Below, piece by piece: positions 1-64,000 of a stretch of DNA of 64,000 nt (position 1 is the first letter of the stretch; every line of letters begins with the position of its first letter). A program made the position numbers and the translations under genes. The notes beneath the pieces were generated by a model. It was not told the origin of the DNA, did no database searches, and worked only from the letters and a program-made list of their open reading frames with translations. The stretch comes from Sulfurospirillum multivorans DSM 12446 (GTDB lineage Bacteria > Campylobacterota > Campylobacteria > Campylobacterales > Sulfurospirillaceae). The stretch lies in the NCBI RefSeq assembly GCF_000568815.1, contig NZ_CP007201.1, forward strand, positions 2,737,654-2,801,653. Reading direction: 5' to 3'.

Positions 1-360
1 GCTGGGAATAATGAGCAGTTTTGGACACATCGCCAGCGCGTCATGAAGGGATGTTCCTGTTTTGATGCCGTATTTTTTGGCTTCGTAACTCTTTGCGATC
101 ACGATGCCATGCACCCTGCTTTTTTCGTCCAAAAATTCACGCTTCCATGCGTTTTGATCAAAGCCATGAAACGCTTTTTTATGCTGCATCAATCCATTAA
201 AACCACCCACCGATTCAGTCATGACACTTTCGCTGTCGTGCGTGCTGAAAATTTTACTATCGCCACTTTTGCACACCACAACAGGTTTGCCCATAAGTTC
301 AGGGATTCTCGTACGCTCAGCAGAGACAAAAAAACAGTCCAAATCCAGATGAATAATCAC
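1..360 (-). CDS. Y-family DNA polymerase (DinB/UmuC-like), 3' part outside window
   Basis: Translating the minus strand from a GTG at 360 gives an open frame of 120 codons that reaches the window edge, so only the N-terminus is present. It begins VIIHLDLDCFFVSAER, the palm motif of Y-family lesion-bypass polymerases, in which the first Asp binds catalytic metal, followed by PELMGKPVVV, also typical of DinB/UmuC. The GTG start is supported by an AAAAGG ribosome site about six bases upstream and by the lack of an in-frame ATG before the motif. Family knowledge: these enzymes copy past damaged bases with low fidelity. I cannot say whether it is Pol IV or a UmuC-type subunit because the little-finger domain lies outside the window. 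Confidence 0.85.
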   Translation of the reverse strand, partial: MIIHLDLDCFFVSAERTRIPELMGKPVVVCKSGDSKIFSTHDSESVMTESVGGFNGLMQHKKAFHGFDQNAWKREFLDEKSRVHGIVIAKSYEAKKYGIKTGTSLHDALAMCPKLLIIPS

Positions 361-688
361 GCAAAACCTTTTTACATGTAAAGATAAAAAGAGTATAACG
401 CCATTTTTTGCAAAGGTTTCAAACTATTTCACCTTGAAATATCACGGTTGTTTTTCTATTTACTTTAGGTTAACACCGCGTTTAATCTATTCGCCTATAC
501 TTTCTTTACCAAGACAATTACCTCCTTTTTGTGTATCACTCAATCACTTTAAAAGATGCACTCAGATTGCCCGGTCTGAGTGCAATTCTTTGCCCTTCCC
601 CCTTTTTTTCAGCGCTTCAACCTTTGTAATCAAAATAAGTCTTACTTTTAAGTAGAATACGATACTTTAAATCAACGAAACGGCACTT
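361..688. other. Divergent intergenic region with a stem-loop
   Basis: About 330 bases between the polymerase start and the dedA start. A TTACATGTAA palindrome sits at 372-381, just upstream of the polymerase. A perfect 10-bp stem with an 8-base loop lies at 557-584 and is followed on the plus strand by a run of C and T. No convincing gene is seen; the short open frame at 434-655 has no family resemblance and no good ribosome site. Confidence 0.5.
557..584 (+). terminator. Stem-loop, possible terminator or regulatory hairpin
   Basis: The arms TGCACTCAGA and TCTGAGTGCA are perfectly complementary over 10 bp with an 8-base loop, and a T-run begins about 16 bases downstream. It lies between two divergent genes, where a terminator is not needed, so it may end a short unannotated transcript or act on dedA expression. 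Confidence 0.35.
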
Positions 689-1261
689 ATGGAAGAATTT
701 TTACTATCAAGCATGCGAGAGTATGGGTATATCATCCTTTTTTTCTGGAGTATTTTAGAGGGTGAAAGTGGTTTGGTGATGGCAGGACTTTTAAGCCACA
801 CAGGCGATATGAACCTCTTTTTAGCGATTTTTATCGCAGGATTGGGTGGTTTTGCGGGCGATCAGCTCTATTTTTACATCGGACGGTTTAACAAAAGTTA
901 TGTGCATCGCACGCTTAAACAGCAACGACGCAAATTTGCCTTAGCGCATCTGTTGCTTAAAAAATATGGCTGGCCCATCATTTTTGTGCAACGCTACTTG
1001 TACGGACTTCGCACCATCATTCCCATTGCCATCGGACTCACAGGCTACAGCGCTCAAAAATACGCCTTCATCAACCTCATTGCAGCATGGTGTTGGGCAG
1101 CGTTGATCATCCTTCCCGTGTGGTATTTTGGCGATGTCATTTTGGGTCTCATTACGTGGGCGAAAGCGCACTGGTACTTTGCACTTCCTTTTGTTTTTAT
1201 CGTCGTTGGAACACTTTTTTTCTACTTCAAAAACCTCACACACAAAACGCTTCGTGCTTAA
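689..1261 (+). CDS. DedA family integral membrane protein
   Basis: 190 residues, close to the usual DedA/SNARE-associated family size. The protein is mostly hydrophobic, with membrane segments around residues 12-35, 40-65, 100-125, 130-155 and 160-183. The family signature region is visible as GGFAGDQLYFYIGR near residue 53, with an acidic residue and the conserved G-D-x-x-x-Y-x-x-G pattern, and RYLYGLRTIIPIAIG near residue 102 matches the second conserved loop. Family knowledge: DedA proteins act in the inner membrane, affecting undecaprenyl phosphate or phospholipid flipping and envelope homeostasis. Its stop overlaps the stop of the convergent zinc-ribbon gene by four bases, and it has no operon partner on its strand. 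Confidence 0.85.
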   Translation: MEEFLLSSMREYGYIILFFWSILEGESGLVMAGLLSHTGDMNLFLAIFIAGLGGFAGDQLYFYIGRFNKSYVHRTLKQQRRKFALAHLLLKKYGWPIIFVQRYLYGLRTIIPIAIGLTGYSAQKYAFINLIAAWCWAALIILPVWYFGDVILGLITWAKAHWYFALPFVFIVVGTLFFYFKNLTHKTLRA

Positions 1262-1608
1262 ACCACTTTTTTCAAAAAGGCACTTCCACATTTTGGGCAG
1301 TTGCCATCCCACTCAAGCAGATGCGCACTATGGCACTTGTGACAGAAAGGTTTTTGCAACATTTTGGGCAAAAACGCAGAGGCGTTGTGCTTACGTCCTT
1401 TTGAGACAAAATGCTTTACATGTAACCATAACACTTTAACCGTTTGAAAAAAAAGGCGTTTGGGGTGGGGCTTCTCTTGGAGATGACGACAGTCAAGACA
1501 GACCATCCATTTTTTTTGTAGTCGCATGTGACGGGATATTCGAGCCAGAGAGATGTGTTCTGTTTCATAACTACAAAGCGGGCATAAGAGATAGTATTTT
1601 GCTTCCAT
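1258..1608 (-). CDS. Small zinc-ribbon protein, function unknown
   Basis: 116 residues from the ATG at 1608, chosen because GAAGGAGACTTT precedes it; a longer reading from 1656 lacks a ribosome site. Two Cys-x2-Cys pairs near the N-terminus (CPLC and CLDC) and two near the C-terminus (CHKC and CPKCG) look like two separate zinc ribbons joined by a basic, His-rich linker. No catalytic motif is visible. It could be a nucleic-acid or protein-binding ribbon protein; I do not recognise the family. It overlaps the end of dedA on the other strand. Confidence 0.7.
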   Translation of the reverse strand: MEAKYYLLCPLCSYETEHISLARISRHMRLQKKWMVCLDCRHLQEKPHPKRLFFQTVKVLWLHVKHFVSKGRKHNASAFLPKMLQKPFCHKCHSAHLLEWDGNCPKCGSAFLKKVV

Positions 1609-1747
1609 AAAGTCTCCTTCACAAGCCATCCCTGCTTCTACTAAGAAGTGTAGCACAAAAAGGTTAAAGGATTTTAAATTTTCAAAGAGGGCATTGACTC
1701 AAAATGAGGCACCCATATAAGGTACCTCATCTCTTTACATGTAACGC

Positions 1748-3733
1748 TTAAAACGTGTAGCGAAGGTTCGCATAGAGGTAACGACCTGGCTCATTGATCA
1801 GCATTACGTCCCCGTCCGTTCCAGTTAATAAACTGAGGTCTTTATACGTATTGGAGACGGCGTAGGTTTTGTCGAAGAGATTGTCAACGCCAAGGGTAAC
1901 ATCAAAGTGTTTGGTCACTTTGTAGTTGTATTTGACATTTAAGATGGCATACCCTCCAAGGATTTGCTCTCCGTTGTCGCTATCGACGTTATCCCAACGT
2001 TTAGCCGCGACCACTTCCGTTTTTAAACGATGGTCTCCCTCATGATATGCGAGTGAAGTGACGGCGCGAAGTGGTACAATGTCCGCTAAATCTTTATCGG
2101 TTTGTCCCGCAAGTGGCGTGTCTTTTTCGCCTTTCAAGTAGCTCATGCCATAACCGAGTGTCCATGTCTTTGCAATATCGTAAGAAGCATCCAGTGTCGC
2201 ACCGTAAATTGTCGCATCGATGTTAACGTATTTTTGCGCCGTAGCGTTATAATAGATATAATCTTGCAAGTCCGAATAGAAAATCTTCCCTTTTAGGTCA
2301 AGGTTTTCATAATGCACTCTAAATCCCAAGTCGGTTTCGTAATTGGTCGTTTGTTCTAAAATACCCGTTGATTTGGTCGCCCCGTAAAGCTCTTTACCAT
2401 CAGGTACACGAGATGCCTTACCGAAACCGATAAAATAGTCCACGTTATCGGTCGCTTTATAGGTTACAATCGTATTGGCTGAAAGTGCCTCATAATCGTT
2501 CTCATAACGTGTTACTGTCGCTACGCCTTGGCGATGGGCTTTAATATCCGTATCGTCATAACGCACGCCTGCTTGAACGTTCACGCGATCGATTGTTTTG
2601 TCGTAATGAGCAAAAAGTGCTTTATTGGTCGTATCGACATCGGGCATTCCCGTTCGCGTCACACCACTTTCCGCTCCGGTTGCAATGGTATAGGTGTATT
2701 TCTTGCCATCCCAATTACGTTTACTCGCATCAACACCGTACGTGAGTTCTCCGCCACCTAAATCCATCACGTTTTTAAGCTTGGAACCTTTGACTTCCGT
2801 TTCGAGTTTATTGACCGTATAACTGGTTGACGAACTTGTTTTACGGTATTTATTCGACATTGGGTGTTCTACTGTGGAGTAAAACGCTTCTAAAGCAAGT
2901 TCTTTAGAGAGCGTTCCCAAATCGTAGAGACTGTAACCTAAGGTATAAATATCGCTATCGTCATAGTCTGCATCCATCGTACGCGAAGGATAGAGCACGT
3001 TATCACTTCGATTGAGTGTGTAGCCTAAACGAAGTTCTTGATTTTCTGCAGGAGTGATGAAAACTTTTCCCATAAACGTTTTTTTCTCATAGGCGCGTAA
3101 ATCATCTGTTTTATACTGATAGGTTCCCGTTGTCGTTTTAGCGAGTTGGTCGTAAAACGTATCGCCGTTACCGTCTTTGTACTGATCACTTCGTTCGGTT
3201 GATGCACTAAACAAAGCTTGAATATACTCGTTTCCACCACCCGCACTAGCAGAGGCTTTACGATAGCCGTAACTGCCGATACCTAAATTAACATCTCCGT
3301 TTGGCTCTTTAGTCGGATTTTTGGTTTCCGCAACAACCAAACCACTCAGTGTTCCAAAATGCTCAACATCATATGGACCTTCAATGATTTTCACGCTTTC
3401 AATATTGTCTGCATTGATGTGCGTAATAGCAGGATCCATACGATTGGGGCAAGCACCGTAAATCTTGGCATCATCCATTAAGATGTTGATATTATCTCTT
3501 TTTTGCCCGCGTAAAATAATATCATTGGCAATGCCACTACCGCGAATCATCGTAATCGATGAACTTTGACGCGAAAGTGCCTCTGCAAGATCGGCTGATT
3601 TTAACTCTTCCCCGCTAATGTCTTTTACCTCTTTTGAGAAGGTTTCACCTTCAACGGTAATGGTTTCCAAAACACCCGTTTCTGCCATTAAAAACGTCGA
3701 TACGACCAACGAAATACCCAAAGCTCTTTTCAT
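1748..3733 (-). CDS. TonB-dependent outer membrane receptor, OprC/NosA-like (copper)
   Basis: 661 residues: a cleavable signal peptide (about 17 residues), a plug domain with LESVKIIEGP-type features around residue 112-120, and a 22-strand barrel ending in ...RYTF. The plug carries CPNRM (Cys95, Met99), a CxxxM motif, and a barrel loop carries HPM (His290, Met292), an HxM motif. In Pseudomonas OprC these two motifs form the copper site; NosA, needed for copper supply to N2O reductase, is related. I therefore infer copper uptake. It lies 87 bases after tonB of an exbB-exbD-tonB set on the same strand, and four tandem 11-bp repeats occupy the gap, suggesting it has its own regulated promoter. 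Confidence 0.85.
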   Translation of the reverse strand: MKRALGISLVVSTFLMAETGVLETITVEGETFSKEVKDISGEELKSADLAEALSRQSSSITMIRGSGIANDIILRGQKRDNINILMDDAKIYGACPNRMDPAITHINADNIESVKIIEGPYDVEHFGTLSGLVVAETKNPTKEPNGDVNLGIGSYGYRKASASAGGGNEYIQALFSASTERSDQYKDGNGDTFYDQLAKTTTGTYQYKTDDLRAYEKKTFMGKVFITPAENQELRLGYTLNRSDNVLYPSRTMDADYDDSDIYTLGYSLYDLGTLSKELALEAFYSTVEHPMSNKYRKTSSSTSYTVNKLETEVKGSKLKNVMDLGGGELTYGVDASKRNWDGKKYTYTIATGAESGVTRTGMPDVDTTNKALFAHYDKTIDRVNVQAGVRYDDTDIKAHRQGVATVTRYENDYEALSANTIVTYKATDNVDYFIGFGKASRVPDGKELYGATKSTGILEQTTNYETDLGFRVHYENLDLKGKIFYSDLQDYIYYNATAQKYVNIDATIYGATLDASYDIAKTWTLGYGMSYLKGEKDTPLAGQTDKDLADIVPLRAVTSLAYHEGDHRLKTEVVAAKRWDNVDSDNGEQILGGYAILNVKYNYKVTKHFDVTLGVDNLFDKTYAVSNTYKDLSLLTGTDGDVMLINEPGRYLYANLRYTF

Positions 3734-3777
3734 ATTACCTCCCGTGATTTTACGAATTTTGGAGTATAAAAAGTCTT

Positions 3778-3821
3778 TGTTAAATCACTGTTAAATTAGT
3801 GTCAAATTTGTGTTAAACCCT
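3778..3821 (-). promoter_or_regulatory. Four tandem 11-bp repeats (TGTTAAATnnn) before the OprC-like gene
   Basis: Four direct repeats with exact 11-bp period start at 3778, 3789, 3800 and 3811: TGTTAAATCAC, TGTTAAATTAG, TGTCAAATTTG, TGTTAAACCCT. Direct repeats with 11-bp spacing are the binding mode of OmpR/PhoB-type response regulators; the PhoB box has this spacing. The block abuts the tonB stop and lies 45-88 bases upstream of the receptor start. Confidence 0.6.
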
Positions 3822-4461
3822 ATTTTAGATGATAAACGATTGGCACTTTAATCGTCACATTTTCCAAAGGTAGCGGAAAATAACCTTTGGCTTTGTGTAC
3901 ACTCTCTATGGCTGCACTGCTTAAAAGCTGACTTTGAGAGATTGCTTCTACGCCTTCGACTTCGCCCGTAGGTTTAATGGTAAAACTCAGTTCCACCACG
4001 CCTTCAATGGAGCGTCTTCGTGCAAGTTCAGGGTAAGATTTAGCACGTTGAAGCGCTTGGGCGATTTCATTTTTGTGTAGGTCTAAATACGTTGGTGTTT
4101 CTGAGGAAGATTCGCTTATTTGTGGTGTTGTAGGTGGAAGCGGTGAGGTGTCCGCAATAGGCAATGAGGCGTTATTTTCAATAGCCGTGCTTGCCGATGG
4201 AAGAGAAATGGGCTTGGATGGTTTCTCTTTTTGAGGAAGTTTTTTTAAGGGTGCTGGTTCGTGCGGTGGCAGTGTCTCTTCTTGCGGACTTAGCTCTTGT
4301 TTTGGCGCTTCACTTTGCGCAATGACCGTACTGATTCGTAGGGAAACAGGCGTATTTTGAGACAATGTTTTTGGCTTTTCAAACGTAAATATCGTTAAAA
4401 ACAGAAGTAACCCAAGGTGCAAAATTAAAGAGAGCAGTAAGGCAAAACTTAGGCGTCTCAT
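3820..4461 (-). CDS. tonB: TonB-like energy transducer
   Basis: 213 residues: one N-terminal membrane anchor (about residues 5-25), a Pro/Glu/Lys-rich periplasmic spacer (residues 50-120), and a C-terminal TonB domain with the YPELARRRSIEGVVELSF core, typical of TonB_C. It would couple the proton-motive force collected by ExbB/ExbD to outer membrane receptors. The start overlaps the exbD stop by four bases (ATGA), so the genes are translationally coupled. Location directly before the OprC-like receptor suggests it serves that receptor. A second TonB is encoded at 32209-32886, so each receptor system here has its own. Confidence 0.88.
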   Translation of the reverse strand: MRRLSFALLLSLILHLGLLLFLTIFTFEKPKTLSQNTPVSLRISTVIAQSEAPKQELSPQEETLPPHEPAPLKKLPQKEKPSKPISLPSASTAIENNASLPIADTSPLPPTTPQISESSSETPTYLDLHKNEIAQALQRAKSYPELARRRSIEGVVELSFTIKPTGEVEGVEAISQSQLLSSAAIESVHKAKGYFPLPLENVTIKVPIVYHLK

Positions 4462-4826
4462 TTTTCAATTACAATATCAATCGTTTTAAAATGGTGGGCA
4501 TTGAGCATATCTAAAAGAGCTACAAAAAACTCAAACGGAGCTTGTTTAGCGCAGTTGATCGAAAAGCGTGTTTCACTGGCTAGGGTTTCAAGATGGCTTT
4601 GGAGTGCTTCATGAGAAATAGGAGATTTTTCTAAAAAGAGCGCGCCCTGCTCATCGATGCTTAAAACCACACTGGAAGGCTCTAGCGTCTGGGTTGAAGC
4701 CGATTTTGGCACATCAATGGGCAAAATTCCTTTGGCTATAAATGTCGATGTCATCAGCACAATCGTCAATAAAACGAGCAAAATATCGACAAAAGGGATG
4801 ACGTTGATGCTATCAAATTTCTTCAT
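4458..4826 (-). CDS. exbD: ExbD/TolR family proton-channel subunit
   Basis: 122 residues with a single N-terminal membrane helix. The sequence INVIPFVDILLVLLTIVL contains the conserved membrane Asp (the D in FVDI) used for proton translocation in ExbD/TolR/MotB-like proteins. The rest is the periplasmic domain. It overlaps exbB by 14 bases upstream and tonB by four bases downstream. It acts in the inner membrane ExbB5-ExbD2 motor that energises TonB. Confidence 0.88.
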   Translation of the reverse strand: MKKFDSINVIPFVDILLVLLTIVLMTSTFIAKGILPIDVPKSASTQTLEPSSVVLSIDEQGALFLEKSPISHEALQSHLETLASETRFSINCAKQAPFEFFVALLDMLNAHHFKTIDIVIEK

Positions 4827-5229
4827 CGAACACTGCTAAAAATCGCTCAGAGTAACGCACTAAAATGTTGTTAAACACCATCGATAAAATGGCGACAATA
4901 AGCCCAACTGCCGTCGTTTTAAGCGCAAGCGCAAGAGAGCTCATAATCTTGGAGGTTTCAATGCTCTGTTCTGACATGTTCGTAAAGGTGAGCATAATCG
5001 CAAGAACCGTGCCTAAAAGCCCGATATAAGGGGCATTGGAAGTGATCGTGGCGATGGTGGTAAGATGATTGCTCAGCGCAATTTCAAGTGATTTTTTGGT
5101 TTTATACGACGTTACATTCAAGGCTTTATAGAACAAAATGCGCTCAGCAAAGAGCCCACACGAGATGATGCTCATCGCAAAAAGCAGTCCCATAACGCCA
5201 TAATCAATCGCAAATTTAAGATACTCCAC
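4813..5229 (-). CDS. exbB: ExbB/TolQ family proton-channel subunit
   Basis: 138 residues, short for ExbB but usual for the compact form. Three membrane helices are visible, with the MotA/TolQ/ExbB signature region NAPYIGLLGTVLAIMLTF around residues 63-80. First gene of the exbB-exbD-tonB-receptor set; its upstream spacer carries two copies of the 11-bp repeat also found before the receptor, so both promoters probably answer to the same regulator. Confidence 0.88.
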   Translation of the reverse strand: MEYLKFAIDYGVMGLLFAMSIISCGLFAERILFYKALNVTSYKTKKSLEIALSNHLTTIATITSNAPYIGLLGTVLAIMLTFTNMSEQSIETSKIMSSLALALKTTAVGLIVAILSMVFNNILVRYSERFLAVFDEEI

Positions 5230-5277
5230 ACCCGCTCCTCACCCCTATTTTTCTAAGGGATGAGTTTATAAAGCAAG

Positions 5278-5299
5278 TGTTAAATTAGTGTTAAATACT
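5278..5299 (-). promoter_or_regulatory. Two tandem 11-bp repeats before exbB
   Basis: TGTTAAATTAG at 5278-5288 followed without gap by TGTTAAATACT at 5289-5299. The first is identical to the second repeat before the OprC-like receptor. It lies 49-70 bases upstream of the exbB start. Probable operator for a PhoB/OmpR-type regulator; the regulator itself is not in the window. Confidence 0.5.
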
Positions 5300-5302
5300 C
5301 AT

Positions 5303-5437
5303 GTTACGCAAACTGCGTAACGGTATCTTAAACAATGAGTAAAACCCATTGTTTAAGGTCAGGGATAAATCCCCGACACCCCCTAAAGCTTCATAAAACG
5401 TGTTTTATGAGAATAAAGAGTGTGACTCACACTCTTT
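5303..5437 (-). repeat. Cluster of four inverted repeats between exbB and selD
   Basis: Four perfect dyads follow each other: GTTACGCA/TGCGTAAC (5303-5321, 3-base loop), CTTAAACAATG/CATTGTTTAAG (5327-5357, 9-base loop), CATAAAAC/GTTTTATG (about 5390-5409), and AAAGAGTGTG/CACACTCTTT (5415-5437, 3-base loop). The last overlaps the selD stop and is the likely selD terminator. The others may form further terminator or REP-like structures upstream of the exbB promoter. Confidence 0.5.
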
Positions 5438-6467
5438 ACATGTAAAGCAGTGTTTTTTCCCCAAGAGGGAGAATTTCAGCGATAATCGAGCTATACGTTA
5501 GCCCTTCATCAAGCAAATGTTTCAAGAGTTTAGGCGCATCGTTTTGCGATACCGCGATCAAAAGTCCGCCCGAAGTTTGGGCATCGTACAAGATAATCTC
5601 ATCTTTGTGAGGCACTTTCGCGTGTACTTTGGAGCTTAAATAGCTTTTATTATTGTACGCACCTGCGGGAATAATACCCATATCGGCTAGTGCTCTGGCT
5701 TCGTCTAAAATGGGGATATTTTTCATCTCAAATGCAATGGTCACTTGATTGAAACTCATCTCTGACGCATGTCCAAAGAGTCCAAAACCCGTCACGTCGG
5801 TACATGCACTGACATCGTACTTTCTCATGATTTGGGACGCTTTGTGATTCAGTGTTGCCAAGATAGACGCCACTTTTTCAATTACCGAATTTTCCAGCAT
5901 ATCTGCTTTAATCGCCGTCGTTAAAATGCCCATTCCAAGAGGCTTGGTCAAAATCAGCACATCACCAATGCGTGGTGTGTTGTTACGGTAAATCTTCTTT
6001 GGATGTACAAAGCCTGTCACACTCATACCATAGGTCATCTCAGGCGCTTCGATGGTATGCCCACCGATGATGATGCCACCGCACTCTTGAACCTTGTTTT
6101 GTCCACCTGCTAGGATCTCTTTAAGCACTGAACGCGGTTGATGACATCCATCAAAACCGACGATATTCATCGCCGTAGCCACCTCACCACCCATCGCAAA
6201 TACATCGCTTAGCGAGTTCGCCGCCGCAATCTGTCCGTACACAAACGGGTCATCAACCACAGGGGTGATGATGTCTACCGTTTGCACGAGGGCGCGTTCT
6301 TCATCCAAGTAATAAACACTGGCATCATCACTCGTATCCATGCCGACCAAAACATTTTCATGCGCGCAAGAGAGCCCTCCCAATGCTTCTGTGAGGTCTC
6401 CCGGACCCAGCTTGGCAGCGCAACCCGCAGCTTTGACGTATTTGGTCAATTTTGCTTCGTTGTTCAT
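5436..6467 (-). CDS. selD: Selenide, water dikinase (selenophosphate synthetase)
   Basis: 343 residues, full length for SelD. It makes selenophosphate from selenide and ATP, the selenium donor for selenocysteine. The N-terminal active-site loop reads KAAGCAAKLGPGDL with Cys16 at the position of the catalytic Cys17 of E. coli; the second Cys of the E. coli GCGCK motif is Ala here, and the residue is not selenocysteine. Conserved ATP-binding features follow (MDTSDDASVY, DVFAMGG, GHTIEAPE). It is separated from the upstream yedF by a spacer with a hairpin and a dispersed repeat. It serves the two Sec-containing formate dehydrogenases in the window, with selA and selB 52 kb away. Confidence 0.95.
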   Translation of the reverse strand: MNNEAKLTKYVKAAGCAAKLGPGDLTEALGGLSCAHENVLVGMDTSDDASVYYLDEERALVQTVDIITPVVDDPFVYGQIAAANSLSDVFAMGGEVATAMNIVGFDGCHQPRSVLKEILAGGQNKVQECGGIIIGGHTIEAPEMTYGMSVTGFVHPKKIYRNNTPRIGDVLILTKPLGMGILTTAIKADMLENSVIEKVASILATLNHKASQIMRKYDVSACTDVTGFGLFGHASEMSFNQVTIAFEMKNIPILDEARALADMGIIPAGAYNNKSYLSSKVHAKVPHKDEIILYDAQTSGGLLIAVSQNDAPKLLKHLLDEGLTYSSIIAEILPLGEKTLLYM

Positions 6468-6484
6468 TTAATACCTTAATTTCA

Positions 6485-6513
6485 ACTTCTTGAGCATGAA
6501 ATGATCAAGAAGT
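6485..6513 (-). terminator. Hairpin between yedF and selD
   Basis: ACTTCTTGA and TCAAGAAGT form a perfect 9-bp stem around an 11-base loop whose CAT/ATG can pair further. It lies in the 115-base yedF-selD spacer together with a copy of the dispersed repeat at 6541-6583. No T-run follows on the minus strand, so termination is uncertain. Confidence 0.35.
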
Positions 6514-6540
6514 AGTGCGAGCCTTCCGCTTAGGAAAACC

Positions 6541-6583
6541 CAGTGTTAACGTAGTTTGAAAAGCTTTGCTTTGAAAGCGTTAT
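6541..6583 (+). repeat. Dispersed intergenic repeat, copy 1
   Basis: About 43 bases with the core GTAG-TTT-n-AAAGCTTTGCTTTnAAAGCGT. Similar copies are at 19864-19907 (same orientation) and 41411-41455 (opposite orientation). The inner part is self-complementary (AAAGC...GCTTT). It lies against the 3' end of yedF. Confidence 0.5.
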
Positions 6584-7170
6584 TATAATGATATGGTGCC
6601 TTCTCCACCAAAAAGCATCTCTATCGTTCCAAAAGCGTTGCCGATTTTACCCACTTTGAGCTTGTCACTCACGCCAAAAAATTCTAAGCAAACACCGCAT
6701 GAGTAGATCTCAACGCCTTTGGCTTCAAGCGCTTTAAGCACTTCCATAATAGGCGCACTCTCTTCGGCTGTGGTCAAAAGAACGGCTTGGTTAACACAAA
6801 TAATGCGACGTGGAAGTTTTGGAAGCTCTAACGTGGATTTTAAAAAGCCGACGATCAGCTTGGAACCTAGTTCGCCCTCGCCTACTTTATCGCTTTTGAG
6901 AAACAAGGTTTTGTCTAAAAACTCATCTTTAGCATCGATAACGATTTTACATGTAAAGCCTTTGACGATGGTAATGAGGCTTTTGCCTTCCTCTAAATCT
7001 TGCGCACGCGCGTCAAATCCGCCATTTTGTGCAAAACGAATGACATTTTCTTTGGATGCCAATGAGCTAACGGTTACTTCAAGAACAGAGTCATTGGGGA
7101 GTTCTTCTAACGCTTTTTTGGTTTGTAAAACGGGTTCGGGGCACGCCAAACCACTGCAATCTAATTTCAT
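6583..7170 (-). CDS. yedF: YedF-type selenium metabolism protein (TusA-like plus DsrE-like)
   Basis: 195 residues. The N-terminal 75 residues are a TusA/SirA-like domain with the CPxP motif (GLACPEPVLQTKKALEEL, Cys9), the site that carries persulfide or perselenide in TusA. The C-terminal half (from about residue 95) is a DsrE/DsrF-like fold with VYSCGVCLEFFG-like Cys residues (IYSCGVCLEFF). This fusion is the sulfurtransferase-like selenium metabolism protein YedF, generally found next to selD, as here. A role in delivering selenium to SelD is inferred from context, not proven. Confidence 0.88.
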   Translation of the reverse strand: MKLDCSGLACPEPVLQTKKALEELPNDSVLEVTVSSLASKENVIRFAQNGGFDARAQDLEEGKSLITIVKGFTCKIVIDAKDEFLDKTLFLKSDKVGEGELGSKLIVGFLKSTLELPKLPRRIICVNQAVLLTTAEESAPIMEVLKALEAKGVEIYSCGVCLEFFGVSDKLKVGKIGNAFGTIEMLFGGEGTISL

Positions 7171-7247
7171 GATTTTTTCTCCGTATGGTAAATGTGTTAT
7201 GTCTACGCCGTAGACCTAAAAAGAGGAAGAGAGGATTGCTCCTCGTC

Positions 7248-7436
7248 TTATTTTTGGTTCATGGTTTTTTCAACCCACGCACTTGCTTTTTCAACGCTAT
7301 CAAACTTATGGCTTTTTGCCACTTGATTTTGTCCTTCGTAAAAACGCACGCGAATCCCATCTTGCACTTCATCAATCTTGATGCGTGTGATGCGGTCTGC
7401 ATTGAGGTAAACTCTATCATTTAACTTAACAAACAT
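7248..7436 (-). CDS. 62-residue protein, function unknown
   Basis: Starts at 7436 after a good ribosome site (AAAGGAG, spacing seven). The sequence is mixed alpha/beta with no membrane segment or cysteine: MFVKLNDRVYLNADRI then a beta-rich middle (GIRVRFYEGQN) and an amphipathic C-terminal helix (VEKASAWVEKTM). It is the first gene of a same-strand group with yedF and selD, 77 bases upstream of yedF, with a GTCTAC/GTAGAC dyad and a GAGGA/TCCTC dyad between them. I do not recognise the family. The neighbours hint at selenium metabolism only by position. Confidence 0.65.
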   Translation of the reverse strand: MFVKLNDRVYLNADRITRIKIDEVQDGIRVRFYEGQNQVAKSHKFDSVEKASAWVEKTMNQK

Positions 7437-7558
7437 TGTAAACTCCTTTCGCTTTGTTGCCTTTATTCTAGCACGATTTGCGTAAATTATGAATTTAGAG
7501 AATCGTTTTGTGTTATACTACGAATCCTAATATTTGCGTTTATGAAAGGTTTTCGCAC

Positions 7559-8341
7559 ATGGCACATCTCCTTTTAATCGTTACGATGCTCACCACCTTG
7601 AGCGTTTCCCTGTCTGCTGATGTGCTCTCCACCATCTTGGAAACTCGAAAAATTCGTGTCTGTATCTGGCCTGAGTATTATGGTATTTCGTATGTTAATC
7701 CTAGGACGCAAGAACTCGTGGGCATCGATGTGGATCTTGCCAAAGAGTTTGCCAAGGAACTGGGCGTAACCCTTGCTTTTAAAGAGAGCTCTTTTGCGAC
7801 GCTGATTCAAGACATTACGACTCAAAAATGCGATATTGCGATGTTTGCCATCGGACACACATCCGAACGCAAAGAGCGTCTTTATCTGAGTTCCCCTCAT
7901 CTTGCAAGCGATGTGTATGCCGTCACATCCAAAAGCAACAAACGCATTCAAACATGGGATGACATCGACCAAGAAGGTGTCGTGGTTGCCGTGGCAAAGG
8001 GAACGTACCATGTAGCGCTGATGCAAAAAAGTCTGCAAAAAGCCAAATTGCTCATTGTGGATTCTCTGCACGCAAGAGAACAAGAGGTCGAAGCAGGACG
8101 GGCAGATGTGTTTATGACCGATTATCCTTTTGGGATTCGTATGGTCGAAGAGCGTGAGTGGGCAAAACTGATTACACCAACGCAAGCATTTCATGTGGTT
8201 CCGTATGGTTGGGCAATGGCTCAAAATGAACCCGCGTTGCATGAAAAAGTTGAAGCATTTATCGTGGCAATCAAACACGATGGAAGGCTTTTAGAAGCGG
8301 CTAAACGTCACCATTTAGAGCCGATTGTTTTTTCCAAGTAG
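7559..8341 (+). CDS. Periplasmic amino-acid-type solute-binding protein (SBP_bac_3)
   Basis: 260 residues from the ATG at 7559, chosen because AAAGG lies nine bases upstream and a signal peptide (HLLLIVTMLTTLSVSLSA) follows immediately; a longer reading from 7508 would bury it. The family-3 pattern is visible: IRVCIWPEYYGISY, then ELVGIDVDLAKEFAKELGV, then the CDIAMFAIGHTSERKERLYLS core. No permease or ATPase is near. It ends nine bases before a membrane diguanylate cyclase, so it more likely presents a ligand to that sensor, or acts as its soluble receptor, than feeds a transporter; that link is inference. Confidence 0.85.
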   Translation: MAHLLLIVTMLTTLSVSLSADVLSTILETRKIRVCIWPEYYGISYVNPRTQELVGIDVDLAKEFAKELGVTLAFKESSFATLIQDITTQKCDIAMFAIGHTSERKERLYLSSPHLASDVYAVTSKSNKRIQTWDDIDQEGVVVAVAKGTYHVALMQKSLQKAKLLIVDSLHAREQEVEAGRADVFMTDYPFGIRMVEEREWAKLITPTQAFHVVPYGWAMAQNEPALHEKVEAFIVAIKHDGRLLEAAKRHHLEPIVFSK

Positions 8342-8350
8342 GAGAGCCTT

Positions 8351-10594
8351 ATGCAGACGTTCCTAAGAAGAGAGAAAAAAATCGTACGCTATTTGATAGC
8401 AGGGTTTATCATCGTTGCTCTTCTGATCGGACTCATTTTTATCGCTGTCTCCAACTTACGCCAAGAGGCGATTCAAACCCACCGCCACATTGCCAATCTT
8501 CATGCTTATACGCTTGAAGAGCACTTTTCACAAACGCTTCAACACATCAGCCTCACGATGGATCGTCTAGCCCCTCTTAGCCATGAAGAACCTTCGCAAG
8601 AAGGGCTCTCTTCCATTTTTAGCGAGCTTTTGCATAATGCACCGTATCTCAGATCACTCTCACTTTTAGATGAAAAAGGGGCGATTATCGCCAGTTCTCA
8701 CGAACCAAATATCGGAGAGAAAATTTCTTTAGAGCATTTTTTGCCCATTCCTTTTGGAGAGACACCGCTCTTACGCATTGGTCTGCCCTGGGAAGGAAGG
8801 GATTTTGATGTAGCACGTGAGAGTAGCATCCAAAACCCCGTTCGAGCAGATGCCATTAGCTTTCTGCCTTTACTGAAAAAAGTCTCTTTTGAAAAACGCC
8901 CTTATTTTGTTATCGCCAACCTCAACATGGATTACCTCACTAACCGCTACACCTATACTCTTCCTCTTGAGCAAGGCTCCCTCACGTTATGGCGCATTGA
9001 TGGGATTTTGCTTTTCAGCAGTGACCCAAACACACTGCTTGGAAGTTCGCATTACAGCAAAGAGCATCCCAAAGATAATGATGATTTTTTCACCCATATA
9101 GGCATGTACGAGCAACCCGCGCTCAATGTTTTTCGTTTGGCAAAGGTTCTCCCTTTCATGGTTGAGATACACACCAATGAAGCCAATGCACTGGATTACT
9201 GGGATAATGAGCGCCAAAAAGTGCTTGGGATCACTACGCTACTCATCGTCTTCTCAGGTGCTCTTGCGCTGGCATTAATTGTACGCTACTACAAAGAGAA
9301 TGAGCGCCAAAGAGCACAACTCTCGTATGAAAAACAGTTCCGCGTGGCGATGGAAGCAACCCAAACAGGACTTTGGACGTGGGATTTTAAAATCAATCGT
9401 ATCGCCTGGGACCCACAATGCTTTCTTCTTCTCGGATTAGAACCGGGCGTATTTGAGCCTTCATGGGATAAAATTTTTGCCCTAACGCATCCTGAAGATG
9501 CCCTCAACATGCGTTCCTCCATCCAAGAGCAGATCAGGGCGCACTCAAGCTTTTTGATTGAGCGGCGCATGAAGACAGCGAATGAACTGTGGGTATGGAT
9601 TCAAGTGCGTGGTAAAGTCATCGAATGGTCAAAAGAGCATGAGCCCACGCTACTGACAGGCGTTTACATTAACATTGATGCACAAAAAAGAGCCGAGCAG
9701 CTTCACCTCTCCGCCGTTGCGTTTGAGACCCAAGAGGCGATTTTGATCACCGATGCTAAAGAGAGAGTCGTGAAAGTCAACGAAGCGTTTACGCGCATTA
9801 CGGGCTACCGTGAACAGGAGATGATTGGCAAAACGCCACGCATTCTCAAATCCGATAAACACGATAACACCTTTTACGAATCGATGTGGAAAGGACTGTT
9901 GGAACATGGCTATTGGCAAGGAGAACTGTGGAATAAGCGCAAAAATGGTGAAATCTACGCTGAATCCATCACAATCACCGCGATTCGCGATGCGAAAGGC
10001 AAAACAACGCATTATATCGCCAATTTTAACGACATCACAACCCATAAAGCAGCGCAACAACAGATACAAGCGCTCGCCTACTATGATCCGCTTACCCATC
10101 TTGCCAACCGACGCTTACTCGATGAAACCCTTGAGCAGACCATTCGCCACAGCATTGAAGAGAGACATTTTGGAGCACTTCTTTTTATTGATTTAGACCA
10201 TTTTAAAGAGCTCAACGACACACACGGACACGACGCTGGTGATATGCTCTTGATTCAAACCGCTTCAAGACTCAAAGAGAGTATTCGCGAAAGCGATATG
10301 GTCGCACGCCTTGGAGGCGATGAGTTTATCGTTTTACTTAAAAATTTGGGCACGCAAAAAGGAATTGCGGAGCATCTGACGCAAAGCATTGCCAAAAAGA
10401 TTCTAGCCCTCTTATGCGAACCCTACGCCCTCGCCCACGGTAATTATCTCCTTGGTGCTAGCATCGGCTGTACCATTTTTGGAACGCATGCAAACATCGA
10501 TGGTGCGATGCTTATCAAAGAAGCCGACATTGCGATGTACCAGGCCAAAGAGAGCGGACGCAGTACTATCTGTTTTTATGGAGCACAAAGCTAA
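8351..10594 (+). CDS. Membrane sensor diguanylate cyclase (PAS-PAS-GGDEF)
   Basis: 747 residues. A membrane helix (about residues 14-34), a periplasmic sensor region (35-295), a second helix (about 296-318), two PAS/PAC modules (about 330-450 and 455-575) and a C-terminal GGDEF domain. The active-site motif RLGGDEF is intact (GGDEF at residues 655-659) and the inhibitory RxxD site (RESD) sits five residues before it, so product feedback by cyclic di-GMP is likely. There is no EAL domain. It would make cyclic di-GMP in response to a periplasmic signal, perhaps through the binding protein encoded immediately upstream. Confidence 0.92.
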   Translation: MQTFLRREKKIVRYLIAGFIIVALLIGLIFIAVSNLRQEAIQTHRHIANLHAYTLEEHFSQTLQHISLTMDRLAPLSHEEPSQEGLSSIFSELLHNAPYLRSLSLLDEKGAIIASSHEPNIGEKISLEHFLPIPFGETPLLRIGLPWEGRDFDVARESSIQNPVRADAISFLPLLKKVSFEKRPYFVIANLNMDYLTNRYTYTLPLEQGSLTLWRIDGILLFSSDPNTLLGSSHYSKEHPKDNDDFFTHIGMYEQPALNVFRLAKVLPFMVEIHTNEANALDYWDNERQKVLGITTLLIVFSGALALALIVRYYKENERQRAQLSYEKQFRVAMEATQTGLWTWDFKINRIAWDPQCFLLLGLEPGVFEPSWDKIFALTHPEDALNMRSSIQEQIRAHSSFLIERRMKTANELWVWIQVRGKVIEWSKEHEPTLLTGVYINIDAQKRAEQLHLSAVAFETQEAILITDAKERVVKVNEAFTRITGYREQEMIGKTPRILKSDKHDNTFYESMWKGLLEHGYWQGELWNKRKNGEIYAESITITAIRDAKGKTTHYIANFNDITTHKAAQQQIQALAYYDPLTHLANRRLLDETLEQTIRHSIEERHFGALLFIDLDHFKELNDTHGHDAGDMLLIQTASRLKESIRESDMVARLGGDEFIVLLKNLGTQKGIAEHLTQSIAKKILALLCEPYALAHGNYLLGASIGCTIFGTHANIDGAMLIKEADIAMYQAKESGRSTICFYGAQS

Positions 10595-10742
10595 AAAAAT
10601 GAAAATGAAACAAACCACCTTATGTCAAATACGTGCTCACAGAGTCTATAAAACAGCCCCAATGCTTAGTTTTTAAAGGCTAACTTAAAACCAAGCTGTA
10701 ACGTTCATAAAGAAGAGTATACTGGATACGAAAGGCTCTTAA

Positions 10743-11396
10743 ATGAACGATCAGCAGCTTCTCACCCTTTTTATAGGGATTATCATGGTGTGCATGGTTA
10801 TTATCGCCGCCGCTATTGTTTTTCTTACACTTAAACATATCACTGCCATGCACAAAGCAACCGCGTTTATCGCTCTTAGCCAAAATGAATTAAGCGGACT
10901 TTGTCAAAAAGCCACATTCATGCTAGACGATGTCAGCGACCTCACAGCTACGCTCGAAGAAAAAAGTCGTTTTTTAGCACAAAAAGCATCAGGAAGTATC
11001 GCTCAATTTTCCCATGTCACAACGGCTATCACACTCTTTTCACAGCTGTTTAGCAAAAATAAAAACTCAAAAGAGGACACAATGAATCAAAATCACTTAC
11101 TCAGTTTCGCACTCGGTGCGACGATTACAGGTATTAGCGCGTATTATGTGTATAAAAACAAAGATGAGATCAGCAGTAAACTCAGTGATCTCGAAGAGAC
11201 ATTAACGGATGATTACGAAATCTTGGTCGAGAAAGCCAAAGCAAAATTTGAAGCACTCAGCCAAGCCTTTAAAGAGACAACCCAAAACGTTATCAACACC
11301 GATATGGACGATGTCATGAAAGGCAGCAAAATCAAACACCTGATGAAAAAACTTGAAAAACTTCAAAAAGAGATCCAAGTACTCACCAAAAACTAA
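10743..11396 (+). CDS. Membrane-anchored coiled-coil protein, apparent fusion of two small proteins
   Basis: 217 residues in one frame but with two distinct halves. Residues 1-110 have an N-terminal membrane helix (TLFIGIIMVCMVIIAAAIVFLTL) and a helical tail as in DUF948-type proteins. Residues 113-217 begin MNQNHLLSFALGATITGISAYYVYKNKDEI, the start of a YtxH-like protein, with a second membrane helix and a long coiled coil. An internal ATG at 11082 is preceded by AAGAGGACACA, a good ribosome site. The locus may therefore make both the long product and a separate 104-residue protein. Function unknown; such proteins are often envelope or stress related. Confidence 0.6.
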   Translation: MNDQQLLTLFIGIIMVCMVIIAAAIVFLTLKHITAMHKATAFIALSQNELSGLCQKATFMLDDVSDLTATLEEKSRFLAQKASGSIAQFSHVTTAITLFSQLFSKNKNSKEDTMNQNHLLSFALGATITGISAYYVYKNKDEISSKLSDLEETLTDDYEILVEKAKAKFEALSQAFKETTQNVINTDMDDVMKGSKIKHLMKKLEKLQKEIQVLTKN

Positions 11397-11411
11397 GCTT
11401 TTAATGCAGTC

Positions 11412-12485
11412 CTACGCATGACCAAGATGTGAGCGGTTGGCTTTGCGTAAGGCTCTTAGCGTCGTAATGGCAAGTGCGATAATCGCAGGCCCTAAGATAA
11501 ATCCCCAAAATCCAAACGTGGCAAGTCCACCCACAATCGCAAAAAAGATGATAAATTCATTGACCCGTTTTTTACCGTTACTGAGTGTTTTATTGACAAA
11601 ATTAAGCAGCACCAGTTTGACAATATTGTCAATAAAAAACGCCAACATCGCCCACGAATACGCCGCTATAATGATGGCATTGATCGTATTGCCTTGAAAG
11701 TATTCATTTGCCGCAATCGGTATCCACACAAGCGCCGTTCCTGCAATGGGAATAATCGACGCGATCCCCGCAAGAAATCCTAACAACAAAGCATTGTAAC
11801 CATCAAAAAATGCGATAAAAACGCCAAAAGCAACCCCTTGCGCAACCATCACGCCCGTAAGGCTGTAAAACACGACCGCCATCGTCGTTGTCATCTCCTC
11901 TAAAAAATCGCGCTTCGTAGAACGACTTAAGGGAATGATCGGGAACAAAAACAGAATAATTTTGCGCCCATAGAGGGTAAGAAAAAAGAAAAAGACAATG
12001 ACCATCGCCATATCCACCAGCATCGCCATAAACGTTTTCAGTCCATTACCCAGCCAACTGGCTAACGTAGTGGTAATCTCCTCTTTGTGCAGTTTTGACA
12101 TCTCGATCAAACTCTCAAGGGGAGAGACAATCCACGTCAAATAACTCGGCAGATGCCTACTTTGCACCTCAATTTGATCACCAATGGAGCGAATCATATC
12201 GAGCGTGTCCGAAGGGTGACTGAGAAGATTGAATAAAAAAAGCGTAATCGGCACAAAAATAATCAACGAAAATGCCAAGGTCACAATGCTCGCCGAAAGT
12301 ATTGGCGCACTCTTTTGAAGCAGGGGCTGTTTGATAAGAAAACGCTCCAAAAGATGATGCAAAGGCGACACGGCTAATGCCATCAAAAGAGCGACAAAAA
12401 AACTTTTTAAAAACGGGAAAAAGAGCCAAATAATCAGTACTAAAATGCCAAGCCCCAGCCAACGTAAAAAAGAGTTTTGTATCAT
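11412..12485 (-). CDS. AI-2E family transporter (PerM/TqsA-like)
   Basis: 357 residues from the ATG at 12485, which has AAAGG eight bases upstream; an ATG ten codons earlier lacks a ribosome site. Seven to eight membrane helices with the family arrangement: two N-terminal helices (residues 9-50), one near 60-85, a soluble segment, then the cluster from 150 on, with GGLATFGFWGFILGPAIIALAITT near the C-terminus, the best-conserved AI-2E block (FGxxGxxxGPxxxA). Family members export autoinducer-2 or act as sodium/proton antiporters; the substrate here is unknown. It stands alone, convergent with the coiled-coil gene. Confidence 0.85.
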   Translation of the reverse strand: MIQNSFLRWLGLGILVLIIWLFFPFLKSFFVALLMALAVSPLHHLLERFLIKQPLLQKSAPILSASIVTLAFSLIIFVPITLFLFNLLSHPSDTLDMIRSIGDQIEVQSRHLPSYLTWIVSPLESLIEMSKLHKEEITTTLASWLGNGLKTFMAMLVDMAMVIVFFFFLTLYGRKIILFLFPIIPLSRSTKRDFLEEMTTTMAVVFYSLTGVMVAQGVAFGVFIAFFDGYNALLLGFLAGIASIIPIAGTALVWIPIAANEYFQGNTINAIIIAAYSWAMLAFFIDNIVKLVLLNFVNKTLSNGKKRVNEFIIFFAIVGGLATFGFWGFILGPAIIALAITTLRALRKANRSHLGHA

Positions 12486-12578
12486 GGTATCTGCCTTTGA
12501 AGTACTGAATAACATCCGTTAGGGCACAGTATACCCAAATACCCGCTCCTTCAAGATTTGACTCTTAAGCAGAGGTTT

Positions 12579-13607
12579 TCACGCCTCTTTCGAGGGCACT
12601 TTGATCGCTGATTTGGCAAAGCTTACATAGACATTTTGCGATGGGTAGAAGTGGTAGCGTTTGAAATATTCAAAGCTTTCGATGCACTCTAGGACGTGCT
12701 TGCCGATGACGATTTTAAGGGAAATCTCATTGGTTTTGGTGACATGTAAAACGTCACGAATGACGCCTGTTAGACAGACGGTATCGTCTTTACATGTAAA
12801 GGGTTCGATGGCGATAGAAATGTCGCGTGGATTGATCGCCACACCTCGTTTTTCGCCGATGCGATAGCTTTTGGGGAGCGACATACTTTGGGTGTCATCG
12901 AAGTCAAAAAAGCGCTCATTACCACTTTCGCGCCATTTTCCTACGATGAGATTGGTTGTTGAAAAGTCCATCAATCGCCCGAAGTGAAGCCCGACTTTGC
13001 GTGTGGCGATTTCACTCAGCCATAAAAGGTCGTGGCTGGCGATCACGATGGTCGTACCCCATTCACGGTTCGCGTGTAAAATGGCATCGGTAAATTGCGG
13101 AACACCGCTGTAATCAAGGCTGTTCGTTGGCTCATCGAGCAGAAGCATTTTAGGGCGAAGCACGAGTCTGGAAGCCAGCGCCACGCGTTGGGTCTCGCCA
13201 CTGGAGAGCTCATGCCATGCGCGGTGCAGAAATTTTTTAGGCAAAAGCCCGACCAATTCTAACGCTTCGTTCATGCGACTTTGCGCATCTTCGAGCGTAC
13301 CCCGAATCTTCAGTCCAAAGAGAAGATTTTCCCGCACGGTACGCTTAAGCAAGTACGGCTCAGGCAGTAAAATGCCAATTTCACGCCTTACATGTAAAGG
13401 GATGGAGTCTGCATCAAACCCACGGTACTTTAGCGTTCCACTTTGTGCTGCTTCTAAAAATGCAAGGTGACGCAGAAGGGTGCTTTTACCACTGCCATTG
13501 GAGCCCACAAGCCCTAAAATTTCGCCCTCTTCAACGCTGAGGGAAGCAATGTCTAAAACAGGTTTTTCACCATACAAGGTGCGTATACGGTTAAGTTCAT
13601 ACATCAT
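12579..13607 (-). CDS. tupC: Tungstate ABC transporter ATP-binding protein TupC
   Basis: 342 residues. Walker A GSNGSGKST at residues 35-43, signature LSSGE at 134-138, Walker B MLLLDEP at 154-160 and the switch His in IASHDLL. A C-terminal extension from about residue 225 looks like a TOBE-type domain (GVAINPRDISIAIEPF), as in molybdate and tungstate importers. The start overlaps the tupB stop. It energises uptake of tungstate through TupB. Two TTACATGTAA palindromes (12790 and 13388) lie inside the gene. A hairpin at 12571-12588 overlaps the stop codon and probably ends the transcript. Confidence 0.88.
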   Translation of the reverse strand: MMYELNRIRTLYGEKPVLDIASLSVEEGEILGLVGSNGSGKSTLLRHLAFLEAAQSGTLKYRGFDADSIPLHVRREIGILLPEPYLLKRTVRENLLFGLKIRGTLEDAQSRMNEALELVGLLPKKFLHRAWHELSSGETQRVALASRLVLRPKMLLLDEPTNSLDYSGVPQFTDAILHANREWGTTIVIASHDLLWLSEIATRKVGLHFGRLMDFSTTNLIVGKWRESGNERFFDFDDTQSMSLPKSYRIGEKRGVAINPRDISIAIEPFTCKDDTVCLTGVIRDVLHVTKTNEISLKIVIGKHVLECIESFEYFKRYHFYPSQNVYVSFAKSAIKVPSKEA

Positions 13608-14305
13608 ACGATGATTCTCGCACGTTTTTTCAAAAAGAAGAGCGCAAAATTGAGTAAAAAGGCGATGCTCATGAGCACCAATCCCAGCGAAATGCCCATC
13701 GCAAATTCGCCTTTATTGGTCTCCAAGGAAATCGCTGTGGTGATCGTGCGCGTAAACCATTTAATGTTTCCACCGATCATCATCGCGATGCCCACTTCCG
13801 CCACTACACGACCATACGCCGCCACCGCAACAGCAATGAGTGCGTGACGAAGCTCCCACACCACACTTTGGATCATCTGTACCATCGTCAAGCCAAACGA
13901 AGCCAGCGTGAGGTAAAGTTTTTTCTCCATCCCCTCAACCGCCGTGGCACTCAACGAGACGATAATCGGCAACGCCAAAAGTGTTTGCCCAATCACAATG
14001 CCCGGTAACGTGTAGAGCAATTCATAGCTTCCAAAAGGGCCACGATGGGAGATAAATGCATAGACAATGAGTCCTACCACCACGGTCGGAATGGCAAGAA
14101 GTGTGTCGGAGAGAAGTTTCAAAAATTTTCGCCCCGGAAATTGAAAAAATCCCAAACAAAAGCCCAATGGAAGTCCAATACAAATACTCAAAACAATAGA
14201 AAGTGATGAGCTTTTAAGCGTCACATCGATAGCCGATATGGTCTCAGGATCGAGATTGATCAGCAACCAAAACGCCTCTTTTAAACCCGATAAAATAAAA
14301 TCCAA
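13604..14305 (-). CDS. tupB: Tungstate ABC transporter permease TupB
   Basis: 233 residues with five to six membrane helices. The EAA-type loop that docks the ATPase is visible as LASFGLTMVQMIQSVVWELRHALIAVAVAAYGRVVAEVG, matching the TupB/WtpB pattern around residues 133-172. It is transcribed with tupC (overlapping ends) and divergently from tupA, 96 bases away. Together they form TupABC, the high-affinity tungstate importer; in Campylobacterota tungsten is preferred for formate dehydrogenase, which fits the neighbourhood. Confidence 0.88.
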   Translation of the reverse strand: MDFILSGLKEAFWLLINLDPETISAIDVTLKSSSLSIVLSICIGLPLGFCLGFFQFPGRKFLKLLSDTLLAIPTVVVGLIVYAFISHRGPFGSYELLYTLPGIVIGQTLLALPIIVSLSATAVEGMEKKLYLTLASFGLTMVQMIQSVVWELRHALIAVAVAAYGRVVAEVGIAMMIGGNIKWFTRTITTAISLETNKGEFAMGISLGLVLMSIAFLLNFALFFLKKRARIIV

Positions 14306-14356
14306 AAATCATCCCTCTTTTACATGTAATTTAAAAAAAGATACGCTACACTACAA

Positions 14357-14375
14357 ATATGCTTAATATACATAT
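14357..14375. promoter_or_regulatory. ATATGC-N7-ACATAT operator upstream of tupA
   Basis: Inverted repeat ATATGC, seven bases, ACATAT in the tupB-tupA divergent spacer, 27-45 bases before the tupA start. It is one of six matches in the window to ATATGC-N7-GCATAT, all beside tungstate/molybdate or formate dehydrogenase genes. Confidence 0.6.
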
Positions 14376-14401
14376 TCTATTAATCTTAGGAGGATTATTC
14401 A

Positions 14402-15235
14402 ATGTTTTCAGTAAAGAACCGCTTAAAAGGTAAACTGCTCTTTTCCCTTCTTGCCCTCAGTTCACTGCTTTGTGCAACTGATCTTAAAATGGCAACCACC
14501 ACCAGTACCGGAGACACAGGTCTTTTAGATGTGCTTGTTCCTCAATATAAAGCCGACACAGGCGTTGATCTTAAATGGGTCGCTGTAGGGACAGGCAATG
14601 CACTCAAACTCGGTGAAAACTGCGATGTCAGTGTCGTTTTTGTGCACGCTCCTAAATCAGAGCTTGAGTATGTCGAAAAAGGCTTTGGTGTCAACCGCAC
14701 ACCTGTCATGTACAATGACTTCGTCATCATTGGAAATCCTGAATTAAAGGCTAAATTTGCAGGCAAAAGCATCTCAGAAGTCTTTAAAACCATCGAAACA
14801 GAACAGATTAAATTCGTCAGTCGTGGTGACAAATCGGGGACACATTCCAAAGAAAAAAATGTATGGAATGCTGCAGTAGGTCATGTACCTGAAAAACAAC
14901 CATGGTATCTTGAATCAGGGCAAGGTATGATTGCAACCATTAATATTGCCGATGAACAAAAAGGTGTCACACTCACGGATCGTGGAACGTACATCAAATA
15001 CGAAGCAAACCACAAAGGCAAGCCACCATTGGTCATTGTGTATGAGGGTGATAAAAACTTGAAAAACTTATATTCTGTTATGGCGGTCAACCCAAAACGA
15101 TGTGCCAACGCAGATTACAAAGGCGCTTTAAAATTTATTGAATGGATCACAACGGATAAAGTTCAAACAGAGATTGCCAACTTTAAACTGATGGATAAAC
15201 AACTCTTTACCCCTGATTTTAAAACACGCCCTTAA
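14402..15235 (+). CDS. tupA: Tungstate ABC transporter substrate-binding protein TupA
   Basis: 277 residues with a signal peptide ending near residue 26 (SLLCATDLK). The mature protein starts with KMATTTSTGDTGLLDVL, the TTTS motif that forms the oxyanion pocket in TupA proteins. The middle contains FVSRGDKSGTHSKE with the conserved Arg that selects tungstate. A strong AGGAGG ribosome site precedes the ATG. It captures tungstate in the periplasm for TupBC, which is encoded on the opposite strand across a 96-base promoter region carrying the ATATGC-N7-GCATAT operator. Confidence 0.93.
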   Translation: MFSVKNRLKGKLLFSLLALSSLLCATDLKMATTTSTGDTGLLDVLVPQYKADTGVDLKWVAVGTGNALKLGENCDVSVVFVHAPKSELEYVEKGFGVNRTPVMYNDFVIIGNPELKAKFAGKSISEVFKTIETEQIKFVSRGDKSGTHSKEKNVWNAAVGHVPEKQPWYLESGQGMIATINIADEQKGVTLTDRGTYIKYEANHKGKPPLVIVYEGDKNLKNLYSVMAVNPKRCANADYKGALKFIEWITTDKVQTEIANFKLMDKQLFTPDFKTRP

Positions 15236-15245
15236 AACTAACCGT

Positions 15246-15270
15246 AAGACTGCCTCACAGGGGCAGTCTT
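15246..15270. terminator. Bidirectional terminator between tupA and wtpB
   Basis: AAGACTGCC and GGCAGTCTT form a perfect 9-bp stem with a 7-base loop, immediately followed by TT on the plus strand. Placed between the convergent ends of tupA and wtpB; it abuts the wtpB stop. Confidence 0.8.
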
Positions 15271-16038
15271 TTAACGTAGCCTATTATTCACAAACCTCAC
15301 ACTCAAAAAAACCATAATCGAAAGTATAATCATCACCGCCGCAACGGGTGCAGAATAACTAAGTCCAAAACTGGTAAAACGATCGTAAATAAGCACAGGT
15401 GCTGTCATGGGATGATACACTAAAATGATAACAGCCCCAAACTCTCCAAGTCCCCTTCCCCACATCATCAAACAGCCATTGACAATCTCTTTTTTAGCGT
15501 TAGGAATGGAGATAGCAAAAAAGACCTTCAGAGGGCTAGCACCAAGCGTTCGTGCTACTTTTTCAAGTTTGATGTCCACTTTTTTGAATCCCTCTTTCGC
15601 ACCGTTGATCAAAAATGTGGCGGAGAGAAACATCATGGCGATCATGATGCCTGCTTCCGTTCCGATAAATTTTATGCCAAGGGCATCAAAAAATCCCCCC
15701 AGTGACCCGTGTCCAAAAGCGACTAAAAGCGCAATGCCAGCAGCAGTGTGAGGTATCATGATAGGAATGTCTATCAGTGTTTCCACAAAAGAGCGCCCAA
15801 AAAATTCATGTCTGGCGATCAAATACGCCAAAGGAAGCCCAGTTGCTAGCGCAAACAGTGTCGAAAACAAAGAGACTTTCATCGTTAAAATAACGGAAGC
15901 ACTCACGTCGGCTTCGCCCAACGTTTGCACAAGCGTTGCAATGTCATTGCCAACAAGCATTTTAAACAAAGGCATCGTTAAAAAAAGCAACATCACCAAC
16001 CCCAAAAGCCCTAACAGTGCTGTAAACCAGTTTCTCAT
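15271..16038 (-). CDS. wtpB: Molybdate/tungstate ABC transporter permease (WtpB/ModB-like)
   Basis: 255 residues from the ATG at 16038, whose ATGA overlaps the ATPase stop. Six membrane helices. The EAA loop reads ARTLGASPLKVFFAISIPNAKKEI near residue 168-190, diagnostic of the ModB/WtpB/CysTW permeases. It forms the channel of the Wtp importer with the ATPase and binding protein encoded just upstream. Translation is probably coupled to wtpC since no ribosome site is evident. Confidence 0.88.
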   Translation of the reverse strand: MRNWFTALLGLLGLVMLLFLTMPLFKMLVGNDIATLVQTLGEADVSASVILTMKVSLFSTLFALATGLPLAYLIARHEFFGRSFVETLIDIPIMIPHTAAGIALLVAFGHGSLGGFFDALGIKFIGTEAGIMIAMMFLSATFLINGAKEGFKKVDIKLEKVARTLGASPLKVFFAISIPNAKKEIVNGCLMMWGRGLGEFGAVIILVYHPMTAPVLIYDRFTSFGLSYSAPVAAVMIILSIMVFLSVRFVNNRLR

Positions 16039-17018
16039 AAGAAGCACACATCCTTTTTCCAAAATCCAATAACGATTTTTTCACCTCTGTCGATCACACA
16101 ACTTTCATGTTCACGTTTTAAACTTTTCACAAAAAATTGGTGTTCCCCAACAGAGATAAAGAGTTTAAAGTGATCCACAATGCCCATACACTCTTCTAAT
16201 TTTCCCTCATACACAAAATCACACGCCAAATTGTTCTCTTTAGAAACGAGAATATCATTGGGATCGATAGAAAAAAGCTTTGTTTCATCGCTACCAAGTA
16301 AGCTAGTGGGCAAAATATTTTTGAACCCTAAAAACTCAGCCACTTTTAATGACGCGGGGTGAGAGAGGACTTCATTGGTTCTTCCAACTTGCTGGACTCG
16401 CCCATCCATGACAATGGCGATGCGATCAGCCAAATACGAAGCTTCACGAAAATTATGCGTTACATGTAACGTTGTAAGAGAGTAACGTCTGTGAATATCT
16501 TTGAGAAATTTCATAATGGCATTACGAAATGTCGGGTCTATAGCACTGAGAGGTTCATCCAACAGGAGAATTTTAGGGCGTGCATAAATGGCGCGTGCGA
16601 TGGCAACCCGTTGCTTTTCGCCACCTGAAAGGTTCTCCACACGTCTGTCGATGATTTTCTCCAACCCCAAAAATTGTACCAAGTCTTCTAAAAGGGCTTT
16701 GGCATCGTCGATCATTTTATAACGCCCCGCAAAAAGAATATTTTCTTTAACACTTAAATTGGGGAAAAGCGCAAAATCTTGATAAACAAAGCCAACTTCA
16801 CGATGTTCGGGTGGTTTTTTCGTAATATCTTCATCATTAAAAGAAAGCTTCCCACCCACTTTATGAAGCCCTGCAATGGACTCTAAAATGAGCGTTTTGC
16901 CCGCACCACTGTGTCCCAAAATAACAAAGTATTCGCCCTCGCCCACATCAAAACTAATGTCTTGAAGATGAAACGCCCCTACGTTACATGTAAGGGCTTG
17001 AAGTGAGAGAAAACTCAT
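16035..17018 (-). CDS. wtpC: Molybdate/tungstate ABC transporter ATP-binding protein (WtpC/ModC-like)
   Basis: 327 residues. Walker A GHSGAGKT at 35-42, signature LSGGE at 130-134, Walker B LLLDEP at 151-156, His switch in HVTHNF. The C-terminal third is a TOBE-like regulatory domain. Starts with an ATGA overlap on the wtpA stop and ends with an ATGA overlap on wtpB, so the three genes are one tightly coupled operon. Two TTACATGTAA palindromes lie inside it (16460, 16984). Confidence 0.88.
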   Translation of the reverse strand: MSFLSLQALTCNVGAFHLQDISFDVGEGEYFVILGHSGAGKTLILESIAGLHKVGGKLSFNDEDITKKPPEHREVGFVYQDFALFPNLSVKENILFAGRYKMIDDAKALLEDLVQFLGLEKIIDRRVENLSGGEKQRVAIARAIYARPKILLLDEPLSAIDPTFRNAIMKFLKDIHRRYSLTTLHVTHNFREASYLADRIAIVMDGRVQQVGRTNEVLSHPASLKVAEFLGFKNILPTSLLGSDETKLFSIDPNDILVSKENNLACDFVYEGKLEECMGIVDHFKLFISVGEHQFFVKSLKREHESCVIDRGEKIVIGFWKKDVCFL

Positions 17019-17965
17019 TTTTTTCCTAAGATCGAACTATCCCCTGTAATGATAGGTGGGGTTAACGCATCTTGTCCATTTTTCTTCATGATCGCTTGCC
17101 CTTCAGCAGAAAGCACAAAATTTACAAATGCTACGGCACCTGCTTTGTTTACAGGTGATTTAGCATCTTCAAAAATACTTAAACCGTACACCATCGGTGC
17201 TCCGATTTGTCGCTCAACGTGTCCTGGTTTTTTACCATCAATGTCAAAAGAGACTTCCGCATACACATTGTCATACTTCGCACTTTTGAGCGAGATGGCT
17301 TCTGGCAATGTGACGTATTTGAGTTTATGTTGGTCTGCTACGGATTTGTAGATGTAAAGATAGTCATATTGACCTGCTTCCAAAAGTCCTAAAAGATCGG
17401 TCTCTTTTGGGCGAACGATGACTTTTTTGGCATTTTCTTCACCAATTTCATAGTGTGTCCCGTATCCAAAAATTTTGTTGAACAGACCCTCTTTCATATA
17501 ATATTTTTCTGCTAACATCGTTACCAACATCGCACGGTAACCGCATGGATCAAGGTTAGGATTAGAATGTCCTACAACAACACCCTCTTTTAAAAAGATG
17601 TCTGTCCAGTTTTTTTCATTGATCTCTTTAGCAAATTTAGATTTATCGGTATAGGCTAAAACCATTTCATTGGTGGCAAATTGTGCGTTAAATTTGGCAT
17701 GATTTGGGATAAGCATCGCATCAATCACTTGATAATCCGCACTGCCCATAACATCAGCGCCTCTGCCAAGGTCTGTTACTTTACGCGCTGCAGCGATACT
17801 ACCACTTGGCTCACGTTGTACGTCATACTGTGGGTATTTTTCTTCAAATACTTTTTCAATCTCCGCAAAAGGCACCGAAAGGCTTCCTGCATGCAATACA
17901 ACGATAGGCTCTTTCGCCAACAAAAATGACGCCGCTAAAGCACTTAATAACAACATTTTATTCAT
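17015..17965 (-). CDS. wtpA: Tungstate/molybdate-binding protein WtpA
   Basis: 316 residues from the ATG at 17965, chosen for the AAAGGAG site and the signal peptide (MLLLSALAASFLLAKE) that follows; a longer frame to 18031 would include the operator. The mature N-terminus VVLHAGSLSVPFAEIEKVFE is the WtpA/archaeal ModA signature, and EPSGSIAAARKVTDLGRGADVMGSAD follows with the oxyanion-contacting Ser residues. It binds tungstate or molybdate in the periplasm. The ATATGC-type operator sits directly before the ribosome site, so a bound repressor would block transcription. Confidence 0.92.
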   Translation of the reverse strand: MNKMLLLSALAASFLLAKEPIVVLHAGSLSVPFAEIEKVFEEKYPQYDVQREPSGSIAAARKVTDLGRGADVMGSADYQVIDAMLIPNHAKFNAQFATNEMVLAYTDKSKFAKEINEKNWTDIFLKEGVVVGHSNPNLDPCGYRAMLVTMLAEKYYMKEGLFNKIFGYGTHYEIGEENAKKVIVRPKETDLLGLLEAGQYDYLYIYKSVADQHKLKYVTLPEAISLKSAKYDNVYAEVSFDIDGKKPGHVERQIGAPMVYGLSIFEDAKSPVNKAGAVAFVNFVLSAEGQAIMKKNGQDALTPPIITGDSSILGKK

Positions 17966-17981
17966 AAAAACTCCTTTTAAA

Positions 17982-18000
17982 ATATGTTTTTTTTGCATAT
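17982..18000. promoter_or_regulatory. ATATGT-N7-GCATAT operator upstream of wtpA
   Basis: ATATGT, seven T residues, GCATAT; 17-35 bases before the wtpA start and immediately upstream of the ribosome site. Member of the ATATGC-N7-GCATAT family. Confidence 0.6.
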
Positions 18001-18017
18001 TTATACTGACATAAGTT

Positions 18018-18053
18018 GAGAGTCCTTGCAAAATAGACGCTACAAGAACTCTC
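18018..18053 (-). terminator. Hairpin after the ModE-like gene
   Basis: GAGAGTCCTTG (18018-18028) pairs with CAAGAACTCTC (18043-18053) over 11 positions with one G-U. It lies between the ModE-like gene and the wtpA operator, so it probably separates the fdhD-modE transcript from wtpACB. No clear T-run follows. Confidence 0.5.
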
Positions 18054-18125
18054 TTAAAAATGACTGTTTTAATTTACGCAGTAATCTTACATAATATTCA
18101 TAGCACCAAAATAGCCTATAACGAT

Positions 18126-18863
18126 TTATTCTTTAAACTCTTTTTTATTTCTCGGCTTTAAAAACAACTCTTTAAAACGCTCATTCGCATAATTTTCAAT
18201 GTCAGCTTGTAACTTTCGATAATTCTTCATGTATTCAAGTGCAACAGGCGTCAGCGTTGTTCCTGCATCTTCACCACCACCTTGTTTGGTTTGCACCATT
18301 GTGTCGTTGATGTTGCGTTGCAAAATTTTGATGTGCGTCCATGCTTTTTTGTAGTTCATTCCAATTTTTTCAGACGCTTTAGAGATGGAACCCTCTTGCT
18401 CAATCAGCTCTAAAATTTCGGTTTTACCTTTGCCAAACAGAAGCTCACCCTCAGAATTTTCAATCCATGTTTTCGTCTTAACATACAGACGGGGGCGTAG
18501 TTTTTCTTTAAAGCAACCCAATTCACAAAACGTTACATCATAATTTTTTTCTTTGAGCGTACCACGAATTTTTTTAAGTCCAATACCCGCAGCTTGGGCA
18601 CGCGCTGCTTTACATGTAATGCGGTTTTTTTCATCTAAAAATGGCTTGAGACGGTTTTGCGCCTCTACATCGTAGATGCCACCCTCAAGCTTACCAAACT
18701 GTCCTAATTCACAGGAATCGATGCGTATATCCATCGCTTTGGCACACGCACCTACTTCAAGCGTTGAGCACTTAAGTTTTGCTGCGATTTTAAACCCATC
18801 TGTGCAGTCAAGTTTGCCTTTTTCGTTCAAATATTTTTTAATCAGCTCTTCCATCTCAGACAT
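18126..18863 (-). CDS. ModE-like transcription regulator with duplicated Cys-containing N-terminal module
   Basis: 245 residues. Residues 145-205 are a ModE/LysR-type winged helix (GKTEILELIEQEGSISKASEKIGMNYKKAW) with the Gly-rich wing QGGGEDAGTTLTP. There are no Mop/TOBE molybdate-binding domains. Instead the N-terminus holds two similar modules (about 16-57 and 79-118), each ending in CELGxFxK, with Cys20, 32, 40, 51 and Cys84, 113, 117. It overlaps the fdhD stop by eight bases and is followed by wtpACB. It is the best candidate in the window for the factor that reads the ATATGC-N7-GCATAT sites; that is inference. Confidence 0.8.
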   Translation of the reverse strand: MSEMEELIKKYLNEKGKLDCTDGFKIAAKLKCSTLEVGACAKAMDIRIDSCELGQFGKLEGGIYDVEAQNRLKPFLDEKNRITCKAARAQAAGIGLKKIRGTLKEKNYDVTFCELGCFKEKLRPRLYVKTKTWIENSEGELLFGKGKTEILELIEQEGSISKASEKIGMNYKKAWTHIKILQRNINDTMVQTKQGGGEDAGTTLTPVALEYMKNYRKLQADIENYANERFKELFLKPRNKKEFKE

Positions 18864-19638
18864 GGATTCTCCTTGGATGACGATAAATATTCATCGTATC
18901 GCCGCGCACAAATCCAATGAGCGTGAGTCCAAATTTCTCAGCAATCATCAAGCCTAAACAGGTTGAAGCCGTTCTTGAAGCTAAAATAGGAATCTGGTGC
19001 ATCACCGCTTTGGCAACCATCTCCGAAGAGAGACGACCGCTTACCATCAAAAAGGCGTTACGCACATCAATGCCCGCCATCTGCGCTTTACCGACTACTT
19101 TGTCGATTGTATTGTGTTGAGCGATGTCTTCACCGATAAAAAAAGTTTTTTCGTCGGTAAAAAGCTTCGCCGTATGCACACAGCCTGTTTGCTCATACAA
19201 CGGACACTCAGTGTAAAACTGCCCCATCTCTTTACACAGGAGCTCAGCATCCAGTACAAAATCACTGTGAATCACTTTGGCTTCAATCGCTTCAGGGTCG
19301 ATGTTCGCCGTCATACTTCTTCCACACCCACTGATAACCACGCCCTCGGCATTGAGTTTTTTGATATTTGCCGTGTTGACTTTGGCTTCAATGTGGACTT
19401 GCATACCATCATTGAGGAGTTTGAGTGAAGTGACATCACTGAATTTTTCAATGATATTTTCGCTCATCAAATAACCAATCGCCAAGGCTTCTTGATCCAC
19501 AGGCGTTGCCATCACAGCGCCCACTTTTTCGCCATTGACATAGATTTCTAACTTGATTTCGCGAACAAGGATATCCTCTCGCTCAAACGTCTCTTTCCCT
19601 TTAACCTTCGTAATGTTGGTTGAATAAACTGGTTCCAT
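18856..19638 (-). CDS. fdhD: FdhD sulfurtransferase for formate dehydrogenase
   Basis: 260 residues. FdhD moves sulfur from IscS to the molybdenum/tungsten-bis-MGD cofactor before it enters formate dehydrogenase. The family features are present: EALAIGYLMSENII, the Cys-loop region GVVISGCGRSM, GCVHTAKLF, EDIAQHNTIDKVVGKA and LMVSGRLSSEMVAKAVMHQIPILASRTA. It starts at 19638 and lies downstream of formate dehydrogenase operon 1 on the same strand, but terminator hairpins in the 270-base gap and its own ATATGC-type operator indicate separate transcription. Confidence 0.94.
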   Translation of the reverse strand: MEPVYSTNITKVKGKETFEREDILVREIKLEIYVNGEKVGAVMATPVDQEALAIGYLMSENIIEKFSDVTSLKLLNDGMQVHIEAKVNTANIKKLNAEGVVISGCGRSMTANIDPEAIEAKVIHSDFVLDAELLCKEMGQFYTECPLYEQTGCVHTAKLFTDEKTFFIGEDIAQHNTIDKVVGKAQMAGIDVRNAFLMVSGRLSSEMVAKAVMHQIPILASRTASTCLGLMIAEKFGLTLIGFVRGDTMNIYRHPRRIHV

Positions 19639-19650
19639 GCTTTCCCCTTA

Positions 19651-19669
19651 ACGTGCTTATTATGCATAT
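19651..19669. promoter_or_regulatory. ACGTGC-N7-GCATAT operator upstream of fdhD
   Basis: Right half GCATAT is exact; left half ACGTGC keeps only TGC. Spacing is seven, and it lies 13-31 bases before the fdhD start. Weakest of the six sites of this type. Confidence 0.45.
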
Positions 19670-19691
19670 TGTACCACTAAAAAATAAAGAA

Positions 19692-19719
19692 AGAGCAAGA
19701 GATTTTACGCCCTTGCTCT
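19692..19719 (-). terminator. Hairpin in the fdhC1-fdhD spacer
   Basis: AGAGCAAG and CTTGCTCT form an 8-bp stem around a 12-base loop, followed on the plus strand by a TTACATGTAA copy (19722). One of two terminator-like hairpins in this 273-base gap. Confidence 0.45.
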
Positions 19720-19818
19720 CTTTACATGTAAGCTAACATGTAAAAGAATTGTGCTTTGATCGAGTCAAACTTTAATGACCTCTTTCATAACTTTTCAATC
19801 TTACATGTAAAAACATTC

Positions 19819-19834
19819 TGCCTCGAAAGAGGCA
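19819..19834 (-). terminator. GAAA-loop hairpin after fdhC1
   Basis: TGCCTC-GAAA-GAGGCA; read on the minus strand it is followed by GAATG and a run of five T. It is the likely end of the formate dehydrogenase 1 transcript. Confidence 0.6.
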
Positions 19835-19863
19835 AGCTTTTCAGAGAAACTTCGTTTTGTGAC

Positions 19864-19907
19864 CTAGTGTCTAACGTAGCTTTTCAAGCTTAGCTTGGAA
19901 AGCGTGT
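19864..19907 (+). repeat. Dispersed intergenic repeat, copy 2
   Basis: Matches copy 1 (6541-6583) over about 44 bases, with shared TAACGTAG and GGAAAGCGT-type ends and an internal hairpin (GCTTTTCAAGC / GCTTGGAAAGC). It abuts the 3' end of fdhC1, as copy 1 abuts yedF. Confidence 0.5.
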
Positions 19908-19911
19908 AAAA

Positions 19912-20811
19912 TCAAAACTTGCCCTGATCCTTAAGCTTCTTATACCACGTACTATGAAGAATTTTAAGTTCCTCTTCTTCGACATAGCCAGTGATAATAC
20001 TATGCACTGCTCCTTTAATAGCAAACATAGACATATAGACATGGGTAATGAATAACGCTAGAACTGCAAAGCCCATCACATTATGGATAATCGCTGCTGC
20101 TCTTAACAGATCGATTTGACTCATACCGGTTAAGTTATGCAACATTTGCATTTTAAAGTCTAAGAAGTACATAAAGGCACCACTTAAGATCATGGTAATA
20201 CCGCCTAAGATGGCGACCCAGTACCACATCTTTTGACCTGCATTAAACTTCCCTGCAAGGATGGGTTTTTTCTCTTTGGAGAGATACCCTCCTAGGATCA
20301 TAAACCATTTGACATCATCCATATTAAAGAGGGCTTCTTTAAGCCACATAAGCGCCATAGGAATGACGACAATGGTAAAGGGAATGGTAAAGATACCGTG
20401 AAGGTTCTTTGCCATTCTTACAAAGGTTCCACCCCCAAAGAAGTCACCAAAGATGATGATAAATCCTGTGGGTATAATAACCAAGAAGCTGACTGCGGCT
20501 ACTTGGTGAATAATTCGATTATAGAGGTTAAAGGCGTAGTATTTCTTTTCACTGTGTGGAAACACTTTAGGACCTATAATCTTATAATGGATAAAGAAGG
20601 CTGCAGGGACTCCTATTAACACTCCTAGGAAGATCCATGCAAAGTATTTATGCTGCAACATGGTGAACAAGGGTCCTAATTTCCATGACTCTTCTTGTCC
20701 GTATCCTAGGATATTTTGGATGCGCATCTCACCCCAGATTTGGCTATCAGCGGCGTATGCCACTGATGCCAAACACAGAGCTGCAATGAACATAACGATG
20801 TATTTTCTCAT
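19912..20811 (-). CDS. fdhC: Formate dehydrogenase 1 cytochrome b subunit (gamma)
   Basis: 299 residues from the ATG at 20811 (AAAGGAGCAGCA ahead). A signal-like N-terminus (YIVMFIAALCLASVAYA) is followed by a soluble stretch and four membrane helices with haem-ligand His residues (NRIIHQVAAVSF, NLHGIFTIPF, AIIHNVMGFAVLALFITHVY). It carries electrons from the periplasmic FdhAB to the quinone pool. It shares 148 exactly identical bases with the second copy at 46973-47872, a stretch much more alike than the rest. Confidence 0.9.
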   Translation of the reverse strand: MRKYIVMFIAALCLASVAYAADSQIWGEMRIQNILGYGQEESWKLGPLFTMLQHKYFAWIFLGVLIGVPAAFFIHYKIIGPKVFPHSEKKYYAFNLYNRIIHQVAAVSFLVIIPTGFIIIFGDFFGGGTFVRMAKNLHGIFTIPFTIVVIPMALMWLKEALFNMDDVKWFMILGGYLSKEKKPILAGKFNAGQKMWYWVAILGGITMILSGAFMYFLDFKMQMLHNLTGMSQIDLLRAAAIIHNVMGFAVLALFITHVYMSMFAIKGAVHSIITGYVEEEELKILHSTWYKKLKDQGKF

Positions 20812-20822
20812 TGCTGCTCCTT

Positions 20823-21425
20823 TCATTGGTTTTTATAAGCCTTATCCCATCCATAAGGAGAGTTTGCGCCTTTTCCACCACGAGCCATCACACGTGCTCT
20901 GTAAACGTTTGATACGGATTCTGCGTCACCGACAAGAAGTGCTTTAGTAGAACACATTGCTGCGCACACCGGTACTTTTCCCTCAGCGATACGGTTTTGA
21001 CCGTAAAGGTGTCTCTCTTTTTCTGAGTTCGTCTCAAGTGGTCCACCTGCACACATGGTACATTTATCCATCGCTCCCTTAGCGCCAAAGGCACCATCTC
21101 TTGGGAACTGAGGTGCACCAAATGGGCATGCGTACAAGCAGTAACCACAACCGATACATTTCTCTTTATCATGAAGGACGATGCCGTCCTCTCTGATGTA
21201 AAAACAATCTACGGGGCATACTTGCTCACACGGAGCGTCGGTACAGTGCATACATGCGATTGATGTACTCATCTCTTTGCCTGGTATGCCTTCATTGATC
21301 GTCACAACTTTACGTCTACTGATGCCAACGGGAAGCTCATGTGCTTCTGCACATGCTATCGAACAGCCATCACACTCTATACATCTGCTCTCATCGCAGT
21401 AAAATTTCATTCTTGCGTAATCCAT
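20823..21425 (-). CDS. fdhB: Formate dehydrogenase 1 iron-sulfur subunit (beta)
   Basis: 200 residues with four [4Fe-4S] clusters' worth of cysteines: CDESRCIECDGCSIACAEAHE, CMHCTDAPCEQVCPVDC, CIGCGYCLYACPFGAPQFP and CTMCAGG with the later Cys pair. No signal peptide: it would be exported bound to the Tat-carrying FdhA. It passes electrons from FdhA to FdhC. It sits ten bases after fdhA and twelve before fdhC. Confidence 0.93.
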   Translation of the reverse strand: MDYARMKFYCDESRCIECDGCSIACAEAHELPVGISRRKVVTINEGIPGKEMSTSIACMHCTDAPCEQVCPVDCFYIREDGIVLHDKEKCIGCGYCLYACPFGAPQFPRDGAFGAKGAMDKCTMCAGGPLETNSEKERHLYGQNRIAEGKVPVCAAMCSTKALLVGDAESVSNVYRARVMARGGKGANSPYGWDKAYKNQ

Positions 21426-21434
21426 CTGCTCCCC

Positions 21435-24293
21435 CTACGCTTTTTCGATGCGACATAAGCCGCCCTTAGTTTCAGGAATCTGAGTAATGATGTCATAGCC
21501 ATAGTTAGTGACAGTATTGACACTCTCGCCGCTTGCATACGGTTTCGTTCCTGCTGGGAAATTACCCGTTCTATCTGTTCCTTGAAAATATCCTGCAAAG
21601 TGGAATGGCATAAAGACCATATCAGGAAGAACACTATGAGAGTACTTCGCTTTCACTTTGATTTTGGTACCTTCTGGTGAGTGTACCCACATCATCGCAC
21701 CATTTTTAATGTCGTGCTTAAGCGCTAAATCGGGGTGAATGTCACAGAACATCTCAGGTGTTAAGGCTGCAATGTACTTAGACGCACGGTTTTCGATACC
21801 CGCACCGTTCATCGTGACCAAACGACCTGTCACCATGTTGATTGGGAAATCTTTTGCATAATCTTGCGCACTCTGAACAGAGATATACTTCGTCATAACG
21901 CGGAAGTGATTTGCTTTATCCGGATACGCTGGATATTTGAGCGTCAAATCCGTTCGTGGTGAGTGGAGTGGTTCACGGTGCATCGGGATATGATCTGGGA
22001 AGTTCCAAACAATTGCTCTTGCTTTTGCGTTACCATAAGGACAAAGCCCCGCATCTAATGCTTTTTGAACGATTAGATTAGAGTTATCGACTTTCCAGTT
22101 TGCACCCATCGCTGCTTTTTCTTCTTCCGTGAGTGTAATCCCAAGAACGGCTTCAATGTTAGCTTTGGTAATTTCAGGGTATCCCGCTTCAATTTTAGAG
22201 CCTTTCGGGAAAGAGCCTTTTTCTGCTAAAAGATTCACACCGTCTTTTTCCAAACCGAAGTTATTTCTAAAGCCCATACCGCCTGCACTGACAGGAATGC
22301 TGGTATCGTAAAGGTTTGGTGAACCACCGTGTGTTTTCGTCCAACACGGCCATGGAAGTCCATAATATTCGCCCTTCATTGGTCCCATTCCCGCACCCGT
22401 TACTTCATCAAACATATGCCAGTTATCGGTATGTTTTTTAACGCGCTCAGCCGTCCAGCCTGTTAAGCCGATGGTTTTGATAATACGTGCAATTTCATTG
22501 GTCGCATCTTCTGGCCATGTAAATGCTTTTTTCTCAGGAATCATCTCTAGCTTACCATCTTTAGTCTCTTGCATAAACATAGCTTTGGTATAAAGATCAT
22601 AGAAACCTAAACGCTTTGCAAGTTCAAACATGATGTCTTGATCCGCTTTACTCTCATACAATGGCTCAACAACTTTGTATCTCCATTGAGCACTTCTGTT
22701 GGTTGCAACGACAAGACCACTGGTCTCAAATTGCGTAGCCGCAGGAAGAATAAAGACATTGTCTTTTTTATCGGTTAAGATCGCTGCTTCGTTGACGAAT
22801 GGATCGGCTAAAACGATCAGTTCCAAATTATCAAGTGCTTCTTTGATTTTGGCTTGTTGTGCAATCGACGTAATTCCGTTACCCATAACAACCAAGGCTT
22901 TTAACGTTGTGCCTGCATTTTCAATTTTATCATCACTTTTAACACCTTCAACACCTGCCCACCAACGAGCCAGTGAGAAACCATTTTTAGTCATCCATGA
23001 AGCATCTTTAAACTGAGATACAAGGTACTCATAATCAACACCCCACTGTTTTGCAAAGTATTTCCATGAGCCTTCTGCTAAGCCATAGTATCCTGGAAGA
23101 GAATCTGCTAAACAGCCCATATCGGTTGCACCTTGAACGTTATCGTGACCTCTTAGAATGTTCGTACCGCCACCCGCTTTACCCATATTGCCAAGAGCAA
23201 GTTGAAGAATCGGAGCCATACGTGTATTACTCGTACCAATACTGTGTTGTGTCAAACCCATCGCCCAAATCAAGGTACCAGGACGATTTTTTGCATATAA
23301 CGTTGTAATTTGAATCAATTTTTCAGCAGGAACGCCTGTGACATCCGCAACAAGTTCAGGTGTCCACTTGAGCGCTTCTTCTCTGATTTTTTCCATACCG
23401 AAAACTCGGTCATGAATATACTCTTTATCTTCCCAACCATTTTTGAAGATGATATTAAGCATACCATACATAAATGGAATGTCAGTACCAGGGCGAATTT
23501 GTGCAAAAATATCTGCTTTAGCCGCTGTTTTAGTAAAACGAGGATCAATAACGATCAATTGAGAGTTGTTTCTCTCTTTTGCTTTTAAGAAATGTTGGAA
23601 ACCAACAGGGTGGTTTACCGCTGGATTTGCTCCAAAAATGATAATTGCTTTAGACTTCTGAATATCTCCAAGGGAGTTTGTCATAGCACCATATCCAAAT
23701 GTGTTCGCCACACCGGCGACTGTGGAAGAGTGTCAGATTCTAGCTTGGTGATCTGTGTTATTGGTTCCGTAAAATGCAGCGAATTTTCTAAAATAATACG
23801 CTTGCTCATTACCCATTTTTGCGGAGCCTAAAAATTGAACAGAATCTGCTCCATCTTTTTTCTTAAGATCTGCCAATTTGGTTGCAATGCGGTTAAGTGC
23901 ATCATCCCAACTTAGACGTTTCCATTGACCATTTTCTTTGACCATTGGGTATTTGAGGCGTACTTCTGATCTGACCATATCGATCATATCAGCACCTTTA
24001 CAGCAGTGTCCGCCAAGGCTGATTGGGTGGTCTTGAGCAACTTCTTGACGAACCCATACTCCATTTTGAACTTCTGCGATCACACCACATCCAACGGAGC
24101 ATGATGTACAGATGGTTTTAACTTTCTTAGATCCTGGGAATGGGTTTTTAACCTCTTCCTCTGTTGCGGCGCGTGTCACATTCTCACCAGCAAAACCCGA
24201 AGTTGCGCCAAAGACGCTTGCAACGGCTGCCATTTTGAGGAATGATCTACGACCTACAGTCGTACTTAAAGCACGTTCTGTTGTTTTTTCCAT
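21435..24293 (-). CDS. fdhA: Formate dehydrogenase 1 catalytic subunit, selenoprotein
   Basis: One gene of 952 residues read through an in-frame TGA at 23733-23735 (Sec187). The N-terminal Tat signal GRRSFLKMAA targets it to the periplasm. A [4Fe-4S] site CTSCSVGCGV...CCKG follows. The TGA lies in QARI-U-HSSTVAGVANTFGYG, the exact place of the catalytic selenocysteine of formate dehydrogenases, and the frame continues with typical bis-MGD-binding motifs to the C-terminus. A stem-loop 13-30 bases past the TGA serves as SECIS. A conventional annotation would split it into two pieces. It oxidises formate to CO2 with tungsten or molybdenum. No TTACATGTAA copy occurs in it. Confidence 0.95.
23703..23720 (-). 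promoter_or_regulatory. Bacterial SECIS hairpin of fdhA1
   Basis: On the mRNA, CGCC-GGUGU-GGCG forms the apical stem-loop with a bulged A and a flanking GU/AC pairing. It begins 12 bases after the UGA, the distance needed for SelB to load Sec-tRNA. Loop GGUGU keeps the G-U that SelB recognises. Confidence 0.7.
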
Positions 24294-24311
24294 AACGTTA
24301 TGCCTCCTCTT

Positions 24312-24509
24312 TTATAGGGCAGATTTATAATAATCTTCCCATGCTTGTGTTTTCTTATAGGTAATCTCTTTTTTATTCGATTTACCTACAACAACGCCAT
24401 TTGAACCTTTTGTTCCAGAAGAACTTGCTTGTGCACCCACGACGCCAACGGCAGCGACAGCACCGACAAGAGCCGCTTTTGCAACAAAACCACGTCTGCT
24501 TTCATTCAT
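24312..24509 (-). CDS. Small Tat-signal protein of the formate dehydrogenase operon
   Basis: 65 residues. The N-terminus ESRRGFVAKAALVGAVAAVGVVGAQA is a complete Tat signal peptide, leaving a mature part of about 35 residues (GSNGVVVGKSNKKEITYKKTQAWEDYY). It lies 18 bases before fdhA and a paralogue occupies the same place in operon 2 (51307-51516). Such genes accompany fdhA in many Campylobacterota; the role is unknown, perhaps assembly or export of the enzyme. Confidence 0.75.
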   Translation of the reverse strand: MNESRRGFVAKAALVGAVAAVGVVGAQASSSGTKGSNGVVVGKSNKKEITYKKTQAWEDYYKSAL

Positions 24510-24599
24510 CTAGCACCTCCTTATGAGTCTAAATCCCTTACACGCGAAGAGATTGTCCCAAAAAAGTACGCTTTTTTCGGGCAATCTCTCTTGATTGCC

Positions 24600-25337
24600 T
24601 TAAACCTCTATCACGTTTTTAGCTTTGTCTGCCTCTTTTTTGGCTTTGTTTTCCGCACGCCTTCGTGCTTCTGCTCCTGAGATAACCTCCACAGGCTTTT
24701 GAACTCTTTCTCTCTCTTTTAAAGGTGGTTTCGCCACTTCAAAATACATACGCTCAAACGCCATAAACGCATTTAACACAATGGCGACAGACTGATACGC
24801 TTTGGACATCGGGTGTTCGTAAACGTTGATGACAAATTCATCCATAAACGGATTAATCACTTCGACAAAAAGGCAATGTTGGATGTATTCATACTCTTTT
24901 CCTCCTTGCATAATGAGCTCGATAAGTTCGTGCATAAAGGTAAAGATAAACCCAACGCTATCTTCATTCTCTTTAAAATGGTTTTCATCGCGTCTGATTT
25001 TGGTTTTGGCTAGGAAGTTTTTAACGGCGAGTCGTTGGTGACCGCTTTCAACGCCTTCGTCATAGTACGAAGCGGTATTGCGAACAACTTTATAGGCAGG
25101 GTTGTGGAAGATGTCATCGTACTCTTGAATCAAGGCAGTTTGCCCACAGGTTTTTAAAAAAGCATGAATCTCTTTGAGCGCTTCACCCGAATTTTCATCC
25201 ATAGGATTTTCAATCATCACTTCAAGTGCTTCATTAATTCCTAAATAACGATCATCCTGTGTTGTAAAAACAAACATTTTGCTCAAAAAACCATAGTAGA
25301 GTGAACGGGCTTTATTAACCGATTCTTTATTTATCAT
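24600..25337 (-). CDS. TorD-type chaperone for formate dehydrogenase 1
   Basis: 245 residues from the native ATG at 25337 (MINKESVNKARSLYYG). All-helical, with the EYDDIFHNP and FMHELIELIM blocks of the TorD/DmsD family, and a charged Lys/Arg/Glu tail from about residue 215. Such chaperones bind the Tat signal of the catalytic subunit until cofactor is loaded. An IS element is inserted one base before this ATG, removing the original ribosome site. The terminal repeat supplies an in-frame ATG at 25358 whose ATGA overlaps the transposase stop, so the protein may now carry seven extra residues (MSFARCL). Confidence 0.85.
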   Translation of the reverse strand: MINKESVNKARSLYYGFLSKMFVFTTQDDRYLGINEALEVMIENPMDENSGEALKEIHAFLKTCGQTALIQEYDDIFHNPAYKVVRNTASYYDEGVESGHQRLAVKNFLAKTKIRRDENHFKENEDSVGFIFTFMHELIELIMQGGKEYEYIQHCLFVEVINPFMDEFVINVYEHPMSKAYQSVAIVLNAFMAFERMYFEVAKPPLKERERVQKPVEVISGAEARRRAENKAKKEADKAKNVIEV

Positions 25338-25354
25338 TAGACATCTTGCAAAAC

Positions 25355-25819
25355 TCATTTGTATTCCACAGCAAAACCACGGTCAAAGTTGATTAATCCA
25401 CATATCAAATTAAAGCGTAGATTGAATCGTTTTCTTCTGTTTCTGTATTTTTGGGTGAGTATCTGAAATGTTTTGATTTTAGCATTCACATGTTCAACAC
25501 ATATTCTAGCACTTGCTTTTTGTCTGTTTTCCTCTTTTTGCTCCTCACTCAAAGGATGAAGTTTGGAGGCTTTATGGGGAATTTGACAATGGCTATGTTC
25601 TTTGGCAATACCCAGATATCCCAAATCAACATAAACACAGGTCTTGGGCATCAAGGGGAGATTAGATTCTTGAAACAGTCTAAAATCATGTGTCGTACCT
25701 TTAGCGGTATGCACACACATAATCCTCTCCTCTTTATCAATCACAATCTGTCCTTTAAGGGTATGACGCTTTTGCTTACCTGAGTAGTACTCTCTTTGCT
25801 TTTTTTGGGTCTTTGACAA
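25355..25819 (-). CDS. IS5-type transposase, C-terminal frame
   Basis: The frame from 25819 carries the second and third catalytic positions (YVDLGYLG Asp and ICVEHVNAK Glu) and the TLKGQIVID block. It is reached from the upstream frame by a -1 shift at a run of seven A on the coding strand (complement of 25800-25806). The stop TGA at 25355-25357 overlaps an ATG that reads into the chaperone gene. Together the two frames give a complete-looking transposase, so this need not be a broken gene. Confidence 0.8.
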   Translation of the reverse strand: MSKTQKKQREYYSGKQKRHTLKGQIVIDKEERIMCVHTAKGTTHDFRLFQESNLPLMPKTCVYVDLGYLGIAKEHSHCQIPHKASKLHPLSEEQKEENRQKASARICVEHVNAKIKTFQILTQKYRNRRKRFNLRFNLICGLINFDRGFAVEYK

Positions 25820-26214
25820 GGCGTTTCTGTCGCATCAATGACAACAAAAGAGAGGGCAACATCACTTTTATAGAGTTCTCTCTTGCTTGGCAATGAAAAT
25901 CTACCAGACTTAATCAACACTTCTTCTACTTCACATACAATCCTTGAAGCCGTTGATTCACTCACACCATAATCAAATCCAATATGTTCAAGGGTGCGAT
26001 ACTCACGATAATAGCCAAGCATCAAAAGTACTTTATTTTCTGGTGAAAGAGATCTCCTCCCTCCTACACCTAATCCTTTTTTACGATTCTCATCGTATTG
26101 CCTAAACACCTCTATCATTGCGTTAAATGTCTCTTCATTAACGCCAATATGGCGCTTAAAATCTTTGGGTTTATGCTTTTGCATTTGTTCATATTTTTTC
26201 ATGCCTCTTGCCAA
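25741..26214 (-). CDS. IS5-type transposase, N-terminal frame
   Basis: 157 residues: an N-terminal helix-turn-helix region (LGYYREYRTLEHIGFDYGVSESTASRIV) followed by FVVIDATETP with the first catalytic Asp. The frame runs past the A7 slippery site and stops shortly after, giving a truncated product that can act as a regulator in IS427-like elements, while frameshifting gives the full enzyme. Confidence 0.8.
   Translation of the reverse strand: MARGMKKYEQMQKHKPKDFKRHIGVNEETFNAMIEVFRQYDENRKKGLGVGGRRSLSPENKVLLMLGYYREYRTLEHIGFDYGVSESTASRIVCEVEEVLIKSGRFSLPSKRELYKSDVALSFVVIDATETPCQRPKKSKESTTQVSKSVIPLKDRL
25800..25806 (-). promoter_or_regulatory. A7 slippery site for -1 frameshifting in the transposase
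   Basis: On the coding strand CCC-AAA-AAA-AGC in frame 0 becomes CAA-AAA-AAG in frame -1, joining RPK with the KKQREYYSGKQKR continuation. Seven A residues match a programmed -1 shift. Confidence 0.7.
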
Positions 26215-26258
26215 GCATTTTTAGTGCCTTTTATTTGAGTTTTGCAAGATGTCTATTT

Positions 26259-26402
26259 CTTTGTTCCTTATTTCTTAAAGTCAACTAAACTAGACCAAAA
26301 GAGTCTTGTTGGGTATAATGACTAAAAAACTTTGTTCCTTATTTCTTAAAGTCAACTAAACTAGACCAAAAGAGTCTTGTTGGGTATTAATGACTTAAAA
26401 AG
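26259..26402 (+). repeat. Tandem duplication of a 71-73 bp unit
   Basis: Copy one 26259-26329 and copy two 26330-26402 are nearly identical from CTTTGTTCCTTATTTC through GGGTAT and diverge only by a few insertions at the end. The duplication begins five bases outside the IS right end, and the first unit would have carried the chaperone ribosome site (AAGGAAC on the minus strand). Confidence 0.8.
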
Positions 26403-26573
26403 CTTGAAAACAAGGGATAAACACGGGATCTTGGTGGAAACATTGCCCTTTTTTACGCTTCATTATACAACTTTAGTAAACAACTGTTTACCAATTTTTA
26501 GAAAATGTACCACAGATTTGCTTAGCTGAGAATAGGTTAAAAAGAGTAGTTTAAAAACTTAAATATAACTTAA

Positions 26574-26592
26574 ATATGCAAATTAAGCATAT
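26574..26592. promoter_or_regulatory. ATATGC-N7-GCATAT operator, formate dehydrogenase operon 1
   Basis: Perfect 6-bp arms (7 with flanking A/T) around AAATTAA. It faces the formate dehydrogenase 1 genes on the minus strand but is now cut off from them by the IS element. Confidence 0.65.
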
Positions 26593-26624
26593 TGCTCGGA
26601 GAGTTAAAGCGGATGGAAGAGTAT

Positions 26625-26654
26625 AGTTCAGGGAATGTTAAATTTCCCTGAACT
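26625..26654 (-). terminator. Terminator hairpin after the left-arm TonB receptor
   Basis: AGTTCAGGGAA and TTCCCTGAACT form a perfect 11-bp stem with an 8-base loop, 20 bases past the receptor stop. No long T-run follows. Confidence 0.6.
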
Positions 26655-26673
26655 GCTTTACATGTAAAGCGTT

Positions 26674-28686
26674 TTAAAAGGAGTAACGTACGTTCGCGTA
26701 ATAGTTTCGACCTTCTTGCGGATAGCCGTTGTTGTAATAGTAAAACTCATCAAAGAGATTTTTAATACCAACAGCAAGCTCAAGCGCTTTGACAGGTCTA
26801 TACGCAACTCTAATATCTGCTACGGTATACGAACTGCTTTTTTCACTGCCACTTACATTGGAGTAGCGTTCGCCTTCATGCCTGATAATCGGTGTAATAT
26901 CAACCGAATGAATCGGCGAATAGGTCATACTTGCATAATAGCTGTGTTTGGGTGTATCGGTCGTGTATTGAGCATTTGCCGTTTTACTGTCTTCAATTTC
27001 TGCGTCAATATAGGTGTAAGAGAGCGTACTTTTAAGCTGATTGCTCCATAGTGAATCAAGTGTTAGCTCAACACCTTTGTGCTCTTCTTGATCGAAATTT
27101 TGCATCTGTTTACAGTTTGTACCTGTACACCCCAGTGTTGCATCGGTATTGGTTAAACCACTCACTGACGCAATATAATCTTTTGTTTTCGTGTAAAAAA
27201 GTGCTACTTTAGCATGATGATCGTCCACAAATGCCCAGTCACTGCCGACTTCATACGTCGTAGAACGTTCTGCATCCAAGCTAGGATTGAGAATATAATC
27301 TCCAAATTTTGAAGAGTAACGATCTTTCAGTGTTGGCATATTACTCTTTTGAGAGACACTTCCATAAAACATCAGATCTTTCGTCGCATGAAATGTCAGA
27401 ATGGTTTGAGGGTTGAAAGCATCGGAGTCATATTTGGGGAACTCTCCTGCGATGAGTGTTCCCGCACTGTTACGATACTCCGCTTTGGTAATCTCATTTT
27501 TATCGTAACTGCCACCTAATGTCCACGTCAGTGCGTCAGTGAGTTGCCATGAATATTCAGCGCCTAATGACAACGTTTTACTCTCATCTTTAAGATCTGC
27601 ATTAGGAGATTTTGAGCTGATGTCTTTATGATTATCGTATTTTTGGGAAACAGAAAGTTTTAAAAGATGGTTATCAGCGATTTTAATATCCCCTTCGATA
27701 ATGCCACCAAAGGTATGATCATCGTATTCTGAAATCTCACTTACGACATCTTGCGCCCCAGATTGTGGTGTTCCTTTAAAAAGAATTTTGTTGTAAAACT
27801 CATCGTAATACAAACGCGTTTTAAGATAATGTTCCCCAATAGCCGTTTTGGTAATCAAATAATAACTCGTCTTATCCCAGTCTTTCCAATCCCAGTTGCG
27901 ATTATACGCGTTGTTCGTTGTAGTACCTTGTGCCATCGCAAACCACGGTTGTTCTTTCTCACCTCGTTGAGCGATATAATTGAGTGAATATTCATCTGTC
28001 GAATTGGGCGTATAGCCGACTTTGATGTTTATTTTTTTGTCGCCGTACTCTGAATTGGAACGTTTGCGTCCTTCTTGATGCCCTGCTGAATCGTAGTCGC
28101 TTGGAAGTTTATAATAATCTCTTTGCATATTTGAAACGGAGAGTAAGCCGTAGTAAATCTCCTGCTTTGTTCCGATGGTTGCATACTCTTCATAGCCATT
28201 GCCACTAAATACACCAGCGCCTACTTCGCCCTCAAGCTCTTTGGTCGGTTTTTTGGTAATAAGGTTAATCGCCCCACCCATTGTATTCGCCCCATACATC
28301 GGAGAAACATACCCTTTGGAAACATCTATTTCACCAATATCATAGGTTTTGAACCGCGCCAAATCGATATTGTGATCATACGGAACGTAAATGGGAATAC
28401 CGTCGATATAAATAGGTACGCGTGTACTCGAAAAGCCACGCACACGCACTTTTGACTCACCTCTAGCCCCTGTGTAATCGCTATAAACACTCGGCACACT
28501 TTGAAGTGCATCAACAACCGTTTTTGCTTCGCTCTCTTTAATTGTTTCCGTTGACACTACCTCAACGCTCGGATTTTGACTGATATCTTTTTCCGATGTT
28601 ACCTCTATTTTTCCTAACTCATACGTCTCACCCATCAACACGGATGCTGTGATCAACGAGAGCGCCACGCCAATTTTAAATTTCAT
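26674..28686 (-). CDS. TonB-dependent receptor, left arm of ModE-linked island
   Basis: 670 residues: signal peptide (about 19), TonB-box-like ELGKIEVTSEK, plug with RVRGFSSTRVPIYIDGIPIYVP and GANTMGGAINLITKKP (residues 75-170), then a barrel ending in ...NVRYSF. A CTGTNC pair near residue 522 may close an outer loop. It is the last gene of a set running exbB-exbD-tonB-globin-binding protein-permease-ATPase-receptor, and has its own ModE-type box 29-52 bases upstream. I infer it imports molybdate, tungstate or a chelate of them; the plug resembles generic siderophore/cobalamin receptors, so iron cannot be excluded from sequence. Confidence 0.85.
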   Translation of the reverse strand: MKFKIGVALSLITASVLMGETYELGKIEVTSEKDISQNPSVEVVSTETIKESEAKTVVDALQSVPSVYSDYTGARGESKVRVRGFSSTRVPIYIDGIPIYVPYDHNIDLARFKTYDIGEIDVSKGYVSPMYGANTMGGAINLITKKPTKELEGEVGAGVFSGNGYEEYATIGTKQEIYYGLLSVSNMQRDYYKLPSDYDSAGHQEGRKRSNSEYGDKKINIKVGYTPNSTDEYSLNYIAQRGEKEQPWFAMAQGTTTNNAYNRNWDWKDWDKTSYYLITKTAIGEHYLKTRLYYDEFYNKILFKGTPQSGAQDVVSEISEYDDHTFGGIIEGDIKIADNHLLKLSVSQKYDNHKDISSKSPNADLKDESKTLSLGAEYSWQLTDALTWTLGGSYDKNEITKAEYRNSAGTLIAGEFPKYDSDAFNPQTILTFHATKDLMFYGSVSQKSNMPTLKDRYSSKFGDYILNPSLDAERSTTYEVGSDWAFVDDHHAKVALFYTKTKDYIASVSGLTNTDATLGCTGTNCKQMQNFDQEEHKGVELTLDSLWSNQLKSTLSYTYIDAEIEDSKTANAQYTTDTPKHSYYASMTYSPIHSVDITPIIRHEGERYSNVSGSEKSSSYTVADIRVAYRPVKALELAVGIKNLFDEFYYYNNGYPQEGRNYYANVRYSF

Positions 28687-28714
28687 TTTTTCTCCTTTTG
28701 TATGTTTACCAAGA

Positions 28715-28738
28715 CATAATATTTTATTTTATATAACG
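28715..28738. promoter_or_regulatory. ModE-type box upstream of left-arm receptor
   Basis: CATAATAT-N8-ATATAACG. The E. coli ModE operator has CGTTATAT-N8-ATATAACG-like architecture; the right half is exact here. Located 29-52 bases before the receptor start. Confidence 0.65.
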
Positions 28739-28773
28739 CTATCTCTGACTTTTCCAAAAATCCGACCGACCTC

Positions 28774-29562
28774 CTACGCTTTCGTGGTATGAACAAACGA
28801 TGGAATGCAGACAGGATAGCCGCAAACCGTCTGTTTAAGCTCGATGTTTGTGTGGTAAAGCTCGTTAATAAGCTCTTCCGTAATCGTTTTACATGTAAGC
28901 CCATGCGCTAAGATATGCCCGTCTTTAAGCGCATAGGTGTAACCGCCCAGCATGAGCGCATGTTCGGGGAAATGGGTTGATTTTAAAAAGGTGTAACCCT
29001 CTTTGGAGAGCTTCATAATTGTCTCCAAAAGGCGCAGTTGATTGCCATAATCCAGCCCCGAAACGGGTTCGTCCATGACCAAGATTTTTGCCCCTTGCGC
29101 TAAGGAACGAGCGATTAAAACCAGCTGTTTTTCGCCACCACTCAGCGTTTGAAAGGTGCGTTTCTCCAGATGCCCAATGCCCAGTCGCTCCATCGCCACA
29201 CGCGCTAAGTCCCTGTCCGTTTTACTTGGTTTTTAAAACCATGACTCAAAAGCGATGCGCCCCATCATGACAATATCCAGAGCGCAAAACGCAAACGCGA
29301 CCTGCGTACTTTGAGGAACATAGCTTACATGTAAAGCGCGTTCTTTAATGGAATAGCGCTGTAAAGGCTTTCCTTTTAAGATCACCTCACCGCTTTTCGG
29401 GCTTAAAAGTCCTAAAAAAAGTTTCATCAAGGTACTTTTTCCCGTACCATTAGGCCCTAGAAGTGAGACGATGGAGCCCTCATCAATGTGAAGATCCACC
29501 CCTTGCAAAATCGGTGTGCTGTTATAAGAAAAGTAGAGATTTTCAGCGCTGTAAAAACTCAT
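28774..29562 (-). pseudogene. MolC/BtuD-type ABC ATPase with in-frame stop
   Basis: The ATPase starts at 29562 (ATGA overlap with the permease stop) with Walker A GPNGTGKST (residues 36-44) and reads to GRIAFESWF, where codon 110 is TAA (29233-29235). The same frame then continues without a break as KPSKTDRDLARVAMERLGIGHLE, signature LSGGEKQ and Walker B ILVMDEP, to a stop at 28774. So this is a single nonsense codon, not a frameshift, in an otherwise intact family member. Either the gene is newly inactivated, or there is readthrough, or the base call is wrong. The intact protein would power the BtuC-like permease next to it. MolC of H. influenzae is a molybdate-importing relative. Confidence 0.8.
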
Positions 29563-30575
29563 GCAAATCCTTTTTTCGCATTTTTCAGCGCAAAAACAAA
29601 GATAGGAATACCAATAAGCGACGTCGCAATCCCAATGGGAATCTCCACGCTCATCGATGTACGACATAAGGTATCGACGATGATGAGAAAGGTCGCTCCT
29701 AAAAGCGCGCACATTGGAAGCAGAACGCGGTTATCTGCTCCCACTAAAAAGCGCGCAATATGCGGTATGATAAGCCCTACCCAGCCGATCATTCCAGCAA
29801 CGACAACGGTCAGAGTGCTGAGCAACGTAGCCAGTAAAATGGCACTGTTGCGCACCCACACCACACGTACTCCCAGAGCCTTGGCATCTTCATCGCCAAG
29901 ACTTAAAACATTGAGGTATTTGCCCATTAAAGACAGAGCGATGGTGCTAAAAATCAGAGGGATGGCAACGCCAGAGAGCGTTTTCATATCGACCGCACTG
30001 AAAGAGCCCATCAGCCAGTAAACAATCGTCGGAAGTTTGTTGTATGGATCAGCGACATACTTCACCGTTGAAAGCAGTGCAGAAAAAAGCGAGCTAGAGA
30101 TGACACCACCAAGGACTAAAAGAATCGTCTGTGAGCCGCTTCTACCGTAAATCTTCGCCACACCAAGGGCGACTAAAACGGCTACAAACCCAAAAGTAAA
30201 CGAGAAAAGCTGCACGCCAAACCAACTCTCAGAGATCATAATGCCAAGTGCCGCACCAAACGAAGCGCCTGCAAGTACGCCTAAAATACCAGGCGACACC
30301 AAAGGATTCACAAACATCGCTTGAAATGCCCCACCCGAAACAGAAAGTGCAGCGCCGACTAAAATAACCGCTAAAATGCGTGGTAAACGAATGTCAAACA
30401 CAATGTTAGAAAGCAGCATCACCTCATTGGGAGCTGTGCCAATGTTCAACACTTTCCATAACAGTAGTTGCGTAAGCGTGCTAAGGTCAATCTCATAGCG
30501 CCCAAGAGCAAGCGAAATGAGTAGACTTGCCCCCAACATAACGATCATCATGCCAAAAAGAAACGAATTTTTCAT
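29559..30575 (-). CDS. BtuC/FecD/MolB-type ABC transporter permease
   Basis: 338 residues with about ten membrane helices, the FecCD family layout. Conserved blocks include RLPRILAVILVGAALSVSGGAFQAMFVNPLVSPGILG, LVLGGVISSSLFSALLS and GMIGWVGLIIPHIARFLVGADNR. Relatives import cobalamin, iron-siderophores or, in the MolBCA case, molybdate. It overlaps the binding-protein stop and the ATPase start by four bases each, so the three are a coupled unit, and only one permease is encoded in the island although there are two binding proteins. Confidence 0.9.
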   Translation of the reverse strand: MKNSFLFGMMIVMLGASLLISLALGRYEIDLSTLTQLLLWKVLNIGTAPNEVMLLSNIVFDIRLPRILAVILVGAALSVSGGAFQAMFVNPLVSPGILGVLAGASFGAALGIMISESWFGVQLFSFTFGFVAVLVALGVAKIYGRSGSQTILLVLGGVISSSLFSALLSTVKYVADPYNKLPTIVYWLMGSFSAVDMKTLSGVAIPLIFSTIALSLMGKYLNVLSLGDEDAKALGVRVVWVRNSAILLATLLSTLTVVVAGMIGWVGLIIPHIARFLVGADNRVLLPMCALLGATFLIIVDTLCRTSMSVEIPIGIATSLIGIPIFVFALKNAKKGFA

Positions 30576-31594
30576 AGCACGCCTGAAATGTGATGGATCT
30601 GCTTATCGGTGAGATCAATGTTCAAAAAGAGTTTATAAAACGCTCGCATCTCTTGCGCAAACTGCTCAGAATTAGGTGTATTGTAAAAGATATGCGTTAG
30701 CCACCTAACACCCAAAAGCCGCATGAAAGAGGGTGGTCGGTCGATCCAATTAAACGGCACTTTGGGTACGAGAAAGATTTTGCCTTCTTTGATGGCTTTG
30801 ATGGAATGCCATCTTGCATCGCTTTTGACTTTCTCAAAAAATTCTCTCTCTTGCGCTACAATGATGTCAGGATTGTACAAAATAACCTGTTCTAAAGAGA
30901 CCTTTTCAAGCCCAAGTCCACTTTTAGTCTGGCAGAGATGCGGATTAATACCGCCTGTAAATTTGATCGCTTCGTAGTGAAACGACTGGTCACACTCGGT
31001 CGCAAGTCCATCCGCACCCTCAGCATAATAGACAACAGGGCGTTTTGTGGCGTTTTGTTGCACGATTGCTTTGGTTTTTTCCAGTGCGGCACTGGCATAG
31101 TCTGAGAGTACTTTTGCACGAGGCTCTCTGTTTAAAACCTCGCCAAAGAAAAGGTAGGCTTTGGGCAGACGCTCAACACTCTCTAAATCCACATTGATAC
31201 TTGGGATTTTGCTACTCTCAAACAGGTACTGCGCCAACTGACTCGAAGCATCGTTGTTCCATAAAAAGACGACATCTGGATGCAAGGAAAGCAAAGTTTC
31301 GCGGTTCATGCTGTTCCCTCCTCCCTGAAGACCTCCCACAACGGGAAGTGCCATAAAACGGGAATCAAGCATATTGGACGATTCGTTATTGCCACGGGCA
31401 TGGTTGAAATTAAGCCCCACAATCAAGGAAGCATCAATCGTATAGATCATATAAGTCGAAGGTGGCGATGTGCCAAACACTTTGGTGATGACATCAGGGA
31501 TTTCAACGTTTTGACCACCCATATCGACGATTTCTCTGGCATATGCACTGCTTAAAAGAAGTAATACACTTCCAATAACTCCTAAAATTCGCAT
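30572..31594 (-). CDS. Periplasmic binding protein of FepB/BtuF/MolA type, left arm
   Basis: 340 residues from the ATG at 31594 (AAGGA five bases ahead), with a signal peptide ending SSAYA. Two-lobed family-III binding fold: PDVVFLWNNDASS, VEYAEG-like VVYYAEGADGLATECDQSFHYEA, and NWIDRPPSFMRLLGVRWL. The TECDxSFHxE stretch and the DRPPSFMR block are shared with the right-arm protein at 37667. A perfect 16-bp hairpin with T-run separates it from the upstream globin gene, so it may be made at a lower level or from a second promoter. Inferred ligand: molybdate, tungstate or a complex. Confidence 0.85.
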   Translation of the reverse strand: MRILGVIGSVLLLLSSAYAREIVDMGGQNVEIPDVITKVFGTSPPSTYMIYTIDASLIVGLNFNHARGNNESSNMLDSRFMALPVVGGLQGGGNSMNRETLLSLHPDVVFLWNNDASSQLAQYLFESSKIPSINVDLESVERLPKAYLFFGEVLNREPRAKVLSDYASAALEKTKAIVQQNATKRPVVYYAEGADGLATECDQSFHYEAIKFTGGINPHLCQTKSGLGLEKVSLEQVILYNPDIIVAQEREFFEKVKSDARWHSIKAIKEGKIFLVPKVPFNWIDRPPSFMRLLGVRWLTHIFYNTPNSEQFAQEMRAFYKLFLNIDLTDKQIHHISGVL

Positions 31595-31618
31595 CTTTAT
31601 CCTTACATGTAAAAAATT

Positions 31619-31652
31619 AGAGTTTTTGCAAAACCAGTTTTGCAAAAACTCT
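31619..31652 (-). terminator. Strong intra-operon hairpin (terminator or attenuator)
   Basis: AGAGTTTTTGCAAAAC and its exact complement form a 16-bp stem with a 2-base loop. On the minus strand it is followed by AATTTTTTA. It sits between the globin stop, which it overlaps, and the binding-protein gene. Confidence 0.7.
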
Positions 31653-32199
31653 ATGAAAAGAGTCCAAACTCAGCTTTTATATCTTCATACAAAATACGTT
31701 TCATCGGCACACTCGTGCTTCGACGATTCACCATGCGCATCGAAAAAGGCTCGATCCAGTTCCAAAACTCCCCGATCAACGCTTTGGGAAAATCAAGATC
31801 GTGCAGGGTCTGCTTGTACGCCAGCAGCCACACAACTCTTGCCTCATCATCGATGGCAAATGGGGCATGTGTGCGACACAAAGAGGGTGGACCATAGCTG
31901 AAGGTATAGGTTTTTTCACCACCCAACGCTTGAATGAGAAAATGGCTCGCCTTGGTTACACCTTCCCTAAAATGAGCCTCATCGGTCGGGTACATCTGCG
32001 CAACAGCACTTTTTTGAAGCAAGCGGTGGTGATGCAACACAATGTTATGAATCGTTTCTGCCCCTATTTTTGTTAAAAAATCAGGTTTGGGCAAAATAAT
32101 CGCAGGTAGCGGTGCTTTTAAATTGATAGGGCTCCATTGAAGGCTTTCGCTCTTTTTAGCGATTGAAGGTTTATGAAGAAAATGATGACCATTGCACAT
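31651..32199 (-). CDS. Truncated-haemoglobin-like protein, left arm
   Basis: 182 residues. From about residue 40 it follows the group-2 truncated globin pattern: YPTDEAHFREGVTKASHFLIQALGG, then TFSYGPPSLCRTHAPFAIDDEARVVWLLAYKQTL, with His111 at the proximal haem position (canonical LRxRHxPF). The B-helix positions usually FY are His-His here (LHHHRLL, residues 55-61), so the haem pocket would be unusual. A 40-residue N-terminal extension has no counterpart in the family. It lies between tonB and the binding protein; the paralogue at 34968 has the same position relative to the other receptor. Confidence 0.75.
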   Translation of the reverse strand: MCNGHHFLHKPSIAKKSESLQWSPINLKAPLPAIILPKPDFLTKIGAETIHNIVLHHHRLLQKSAVAQMYPTDEAHFREGVTKASHFLIQALGGEKTYTFSYGPPSLCRTHAPFAIDDEARVVWLLAYKQTLHDLDFPKALIGEFWNWIEPFSMRMVNRRSTSVPMKRILYEDIKAEFGLFS

Positions 32200-32208
32200 G
32201 AAATTTCC

Positions 32209-32886
32209 TTAGGATTTGAGCTTAAAAACAACGGGAATTGCGATCTCTAGTGCCTCTTTGGGTGGAAACTCAAAAGGTGTCGCATCCAAAACGGCATCGA
32301 TGGCATTACGATCTAAAACCGCTTTGCCACTTGACTTTGCAATTTTAATAGACGAGGCATCAACCGTTCCATTGGCATGAATTAAAAATTGCACGACCGC
32401 CTCGCCCTCCACGCCCATCTTTTTAGCCATAGAGGGGTAACGAAGACTCTCTTGGATTTTTTGCCTTACTTTGGCAAGATAGAGGGAGAGCAGATCATCG
32501 CTTTGGCGCGCAGCAGGTGCGCTAACCGCTTGCTCTTGTGCTTTTGCGGGTGCTATTGCTTCTACACGTTGCTCGACAAAAGGCTCAAGCGAAGGTGCCG
32601 ATGTGACAACCTGTTTTGGCGTAGGCACAGCTTTAACGATCTCTTTTGGCACTTTTTTTTCGGGTTTTTTCACTACGATTGGCTCTGGTGGTGGCGTTAT
32701 ATCGTGTTTGATCTCTTCATCTACTGGCATAGGTTTTGGCTCATCCAAAAAACTCACTTGCGTGACGATAAACTCGCGCATGGCGGGTTTTGGTATCATC
32801 ATACTTCCCATAAAAAGGGCATACGCAATCGTTACATGTAAAAAGAGTGTTCCAAATGAAGCGACGAAAAAATGTGATGCTTTCAC
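32209..32886 (-). CDS. tonB: TonB-like energy transducer, second copy
   Basis: 225 residues from a GTG at 32886 that overlaps the exbD TGA (GTGA) and has AAAGGG ahead; a longer ATG reading would overlap exbD by 58 bases. N-terminal membrane anchor, Pro/Lys-rich spacer (PPPEPIVVKKPEKKVPKE), and a C-terminal TonB domain with LRYPSMAKKMGVEGEAVVQFLI. It belongs to the second ExbBD-TonB set, presumably dedicated to the receptors of the island. Confidence 0.88.
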   Translation of the reverse strand: MKASHFFVASFGTLFLHVTIAYALFMGSMMIPKPAMREFIVTQVSFLDEPKPMPVDEEIKHDITPPPEPIVVKKPEKKVPKEIVKAVPTPKQVVTSAPSLEPFVEQRVEAIAPAKAQEQAVSAPAARQSDDLLSLYLAKVRQKIQESLRYPSMAKKMGVEGEAVVQFLIHANGTVDASSIKIAKSSGKAVLDRNAIDAVLDATPFEFPPKEALEIAIPVVFKLKS

Positions 32887-33290
32887 GCGCCACCCTTTGT
32901 TGTCTGAATCGCAAAGGTGCTGATGCGGTGTTTTTTGCACAGATCGATCACTTTAACCACGTATTCAAACGGTGTTTTTGCGTCACTTCGCAGTAAAATA
33001 TGAGGCTCAGACGCACTGATTTGGGCAATTTTTGCATCCAAATCTTCGAGTGAAACCGCTACATCGTCGTAGTAAAGCTCACCCGATTCGTTCAAGGAGA
33101 GCGTAATCGGCTTTTGCTCATCTTTACGATTTTCAGCATTGGACGCTTGTGGAAGCGTAAGCGGAATTTTACCTTGGGTCACAAATGTAGCTGTGACCAT
33201 AAAAATGACCAAGATAACGAGGACAATGTCCACAAAAGGGGTCATATTGATCTCGGCAATATCGCTCTCATACACAGGTTTACGCTTCAT
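32883..33290 (-). CDS. exbD: ExbD family protein, second copy
   Basis: 135 residues. Conserved start AEINMTPFVDIVLVILVIFMVT with the proton-path Asp in FVDIV, then the periplasmic domain (ILLRSDAKTPFEYVVKVID). It overlaps exbB by 11 bases. Subunit of the TonB-energising motor of the island. Confidence 0.9.
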   Translation of the reverse strand: MKRKPVYESDIAEINMTPFVDIVLVILVIFMVTATFVTQGKIPLTLPQASNAENRKDEQKPITLSLNESGELYYDDVAVSLEDLDAKIAQISASEPHILLRSDAKTPFEYVVKVIDLCKKHRISTFAIQTTKGGA

Positions 33291-33726
33291 CGAGCTGTGC
33301 TTCTTTGTGCGTTAAAATGACTTTAACCCGTCTGATGAAATAATTGTAAGCGATAACGCAGGGAATCGCGACAAAAAGCCCCGTCGCGGTGGCAATCAAC
33401 GCTTCAGAGATACCTTGCATGATTGGTTGTACATCAAACGCATTGGAAGCGCCAATCGTATGAAACGCTTGTATAATGCCCAAAACGGTTCCAAAAAGCC
33501 CTATAAAAGGGGCGTTATTGCCAAAGGTGGCTAAAATGCCCAAACGCGCTTCAAGGCTAAGACGCAACGTATAATAATCCATACTTTGATACTTTTTTTG
33601 AATCACACTAAACGCTAAAAGACGCTCTATCATCACCCCAACTGCTAACACACTCATGGCGACCAATACCCACAACACGGGGTCGATCCCTAACAGGGCA
33701 AACGATAAAAGTTTTTCACTCAACAT
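33280..33726 (-). CDS. exbB: ExbB family protein, second copy
   Basis: 148 residues, three membrane helices, with the ExbB/TolQ signature GNNAPFIGLFGTVLGIIQAFHTIG and ATATGLFVAIPCVIAYNYFIRRV. First gene of the left arm, divergent from modE. Its leader contains a 39-base dyad (33765-33803), and a ModE-type box lies at 33841-33864. Confidence 0.9.
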   Translation of the reverse strand: MLSEKLLSFALLGIDPVLWVLVAMSVLAVGVMIERLLAFSVIQKKYQSMDYYTLRLSLEARLGILATFGNNAPFIGLFGTVLGIIQAFHTIGASNAFDVQPIMQGISEALIATATGLFVAIPCVIAYNYFIRRVKVILTHKEAQLDEA

Positions 33727-33764
33727 CTCTTCTCCTTAAAATAGCCATCTCCAAAACCCTTTAA

Positions 33765-33803
33765 GCTCAACCGATATGTACTGCACATAAATAACGGTTG
33801 AGC
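33765..33803 (-). promoter_or_regulatory. Long dyad in the exbB leader
   Basis: GCTCAACCG and CGGTTGAGC (9 bp, perfect) enclose a second imperfect dyad ATATGT/ACATAaAT. If the transcript starts near the ModE box, this would form a stem-loop in the 5' leader, 39 bases before exbB. Confidence 0.5.
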
Positions 33804-33840
33804 GAAAAAGAGCTGACAACAAGAAACGAGACCATTATAA

Positions 33841-33864
33841 CGTAATATACTTAGCAATACAACG
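33841..33864. promoter_or_regulatory. ModE-type box in the exbB-modE divergent spacer
   Basis: CGTAATAT-N8-ATACAACG, two mismatches to CGTTATAT-N8-ATATAACG. It can control exbB (minus) and modE (plus), allowing autoregulation. Confidence 0.55.
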
Positions 33865-34005
33865 GTAAAGTATACACCTAATACCTTCTTTAGTGTTTAA
33901 AAAATAGGCACTCCCTTTCCTGAAATGCTTCCCAAAAGCGCTTCACGCGACTTTTGTGCTATACTTATTTTTAAATTACTCCTTCCTAGGATACAGAGGA
34001 CACCC

Positions 34006-34779
34006 ATGTTAGAAGCACGTCTTTGGATGAAAAAAAGCGATAAAAATTTTCTTGGCAAAGGGCGCATTGAGCTTTTAGAAAACATTCGAGAGTTTGGTTC
34101 CATCCATGCAGCCGCCAAAGCCATGAAGATGAGCTACAAAGCCGCATGGGATTCGGTGGATGCCATGAACAACCTCTCAGAGATTCCTTTGGTTCAAAAA
34201 ACAAGTGGCGGCAAAGGCGGCGGGGGGACGATTATCACCCCAAAAGGCGAAGAGGTCATCGCGGCATTTCACAATTTACAAGCCAAACATCAGCAGTTTT
34301 TAGATCTTTTTGCCAACAGTGATGACCTGCTTACCATCGTTCAAACCCTAAGCCGGCTCTCGTTAAAACTGAGTGCTCGCAACCAACTGATAGGTACTAT
34401 CAGCGCGATTAGCGAAGATGCGGTCAATGTTGCGATTGAGCTGACCATCAAAGCTGCTGATAAAATTTATGCGAGTATCACCAAAAACAGTTACCAAGAG
34501 CTTGGGCTTCACTTAGGAGAGAGTGCCATTGCGATTATTAAAGCAAGCTCCGTGCTTCTTTCAAAAACCAAGCCTACCATCGCGTGTGAAAACCTTCTCA
34601 AAGGCACGATCATCCAAATCCTCAGCGACACGTCCAACACCGAAGTGACGCTGGAATTGGAGAGTAAAAGTACCATCACCGCGACCATTGCCAACGATGC
34701 GTTTGAGCCACTTCATCTCAAAATCAACGAAGAGGCGTATGCTTTTTTCAAAGCATCCAATGTTATTTTAGGCGTTTAA
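34006..34779 (+). CDS. modE: Molybdate-responsive regulator ModE, full length
   Basis: 257 residues from the ATG at 34006 (AGAGGA ahead). N-terminal winged helix (GKGRIELLENIREFGSIHAAAKAMKMSYKAAWDSVDAMNN) with the Gly-rich wing SGGKGGGGTIITPKG, then two tandem Mop/TOBE domains (about residues 117-182 and 188-255; SARNQLIGTISAI and ACENLLKGTIIQI starts) that bind molybdate or tungstate. It normally represses uptake genes when metal is sufficient. It stands at the centre of the island between the two arms and is the natural owner of the CGTTATAT-N8-ATATAACG boxes. Confidence 0.92.
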   Translation: MLEARLWMKKSDKNFLGKGRIELLENIREFGSIHAAAKAMKMSYKAAWDSVDAMNNLSEIPLVQKTSGGKGGGGTIITPKGEEVIAAFHNLQAKHQQFLDLFANSDDLLTIVQTLSRLSLKLSARNQLIGTISAISEDAVNVAIELTIKAADKIYASITKNSYQELGLHLGESAIAIIKASSVLLSKTKPTIACENLLKGTIIQILSDTSNTEVTLELESKSTITATIANDAFEPLHLKINEEAYAFFKASNVILGV

Positions 34780-34896
34780 TACTCTTTAAACGCCTTTTCC
34801 CTCTCTTTTAAAATGCTTAAATAATAACCATTTCGGTGTACACAAAATAGCACCGCAACTATTTTTACTCTTGCCATACACTTTTTTTCCTGCTAC

Positions 34897-34920
34897 CATT
34901 ATGTTTTTATTTATATAACG
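34897..34920. promoter_or_regulatory. ModE-type box upstream of right-arm globin
   Basis: CATTATGT-N8-ATATAACG, right half exact. Lies 48-71 bases before the globin start, placing the globin-receptor-binding protein-radical SAM genes under ModE. Confidence 0.65.
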
Positions 34921-34967
34921 TATCTGTGTAAAAATTATTACGTATTCTAATGCTTTAAGGAGCCACT

Positions 34968-35540
34968 ATGCCTGTTATGATCGATGGAATTAAAGTTCAG
35001 TTATTCAGTGAGTGCGACACAAACGCCCCTTTCCCCGTTGCCGATGAGAGCCCAAGACGAGCGCACCCCAAGATCGATATGATCTTCCCCGAACTCTTTT
35101 TCCCTTCCAATAGAACCTATTTAGCTCTTGGTGAAGCGAAAATTCGTGAAGTGGTCAAAGTCCACCATGAGCTTGTACGCCACAGTAAAATTGGACATCT
35201 TTATCCGCAAGATGAAGCTGCTTTTATCGCGGCTACGAGCAAAATCGAAGACTTTTTTGTGCAGATGCTTGGAGGCAAAGACCTCTACACGAGCGTGCAA
35301 GGTCATCCCAAACTTCGCGACCGCCATTTTCCTTTTGAAGTGACCGAAACAGGGCGTGACATCTGGCTAATGAGCTTTCGCAAAGCGCTCAAACAGTGCG
35401 CCGTTCCTAAAGAATTTTTGCCTGAAATTTGGAATTGGGTTGAATCCATCTCGATTCGTATGATTAACAGACGGACAAGTATGGAGATGGTTAAACGCTA
35501 TCCGTATGAGAGTATCCACTCCTATTTTGATGCTGAATAA
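34968..35540 (+). CDS. Truncated-haemoglobin-like protein, right arm
   Basis: 190 residues. The group-2 truncated globin pattern is clear: LYPQDEAAFIAATSKIEDFFVQMLGG, DLYTSVQGHPKLRDRHFPFEV with His120 as proximal haem ligand, then RDIWLMSFRKAL. As in the left-arm paralogue the B9-B10 positions are His-His (residues 66-67) where most members have Phe-Tyr, and there is a 45-residue N-terminal extension. It precedes the TonB receptor by 36 bases and is the first gene after the ModE box. Haem binding and any role in metal release or redox sensing are inference. Confidence 0.78.
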   Translation: MPVMIDGIKVQLFSECDTNAPFPVADESPRRAHPKIDMIFPELFFPSNRTYLALGEAKIREVVKVHHELVRHSKIGHLYPQDEAAFIAATSKIEDFFVQMLGGKDLYTSVQGHPKLRDRHFPFEVTETGRDIWLMSFRKALKQCAVPKEFLPEIWNWVESISIRMINRRTSMEMVKRYPYESIHSYFDAE

Positions 35541-35576
35541 TCTTTACATGTAAACCAAAACCTCAAGGAAATTAGA

Positions 35577-37655
35577 ATGAAGAAAACCCCGCTTTCATGG
35601 ATTGTTGCTATGAGTTTGTGTTCTGCGTGTGCGGCACAAAGTGTTACCTTAGAACCCGTTGCGGTTGAAGGAGAAAAAGAGACAGCTACCTCAATGAGTC
35701 TTAGTGATGCCAAAACAGTCATTAACACCCAAGAGCTTTCAAGCCAACCTACCACGCTCAATGAAGCACTGAGCGATACCTTTTTTGTCAACTTCAAAAA
35801 GGCAGGTGATTACAACTCGGAGCCTTACATCAGGGGGCGAGGTGTGAATGGCGTGCCCATTTATATCGAAGGAATGCGCATCAATGCCGCACACCCCGAT
35901 TCGACCAATCTGTTTACGATGATAGACGCACAAGAAGTGGATGTTTACAGAGGGGCGAATGGCGCTAATGTCGGCATGGGAGCGATGAACGGTGCAATCG
36001 TCATTAAACTTAAAGAGCCACAATTTGGCACGACGGATGAATTTGAAGAGTCGAGTTTCATCAATGCCAAAACATCGCTTTTTTCACAAACAGGTTACAC
36101 CACGGGCATTGGAACAACCCTTTACAACCAATTTGTGAACTTCTCCCTCAGTGGAAGCATAAGCGAATACAATAACTACAGCAATGGAGGAGGAGATGAA
36201 GTCCTCCATTCTGATTCGGACAGCAAACATTACGCGATCTCTACCGCGGTGAAAACAGGCGATGACAGCTATATTTACGGTCGTTTTATCAAAGATAAAA
36301 GCAGCTCAGGCGATCCACTCTCACGCTACCAACAAAGTGGTGTTTGGAACTATACCGATCATCCGAATGATGATGCTAAAACCTATTTTGTTGGCTTTAA
36401 AAAAGGGGAGTGGTATGGCTTAAGTGACATTGATTTCCAAATCTTTAAAAATGATTTACACTACGCTGTCAACACCAAGAAAGAGACTTCAGTACCTTAT
36501 GCAACAGAGCTTTTTAGAGAAAGCAACACTAAAGGAGCCAAACTATCAGGTAAAAAAGAGTTGGATGAGCACCAAACGCTCTCCTTGGCAATGACCTACT
36601 CCAAAATGGAGATCACCAACGGTGTAAGAAATTGGAATACCACCACCAATACATGGGGCGACTGGACGAGCGCTATGGGGATTAAAGGTGGGGATTACAC
36701 AGACTTTGGTATCCAACTAGCAGATGATATGAAATACGATAAGGCATTCTACACCCTTGCCATCGGTTACGATAATGTCAAACGCAATGTCACTTCCAAT
36801 GTCAATACAACTAAACTAGACTCCTTAATCCCCGAAGCGCTTGATGCTCTGATTCAAAAAACCAACACCGATGAACGCGATAATCTTCTCTCCATGAGTG
36901 CCAAAGCAGGCTATGAGATTTCATCTGCGTTTGTACCCTACATTAAACTTTCTAACGCCGAGAGAACCCCTTATTTTAACGAAGCGTATGGCAATAATCC
37001 AAGCAATGGAAGCCAGATTCCCAACCAAACGCTTGGGAACGAAAAAGTATGGGATATTGACGTGGGGATGGATGGTAAATATGAGCGTTTTTACTACACC
37101 TCAGCGCTTTACTACCAACGCTACTCTGATTACATCGAGCTTGTTAAAACAGGCTACCTGACCACGGGTGGACTTCCTATCAAACGTTACATCAACCTAG
37201 ATGAAGCGATTATTTACGGTGCTGAAGCGATGGCAGGCTATGGACTAGGGAATGATCTTTTTGTGGAAGCGGCGTATCTGTACACACACGGTCAAAACGA
37301 AGATGATGACACACCTTTAGCCTTTATCGCTCCTCAAAAACTGACGCTTTCTTTAGCGCAAAAGCGCTCAAAGGGTCTTAGTTGGAAACTTGAAGAGGTC
37401 TTTGTCGATAATCAAGACCGCATCTCCAGCGTCAATGGCGAAATCGCAACGCCGGGCTATTCACTCACCAATGCTTCGATGAGTTATGGATTTTCAAAAC
37501 TAGGCATTCTTAAAAATGCCGTCGTAAGTTTTGAGCTCAATAATATCTTCGATAAATCGTATCGTGAACACCTTGATAAAGTCTCTTCAACAGCATGGTA
37601 TTTACCTGACAACGCGGGTATCAACGGTGTTTTATCGCTTAAAGCGGCATTTTAA
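35577..37655 (+). CDS. TonB-dependent receptor, right arm
   Basis: 692 residues with a signal peptide (WIVAMSLCSACAAQS), a TonB-box-like TLEPVAVEGEK, a plug with EPYIRGRGVNGVPIYIEGMRINAAHP and MGAMNGAIVIKLKEP, and a barrel ending ...GVLSLKAAF. It differs clearly from the left-arm receptor, so the two may take up different substrates or chelates. Followed 11 bases later by its binding protein. Confidence 0.87.
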   Translation: MKKTPLSWIVAMSLCSACAAQSVTLEPVAVEGEKETATSMSLSDAKTVINTQELSSQPTTLNEALSDTFFVNFKKAGDYNSEPYIRGRGVNGVPIYIEGMRINAAHPDSTNLFTMIDAQEVDVYRGANGANVGMGAMNGAIVIKLKEPQFGTTDEFEESSFINAKTSLFSQTGYTTGIGTTLYNQFVNFSLSGSISEYNNYSNGGGDEVLHSDSDSKHYAISTAVKTGDDSYIYGRFIKDKSSSGDPLSRYQQSGVWNYTDHPNDDAKTYFVGFKKGEWYGLSDIDFQIFKNDLHYAVNTKKETSVPYATELFRESNTKGAKLSGKKELDEHQTLSLAMTYSKMEITNGVRNWNTTTNTWGDWTSAMGIKGGDYTDFGIQLADDMKYDKAFYTLAIGYDNVKRNVTSNVNTTKLDSLIPEALDALIQKTNTDERDNLLSMSAKAGYEISSAFVPYIKLSNAERTPYFNEAYGNNPSNGSQIPNQTLGNEKVWDIDVGMDGKYERFYYTSALYYQRYSDYIELVKTGYLTTGGLPIKRYINLDEAIIYGAEAMAGYGLGNDLFVEAAYLYTHGQNEDDDTPLAFIAPQKLTLSLAQKRSKGLSWKLEEVFVDNQDRISSVNGEIATPGYSLTNASMSYGFSKLGILKNAVVSFELNNIFDKSYREHLDKVSSTAWYLPDNAGINGVLSLKAAF

Positions 37656-37666
37656 AAGGAGTTCTG

Positions 37667-38689
37667 ATGCGTTTTACTCTTGTTTTTTTACTGATGTTTG
37701 TTTCGCTTTTTGCCAGTGAATCGCGCACGTTTGTTGATATTTCAGGAAAAACGATCACGTTGCCTGAACCTATCACGCGCATTTATGGCTCAGCGCCACC
37801 GATTAGTTTTATGATTTACGTCATTGATGATGCACCTCTCATTGGTGTCAATTTTCCACAAACCAACCAAGACAACGCCAATGGCGATAAATTTTTGTCC
37901 AAACATTTTATGAGCCTTCCCATTTTAGGCGGTTGGCATGGTAATAACACGCCCAATCTTGAAGCCATCATCGCCGCAAAACCTGATGTGATCATCACAT
38001 GGGACACGCCGCTTCTGAATGAAAAAACGGCGAAAGATTTGGCGCGTATCAACATCCCTGCACTGAAAGTGAACATCGATGATTCAGCCAATTACCCCGA
38101 AGTCTTTCGTTATCTTGGTAAAGTCATGAACAAAGAGGAGCGCGCCAATGCGCTTGCAGCCATGGCGCAAACCTATCTGGACGAGCTAAAAATCTTCGTG
38201 GCAAGCGTTCCTCTAAATGAACGTACCAAAGTCTATTACGCAGAAGGTCCTTTTGATTTGCAAACCGAGTGCGATGTCTCGTTTCACTCCGAACCTTTGA
38301 TGCTTGCAGGGGGAAATTTAGTCCATAAATGTGTCCAAAACAGCGTCATCGGCATGCAAGAGGTCAGTTTTGAGCAGGTTTTGAGCTATGCACCGGAGGT
38401 GATCATTGTCCAAAGTCCTGCGTTTTATAAAACGATCTTTGAAGATAAAAAATGGGCGATGCTCAAAGCGGTACAAACCAAACATGTCTATCTGATCCCA
38501 AAATCTCCGTTTAACTGGACAGATCGCCCACCTTCTTTTATGCGCATCATTGGCGCACACTGGATCGCAAGCAAGCTCTATTCTACTCGTTATCCGTACA
38601 AAATTCAAGAAAAAGTCAGAGCGTTTTACCAACTCTTTTTTGGTGTCTCGCTCAGTGATAAAGAGCTTAAAACCTATTTTGATCTTTAA
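37667..38689 (+). CDS. Periplasmic binding protein of FepB/BtuF/MolA type, right arm
   Basis: 340 residues, signal peptide FTLVFLLMFVSLFASES. Shares with the left-arm protein the blocks KVYYAEGPFDLQTECDVSFHSEP and NWTDRPPSFMRIIGAHWIA. No permease or ATPase follows, so it probably docks on the left-arm permease at 29559-30575. Located between its receptor and the radical SAM fusion gene in one operon. Confidence 0.85.
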   Translation: MRFTLVFLLMFVSLFASESRTFVDISGKTITLPEPITRIYGSAPPISFMIYVIDDAPLIGVNFPQTNQDNANGDKFLSKHFMSLPILGGWHGNNTPNLEAIIAAKPDVIITWDTPLLNEKTAKDLARINIPALKVNIDDSANYPEVFRYLGKVMNKEERANALAAMAQTYLDELKIFVASVPLNERTKVYYAEGPFDLQTECDVSFHSEPLMLAGGNLVHKCVQNSVIGMQEVSFEQVLSYAPEVIIVQSPAFYKTIFEDKKWAMLKAVQTKHVYLIPKSPFNWTDRPPSFMRIIGAHWIASKLYSTRYPYKIQEKVRAFYQLFFGVSLSDKELKTYFDL

Positions 38690-38734
38690 CAGCGACTGCT
38701 TCCTAAAGAAGCTTTTTAAGAGAAGGAATGCCTT

Positions 38735-40516
38735 ATGATTTGCCCAATTTGCGAACGAAGATGCCGTGTGGAAGACAACGGCATAGGTGCATGTGGACGC
38801 TACCAATGCCAAAATGAGACGATGATAGAACGCTTTGCTAATTCGTATCTTGTCGTAGCACCCATCTCTGCTGAGACGATGCCCGTGCTTCATTTTCATC
38901 CCCGTGCCAAATTTTTGCAAATTAGCACCACAGGGTGTAATTTTGACTGTTTGGGGTGCATCTCAACCGTTGTTGCCAAAGAGATGAATGTACAAAGCCC
39001 AGCGCTTAAACAGTTATCGCCGATGCAAATTATCAACAAAGCGTTAGAGCAAAAGTGCGATGGTATCGCTTTTTTAATGAACGACCCCCTCGCCTCTTTT
39101 TACACGTTTCTTGAAATTTGCACCCTTGCCAAAGAGTATGGTCTGTTGACAGGGTGTTCCACCAATGGCTATTTCACACCCGAATCTCTTGATCTACTCG
39201 CCCCTCATTTAGATTTTGTCAACATTGGGCTTAAAGGTTTGTGCAATGACGTCTACAAAAGTTGTGGCGCAAACAGCTACAAACCCGTTTTGCGCAATAT
39301 TGAACTTTTTTACCGAAAAGGCGTTCATGTCGAAGTAGCATGTATTCATAAAAAAGATAACGAAGAAGAGGTCTTAGCGATAGCGGAGACTTTATCACAC
39401 ATCTCTAAAGAGATTCCCCTTCAAATCATGCGGTTTATCCCTATTGATGATGCGAGCATTAGCCTTGAGCCTTCCATATTAGCCTCTGAGATGCTTTATA
39501 AAAAACTCATATCACACCTTGATTATGTCTATCTTTTCAACTCCCCAGGATCGGAATGCCTCAATACCTACTGTCCTGAATGTGGTGCACTGATTTTTGA
39601 GAGAGATTTTTACGGTCCAATGGGTTCAAAATTAAGAACGATTAGCCTTAACTATCAGAATAACACCTGCGCACACTGCCATCATCTTCTTCCCATCATA
39701 GGAGAACCGTGTCAAAAAGTATTTGATGAAGATGGTTTTGAAGGCGGCTATCCACTCACCAGAGCCTTAGAAATTGTCGAAGGAACACTCGTAACTTTGG
39801 GTGTTACAGAGCAAAAAGATGTCACAACGTGTTGGGAAGAACTTTTACGAGGTGACGGGCTGAAACGTTTACATGTAAACATTCAAAACTTTGACGATTA
39901 TGCCAAAACGATTGAATATCTTGCCACACTGACCCATAGAGAAGATACTGCCAAAAAGCTTTTAACCTATATGCGAGAGAAGATTGCTGTCATTGCGCAA
40001 GAACTCCCCAACATACAAACCAAACCACGCGTCTATTACGTGATGGGAAAGCCCCTGTTTGCACTTGAAGAGGAGCGTCTTGAAAATCAATTGGTAGAGA
40101 TGGCAGGAGGTATTAGTGTCAACAAAACGCTCAGTTTAAAAGGAAGACCCGGACGAAAAATATCAGCTCAAAAACTCAACGAGCTCAATCCTGATGTTAT
40201 TTTTATTTCGTCATTTTTGGATTGTCCGCTAGATGAGTTTTACGCGTATTGTGAAAAACAAGGCATTGTTGTCAATGCAACGAAACACAAACGCATCTAT
40301 ACGCACCTTGCCCCTTGCTTTGATTTTGGTAGTCCTCGTTGGATTTTAGGCTTGATGCACATTGCCAATATGCTGCATCCCGAACGGTATCATTTCGATG
40401 TTTTAAAAGAAGCAACCCTCTTTTATCGGGAGTTTTACGAAAGTGACTTTACGATTGCTTCGGTTAATCGCTCCTTTGCAAAACCAAGCAAATACCACAC
40501 AATGATGCAAATTTAA
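38735..40516 (+). CDS. Radical SAM protein fused to a binding-protein-like domain
   Basis: 593 residues, no signal peptide, so cytoplasmic. Residues 1-30 hold a Cys cluster (Cys3, 6, 10, 20, 25). TTGCNFDCLGC gives the radical SAM [4Fe-4S] motif C-x3-C-x2-C (Cys68, 72, 75). A second CxxC...CxxC region follows the radical SAM barrel (YCPECGALIFERDFYG, CAHCHHLL), all as in AmmeMemoRadiSam-type AmrS enzymes. From about residue 365 the protein resembles a family-III binding protein (RVYYVMGKPLF, VEMAGGISVNKT, LNPDVIFISSF), like the two periplasmic proteins of the island but without export signal. I know no described protein with this pairing. A role in making or unloading a metal ligand is a guess from context. 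Confidence 0.8.
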   Translation: MICPICERRCRVEDNGIGACGRYQCQNETMIERFANSYLVVAPISAETMPVLHFHPRAKFLQISTTGCNFDCLGCISTVVAKEMNVQSPALKQLSPMQIINKALEQKCDGIAFLMNDPLASFYTFLEICTLAKEYGLLTGCSTNGYFTPESLDLLAPHLDFVNIGLKGLCNDVYKSCGANSYKPVLRNIELFYRKGVHVEVACIHKKDNEEEVLAIAETLSHISKEIPLQIMRFIPIDDASISLEPSILASEMLYKKLISHLDYVYLFNSPGSECLNTYCPECGALIFERDFYGPMGSKLRTISLNYQNNTCAHCHHLLPIIGEPCQKVFDEDGFEGGYPLTRALEIVEGTLVTLGVTEQKDVTTCWEELLRGDGLKRLHVNIQNFDDYAKTIEYLATLTHREDTAKKLLTYMREKIAVIAQELPNIQTKPRVYYVMGKPLFALEEERLENQLVEMAGGISVNKTLSLKGRPGRKISAQKLNELNPDVIFISSFLDCPLDEFYAYCEKQGIVVNATKHKRIYTHLAPCFDFGSPRWILGLMHIANMLHPERYHFDVLKEATLFYREFYESDFTIASVNRSFAKPSKYHTMMQI

Positions 40517-40547
40517 GCACTGCCCTCTTGTACTTAGAGGTAAATTT

Positions 40548-40571
40548 CGTTATAGTTGCATGTATATAACG
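40548..40571. promoter_or_regulatory. ModE-type box upstream of the methyltransferase
   Basis: CGTTATAG-N8-ATATAACG, one mismatch to the palindromic consensus and the best match in the window. Lies 17-40 bases before the methyltransferase start. Confidence 0.75.
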
Positions 40572-40587
40572 TTGCAAAGGACAGAGC

Positions 40588-41355
40588 ATGGAACCCAATT
40601 TCAATTTTTGGGATAATATGGCAAAGCGCTACCCGCGTTTTAATGATATTTCAATGAGTAAAGATGTCAATCACATCATCAACTGGTGTCAAAACAGAAA
40701 TGTCTCATTTGAAGGTGCTTCTATTTTAGATATTGGTGCAGGTACGGGAACTATTGCCATTCCTTTAGCCCAAAAAGGTGCACACGTCACGGCTATGGAC
40801 ATTTCTGAGGGCATGTTAGCTGCACTCAATGAAGATGCCAAAGAGCAAGGCGTGAGCTTACAAATGCACACACACCAAAGCGATTGGGATTCGTTTCCTC
40901 TGAGTCAACAATACGACATCGTCATCGCGTCCATGACACCTGCGATTAGCGATCTTCAAAAAATTGACAAAATGCTGGGTGCGACCAAAGGGCTTGGCAT
41001 TTACGTAGGCTGGGGAAAATACCGCATCAATAAATTGGTCGAAGCCTTGGTCAAAGCACATATCATCGAAGAAGAGGAAGATTGCGCATCGGCAGGTTGC
41101 ATTAAAGCGGCGCAATTTATTGACATCTTAGATGAGCGAAACATTCCTTATGAGAGCAGTTTTTTTGAAACCTCTTGGAGTGAAACGTATAGTTTTGAAG
41201 AGGCAAAAGAGTACGCCTACGATCAACTCAAACGCAAAGAAATCGTACCCAATGAAGCAATCGTTGAGTCCATTTTGTCCGCAAATCTTGACGGCGACAA
41301 AGTGCAAGTGACCACAGAAGCCGAAAAAGGGATTATTTTATGGAGAGTTGCGTAA
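40588..41355 (+). CDS. Class I SAM-dependent methyltransferase under ModE-type box
   Basis: 255 residues. Motif I ILDIGAGTGTIAIPLA (around residues 48-63), acidic end of strand two AMDIS, and motif IV region YDIVIASMTPAIS. The C-terminus is helical with no added domain. The substrate is unknown. The strong ModE-type box directly upstream and the position after the radical SAM gene put it in the same regulon, possibly modifying a small metal-binding molecule. It ends with a clear terminator. Confidence 0.82.
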   Translation: MEPNFNFWDNMAKRYPRFNDISMSKDVNHIINWCQNRNVSFEGASILDIGAGTGTIAIPLAQKGAHVTAMDISEGMLAALNEDAKEQGVSLQMHTHQSDWDSFPLSQQYDIVIASMTPAISDLQKIDKMLGATKGLGIYVGWGKYRINKLVEALVKAHIIEEEEDCASAGCIKAAQFIDILDERNIPYESSFFETSWSETYSFEEAKEYAYDQLKRKEIVPNEAIVESILSANLDGDKVQVTTEAEKGIILWRVA

Positions 41356-41362
41356 GAAGATG

Positions 41363-41386
41363 AAGATGCCAAAAGGCATCTTTTTT
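41363..41386 (+). terminator. Terminator after the methyltransferase
   Basis: AAGATGCC-AAAA-GGCATCTT followed by TTTT. Classical rho-independent shape. Confidence 0.85.
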
Positions 41387-41410
41387 ACTAGAGCTCTTGC
41401 AGAACTCTAA

Positions 41411-41455
41411 ACACGCCTTTAAAGCAAAGCTCTAAAAGCTACGCTAACGCTGGGT
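41411..41455 (-). repeat. Dispersed intergenic repeat, copy 3 (reverse)
   Basis: Read on the minus strand it gives CAGCGTTAGCGTAGCTTTT...GCTTTGCTTTAAAGGCG, aligning with copies at 6541 and 19864. Neighbouring small hairpins (GGGTTCACT/AGTGAGCCC and GCACC/GGTGC with T4) fill the rest of this 168-base spacer. Confidence 0.5.
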
Positions 41456-41495
41456 TCACTTCGGCAGTGAGCCCGCGCACCTTTGGTGCTTTTAC

Positions 41496-41521
41496 TTCTT
41501 GCAAATTGAGTTTTGCAAGAA
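41496..41521 (-). terminator. Terminator hairpin after mop
   Basis: TTCTTGCAAA and TTTGCAAGAA form a 10-bp stem just past the mop stop; its sequence resembles the hairpin at 31619. Confidence 0.55.
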
Positions 41522-41523
41522 CT

Positions 41524-41733
41524 CTACTCTTTGATGAGTAAAACGCTAACCGCTTTGACCACGACTTTGACTTTGTCACCCTCTTTAAGACCCATCTCTT
41601 CAATCGATTCCATCGTCATCACTGAGCTCATTTTATTGGCAATAATGTCGCCTACATCGACTTGGCACATCACTTCGCCTTTTTTAATCTTTGTAACCGT
41701 TGCCGTGATCTCATTTCTAGCGCCGTATTTCAT
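41524..41733 (-). CDS. mop: Molbindin-type Mop protein (single TOBE domain)
   Basis: 69 residues made of one Mop/TOBE fold: ARNEITATVTKIKKGEVMCQVDVGDI at the N-terminus and GLKEGDKVKVVVKAVSVLL at the C-terminus, with the AxN start shared with ModE's Mop domains. Molbindins assemble into hexamers that store molybdate or tungstate in the cytoplasm. It lies just outside the right arm of the island, convergent with the methyltransferase. No ModE-type box was seen upstream. Confidence 0.9.
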   Translation of the reverse strand: MKYGARNEITATVTKIKKGEVMCQVDVGDIIANKMSSVMTMESIEEMGLKEGDKVKVVVKAVSVLLIKE

Positions 41734-41902
41734 CTCAGACTCCTTGGGTTAATGTAAGAAAATCCTACTCCAAAGCCTTATAACCTGTCAATTCCAAACG
41801 CTTTACATGTAAAGATGTTTAAAGCCATTCCAAGCGCTTATTTTCAAGAGGCAAAGCTCCTTTATGTTATACTTGCATCAAATTCTACTAAAGGGTTTGG
41901 GG

Positions 41903-42292
41903 ATGTTTTACACTGTTTTGGCTATTTTCTCAGGTGCTGGTTTTGGTGCACTTTTACGCTGGTTTTTAGGCACAAAACTCAACAGCTACACCCCTTCTAT
42001 TCCCTTAGGAACACTCAGTGCTAATTTACTGGGTGGTTATTTGATTGGATTATTTATCGCTTTTTTTGCTTCCAACACAGCCATTGCACCCGAATGGCGG
42101 CTTTTCATCATTACAGGATTTTTAGGTGGACTCACCACCTTTAGCACCTTTAGCGCCGAGATCGTCGCCCTCATTCAAGAAGGACGTTTTAGTATGAGCG
42201 TTGTCGCAGTTTTTTTACATGTCATGGGTTCAATTACGATGACGCTGCTGGGCATTGCCAGTTACACCCTACTTCACAAAGGAAGCTTATGA
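41903..42292 (+). CDS. crcB: CrcB/Fluc family fluoride channel
   Basis: 129 residues from the ATG at 41903, the usual length; an earlier start at 41864 would add 13 unconserved residues. Four membrane helices with [28 protein letters not shown] (channel Asn) and [15 protein letters not shown], the CrcB signature. It lets fluoride leave the cell. No fluoride riboswitch was recognised upstream. It overlaps the following DUF190 gene by ATGA. Confidence 0.92.
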
Positions 42293-42600
42293 AAGGTTTT
42301 CAACTCGTTTTTTTAACCCTACAAAGTCGCAAACACCCCAATGGTGAGCACATCAGCCAGTGGCTTATGGATGTTTCTGAAAAAATTGGCATCAAAGGCG
42401 TAACGATTTTAAAGGCATCCCAAGGTATTGGAAGAGATGGAAAACTGCACTCTTCAAACTTTTTTGAACTGGCGGATGAGCCACTTGAGATTATGATGAA
42501 TGTCAATGAAACAGAGTATGAAAAACTCTTTACACTTCTAAGTGAAGAGAAGCTGGGACTTTTTTACACCAAAACTGCGATCGAATTTGGGACAATTTAG
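42289..42600 (+). CDS. DUF190 family protein, partner of CrcB
   Basis: 103 residues. The DUF190 pattern is seen in a short ferredoxin-like alpha/beta fold with [22 protein letters not shown] and [17 protein letters not shown]190 genes commonly accompany crcB, as here with a four-base overlap; they are thought to be regulatory subunits. Function not shown. Confidence 0.85.
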
Positions 42601-43099
42601 TTCAGGATCGTTCGTGCCCAGTCAGTTTTAAGAACGCTCATCTTTTTTTTCAAAAACTCCACTCTCTTGCACCTTTTTTTATGACACAACGATACATGAC
42701 TCTAAAAATAAGTCGCGCAAAAATAGACGAATTAATTTTACAAAATTTAATGATATTTGTATACAACTTTACTAAGGTATCAAAATTTATTTTATTTTTA
42801 AAATTTTATCACATATCACTTATTAAATAATCATCATTTATGAGTCTAATTCTCAAAAGTACATTTTTTATTGAAAAACACCATAAAAAGGCATCAAAGT
42901 GAATCTTTATGCCACAAAAAAGACACTTTTACTACATAATAGGGCTTAAAAGTACTATCATTTCTCCTAAAAATCCATTTATATACAACTGATCTATCTG
43001 ATATACTTCATAAAAATATGGAAGTATTAAGGTTAATCTTTCTTCCCACTCATGAAAAGATGACGAAAAAATAATAACCATTTCTTTATAAAGGAGGAA
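42601..43099. other. AT-rich intergenic region before an AraC-type regulator
   Basis: About 500 bases with many A/T runs and no credible gene. A dyad ATACTTC/GAAGTAT at 43003-43027 lies about 75 bases before the regulator and could be its operator. Nothing else stands out. Confidence 0.5.
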
Positions 43100-43915
43100 A
43101 TGATGACACTACCTCATTATAGTATTACAGAAGAGCATTTCAGAATCGATAAAATCGAATATCTAACGCCTGTTCCTCGGCATAAACATGATTGTTATGA
43201 GCTTTTTTTTATTCTTGAAGGCGAAGGAACATTTTACGTGGATTGTCAGAGTTATGAAATTCACAAACACTCCTTTTTTCTCGTCTCACCCAACCAAATA
43301 CATGGATGGGAACACACGCGCAATCTTCATGGGTATCTTTTAAAATTCGATGCCTCTTTCTTCTCTGAGCGATCGTTCATCGAATACATCTCTCTTTTTC
43401 ATTTTGATACGGTGAATGTCAGCGAGTCTGAATTTTTATCCTTTGAGTCTGTTCTGAAAAGTTTACATGTAGAATACCGCACATCTAAATCATTTAAAGA
43501 TTGCACGATTACCAATCTGCTTCAAATTTTGCTCATTTATGTCAAACGTGCGTTACCTGCAAAACCTGCATCGTTTATGACCAATGCGCTTTTTACAAAA
43601 CTCAATGATCTTATGCATGAGAACAACTACCAAATCACACCTGTCACTTACTACGCTAAAAAATTAAAAACCAGTGTCAAGCTTCTTAATCAAGCTATTA
43701 AAGAGAATTCAGGATTTAACTGCGGTGAATTTATTCGCACTAAAACGATGCAAGAAGCGAAAAGACTCCTCAAATACGACACCATGTCTTGCAATGAAAT
43801 TGCTGATCGTTTAGGCTTTATAGACCCCGCGTACTTCAGTCGATTCTTTAAACGTGAAGTCGGTGTTTCTCCCAAAAATTTTCGTAACGCATTGGAACAA
43901 AAGTACAATTTTTAA
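43100..43915 (+). CDS. AraC-family regulator with cupin domain, first copy
   Basis: 271 residues. N-terminal cupin (VPRHKHDCYELFFILEGEGTFYVDCQSYEIHKHSFFLVSPNQIHGW) with His residues that may hold metal or ligand; C-terminal double helix-turn-helix of AraC type (CNEIADRLGFIDPAYFSRFFKREVGVSPKNFR). AAAGGAGGAA precedes ATGATG, so the start is 43100 or 43103. A close relative is encoded at 46051-46893 on the far side of the porin and YceI-like genes, suggesting they control those genes. Confidence 0.9.
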   Translation: MMTLPHYSITEEHFRIDKIEYLTPVPRHKHDCYELFFILEGEGTFYVDCQSYEIHKHSFFLVSPNQIHGWEHTRNLHGYLLKFDASFFSERSFIEYISLFHFDTVNVSESEFLSFESVLKSLHVEYRTSKSFKDCTITNLLQILLIYVKRALPAKPASFMTNALFTKLNDLMHENNYQITPVTYYAKKLKTSVKLLNQAIKENSGFNCGEFIRTKTMQEAKRLLKYDTMSCNEIADRLGFIDPAYFSRFFKREVGVSPKNFRNALEQKYNF

Positions 43916-43989
43916 TAATGAAAATCCATTTTAAAAAGAAAAGTTAATCGTTATAATTTATCTGAAATTTAACTTTCGGAGGAATTACA

Positions 43990-45273
43990 ATGAAAAAAAT
44001 CGCTATCGTACTTTTAAGTACAGTTGTCTGTGGCACTTTGGCGAGTGCTAAGATTGTTCAACAATTTGAACCAGAAAAAGATACTTCTGCTTTCAGTGGA
44101 AAACCAGAAGTCAGTTTTGCCGTTGACTTGTCTTTCTATTATCAAGGATTGAGCCAAGACTGGCAAGGTACTACAACAAATGGCACAACCTATACCACCA
44201 ACAGTGGTATTGAAGAAGCGCTTATTTTGCCAACGGCAAACTTTGATATTTACGGAAAAATCATGAGTGGTTTTAATGTTAAGTTACAAACCATGCTAGC
44301 AAGTCACCACCACAATGAAACCTATGTTAAAGGTGGTTATGCAACCATCGATAACTTGGATTTTATAGCGCCTGGTTTTCTCTCAGATGTTATGCGAAAT
44401 ACGACCATTAAAATCGGTGTCAATGACATTAACTATGGTGATGATCAGTACAGAAGAACGGATAACGCGAATGTGATGCGAAACCCCTTTATCAATAACT
44501 TAGCCGTTGATGGTTACACACAAGGTACGCATATTGAAGTGCTTTACCGTATTCCGGCTATCAGTTCATTTGCGATGGTGGGTATCACGAACGGTCAAGC
44601 TAACCCTCAAGATACAACCATTGTTGAGACATCAAGTACAAGCAGTAACCGTTATGCGCTTTATGGTAAACTTGGATTCGATCACGAATTCAGTGATGAT
44701 TTACGCTTTAGAATTAGCGAATCTGTCTATTATATCGAAGGTGTCAACAGAGTTGATTTATACAATGGCGATAAAGCAGGTAATGTTATTCGAAACGTTT
44801 ATGGTACAGCAAATACCGATGTTTTCTCTTCAGGATGGCAACCAACATCGGTTTACACTTCTGTGGGTACAGCGACCATAACACCGGATGTTCTTGCCGC
44901 TAAAACAAACCTTTTCTTAAAATACAAAGATACCGAATTTTACGCTATGTATGAAGTCATCAATGCAGAAGACATTAACGGTAAATCTGCCGATACAAAA
45001 CACTACGCAGTCGATCTTGTCCAACGTTTTTACAATGACAAATTCTGGCTAGCAGCACGCTATGAAAATGCTGTTCAAGAATATCAAGATGCCTTCAATG
45101 ACTTTGGTGATGCAGAATTAACCCAATGGCAATTAGCAGCAGGTTGGTTCCTCTCTAAAAATGCTGTTGCAAAAATCGAATACATCGATCAAGAGCGTGA
45201 GAAATTTTCTATCTATAGAAACGGCAACGCAAGCTTCAACGGCTTTATGGTCAACGCAGCGCTTAGCTTCTAA
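43990..45273 (+). CDS. Porin-like outer membrane beta-barrel protein
   Basis: 427 residues with a signal peptide (IAIVLLSTVVCGTLASA) and a barrel of alternating strands ending in the usual terminal Phe (ALSF). Strong ribosome site (CGGAGGAATTAC). No plug domain, so it is a porin rather than a TonB receptor. Substrate unknown. It starts 75 bases after the first AraC gene and precedes a YceI-like gene by 18 bases. Confidence 0.75.
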   Translation: MKKIAIVLLSTVVCGTLASAKIVQQFEPEKDTSAFSGKPEVSFAVDLSFYYQGLSQDWQGTTTNGTTYTTNSGIEEALILPTANFDIYGKIMSGFNVKLQTMLASHHHNETYVKGGYATIDNLDFIAPGFLSDVMRNTTIKIGVNDINYGDDQYRRTDNANVMRNPFINNLAVDGYTQGTHIEVLYRIPAISSFAMVGITNGQANPQDTTIVETSSTSSNRYALYGKLGFDHEFSDDLRFRISESVYYIEGVNRVDLYNGDKAGNVIRNVYGTANTDVFSSGWQPTSVYTSVGTATITPDVLAAKTNLFLKYKDTEFYAMYEVINAEDINGKSADTKHYAVDLVQRFYNDKFWLAARYENAVQEYQDAFNDFGDAELTQWQLAAGWFLSKNAVAKIEYIDQEREKFSIYRNGNASFNGFMVNAALSF

Positions 45274-45290
45274 TTTTACAAGGATTTAAC

Positions 45291-45773
45291 GTGAAAAAAT
45301 TGATTTGCAGCCTTTTACTTTTATCTGGTTTGGTTTACGCTGAGAACATTGAGATTCATGGAACATCGACACTCCATGATTGGAAAATGGTCTCAAACAA
45401 AACCGATGTTGCTTTTGAAAACGATGGTTCTAAAATCACAAAACTGAACGTTTCCGTTCAAATTAAAACACTGAAAAGTGGTGATGAAGGACTCGATGAG
45501 AAAGCTTATGAGACACTCAAAATTGATCGCAACAATGTGATTACCTTTAAGCTTCTTGAAGCTGATTTAGCAGCTGGCACGGTTAAAGGTGTTTTCAAAG
45601 TACTGGATAAAGAGCGAACTGAAACACTCAAGCCTGAAGTTTTAACGCTCGATCATGTTGCGGGTAGCTTTAAAGTCAAAATGACAGAGTTTGGTTTAGA
45701 GATTCCTTCTGTTATGTTTGGTGCGATTAAATCAGGTGATGAAGTAACCGTTAAATACGACATCAAGAAATAA
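45291..45773 (+). CDS. YceI-like periplasmic protein
   Basis: 160 residues with signal peptide (ICSLLLLSGLVYA). YceI-type lipocalin-like pattern: IEIHGTSTLHDWKMVS, VSVQIKTLKSGDEGLDEKAYETLKIDRNNVITFKL and KTGDEVTVKYD-like end. Family members bind isoprenoids. Shorter than the other YceI at 62158-62724. Probably co-transcribed with the porin gene. Confidence 0.82.
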   Translation: MKKLICSLLLLSGLVYAENIEIHGTSTLHDWKMVSNKTDVAFENDGSKITKLNVSVQIKTLKSGDEGLDEKAYETLKIDRNNVITFKLLEADLAAGTVKGVFKVLDKERTETLKPEVLTLDHVAGSFKVKMTEFGLEIPSVMFGAIKSGDEVTVKYDIKK

Positions 45774-46050
45774 GATCCTTAAACCCATATTTTAAGAAGA
45801 GAGGTCACTGCCGCCAAGCTTCCTCTCTTCTAAAACTCCTTAAATAGTCTCTTTGCTACAGCTTTTTTATCAAAGCTGTAGCAAAAATTTTATACTATTT
45901 GAGAGGTGAGTCAGTACATTAAATTAAGTATTGCATATTAGAGTACATGCGTATGAACATTGCTATACTTATTGGAGTGTATCGTTTCATTTCACAGTTT
46001 CATTTACATGTAACGACGCGGATTCTCTACAAATTTTAGCAGGAAATCGA

Positions 46051-46893
46051 ATGCACACGGAAGTCAAACTTTTTTACGATATTGACCCAAACAGCCCTAA
46101 TGAGGAGAGAAATTTTTTTATTGGACAAGCTAAGCATGCACCTCTGCCAGAAGGAACCCCTCCTCCACTCCCACACCGCCACCCTTTTTATGAAATTATT
46201 TTTGTTGAAAAAGGCAATGGCATTATGCGCATTGATTTTACCGATAGACCAATGCAAAAAGGCTCTTTGTATCTAATGCTCCCTTCTCAAATCCATTTAC
46301 CCCTTTACAGCGGAGAATTTCAAGGATTTTTGCCCCGTTTTGACATCTCCATTTTTGCAGACAAGACATTTTTGGAAAATCTCTCCATCTTTAATTTTGA
46401 TTATCTACTGGTTGAAGAACCCGCGTACAGTGCTTTAGAGGGATTGTTACTCAGTTTACATGAAGAGTTTAAAAGCGAAAAAGCACTGAAACAGTGTACG
46501 ATCAATAACTTACTCAAACTCTTTTTGATTCAAGTACAAAGGCTTCTGCCCAATGTCGTCAATGAAAACACCCAAACAACTATTTTTGGCTCACTGAACA
46601 CTCTTTTAGAGAGCAATAATTATAAAATTCAAACCCCTGCTTTTTATGCTAAAAAACTCAAAATTTCACTCAAAGTACTCAATCAAGCCGTCAAAGAGTA
46701 CACCAGCATTCCATGCGGTGAATACATTCGCTCCAAAACGGTCATAGAAGCCAAACGACTGCTCTGTTATACAGGCATGAATTCCAATGAAATTGCTGCG
46801 ATGCTAGGCTTTGAAGATGCGGCCTATTTTAGCCGCTTTTTTAAACGAGAGACGGGATTTACCCCATTGGTATTTCGAAAGCAATCACTTTAA
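46051..46893 (+). CDS. AraC-family regulator with cupin domain, second copy
   Basis: 280 residues from the ATG at 46051 (AGGAAA ahead); a frame extended to 45931 is unlikely. Cupin part LPHRHPFYEIIFVEKGNGIMRIDF and SQIHLPLYSGEFQGFLPRFDISIF, C-terminal AraC domain MNSNEIAAMLGFEDAAYFSRFFKRETGFTPLVFRK. It is a paralogue of the regulator at 43100, with the same layout throughout. Confidence 0.9.
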   Translation: MHTEVKLFYDIDPNSPNEERNFFIGQAKHAPLPEGTPPPLPHRHPFYEIIFVEKGNGIMRIDFTDRPMQKGSLYLMLPSQIHLPLYSGEFQGFLPRFDISIFADKTFLENLSIFNFDYLLVEEPAYSALEGLLLSLHEEFKSEKALKQCTINNLLKLFLIQVQRLLPNVVNENTQTTIFGSLNTLLESNNYKIQTPAFYAKKLKISLKVLNQAVKEYTSIPCGEYIRSKTVIEAKRLLCYTGMNSNEIAAMLGFEDAAYFSRFFKRETGFTPLVFRKQSL

Positions 46894-46894
46894 T

Positions 46895-46918
46895 AAAAGC
46901 CCCATTTCTGGGGCTTTT
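46895..46918. terminator. Bidirectional terminator between araC-type gene and fdhC2
   Basis: AAAAGCCCC-ATTTCT-GGGGCTTTT, perfect 9-bp stem with A-run and T-run on either side. Serves both convergent transcripts. Two TTACATGTAA copies follow at 46923 and 46935. Confidence 0.9.
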
Positions 46919-46972
46919 ATCTTTACATGTAAGCTTACATGTAAACCTATAATTCTGTCTTAGCATGTAAGA

Positions 46973-47872
46973 TCAAAACTTACCCTGATCCTTAAGCTTT
47001 TTATACCACGCATTGTGAAGGATCTTCACTTCCTCTTCTTCAACGTAGCCAGTGATAATGCTATGCACTGCACCTTTAATTGCAAACATAGACATATACA
47101 CGTGTGTAATAAAAAGTGCAACGACGGCAAAGCCCATAACGTTATGCAAAATCGCTGCAACGCGCAGTAAATCAATCTGGCTAAGACCTGTGATATTATG
47201 TAACATTTCCATCTTGAAGTCCAAGAAAAACATAAAAGCACCGCTTAAAATCATCGTGATGCCACCCAGTATGGCTACCCAGTACCACATCTTTTGACCG
47301 GCATTAAATTGGGTTGCATTAATGATCTGCTTCTCTTTAGAAAGATAGCCTCCGAGGATCATAAACCATTTCACATCTTCCAGATTGAACAGTGCCTCTT
47401 TAAGCCACATCAACGCCATTGGAATGACCACAATCGCAAAAGGAATGGTAAAGAGTCCATGAAGGTTCTTTGCCATTCTCACGAGCGTTCCACCCCCAAA
47501 GAAGTCACCAAACACGATGATAAATCCTGTAGGAAGCAGCACCAAAAAGCTTACTGCGGCTATTTGATGGACGGTTCGGTGAAACAGATTAAAGGCGTAA
47601 TGTTTGTTATGACTGTGGGGAAATACTTTTGGTCCTACAATTTTATAGTGTAAGAAAAACACCAAAGGAACGCCCAACAAGACGCCTAGGAATATCCATG
47701 CAAAGTATTTATGCTGTAGCATGGTGAACAAGGGTCCTAATTTCCATGACTCTTCTTGTCCGTATCCTAGGATATTTTGGATGCGCATCTCACCCCAGAT
47801 TTGGCTATCAGCGGCGTATGCCACTGATGCCAAACACAGAGCTGCAATGAACATAACGATGTATTTTTTCAT
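46973..47872 (-). CDS. fdhC: Formate dehydrogenase 2 cytochrome b subunit
   Basis: 299 residues from the ATG at 47872, same length as copy 1 and collinear with it. Four membrane helices with haem-ligand His residues (NLFHRTVHQIAAVSF, NLHGLFTIPF, ILHNVMGFAVVALFITHVY). The first 50 codons are DNA-identical to copy 1 apart from one base, whereas the rest shows many silent differences. Confidence 0.9.
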   Translation of the reverse strand: MKKYIVMFIAALCLASVAYAADSQIWGEMRIQNILGYGQEESWKLGPLFTMLQHKYFAWIFLGVLLGVPLVFFLHYKIVGPKVFPHSHNKHYAFNLFHRTVHQIAAVSFLVLLPTGFIIVFGDFFGGGTLVRMAKNLHGLFTIPFAIVVIPMALMWLKEALFNLEDVKWFMILGGYLSKEKQIINATQFNAGQKMWYWVAILGGITMILSGAFMFFLDFKMEMLHNITGLSQIDLLRVAAILHNVMGFAVVALFITHVYMSMFAIKGAVHSIITGYVEEEEVKILHNAWYKKLKDQGKF

Positions 47873-47882
47873 TGCTGCTCCT

Positions 47883-48449
47883 TTATGCACCTTTACCTCG
47901 ACCTGCTACCCTTTTACGGTAAATGGTTGAGACACTTTCCGCATCACCCACAAGCAGTGCATTGGTAGAACACACCGCCGCACACATCGGTACACGTCCC
48001 TCAGCGATACGGTTTTGACCGTAAAGATGTCGCTCTTTTTCAGAGTTCGTCTCAAGTGGTCCTCCTGCACACATGGTACATTTATCCATAGCCCCTTTGG
48101 CACCAAAAGCGCCATCTCGTGGGAATTGTGGAGCACCAAACGGACATGCGTACAAGCAGTAACCACAACCGATACATTTCTCTTTATCATGAAGAACGAT
48201 TCCGTCCTCACGAATGTAGAAACAATCAACGGGGCAGACTTGCTCGCATGGTGCGTCCGTACAGTGCATACATGCAATCGAAGTAGAAACCTCTTTACCT
48301 TCTATGCCATCAAAGAGCGTAATAACCTTACGACGGCTAATGCCTGTGGGAAGTTCATGCGCTTCTGCACATGCAACGGAACACGCAAAACACTCGATAC
48401 ATCTGTTATCATCACAGAAAAATTTCATTCTTGACATTTCATTACTCAT
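47883..48449 (-). CDS. fdhB: Formate dehydrogenase 2 iron-sulfur subunit
   Basis: 188 residues, four [4Fe-4S] ferredoxin-type Cys groups (CDDNRCIECFACSVACAEAHE, CMHCTDAPCEQVCPVDC, CIGCGYCLYACPFGAPQFP, CTMCAGG). Nearly the same as copy 1 in the middle, differing in the first cluster (FACS for DGCS) and a shorter C-terminus. Lies between fdhA2 and fdhC2 with gaps of about ten bases. Confidence 0.93.
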   Translation of the reverse strand: MSNEMSRMKFFCDDNRCIECFACSVACAEAHELPTGISRRKVITLFDGIEGKEVSTSIACMHCTDAPCEQVCPVDCFYIREDGIVLHDKEKCIGCGYCLYACPFGAPQFPRDGAFGAKGAMDKCTMCAGGPLETNSEKERHLYGQNRIAEGRVPMCAAVCSTNALLVGDAESVSTIYRKRVAGRGKGA

Positions 48450-48459
48450 TGGCCACCCC

Positions 48460-51297
48460 CTATGCTTTCTCGACGCGGCATAGACCAGCGTTGAATTCTG
48501 AAATTTGTGTGATCACGTCAAAACCATAGTTGACAATGGTATTTGAGCTCTCACCGATAGCATACGGTTTGGTGCCTTCTGGGTAATTCGCACTTAAGTC
48601 CGCTCCTTGAAACACACCCGCAAAGTTGTACGGTAGACAAATACGATCCGGCGTAACACTGTGATTATGATACGCTTTAACCTTGATTTTTGTGCCATGT
48701 GGCGCATGAATCCACATCATATCGCGATCTTTAATGCCATGACTGAGTGCTAGGTCTGGGTGAATGTTCGCAAACATCTCTGGCGTAATCGCTGAGAGGT
48801 ATTTACTCGTTCGCTCTAACATACCAGCACCTGAGAGGTTAACCACCCTCATGCTGACCAACATCGTTGGGAACTCTTTAGACCAGTCTTGTTTTTGTTG
48901 CTCAGACTTAAATTTCGTCTCAACACGGAAGTTTTTCGGCTGATCATCGTAGGTTGGGTATTTTTGAACCAAATCCCAACGTGGGGAGTGGATCGGTTCA
49001 CGGTGCAATGGCACAGGATCTGGGAACTCCCAAACAATCGTACGTGCTTTTGCATTTCCATAAACACAAACGCCTTTTTCACGCGCTTTTTGCTGAATGA
49101 TACCGCTAAAGTCCATCGCCCAACTCGCACCCATTTGCGCTTTTTCTTCCTCACTGAGGGTAATGCCAAGCACTTTTTCGATGTTCTCTTTCGTGAGTTG
49201 TGGATAACCGCCCTCAATTTTTGAACCTGCAACGGTTACGCTCTTATCGGCTATTTGGCTCACACCATTGTGCTCTAAACCAAAACGATTTCTAAAGCCC
49301 ATACCGCCTTCATTCACAGGAACATCACGGTTGTAAAGAATAGGCGAACCTGGGTGTTTTTCATCCCAACATGGCCATGGAAGACCGTAATACTGACCTT
49401 TCATCGGCCCTTTACCTTCTAAGGTAACAGGATCAAACATGTGCCAGTTTTCTTGATGCGCGCGAAGTCTCTCAGGTGTCCATCCGCTTAAACCAATGGA
49501 TTTAATCGTTCGTGCAATTTCGGTGACTGCATCATCTGGCCATTTAAAGTCATTTTTAACTTGTACCACTTTGCCATTTTTGACACCCATTTTCATACCT
49601 TGTACAAACTGGTCATAGAAGCCAAATTTTTTCGCAAAGGCAAACATCACTTCTTCATCGCTTTTACTCTCATAAAGAGGCTCAACAACTTTACTTCTCC
49701 ATTGAGAAGAGCGGTTTGTAGCCGTTACGGTTCCTTCAGATTCAAATTGAGTACCGACAGGGAGAATGTACATGTTGTCTTTTCTGCTGGTAAGAACGGC
49801 TGCTTCGTTGACAAATGGCTCTGCAATCACCACTAAATCAACTTTGTCCAATGCCTCTTTGATTTTCGCTTGTTGCGACATAGAGGTAATACCCGTTCCT
49901 TGAATCCAAACAGCGCGAATAGGTGCAGAAGAGTAGGTTTTCTCCTCTTGAAGGACGCCTTGGTACCATTTTGCGAGTGAATACCCTTTTTCGTTCATCC
50001 ATTTTGGCTCAAAAAATCTACCTTTAAGCCACTCATAATCGACACCCCAAGACTGCGCAAAGTATTTCCAAGCAGCATCACCTAGTCCATAATAACCCGG
50101 TAAGGAGTCTGCAAGGTTACACATATCGGTTGCACCTTGAACGTTATCGTGTCCACGAATGATGTAAAGACCACCGCCTTTTCGACCCATATTGCCAAGC
50201 GCAATTTGAAGAATAGGAATAATTCTGGTGTTAGATGAGCCCACACTGTGTTGCGTAATTCCCAATGACCATGCAATAGCGCTTGGGCTATTTTTTGCAA
50301 AAAGTGTTGTCGCTTGAATGATTTGATCCACAGGAATGCCTGTAACATCAGAGGTGAGTTCTGGTGTCCATTTCGCAGCTTCGACGCGGATTTGATCCAT
50401 CGCGTAAGAGCGTGACTCAATGAACTCTTTATCTTCCCAACCATTTTTAAAGATGATGTGAAGCATGCCGTAGATAAAGGCAATGTCCGTACCTGAACGA
50501 ATACGTAGATACATATCTGCTTTTGCAGCACTCCTTGTATAAATTGGATCAACAACGATCAATTTTGTACCAGCTCTATCTTTTGCTTGTAAGAAGTGTT
50601 TAAATCCAATTGGGTTTGCAACCGCTGAGTTTGCACCAATCATCATAATGACTTTTGCATTCACTGCATCGCCAAATTGTTGTGTCATAGCACCGTATCC
50701 AAATGTATTCGCAGCACCTGCGACGGAAGCACTATGTCAGATTCTAGCTACGTGGTCAATATTGTTTGTTCCCCACATTGCGGCAAACTTACTAAAGTAG
50801 TACGATTGTTGCAAGCTGAATTTTGCTGAACCTAAAAACTCGACAATGTCTGGGCCATTTTCGGCGCGCATTTTAAGCATTTTTTCTGAAATCTCGTTAA
50901 CGGCTTGATCCCAACTGATACGTTGCCATTTTCCATCCACTTTTTTCAAAGGATACTTAATACGTTGCGTGCTCTTCACCAAATCAATTTGGTCAATGCC
51001 TTTACAACAATGGCTACCTTCACTGATTGGGTGGTCTTGTGCCACGTCTTGGCGAACCCAAACACCGTTTTGAACTTCAGCGATGATTCCGCACCCTGCT
51101 GAACAAATACTACAGATTGTTTTAACTCTCTTGCTACCTGGGAATGGATTTTTCACCTCTTCTTGCGTGGCGGGTCTGATTGAGTCGCTGGATGCAAAGG
51201 CTGTGCCTGCTCCAAAACTCGCTCCGATCGCTGCCATTTTAAGAAATGATCGTCTTCCCATGTGCAAAGAGGCGTCTTTTAACATCTCTTTACTCAT
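48460..51297 (-). CDS. fdhA: Formate dehydrogenase 2 catalytic subunit, selenoprotein
   Basis: 945 residues read through the in-frame TGA at 50737-50739 (Sec187, the same position as in copy 1). Tat signal GRRSFLKMAAIG, [4Fe-4S] site CSICSAGCGI...CCKG, then VARI-U-HSASVAGAANTFGYG around selenocysteine. The C-terminal bis-MGD domain follows copy 1 with many substitutions. The operon has its own chaperone, Tat protein and Fe-S partner and carries both operator types upstream, so it may be used under different metal supply than copy 1. Confidence 0.95.
50707..50724 (-). promoter_or_regulatory. Bacterial SECIS hairpin of fdhA2
   Basis: CGCA-GGUGC-UGCG stem-loop with flanking GU/AU pairing, at the same distance from the UGA as in fdhA1; the loop changes GGUGU to GGUGC while the stem is compensated. 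Confidence 0.68.
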
Positions 51298-51306
51298 CTA
51301 ATCTCC

Positions 51307-51516
51307 TTAGACTGCCGCGTGATAATACGCGTCCCAATTGGCTGTTTTTGTGTAGAGAATCTCTTTTTTCTTCGATTTTCCCTTAACAACACCGTTACTT
51401 CCTGCTGTTTTTGCACCTGTATCGCCAGCAATTGCTCCGACACTCACGGTTGCAGCAACTGCACCCACACTCAGAGTTTTTTTAAGAAAACTCCTTCTTT
51501 GATCTTGCATGGTCAT
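51307..51516 (-). CDS. Small Tat-signal protein of formate dehydrogenase operon 2
   Basis: 69 residues. Tat signal QRRSFLKKTLSVGAVAATVSVGAIA and a mature part GSNGVVKGKSKKKEILYTKTANWDAYYHAAV that matches the operon 1 protein in the GSNGVV-GKS-KKEI-Y-KT-W--YY pattern. It precedes fdhA2 by nine bases. Unknown function; conservation of the mature part argues it is made and exported. Confidence 0.75.
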   Translation of the reverse strand: MTMQDQRRSFLKKTLSVGAVAATVSVGAIAGDTGAKTAGSNGVVKGKSKKKEILYTKTANWDAYYHAAV

Positions 51517-51611
51517 TTTCTCCTTGCAGAATTTCTCTTTAACATTAAAGAGAGAGCTGAAAAAACCGCTGTTTTTTCAGCTCTAAAATCCTTACATGTA
51601 GAGCGTTTTAA

Positions 51612-51630
51612 TTATGCAAAATTGGCATAT
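51612..51630. promoter_or_regulatory. TTATGC-N7-GCATAT operator, formate dehydrogenase operon 2 (proximal)
   Basis: One mismatch in the left arm, spacing seven. About 96 bases before the small Tat gene and 42 bp, roughly four helical turns, from the distal site. Confidence 0.6.
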
Positions 51631-51653
51631 TAAAATGCCTTGAAATGCTGTAG

Positions 51654-51672
51654 ATATGCACTTTTGGCATAT
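51654..51672. promoter_or_regulatory. ATATGC-N7-GCATAT operator, formate dehydrogenase operon 2 (distal)
   Basis: Perfect arms GATATGC and GCATATC around ACTTTTG. The best match of the six. Lies between the chaperone stop and the small Tat gene, implying a promoter there. Confidence 0.7.
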
Positions 51673-51686
51673 CTACATGTAAATGT

Positions 51687-52406
51687 TTAGAGCACGAACT
51701 CTTCAAAATTCTTCTTTGGTCTTGGTGTTAATGGTTTACGTGGTTTCTTGTGCTCTTTGGTATAAACTTTTGGTGCTTGATCTTCTTTTTCTTTAAGCGG
51801 TTTTTTCACATCCAAATAGAGTCGCTCTAATGCTATAAAAGAGTGCATAATCACGGCTAATTCTTGGTAAAAATGGCTCTCTTCGTGAATGTAAAGCGCA
51901 CCGACAAAATCATCTATAAACGGATTGAGAATGTTGACAAACACTTCGCGCAAAAGCTGAGCACTTTTCTCATTGCCAGAGAGCTCTTCTTCGATCATTT
52001 TTTGCATAAACAGCATAATAAACCCAACATGATCTTCCATCTCTTTAAACTTTTCCGTATCGCGTCTGAAGTTAGAACTTAGAACATAATTGACCATCTC
52101 TAAACGCTTTTTACCATCATCGCGGTTTTCAAGAAAATATGACGCCGTGACAGGAATAAAAGCAGAATAAGGGCTAAAAAAGACCGTATCACTCTCCTCT
52201 TTTAACAGAGTATAGCCTCCACTAATAAGCAAATTTTGCATATTAGTAAACGCGAGTTTACTCTCATCATCAAGAGGGTTTTGCGCTAAAATATCGATCG
52301 TTTTTTGAATCACCTCAAGATCATTCTTGTTCTCAAAAAACATTAACAGTGAAGCAAAGAGTCCGTAGTAAACGGCTCTTGCTTTATTGATCGCCTCTTT
52401 ATTCAT
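51687..52406 (-). CDS. TorD-type chaperone for formate dehydrogenase 2
   Basis: 239 residues, all-helical, aligned with copy 1: NKARAVYYGLFASLLMF, FSPYSAFIPVTASYF, FMQKMIEEEL, HSFIALERLYLDVKKPLKE, and a basic C-terminal tail. Overlaps the stop of the upstream Fe-S gene by four bases. This copy is intact at its 5' end and shows what the IS-disrupted copy 1 looked like. Confidence 0.85.
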   Translation of the reverse strand: MNKEAINKARAVYYGLFASLLMFFENKNDLEVIQKTIDILAQNPLDDESKLAFTNMQNLLISGGYTLLKEESDTVFFSPYSAFIPVTASYFLENRDDGKKRLEMVNYVLSSNFRRDTEKFKEMEDHVGFIMLFMQKMIEEELSGNEKSAQLLREVFVNILNPFIDDFVGALYIHEESHFYQELAVIMHSFIALERLYLDVKKPLKEKEDQAPKVYTKEHKKPRKPLTPRPKKNFEEFVL

Positions 52407-54085
52407 AAACTGAGTCCTTTGTTTTCATTTTCCATGTGGGCCTTAAACATCACTTTGGGTTTACAGGCGGCACAGCAGTAAAGTGTTCTAAGCTTCACCG
52501 CATCATTGCCAAAAAGCGGCGTCATGATGGCTGCGATTTTCTCAACCGCTTTGACAGTGGCAAAAGGCGTCCCACACTCAATACAGGTAAAAAGCTCATC
52601 TTTCGTCATAATGCGTTGCGAAAACCAACTTGGTTTTAAACTGATCTCATCGCGCACGACGGTTAAACAACCTTCTTCAGGACAGGTCACTTCACAATAG
52701 GTACAATTCGTACAAATCGAAGCATTAAAACGAAGCGAATTATCTTCAGGATGCGCTGTTAGAGCTCGCACATTACAGGCTCCCACACAACTCAGACACA
52801 ACGTACATTTGCTCTCATCAATAACGATGTTGCCATAATGCACATGCTCACCCGTCTTTAACACACCCAAATCTTCACCATCCACTAAATGCGAAAGACG
52901 CGCTGAAAAAATCTCGCGTTTGCGAAGACCGTCTTCATTGATGCCGTACATACACTCAGGGAAACTTTCCATACTCTCGAAAATACGCGCCAAATCAGCA
53001 CTGTCTTCACAGACGTAAATCGCTTTTTTGTGGTACTTTTTCTCAAAAATTTCATTCAGGATGCGAATCACATCACCCGTACCTTTGGAGATAAAATCGG
53101 TGTAGAAAATGATCGGATTGCCACTGGTTTGAAGTAGATTTAAAAGGTGCGCTTCATGGAGGTATTTTTCACCCTCAATCATCAAAGGTAAAACGCCCTC
53201 ACGCAAGGGAATATCAATCAACCCCAAATCCATTTTATGAGGAATAATCAGTGCCGTTGCGCCTTTAAAATACTCACTCAAATGGGCAAAAGCAATGCGC
53301 GGCATCTGCGTATAATCAAGCGCACCGCTCGGACATACGCTCACACAACCGCCACAGCCATGACAATCAATATGCGAAAATGCCAAATGCTTGGTCTCAT
53401 CCTCTTTTAAAATCGCAACCGTTGGGCAAACCTCAGCACATTTACCGCAAATCTCTGTGCGTCTTTCATGGTACTGACAGATGGAAGGATCGTAGTTGAT
53501 AAAATTTTTATAGTGGTACTCGCCTTTGTTGTCTCGAAGCTTTTTAAGCGCCCCTTCCAGTCCAAGAAGAGCTGGATCATACACGCCACTTTGCTTCATC
53601 GCAAAGCTTGGAGCATTCCACCACAGAATTTGATCGCACTCTAATTCGAGGAGTTCATCCTCTTTTTTGAGCGTTACATGTAAAGAACCAATATGACCGT
53701 TCACATCTAAAATTATGGAAGAAGAGAGCAACATAACCGTAAAGTCTTCTTCTCTTAGTTCTGCTTTTAAAGCTTCATCGTTGGCATCGTCACTCACGAT
53801 AAGCACTTTGTTGCCCACCTCTTGAGAATAGTCCATATCTTGCGCAAAATCAAACCCAAGGGCGCGTATGGCATACAATTTAGTGATCGTGGAAATTTTA
53901 TTTGCAATGCTATCGCGTGAATGTTGGAGGTAAAAATTGATCTCTGGTGCGTAAATAATTGCCTCTGCCTCAGGGTCGTTCGAGACTAAAAAATCACCTT
54001 TGCAAGGGCTTTTAACCAGTTCTATCGCTTCGTCAAGAGGGAAATCAATACCAACGGTATCGTAGAAAACGTACTCTTTTTGCAT
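52403..54085 (-). CDS. Multi-cluster [4Fe-4S] protein upstream of formate dehydrogenase 2
   Basis: 560 residues. Two ferredoxin-like regions: residues about 205-255 (CGKCAEVCP, CHGCGGCVSVCP) and about 425-475 (CTLCLSCVGACN, CTNCTYCEVTCP). A C-terminal CIECG...CCAAC pair adds another metal site. The first 190 residues have no recognised fold. It lies in one operon with the chaperone and is divergent from the binding-protein gene; a ModE-type box is in the spacer. A role in electron transfer or maturation of the dehydrogenase is likely; I cannot name it more exactly. Confidence 0.8.
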   Translation of the reverse strand: MQKEYVFYDTVGIDFPLDEAIELVKSPCKGDFLVSNDPEAEAIIYAPEINFYLQHSRDSIANKISTITKLYAIRALGFDFAQDMDYSQEVGNKVLIVSDDANDEALKAELREEDFTVMLLSSSIILDVNGHIGSLHVTLKKEDELLELECDQILWWNAPSFAMKQSGVYDPALLGLEGALKKLRDNKGEYHYKNFINYDPSICQYHERRTEICGKCAEVCPTVAILKEDETKHLAFSHIDCHGCGGCVSVCPSGALDYTQMPRIAFAHLSEYFKGATALIIPHKMDLGLIDIPLREGVLPLMIEGEKYLHEAHLLNLLQTSGNPIIFYTDFISKGTGDVIRILNEIFEKKYHKKAIYVCEDSADLARIFESMESFPECMYGINEDGLRKREIFSARLSHLVDGEDLGVLKTGEHVHYGNIVIDESKCTLCLSCVGACNVRALTAHPEDNSLRFNASICTNCTYCEVTCPEEGCLTVVRDEISLKPSWFSQRIMTKDELFTCIECGTPFATVKAVEKIAAIMTPLFGNDAVKLRTLYCCAACKPKVMFKAHMENENKGLSL

Positions 54086-54181
54086 TTTACATCCATTAAG
54101 TGGTAAATAAGAATTTACCGAATTGTAAAATGAATTGGATTAAATCGTTCTTAACAAGAGTATATTTATCCGCTTAGTAAG

Positions 54182-54205
54182 CATTATATATTTAATTATA
54201 TAGCG
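54182..54205. promoter_or_regulatory. ModE-type box upstream of formate dehydrogenase 2 Fe-S gene
   Basis: CATTATAT-N8-ATATAGCG, near the palindromic consensus. It is 97-120 bases before the Fe-S gene and 86-109 before the divergent binding-protein gene, so the target is one or both. Confidence 0.5.
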
Positions 54206-54290
54206 TAATAGTGGTGTTTTTTCACTATTATCTTGTGTTAATCTTCTTCAGTTATAATAATAGGTATGAAATGACAAAGGTGTTACAATT

Positions 54291-55454
54291 TTGGTAAACA
54301 AAAACTTTCTAATCACAAGCTTTTTAGCCTTAATCGTGCTGGTACTCCTCTTTTCTTTCGCCACTTCGTATAAAAGTGTGGAGAAAAACACCATTGTCCT
54401 AGGTGCCTCGCTGCCTCTCACTGGCATTAACAGTCATTTGGGTCGAGATGTCGTTGTGGGCGCAAATACCTACTTCAGCCACACCAATGCCAGAGGCGGT
54501 GTGCAGGGTAAAAAAATTGAATTTATCCAGTATGACGACAAATACGAACCTGAAAACACCTACAGCAATACCATCAAACTCATCACCAAAGATGACGTTT
54601 TTGCCCTTTTTGGCTTTGTAGGAACACCTACAGTCAAACGTGTGTTACCGCTCATCACGGAAAGCCAGATTCCTTTTATCGCCCCCTACACTGGCGCTTC
54701 GTTTCTTCGCACCAAAGAGACGCCGAACATCATCAACTTTCGAAGTGCGTACACCGAAGAGCTTGACGCGTTAGTGGAGTACCTCACGAAGCAAAAAAAC
54801 ATTACACGCTTTGCGATTTTCTACCAAAACGATGACTACGGCGAAGAGGGGTACATCGCACTCTCAACCGCTCTTGGTAAACGCAACCTGCAACTGATGG
54901 CGGAGGGAACCTATAAACGCAACACGCTCTCCATTCGCCATGCGATTCATGAGATCGAAGCGGCAAAACCTGAAGCCATCATCTTGGTGGGCTCGTATAA
55001 ACCTACGGCTCGTTTTATCGAAAAAGTGAAAGAGTGTTGCCCACAACAGATCATCTTTTGTCCCATCTCTTTTGTCAATGCAGACGCCCTTATGGGGGAA
55101 CTGCACGGTAACGGTGAGAACATTCTCTTTTCTCAAACCGTTCCCTCTTACGATGATTTTTACTCCAAAGAGGCGGTGGAGTACATCAAAAATCTTGCCT
55201 TTTACTACCCAGAGGAGAAACCCTCATTGGTCTCTTACGAATCGTATTTGGCAGCCAAAGCTGTGGTCACGGCGCTTAAGGCGATCAATGGAGCGATCAC
55301 ACCGGGTAAGTTTTTGGATCACCTCAAACATGTTCCCACCCAAACGCTCGACAACATTCCTTTAAAATACCACAATGCCCAACTGCTCAATCAAGTTTAC
55401 CTCTCAAACTATGTCAACGGCAAATTTGAAATTATTCAAAAGTACGAGTACTAA
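54291..55454 (+). CDS. Branched-chain-type periplasmic binding protein (Peripla_BP_6), signal input
   Basis: 387 residues, TTG start at 54291 with AAAGG ten bases upstream; no ATG or GTG fits better. N-terminal hydrophobic segment (FLITSFLALIVLVLLFSFATS) may be a signal or an uncleaved anchor. LivJ-like pattern: IVLGASLPLTGINSHLGRDVVVGANTYF, GGVQGKKIEFIQYDDKYEP, and FAIFYQNDDYGEEGY. No transporter genes accompany it. It precedes a histidine kinase by one base, so it most likely presents its ligand to that kinase. Confidence 0.82.
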   Translation: MVNKNFLITSFLALIVLVLLFSFATSYKSVEKNTIVLGASLPLTGINSHLGRDVVVGANTYFSHTNARGGVQGKKIEFIQYDDKYEPENTYSNTIKLITKDDVFALFGFVGTPTVKRVLPLITESQIPFIAPYTGASFLRTKETPNIINFRSAYTEELDALVEYLTKQKNITRFAIFYQNDDYGEEGYIALSTALGKRNLQLMAEGTYKRNTLSIRHAIHEIEAAKPEAIILVGSYKPTARFIEKVKECCPQQIIFCPISFVNADALMGELHGNGENILFSQTVPSYDDFYSKEAVEYIKNLAFYYPEEKPSLVSYESYLAAKAVVTALKAINGAITPGKFLDHLKHVPTQTLDNIPLKYHNAQLLNQVYLSNYVNGKFEIIQKYEY

Positions 55455-55455
55455 G

Positions 55456-57087
55456 ATGACGTTTGTAGAGTTTATTAACCAAAAACTAGAGACCATCAAG
55501 TTTTCCAATAAAACCAAAATTCTTATTTTCATCATCTTAAGTGGAACGATGACCATTGGTTTTTTGATGTTCGTCTCCATTTTTGCGCTTAAATACGACT
55601 ATGAAACCCTGTTTCAAAAGCACACGCAACCCCAAGTCGATCTTGAAGAGATTAAAGACAATTACCGCGTCAATGTCGCAGAAACGCTTCGAGACATCAA
55701 AGAGCGCCAAATCAGCAATGATGATGCCATCGAAGTGATCTATCTCGCGCAACAGATCATCCACAAACAGTGGAACAGTTACCAATTTGCAACCAACCGT
55801 CAGATCGGAGGACTCCCTTATCTTGCGAGTCGTTGGCTGAGTCTCTTTTTGGTCATGCCCGACATTCCTGAAAAGACTATCTTTCAAAAAGGAATTGTGG
55901 AAAAGATCAGCGTGAAGATGCAAAGCATTGATAGTAAAATCACGATGATGTTGGAACTATTGAAATACTCCAAAACCGAACAAGCGAGTTTTTTGATTGA
56001 TGACATTATGCTCGAAGCCAATTCGCTGAACATTTATCTCTCAAGCCTCATTACCACGCATCTCAAACAAGCGATTACCGAAAAACAGGTCAACGACAGC
56101 CTCTTTCAGACCAGTACGATCATGCTTATTCTGCTCATCGGTCTGATCTTCTTTTTTATCACGATGGTGCTTTTTATCATCATTAACCATTTTAAAAATT
56201 TGCATAACTATCTTGAGGAAAATATTCTCATCAAGACCAAAGAGCTTCGCGATCTTAACGATTCGCTGGAACTTCGCATCAAACGAGAAGTCGAAAACAG
56301 TCGTAAAAAAGACAACATCATGTTCCAACAAGCAAGACTTGCGAGTCTTGGAGAGATGCTTCAAAACATCGCGCACCAATGGCGACAACCGCTAGGTTCA
56401 CTGATGATGATTATTCAAAGTTTTGAGAGTAAGTTTTTAGCAGGCAAACTGGACGAACCCTTCATCGCTTCACGTGTCAAAGATGCCCAACTGCTCTCTT
56501 CCAATATGTCGGACACTCTGGAGGATTTTCGCACCTTCTTTAACCCCAACAAAAGCAAAAAAGCGTTTCGCATCAAAGAGGTGATCCAAAAAGCGGTTGA
56601 CCTTTCCAAGTATCAGTTGGAACGCGAGGAGATCACGTTAGCACTTTTTATCAAAGATGACCTTGAAGTCTTTGGTTTTAAAAATGAGCTGATTCACGTG
56701 CTTCTCAATCTTATTGGCAATTCCAAGGATATTTTGGCGAGTAAGACCGATAATATTCACAAGATTATTCACATCATCGCCAAGCAAAATGAAGAACGTA
56801 TTTTTATCAATGTCATCGATAATGGCGGTGGAATAAAAAGTGATATAATACCCAAAGTTTTCGACCCCTATTTTACGACCAAACACAAGAGTGTAGGCAC
56901 AGGAATTGGGCTTTATATGTCCAAACAGATGGTGGAAAAACACATGCACGGAAAGATTACATGTAAAAATATTCGCCACAAATTAAGCACAAAAGTTTTG
57001 TGGGCATGCACAATGTTTACGATAGAAATACCAAAAAATTATATCAACACAAACGAGGGTGATGACGATGAACAAGCGCAATTTTGA
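55456..57087 (+). CDS. Membrane histidine kinase of a two-component system
   Basis: 543 residues from the ATG at 55456. Membrane helices at about 21-43 and 220-245 bracket a periplasmic sensor region. The phosphoacceptor His307 is in NIAHQWRQPL, the Campylobacterota form of the H-box. N-box NLIGNSKD, G1 DNGGGI, F-box VFDPYFTTK and G2 GTGIGLYMSK are intact. Its stop overlaps the response-regulator start. A TTACATGTAA copy (56957) lies inside. Confidence 0.9.
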   Translation: MTFVEFINQKLETIKFSNKTKILIFIILSGTMTIGFLMFVSIFALKYDYETLFQKHTQPQVDLEEIKDNYRVNVAETLRDIKERQISNDDAIEVIYLAQQIIHKQWNSYQFATNRQIGGLPYLASRWLSLFLVMPDIPEKTIFQKGIVEKISVKMQSIDSKITMMLELLKYSKTEQASFLIDDIMLEANSLNIYLSSLITTHLKQAITEKQVNDSLFQTSTIMLILLIGLIFFFITMVLFIIINHFKNLHNYLEENILIKTKELRDLNDSLELRIKREVENSRKKDNIMFQQARLASLGEMLQNIAHQWRQPLGSLMMIIQSFESKFLAGKLDEPFIASRVKDAQLLSSNMSDTLEDFRTFFNPNKSKKAFRIKEVIQKAVDLSKYQLEREEITLALFIKDDLEVFGFKNELIHVLLNLIGNSKDILASKTDNIHKIIHIIAKQNEERIFINVIDNGGGIKSDIIPKVFDPYFTTKHKSVGTGIGLYMSKQMVEKHMHGKITCKNIRHKLSTKVLWACTMFTIEIPKNYINTNEGDDDEQAQF

Positions 57088-57742
57088 GTTACTCGGTAGC
57101 TTTACGATTCTTTACATCGAAGATGAAGCGGATTTGCTGAAACACACCACATCTGTTTTAGAAGATTTTGTGAAAAAGATCTACCCCGTGCAAACGATCG
57201 AGGAAGCTTTGGAGATCATTAAAACCGAAAAAATCGACGTCATTGTCGCGGACATTCACCTTAAATACAGCAATGGCTTGGACTTTTTGCGCACCCTCAA
57301 ACATGACCTAGAGATCGAACTTCCCTCCATCGTTACGACTGCGTTTACCGACACCGAGTATCTGCTGGATGCGATAAAACTTCATGTGGATAACTACCTC
57401 ATTAAGCCTGTCAACATCAAGGAGCTCCTTAATTCATTGCACGATGTATTGCTTCCAAAAATTCAAGCCAAAGAGATCGTGCGCTCGTATAACATCATCA
57501 AAACCATCTCCGCGGTGACCGATAGCAAGCAAGTCGAGATCATCCGTTTTATCATCAAAAATTTGGACAATGACAATATGCTCAATTACTCTTACAGCGA
57601 GATTATGGAGCAAGTGGATGTGAGTAAACCCACCGTCATCAAGCTCTTTAAACAGCTTGGAGATCAAGGGATTTTGACAAAAATTCAAAATAAAAAATAC
57701 CTGTTTGACGAGACCCAATTGCCGCTTCCGGAGAACGCATGA
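57068..57742 (+). CDS. Response regulator with winged-helix output
   Basis: 224 residues from the ATG at 57068 (GAGGG ahead; GTG at 57059 and ATG at 57062 are possible but closer to the site). Receiver domain with acidic YIEDEADL, phosphoacceptor Asp62 (VADIH) and Lys113 (LIKPVN). The C-terminal 90 residues contain a winged-helix-like segment YSEIMEQVDVSKPTVIKLFKQLGDQGIL, not of OmpR or NarL type. It ends with an ATGA overlap on selA, so kinase, regulator, selA and selB form one transcription unit. Confidence 0.87.
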   Translation: MNKRNFELLGSFTILYIEDEADLLKHTTSVLEDFVKKIYPVQTIEEALEIIKTEKIDVIVADIHLKYSNGLDFLRTLKHDLEIELPSIVTTAFTDTEYLLDAIKLHVDNYLIKPVNIKELLNSLHDVLLPKIQAKEIVRSYNIIKTISAVTDSKQVEIIRFIIKNLDNDNMLNYSYSEIMEQVDVSKPTVIKLFKQLGDQGILTKIQNKKYLFDETQLPLPENA

Positions 57743-59076
57743 ATGCTTTAAAAACGCTTCCAAAAGTTGACAAATGCCTTACACATACGCTTTTTGAAGG
57801 CTGTAATGCAACCTTAGTGATGAAAATCGCCAGAATAAAAATCGAGGAAATCCGTCAAGGACTTATCACCAAAGAGATCGAAAGCTTCGATGAAGAGGCG
57901 TTAATGCAGGAAATCAAAAAAGCCTATGACGCGCTTTTTGAGCCTTCACTCAAACCTCTTATCAATGCCACAGGCGTTATTTTGCACACCAATATGGGCA
58001 GAAGTTTGATCTCGAAAACCTTGTTGGATCGCGCCAGTGACGTCATCTGCAACTACTCCAATTTGGAGTATAACCTAGAACTTGGCAGTCGAGGCGAGCG
58101 CTATGAGCATGTCAGCACGCATCTGAGAGAGCTTTTAAATGTGGAAGATGTACTGGTTGTCAACAACAACGCTTCCGCTGTCTTTTTGATCTTAAACACC
58201 TTTGCCAAAAACCAAGAAGTCGTGGTCTCAAGGGGCGAATTGGTCGAGATTGGTGGCAGTTTTCGCATTCCTGAAGTGATGAAACAAAGTGGCGCCATTC
58301 TGAATGAAGTCGGAGCGACCAATAAAACCAAAATCACTGACTACGAAAGCGCCATCAACGAAAACATCGCGATGCTGATGAAGGTGCATCAGTCCAACTT
58401 TAGCATCGAAGGGTTTAGCGAAGCCGTAGCGTATGAAGATCTCAAGCAACTCGCCACCCAAAACAACCTTTTGGACTACTACGACCTTGGAAGCGGCTAC
58501 GTTCCTAAACTGCCGTACAACCTCGGCAACCGCGAACATTCCCTTTCAGAAATTCTTACATGTAACCCTTCACTGATCAGTTTCAGTGGCGACAAACTCT
58601 TTGGAAGCGTGCAAGCAGGCATTATCGCAGGGCGGGCTGATTTGATCGCAAAACTGAAAAAGAACCAACTTCTTCGAATGCTACGTGTGGATAAAATCAC
58701 CCTGAGTCTGCTTGAAGAGAGCATTAAAGCGTATCTCGCAGAAGAGTACGAGCAAATTCCTACGCTTTGGCTGCTGTTTCGAAGTGTCGAAGAACTCACG
58801 CAACGAGCATTACATGTAAAAGAGTCTGTCGGCAAAAATTCGTGCGAAATTGTAGAGAGCGAAACCTATATGGGTGGCGGTACTTTGCCCAACCGTCGCT
58901 TCCCCACGATTGCTTTACATGTAAAAGGAAAAGCAACCCTTTTGGAGCGAAAATTCCGCGAAAACCATGTGATCGGGCGCATTGAAAATGACCACTTTTT
59001 ACTCGATTTTCGCACAATCCTTCCCAGTACCGAAGAAAAACTGAGTGAAATTATTAAACGCATTGTAGGGAATTAA
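57739..59076 (+). CDS. selA: L-seryl-tRNA(Sec) selenium transferase
   Basis: 445 residues, full length. Converts Ser-tRNA(Sec) to Sec-tRNA(Sec) with selenophosphate. PLP fold type I with LKPLINATGVILHTNMGRS, VVNNNASAVFLIL, EIGGSFRIPEVM, YYDLGSG and the PLP-Lys in FSGDKLFGS. Overlaps the response-regulator stop by four bases and is immediately followed by selB. Three TTACATGTAA copies lie inside (58556, 58810, 58915). Confidence 0.96.
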   Translation: MNALKTLPKVDKCLTHTLFEGCNATLVMKIARIKIEEIRQGLITKEIESFDEEALMQEIKKAYDALFEPSLKPLINATGVILHTNMGRSLISKTLLDRASDVICNYSNLEYNLELGSRGERYEHVSTHLRELLNVEDVLVVNNNASAVFLILNTFAKNQEVVVSRGELVEIGGSFRIPEVMKQSGAILNEVGATNKTKITDYESAINENIAMLMKVHQSNFSIEGFSEAVAYEDLKQLATQNNLLDYYDLGSGYVPKLPYNLGNREHSLSEILTCNPSLISFSGDKLFGSVQAGIIAGRADLIAKLKKNQLLRMLRVDKITLSLLEESIKAYLAEEYEQIPTLWLLFRSVEELTQRALHVKESVGKNSCEIVESETYMGGGTLPNRRFPTIALHVKGKATLLERKFRENHVIGRIENDHFLLDFRTILPSTEEKLSEIIKRIVGN

Positions 59077-60912
59077 ATGGAGTATAGTATCGTTGGAACC
59101 GCAGGACATGTCGATCACGGTAAAACGGCTCTCATCACCGCTCTTACGGGTTTTGAGGGAGACAGTTTAGAAGAGGAAAAACGCCGAGGCATCACCATCA
59201 ACCTCAGTTTTTCCAGTATGCAAAACGAGGCAAAGAACGTCGCGTTTATCGATGTTCCAGGGCATGAAAAGCTTTTAAAAAATATGATCTCAGGTGCCTT
59301 TGGTTTCGATGCCAGCTTGGTCGTTGTCGATGCGAATGAGGGCATTATGCCTCAAACCAAAGAGCATTTGGAGATCTTAAATCTTTTACATGTAAAGAAT
59401 ATTATCGTAGCACTCACCAAAAAAGACCTCGCAACACCTGAGATTATCGAGCAGCGAACCTACGAAATCACCGAGCATCTCAAAACACTTCACAACCTCC
59501 ATTTGGTCGAGATTATCCCTGTCAGTATTTATGAACTTTCCACGATTCAAACGCTCAAGAACGCCCTGTTTGACCTACCCGTAACGCCTAAAAAAAGCAA
59601 TGGGCTTTTTCGCTACTACGTTGACCGTTCTTTCTCCATCGCAGGTGCGGGAACCGTTGTGACAGGAACCGTACTGGATGGAACGATCAAAGTCGGTGAA
59701 AAACTTTTTGCGCCAGAGCTTGAAAAAGAGTTTGTTATCCGCAACCTTCAAGTCCACGACCACGATGTGGAAGCAGCCTATTCCTCTCAGCGAACCGCGA
59801 TCAACCTTCAAAACGCCCAAAAAACGGCATTTGAAAAAGGGGCACTGCTGTGCAAAAAAGGGTTTATCCGTGGTTTTGACTGCGCGGATGTCTGGATAGA
59901 GAGCATCGGTGGACACACTCTAAAACACAACGCCAAAGTCATTTTATACGTCGGCACCAAGCAAGTCGAAGCGCGCATTTTGTTTTACGAAACCGAAGAG
60001 AGTATTGAGCGAGGTTTTGCCAAACTACAGTTCAATCACAAGCTCTTTTTAGTCCACGATGAGCCGTTCATTATCACAGCAAGCGGTCGCACCATCGGCG
60101 GTGGACGCGTACTCAATCCCATCAATGACCCAATGAAAAAAAGGGTGAAATTAGAGCTTCTTAAAGCACTGGACGCCAAGGATTTTAAAAGTGCTTTTAC
60201 CCTTTTAGTGGAGATGCACAAACACGGCTTTGGGCTGATCTCGTCCAACCAACGCTTTGGGCTAAACCATGAAGAAGCGATAACGATCGCCAATGAAATG
60301 AGTGACGTTTTTGTCGATGAAAAAGGCTTAGTCCTCTACCCCATTTCGATGAAAAATGAGCTAGAACGCATCATTCAAGCCATTTACGCCAAAAATGCTT
60401 ATGCCCTCCTCTCCGCCAATTCGCTCTCCCTCAAACTCAAATGGGCAAGCGTTGCCTTGGTCGAGAGCGTGCTTCAAAAACTCTGCGATGAAGGCATGTT
60501 GGATTTGGTGAATGGCATCTACAAAAACGCGCAAATCGACATCGACAATATCGAGGCCCTCATCGAAGATAGACTCTATGACATCTTACTTAAAGCCGAA
60601 TTTACCCCAGAAGCTCCGTACAACATCTACGATGAACTCGACATCGACCGTAAAATGGGTGATGATGCCCTCAAAAGCCTCACGCGGGCTAAAAAGGTCG
60701 TTCGATTAGAGCACAACCTCTTTGTCACAACTCTTGCGCTCAGTGCCATGATGGCGCATCTACGAGAGATTATGCGCAAAGAAAATGGCGTTGACATCAA
60801 AGCCTTTAAAGAACACTTCGACATCAGTCGCAAATACTTGGTCGCGTATCTTGACTATCTTGATAATTTTGATGATGTAAAAAAAGAAGGGAATAGAAGG
60901 GTACTTGGATAA
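59077..60912 (+). CDS. selB: Selenocysteine-specific elongation factor SelB
   Basis: 611 residues. GTPase G1 GTAGHVDHGKT (7-17), G2 RGITINL, G3 DVPGHEK, G4-like TKKD, then EF-Tu-like domains and C-terminal winged helices that read the SECIS hairpin (YNIYDELDIDRKMGDDALKSLTRAKKVVRLEHNLFV and KEHFDISRKYLVAYLDYLD). It brings Sec-tRNA to the UGA codons of fdhA1 and fdhA2. Starts at the base after the selA stop. Confidence 0.96.
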   Translation: MEYSIVGTAGHVDHGKTALITALTGFEGDSLEEEKRRGITINLSFSSMQNEAKNVAFIDVPGHEKLLKNMISGAFGFDASLVVVDANEGIMPQTKEHLEILNLLHVKNIIVALTKKDLATPEIIEQRTYEITEHLKTLHNLHLVEIIPVSIYELSTIQTLKNALFDLPVTPKKSNGLFRYYVDRSFSIAGAGTVVTGTVLDGTIKVGEKLFAPELEKEFVIRNLQVHDHDVEAAYSSQRTAINLQNAQKTAFEKGALLCKKGFIRGFDCADVWIESIGGHTLKHNAKVILYVGTKQVEARILFYETEESIERGFAKLQFNHKLFLVHDEPFIITASGRTIGGGRVLNPINDPMKKRVKLELLKALDAKDFKSAFTLLVEMHKHGFGLISSNQRFGLNHEEAITIANEMSDVFVDEKGLVLYPISMKNELERIIQAIYAKNAYALLSANSLSLKLKWASVALVESVLQKLCDEGMLDLVNGIYKNAQIDIDNIEALIEDRLYDILLKAEFTPEAPYNIYDELDIDRKMGDDALKSLTRAKKVVRLEHNLFVTTLALSAMMAHLREIMRKENGVDIKAFKEHFDISRKYLVAYLDYLDNFDDVKKEGNRRVLG

Positions 60913-60924
60913 ACTTTCAAAATA

Positions 60925-60954
60925 AAGTGAAGCTTTACATGTAAAACTTCACTT
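60925..60954 (+). terminator. Terminator of the selAB transcript, built on TTACATGTAA
   Basis: AAGTGAAG and CTTCACTT enclose TTTACATGTAAA, so almost the whole 30 bases form one dyad. It shows how the iterated palindrome can become part of a terminator. Confidence 0.6.
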
Positions 60955-60974
60955 CTCTTTCTTCAAACGATTTT

Positions 60975-61493
60975 TTACCTCTTTTTCACTTGAACACATT
61001 GCTCGCATTTTTCTCTCTCCCATTTATGCTTCATCCCTTTGATATAGACAATTAAGATAAAGAAAAGTGCCGATGTTACGCCAAGCACTAACAAAAGCAA
61101 GGTCTCCGATGGGTCTGTCTCAAGTAAAATCAGCTTTCTTACCAAGACAACAAACGAGATCTCAAGAAAGGTCACGGCATAGTCAAACCCATCTTGAATA
61201 AACAGTGTTTTGACAATCGCCAAAACAATCAAGACAAACAAGCCATCGGTTAAAATGATTTTAATCGAATCAAAATCAAGCGCACCTTGTGAAATCGTAA
61301 AGGCGATCATCTTATAACCAAGGCTGATAAAACACTGCCCCAAGTAGACAATCATCATGCAGATAAAGATATAACGCGCGATATTGAGTAGTTTTAGTAG
61401 CGAATTTTCAACTTTAACTTCTAAAAATTGATTGAATGCAAAAACTTTATCTGAGAGATTTTCTCTGCATTGTTCATCATTTTTTTCTTCCAT
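60975..61493 (-). CDS. PsiE-family membrane protein
   Basis: 172 residues from the ATG at 61493 (AGGAG six bases ahead; the ATG two codons earlier is directly at the site). Four membrane helices, with the PsiE-like block ILTDGLFVLIVLAIVKTLF and FLEISFVVLVRKLILLETDP. The family is named for phosphate starvation in E. coli; function unknown. C-terminal CEQC pair is unusual. It converges on the selB terminator. Confidence 0.75.
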   Translation of the reverse strand: MEEKNDEQCRENLSDKVFAFNQFLEVKVENSLLKLLNIARYIFICMMIVYLGQCFISLGYKMIAFTISQGALDFDSIKIILTDGLFVLIVLAIVKTLFIQDGFDYAVTFLEISFVVLVRKLILLETDPSETLLLLVLGVTSALFFILIVYIKGMKHKWEREKCEQCVQVKKR

Positions 61494-61610
61494 AAACATC
61501 TCCTAACCATTTTACCCTGTAAAAGGCGGCGCCATTATAGTACAATTTATGAAAGAAAGAACCATTTTTAGGCTCAAAAATGACTTTTTTGTTTCATTTT
61601 CAAAAAACAC

Positions 61611-61639
61611 TTGACATTATTACTAATTAGTAATATAAT
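61611..61639 (+). promoter_or_regulatory. Sigma70 promoter of marR with built-in palindrome
   Basis: TTGACA (61611-61616), 17-base spacer, TATAAT (61634-61639): both hexamers are consensus. The palindrome ATTACTAATTAGTAAT (61619-61634) fills the spacer, so a bound regulator would block the promoter. Confidence 0.85.
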
Positions 61640-61659
61640 TTCCACAGAGGTACAAAAAT

Positions 61660-62115
61660 ATGAAACTACGATCAGACGTTAAAAGTTATGGTGAGCGCAC
61701 CGATAAGAGTATGCAGACATGGATACAAATTGTAAGAGCCTTTACCAAAATCCGTAACAAAGAGTTGAAGTATATCAACGAATGCGGCTTAACGATGAAC
61801 CAGTTTGAAGTTTTGGAAGTCCTTTACCATCGTGGCGATTTGCAAATAGGTTCTATCACAAAGCTGATTATGAGCACTCCTGGCAATGTCACTGTGGTTG
61901 TCAAAAATCTCCTCAGAGATGGCTTCGTGCAAACACTTCCATCGCCTGAAGATAGCCGTGTGCGTATCGTAAGCATTACCGAAAGCGGACGTGCGCTGAT
62001 CGGTGGGATGTTTGGGAAACACGCCGCCAATCTCAAGAGTTATTTTGACGTGTTAAGCGAAGAAGAGTTGGTCACCTTGTATGACCTGTTACGAAAACTG
62101 CAAAAAGCGCAATAA
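61660..62115 (+). CDS. MarR-family transcription regulator
   Basis: 151 residues with the MarR winged helix: LTMNQFEVLEVLYHRGDLQIGSITKLIMSTPGNVTVVVKNLLRDGFVQ and the DSRVRIVSIT wing. The palindromic operator in its own promoter, and again before the yceI gene 43 bases downstream, point to autoregulation and control of yceI. Inducer unknown. Confidence 0.92.
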   Translation: MKLRSDVKSYGERTDKSMQTWIQIVRAFTKIRNKELKYINECGLTMNQFEVLEVLYHRGDLQIGSITKLIMSTPGNVTVVVKNLLRDGFVQTLPSPEDSRVRIVSITESGRALIGGMFGKHAANLKSYFDVLSEEELVTLYDLLRKLQKAQ

Positions 62116-62131
62116 TTTTTTGCTCAAATAC

Positions 62132-62143
62132 TACTAATTAGTA
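62132..62143 (+). promoter_or_regulatory. Second TACTAATTAGTA operator before yceI
   Basis: 12-bp perfect palindrome identical to the core of the marR operator, ending just before the AAAAAAGG ribosome site of yceI. Confidence 0.75.
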
Positions 62144-62157
62144 AAAAAGGAAACCTT

Positions 62158-62724
62158 ATGAAAATCAAAACACTACTCGCAACATCCTTGTTGGCAGGAA
62201 CTGCCCTCTTTGCTGGAAACTACAACGTTGATCCTATGCACTCAAGTGCGGATTTTAGCGTCAAACACGCGATGATCTCAACTGTAAAAGGGAATTTTTC
62301 AACATTTAACGGAAGTTTTGTATACGATGAAGCGACCAAAACGCTTAAGTCTTTAAATGGAACCATTCAAGCAACTTCCATCGATACAGGTATTAAAGAC
62401 AGAGACGAGCATTTACGCTCAGCTGATCTTTTTGATGTTGCAAAGTACCCAACCATCACGTTTGCATTGGATGAAATCAAAGGTGACAAAGCCTATGGAA
62501 AACTCACAATGAAAGGTATTACAAAACCTGTTGTTTTAGTTTTTGAGAACGGTGGAGCCGCGACAGATCTTTATGGCAACAAACGTGTTGGACTGGGACT
62601 AACAGGCAAGATCAACCGCTCAGACTTTGGCATCACATGGAACAAAGCCCTTGAAACAGGTGGTGTGATCGTGGGTGAAGAGGTTAAAATCGACGTAGCC
62701 CTTGAGGGAATTTTACAAAAATAA
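62158..62724 (+). CDS. YceI family periplasmic protein
   Basis: 188 residues, signal peptide LLATSLLAGTALFAGNY. Full YceI pattern: NVDPMHSSADFSVKHAMISTVKGNFSTFNGSF, AASIDTGIKDRDEHLRSADLFDVAKYPTITF, KLTMKGITKPVVLVF and GKINRSDFGI. Lipocalin-like fold binding polyisoprenoid. Regulated with MarR by the shared palindrome. Confidence 0.93.
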   Translation: MKIKTLLATSLLAGTALFAGNYNVDPMHSSADFSVKHAMISTVKGNFSTFNGSFVYDEATKTLKSLNGTIQATSIDTGIKDRDEHLRSADLFDVAKYPTITFALDEIKGDKAYGKLTMKGITKPVVLVFENGGAATDLYGNKRVGLGLTGKINRSDFGITWNKALETGGVIVGEEVKIDVALEGILQK

Positions 62725-62725
62725 T

Positions 62726-62888
62726 AGACTTTTTTCATAGCCCTTGAAAAGAGTAAGAGCTTGTCAAGAGTGCGTTAATTTTCAAAACTCAAAATTGAGT
62801 CATAGCCGTAGCTATGGCGATGTTTTTAGTTTTTAAAAGTGATGTGCTATGGACAAACTCTTTTTTCAATGGGTTGTGAAAGAAGTCT
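62726..62888. mobile_element. MITE-like element with imperfect terminal inverted repeats
   Basis: The 163-base gap between yceI and the pirin gene begins AGACTTTTTTCATAGCCC and ends with a sequence whose complement is AGACTTCTTTCACAACCC; about 21 of the first 25 positions agree, and pairing extends further inward. An inner dyad CATAGC/GCTATG is at 62801-62816. No open frame. The size, ends and lack of coding capacity suggest a miniature inverted-repeat element or a folded RNA; no clear target duplication was found. Confidence 0.5.
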
Positions 62889-62915
62889 CATGCTTTACAT
62901 GTAAAGGAATCAATC

Positions 62916-63623
62916 ATGTCATTTATCATTCATAGAGCCAACCAAAGAGGCGCTGCAGAGCATGGTTGGCTTCATAGCCATTTTAGTTTTTCATTTGCCG
63001 AGTATTACAATCCTTCCCGCATGGGTTTTGGCGCACTGCGTGTCATTAATGATGACATCGTGGAGGCAGGAGAGGGTTTTGGAATGCACCCGCACCGCGA
63101 TATGGAGATCATCTCCATCGTCACTAAAGGGGTTTTGATTCACAAAGACTCGTTTGGCAATCACGGCGAAGTTCATGCCGGTGAAATTCAGTATATGAGT
63201 GCAGGCGAAGGGGTTTTACACTCCGAATTTGCCTCAAAAGATGAGTCCGCCGCGCTGTTTCAAATCTGGATACACCCAAACCAAAAAGGTGGAAAACCAC
63301 TCTACAACCAACGTGATTTTAGAGATGTCACCAAGAGCAATCAGTGGGTAACGCTCGTTTCACCTGATGGTGCAGACAACTCTATTGCAATTAAGCAAGA
63401 CGCATTCATTGCGACCACTGAGCTCGATGAGGGTAAAACCATTTCCTTAGCGCCCTCTTCCCCAAATCGTGGTAAACTCGTACTGGTTGTCGAAGGCGAA
63501 ATAAAAATCGATGGTGCCACGCTTGAAACACGCGATGAAGTGCAGATTACCGAAGAAAAAGCCTACGAGATCAAAGCGTTGAAACCCTCTTGGGTTTTGG
63601 TATTTGATGTGCCAATGCACTAA
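62916..63623 (+). CDS. Pirin-family (YhhW-like) cupin protein
   Basis: 235 residues. Pirin N-domain with the metal-binding pattern GFGMHPHRDMEIISIVTKGVLIHKDSFGN and GEIQYMSAGEGVLHSEF, then a second cupin domain. YhhW/pirin proteins bind a metal through His residues and some cleave quercetin; the physiological substrate is unknown. A TTACATGTAA copy (62895) is just upstream. Followed 18 bases later by a CDGSH gene. Confidence 0.9.
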   Translation: MSFIIHRANQRGAAEHGWLHSHFSFSFAEYYNPSRMGFGALRVINDDIVEAGEGFGMHPHRDMEIISIVTKGVLIHKDSFGNHGEVHAGEIQYMSAGEGVLHSEFASKDESAALFQIWIHPNQKGGKPLYNQRDFRDVTKSNQWVTLVSPDGADNSIAIKQDAFIATTELDEGKTISLAPSSPNRGKLVLVVEGEIKIDGATLETRDEVQITEEKAYEIKALKPSWVLVFDVPMH

Positions 63624-63641
63624 ACGTATAAAGGAAATACC

Positions 63642-63854
63642 ATGTCACCTGTTAAAATGTCACTTGAAGCCAATAAAGAGTACCACTTCTGTACTTGTGG
63701 TAAAAGTGCTACCTCTGTTTTATGCGATGGTAGCCATAGAGGTTCAGGTCTTGCACCTAAAACATTTTTTGTTCCTGAGAGCAAAGAGTATTACCTCTGC
63801 GCCTGTAAAAAGAGCGCCAATGCTCCTTTTTGTGATGGAAGTCACGCAAAATAA
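63642..63854 (+). CDS. CDGSH iron-sulfur domain protein, two motifs
   Basis: 70 residues with two tandem CDGSH modules: CTCGKSATSVLCDGSH and CACKKSANAPFCDGSH. Each C-x-C-...-C-x3-H set binds a [2Fe-2S] cluster, as in MitoNEET-like proteins. Probably cytoplasmic electron transfer or cluster handling; co-transcribed with the pirin gene. Confidence 0.93.
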   Translation: MSPVKMSLEANKEYHFCTCGKSATSVLCDGSHRGSGLAPKTFFVPESKEYYLCACKKSANAPFCDGSHAK

Positions 63855-63937
63855 CTAAAGGCCTTTACAGGAGTGAAAAGACTTTCACTCCTCTTTTTCG
63901 TGTATAATGACGAAAAACAATCAAAGGCTCTTTTTTT

Positions 63938-64000
63938 ATGTCAAAACATCCTACCCTCCTTCAACAATTTCGTTCTTTTTATCTTCAAAACAAGCTGAGC
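63938..64000 (+). CDS. Start of a gene cut by the window edge
   Basis: ATG at 63938 with AAAGG about ten bases upstream and a TATAAT-like box at 63902. Only 21 codons are visible (MSKHPTLLQQFRSFYLQNKL...), too few to assign a family. Confidence 0.5.
   Translation, partial: MSKHPTLLQQFRSFYLQNKLS

Follow-up and report, generated by a model that had tools for sequence, protein, structure and literature searches.

Interruption of the ATPase gene

A recent nonsense mutation, created by a single base substitution, appears to disable the ATPase of a MolBC-like importer in the sequenced strain of Sulfurospirillum multivorans, a reading to which we assign a probability of roughly three in four. The gene is located on the minus strand at 28774-29562 of the window, i.e., the whole stretch of 64,000 nucleotides that was analysed. 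It encodes a MolC/FhuC-type ABC ATPase and is classified as a pseudogene with an in-frame stop based on translation, Pfam, orthologues, and alignment, and on a structure match obtained via the nearest orthologue. Translation of the 262-codon frame revealed exactly one internal stop, which bears out the original observation of a TAA at codon 110 (29233-29235, minus strand) in an otherwise open frame: the protein sequence begins with MSFYS, is interrupted between ESWF and KPSKTDRDLA, and ends with HTTKA at the terminal stop. The start of the gene overlaps the stop of the adjacent permease gene by 4 bases.

Translation and the list of open reading frames delimit an N-terminal fragment of 109 codons (29236-29562, minus strand), which harbours the Walker A motif GPNGTGKST (residues 36-44) and the Q-loop glutamine (84). 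In the same frame, the signature LSGGE (140-144), Walker B ILVMDE (160-165), the D-loop SGLD (168-171), and the H-loop histidine (197) follow downstream of the stop; signature, Walker B, and H-loop are contained in a C-terminal remnant of 141 codons that is open from a GTG (28774-29199, minus strand). That these motifs are intact on both sides of the stop had been claimed beforehand and holds, since their residues are invariant across 16 aligned copies, except for positions 37 and 40 of Walker A, which vary. The Pfam domain ABC_tran spans the stop (residues 19-167). Since the two halves align without a break to a single 262-aa family, with 97% identity in the nearest genome (G006), the continuation of the frame across the stop is not a product of chance. 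At the DNA level, the gene is present as a single copy in the 3,175,729-bp, one-contig genome.

Ribosomes would be expected to stop after 109 residues and to release a product with Walker A and without signature, Walker B, and H-loop. Such a fragment presumably lacks ATPase function and would leave the inner-membrane importer, composed of one FecCD permease, binding proteins, and the ATPase, without its motor, so that this MolBC-like system should be inactive in the strain. The remaining genes of the cluster should still be expressible, because the ATPase gene is the last cistron of the operon and receptor 1 downstream of it has a putative promoter box of its own.

Orthologues and age of the stop

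The genus search covered 24 Sulfurospirillum genomes, namely this one and 23 others. An ATPase orthologue (at least 69% identity) was found in 16 of them, this one included, and none of the other 15 copies contains an internal stop. The codon of the orthologues, proposed earlier as a check, is a sense codon in 15 out of 15 cases: Gln in six, among them the five closest, Lys in seven, and Ala in two. Thus the stop is private to this genome among the 24 searched. Compared to the nearest relatives, codon 110 differs by one base substitution and the alignment has no gap; the two most distant copies carry one extra residue three codons past codon 110. The event would accordingly be a single substitution to TAA from a sense codon, which in the closest relatives encodes Gln.

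Comparison to the nearest genome gave a dN of 0.014, a dS of 0.36, and a dN/dS of 0.04 for the ATPase gene. In a comparison of six close species across 260 codons, 17 synonymous codons are private to the window copy, versus a single private amino-acid change plus the stop, a pattern that suggests continued selection on the remainder of the gene. Neutral evolution along 10% of the branch would leave no more than one amino-acid change with a probability of 0.03-0.09, and along 15% with a probability of 0.003-0.018, the ranges reflecting the transition bias assumed. Neutral evolution is thus confined to at most approximately 10-15% of the ATPase branch, so that either the stop arose recently, selection still acts on the sequence, or the base is incorrect. 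With just one private amino-acid change in the ATPase, the interval is too recent for relaxed selection after the stop to be seen.

In the syntenic 72 kb of G006, 69 ORFs were called, of which 56 have a window counterpart with at least 75% identity. A genuine internal stop occurs in only one of these 56 comparable genes, the ATPase gene itself. Three other window genes were flagged, two due to stops upstream of their own start and one due to a stop at the next-to-last residue. Comparison of the island genes with G006 revealed no other cassette gene with an internal stop, and wider decay of the operon was rejected for this reason; it also means that no second lesion backs the reading as a decaying gene. 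The absence of a luciferase-like gene (see below) might have been such a lesion, but was discounted, since five other genomes that carry an ATPase orthologue lack this gene as well. Among the matches listed from up to 5000 plasmid records, all relatives of the ATPase are distant (<60% identity).

Alternative explanations of the stop

Recent mutation, readthrough of the stop, and a sequencing error had originally been offered side by side. Recent mutation is supported by the 15 sense codons in 15 orthologues, the single substitution, and the conserved frame; readthrough lost its footing, and an error is possible. In the latter case a base-call or assembly error would conceal a living strain whose codon 110 is sense and whose ATPase functions. 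We regard this as unlikely, albeit with a chance that deserves mention. In its favour, the gene is strongly conserved and free of other lesions, and all 15 orthologues are intact. Against it, the difference found here is a substitution and not a difference in run length, as is typical of homopolymer errors. Furthermore, the assembly consists of one 3.18 Mb contig, and 55 of the 56 comparable window genes lack a genuine internal stop, so that stop-making errors are rare in this stretch. The base was probably called correctly.

Three ways by which a functional ATPase might be rescued have little prospect even when taken together. Readthrough or suppression of the stop would have to yield enough full-length ATPase, and is very improbable. 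Near-cognate tRNAs misread UAA at a low level in bacteria, and the conserved downstream frame would fit; however, UAA is an efficient terminator, and the recency of the stop accounts for the conservation equally well. As 0 out of 15 orthologues carry a stop at this place, there is no conserved recoding device, and programmed recoding at a conserved stop was not found. No UAA-reading tRNA was detected among at least 45 tRNA genes (RF00005, 150 of 221 candidates scored; ARAGORN at their loci). At the loci of the 45 RF00005 matches, ARAGORN reported no anticodon for UAA, UAG, or UGA, and a suppressor tRNA was rejected on this basis. At gathering scores, nothing in the window matched an Rfam family, which does not favour readthrough either. 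A similarly slight chance is given to a protein in two fragments, in which translation restarts at a downstream GTG or ATG (29199 and 29193, respectively) and the halves assemble. The 141-codon remnant is indeed open from the GTG at 29199, and a purine-rich stretch lies approximately 11 bases upstream of it. Yet the break interrupts the nucleotide-binding domain itself, the residues of the restart region are common to the relatives and reveal no adaptation, and the product of a restart at this GTG would be a half without Walker A; we know of no natural split of this kind. Least credible of all, and close to negligible, is rescue by frameshifting at TTTTAAAAA. An A/T run does surround the stop, and the flank had been called slippery, but the frame is identical before and after the stop, and a single frameshift would lose it instead of rescuing the gene. 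Because the zero frame continues past the TAA and no orthologue has a length change at codon 110, slippage was rejected and the slippery flank is not relevant here.

Replacement of the ATPase by a paralogue was also considered and rejected. The genome contains four FecCD matches, one of them weak, and the three outside the island are each located near an ATPase match of their own. The nearest paralogous ATPase of the genome has 39% identity over residues 7-187. The statement that the island has only one permease proved correct for the FecCD type; other permeases of molybdate/tungstate type are situated at 13.6-16.1 kb in the window. Considering all alternatives, the most fitting description of the event is a nonsense mutation, recent and of an ordinary kind, in an importer that the strain can do without.

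Gene organisation of the island

The ATPase gene is the last cistron of a same-strand series of ExbB-, ExbD-, and TonB-like genes, a globin gene, a binding protein gene, the FecCD permease gene, and the ATPase gene, all on the minus strand. The ExbB-like gene (33280-33726) is the first gene of the operon, followed by the ExbD-like (32883-33290) and the TonB-like gene (32209-32940), all three of which were named from sequence with the aid of a homologue search. Family searches assigned 31651-32199 to a truncated-globin-type protein (globin 1). Periplasmic binding protein 1 (30572-31594, with an ATG at 31594) and the FecCD-type permease (29559-30575) were identified by family and structure searches. 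The start of binding protein 1 in the ORF list extends to 31645, and the structure query covered 30572-31597 with one extra leading residue. Downstream of the ATPase gene, family search revealed TonB-dependent receptor 1 (26674-28686, minus strand).

In the nearest relative, a gene encoding a luciferase-like monooxygenase (L109:2734-3768) is present that is absent from the window between binding protein 1 and globin 1 (31594-31651). Orthologues of this monooxygenase (at least 65%) occur in 10 out of 24 genomes. The gap in the window contains a perfect inverted repeat of 15+2+15 nucleotides (31620-31651).

Divergent from the ExbB-like gene, a ModE-like regulator with two Mop/TOBE stretches is encoded on the plus strand (34006-34779, start in the ORF list 33925). 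It is followed on the same strand by truncated-globin-type protein 2 (globin 2, 34968-35540), TonB-dependent receptor 2 (35577-37655), periplasmic binding protein 2 (37667-38689), a radical SAM protein fused to a periplasmic-binding-protein domain (38735-40516), and a methyltransferase-like protein (40588-41355) whose best NCBIfam scores are below cut-off, all from family searches. For a cytoplasmic enzyme, a fusion of this kind is unusual. On the minus strand, a 69-aa ORF (41524-41733), possibly a molbindin, weakly resembles the Mop region of the regulator (E 3e-5).

Regulator and palindromes

The regulator scores above the cut-off for Mop (112 versus 55 bits), but just below that for ModE_repress (96.6 versus 98.5 bits) and far below that for the full ModE model (169 versus 369). 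Regulator (at least 64% identity) and ATPase occur together in 16 out of 24 genomes and are both lacking in seven, whereas the regulator alone is found in one (G009). In nine out of ten relatives inspected the regulator adjoins the ExbB-like gene; the tenth case is an 8-kb contig.

Pattern matching revealed a ModE-box-like palindrome, CGTTGTAT-N8-ATATTACG, upstream of the ExbB-like gene (33841-33864), and further ModE-box-like palindromes before TonB-dependent receptor 1 (28715-28738), before globin 2 (34897-34920), and upstream of the methyltransferase-like gene (40548-40571). Their recurrence in relatives was judged by eye. The pattern has 13 matches, five places being counted on both strands, versus 2.56 expected, a comparison that is partly circular as these same promoters had supplied the pattern. 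With an E. coli consensus, 12 matches were obtained versus 2-6 in six block shuffles, whereas a narrower palindrome pattern gave no match. Outside the island, another ModE-box-like palindrome is located at 54182-54205 between two divergent genes (52403-54085 and 54291-55454).

Importer type and putative substrate

The adjacent arrangement of FecCD permease, ABC ATPase, and Peripla_BP_2 binding protein genes on one strand is that required of a MolBCA-type importer, except that the ATPase is not complete due to the TAA at codon 110. With the nearest orthologue as query, the best solved match of the ATPase is HI1470 (E 3.9e-36), and that of the permease is HI1471 (MolB, E 9.3e-65). For binding protein 1, 4pag ranks first (3.5e-74), followed by 4ovk and, in third place, HI_1472 (MolA, 1.8e-13). 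Molybdenum or tungsten is the likely metal, judged from the ModE-like regulator, the molbindin-like ORF, and the palindromes. Heme or siderophore import was considered since the best NCBIfam models of the ATPase are those of heme, F420-0, corrinoid, and Fe-dicitrate ATPases, and was rejected because all of these, the best 25 of 188 models, are below their curated cut-offs.

It is tempting to speculate, although we consider it rather doubtful, that the island serves ModE-controlled, TonB-energised import of organically bound molybdenum or tungsten. Such a system could combine two receptors, several binding proteins (one of them fused to radical SAM), one MolBC-like pump, and two globins, and the luciferase-like monooxygenase found in 10 of the 24 genomes could help to release the metal. 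If this were true, the sequenced strain would be a natural knock-out of such a pathway. In the titles and beginnings of abstracts searched, no description of a molybdenum or tungsten uptake island of this kind in Sulfurospirillum was found, and six nearby locus tags gave no literature mention.

Further importers and possible loss of the cassette in relatives

Approximately 11-16 kb from the ATPase gene, family searches identified two further importers with full-length frames, a tungstate importer comprising TupC, TupB (both minus strand), and TupA (plus strand; 12579-15235), and a WtpB-, WtpC-, and WtpA-type tungstate/molybdate importer (15271-18031, minus strand). TupA, TupB, and WtpA are above the NCBIfam cut-offs, and TupC, WtpB, and WtpC are below. 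Loss of the MolBC-like system would be tolerated because ModE-controlled uptake of molybdate/tungstate (or a chelate) by it probably runs parallel to the intact Tup and Wtp-type importers; redundancy is thus presumed to be the reason. At the syntenic place in G006, no match to the Wtp DNA was found, nor does the G006 genome contain a WtpA-like match. Of the 16 genomes that encode the ATPase, nine also have a WtpA-like gene, and the ATPase is uninterrupted in eight of the nine. Presence of Wtp together with loss of the ATPase is consequently no rule of the genus, and redundancy permits the loss without compelling it.

In G009 (L168:11500-13660), receptors, binding proteins, permease, and ATPase are absent from the syntenic 20 kb, whereas the regulator and the methyltransferase-like gene are kept. 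G008 has an internal stop in the exbB frame and a frameshift in globin 2 (L112:5526-5969 and 3703-4273). On the basis of these two genomes, the island may have been lost repeatedly. In a more distant metagenome-assembled genome, an ATPase homologue is split over two frames (L036:2377-3127).

Further features of the window

An insertion sequence (25335-26257) with two overlapping transposase ORFs immediately precedes the formate dehydrogenase chaperone gene, and the overlap of the ORFs suggests a programmed frameshift. Four further copies with 99-100% identity occur in the genome (five in total), and the nearest relative has no counterpart at this place. In PMC7755780, the transposase SMUL_2876/2877 is assigned to five loci in S. 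multivorans versus two in strain N. FdhD, FdhI2, FdhB2, FdhA2, and FdhX1 are given as SMUL_2870-2875 in PMC4585668, and the gene order in the window is the same. Both catalytic formate dehydrogenase genes (21435-24293 and 48460-51297) are split into two ORFs of the same frame, probably due to a selenocysteine codon. A 747-aa sensor-type ORF (8351-10594) corresponds to two ORFs in the nearest genome (G006 2652909-2655161).

Significance and comparison with known systems

As one recent nonsense mutation, the stop by itself is of small importance. Studies of metal acquisition in this dehalogenating model organism should take into account that the importer is probably non-functional in the strain sequenced. 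It is the surrounding island that deserves attention, and its function could be tested in relatives with an intact ATPase.

Among known importers, MolBC-A of Haemophilus influenzae (HI1470-HI1472) is described in PMC4031551 as a type II low-affinity molybdate importer whose binding protein also binds tungstate. According to the same paper, it works parallel to ModBC-A, and its deletion left uptake at low molybdate unaffected. The window cluster resembles this system in that HI1470 and HI1471 are the best matches of ATPase and permease and in that both genomes contain a parallel molybdenum/tungsten importer. In contrast to the H. influenzae system, TonB-ExbBD-like genes, TonB-dependent receptors, globins, and a ModE-like regulator are added, the ATPase is interrupted, and the substrate is inferred. 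With the FhuC, FecE, and BtuD ATPases of siderophore, heme, and B12 importers, the window system shares the best NCBIfam models and a permease of the FecCD family; however, its ATPase is below the cut-offs for the best 25 of 188 models, and the neighbourhood points to molybdenum or tungsten. The lesion as such is similar to other nonsense-mutation pseudogenes of bacteria, in which a conserved gene with intact orthologues is interrupted by one internal stop. Compared to these it has nothing special, and represents a young case with no second lesion in the gene.
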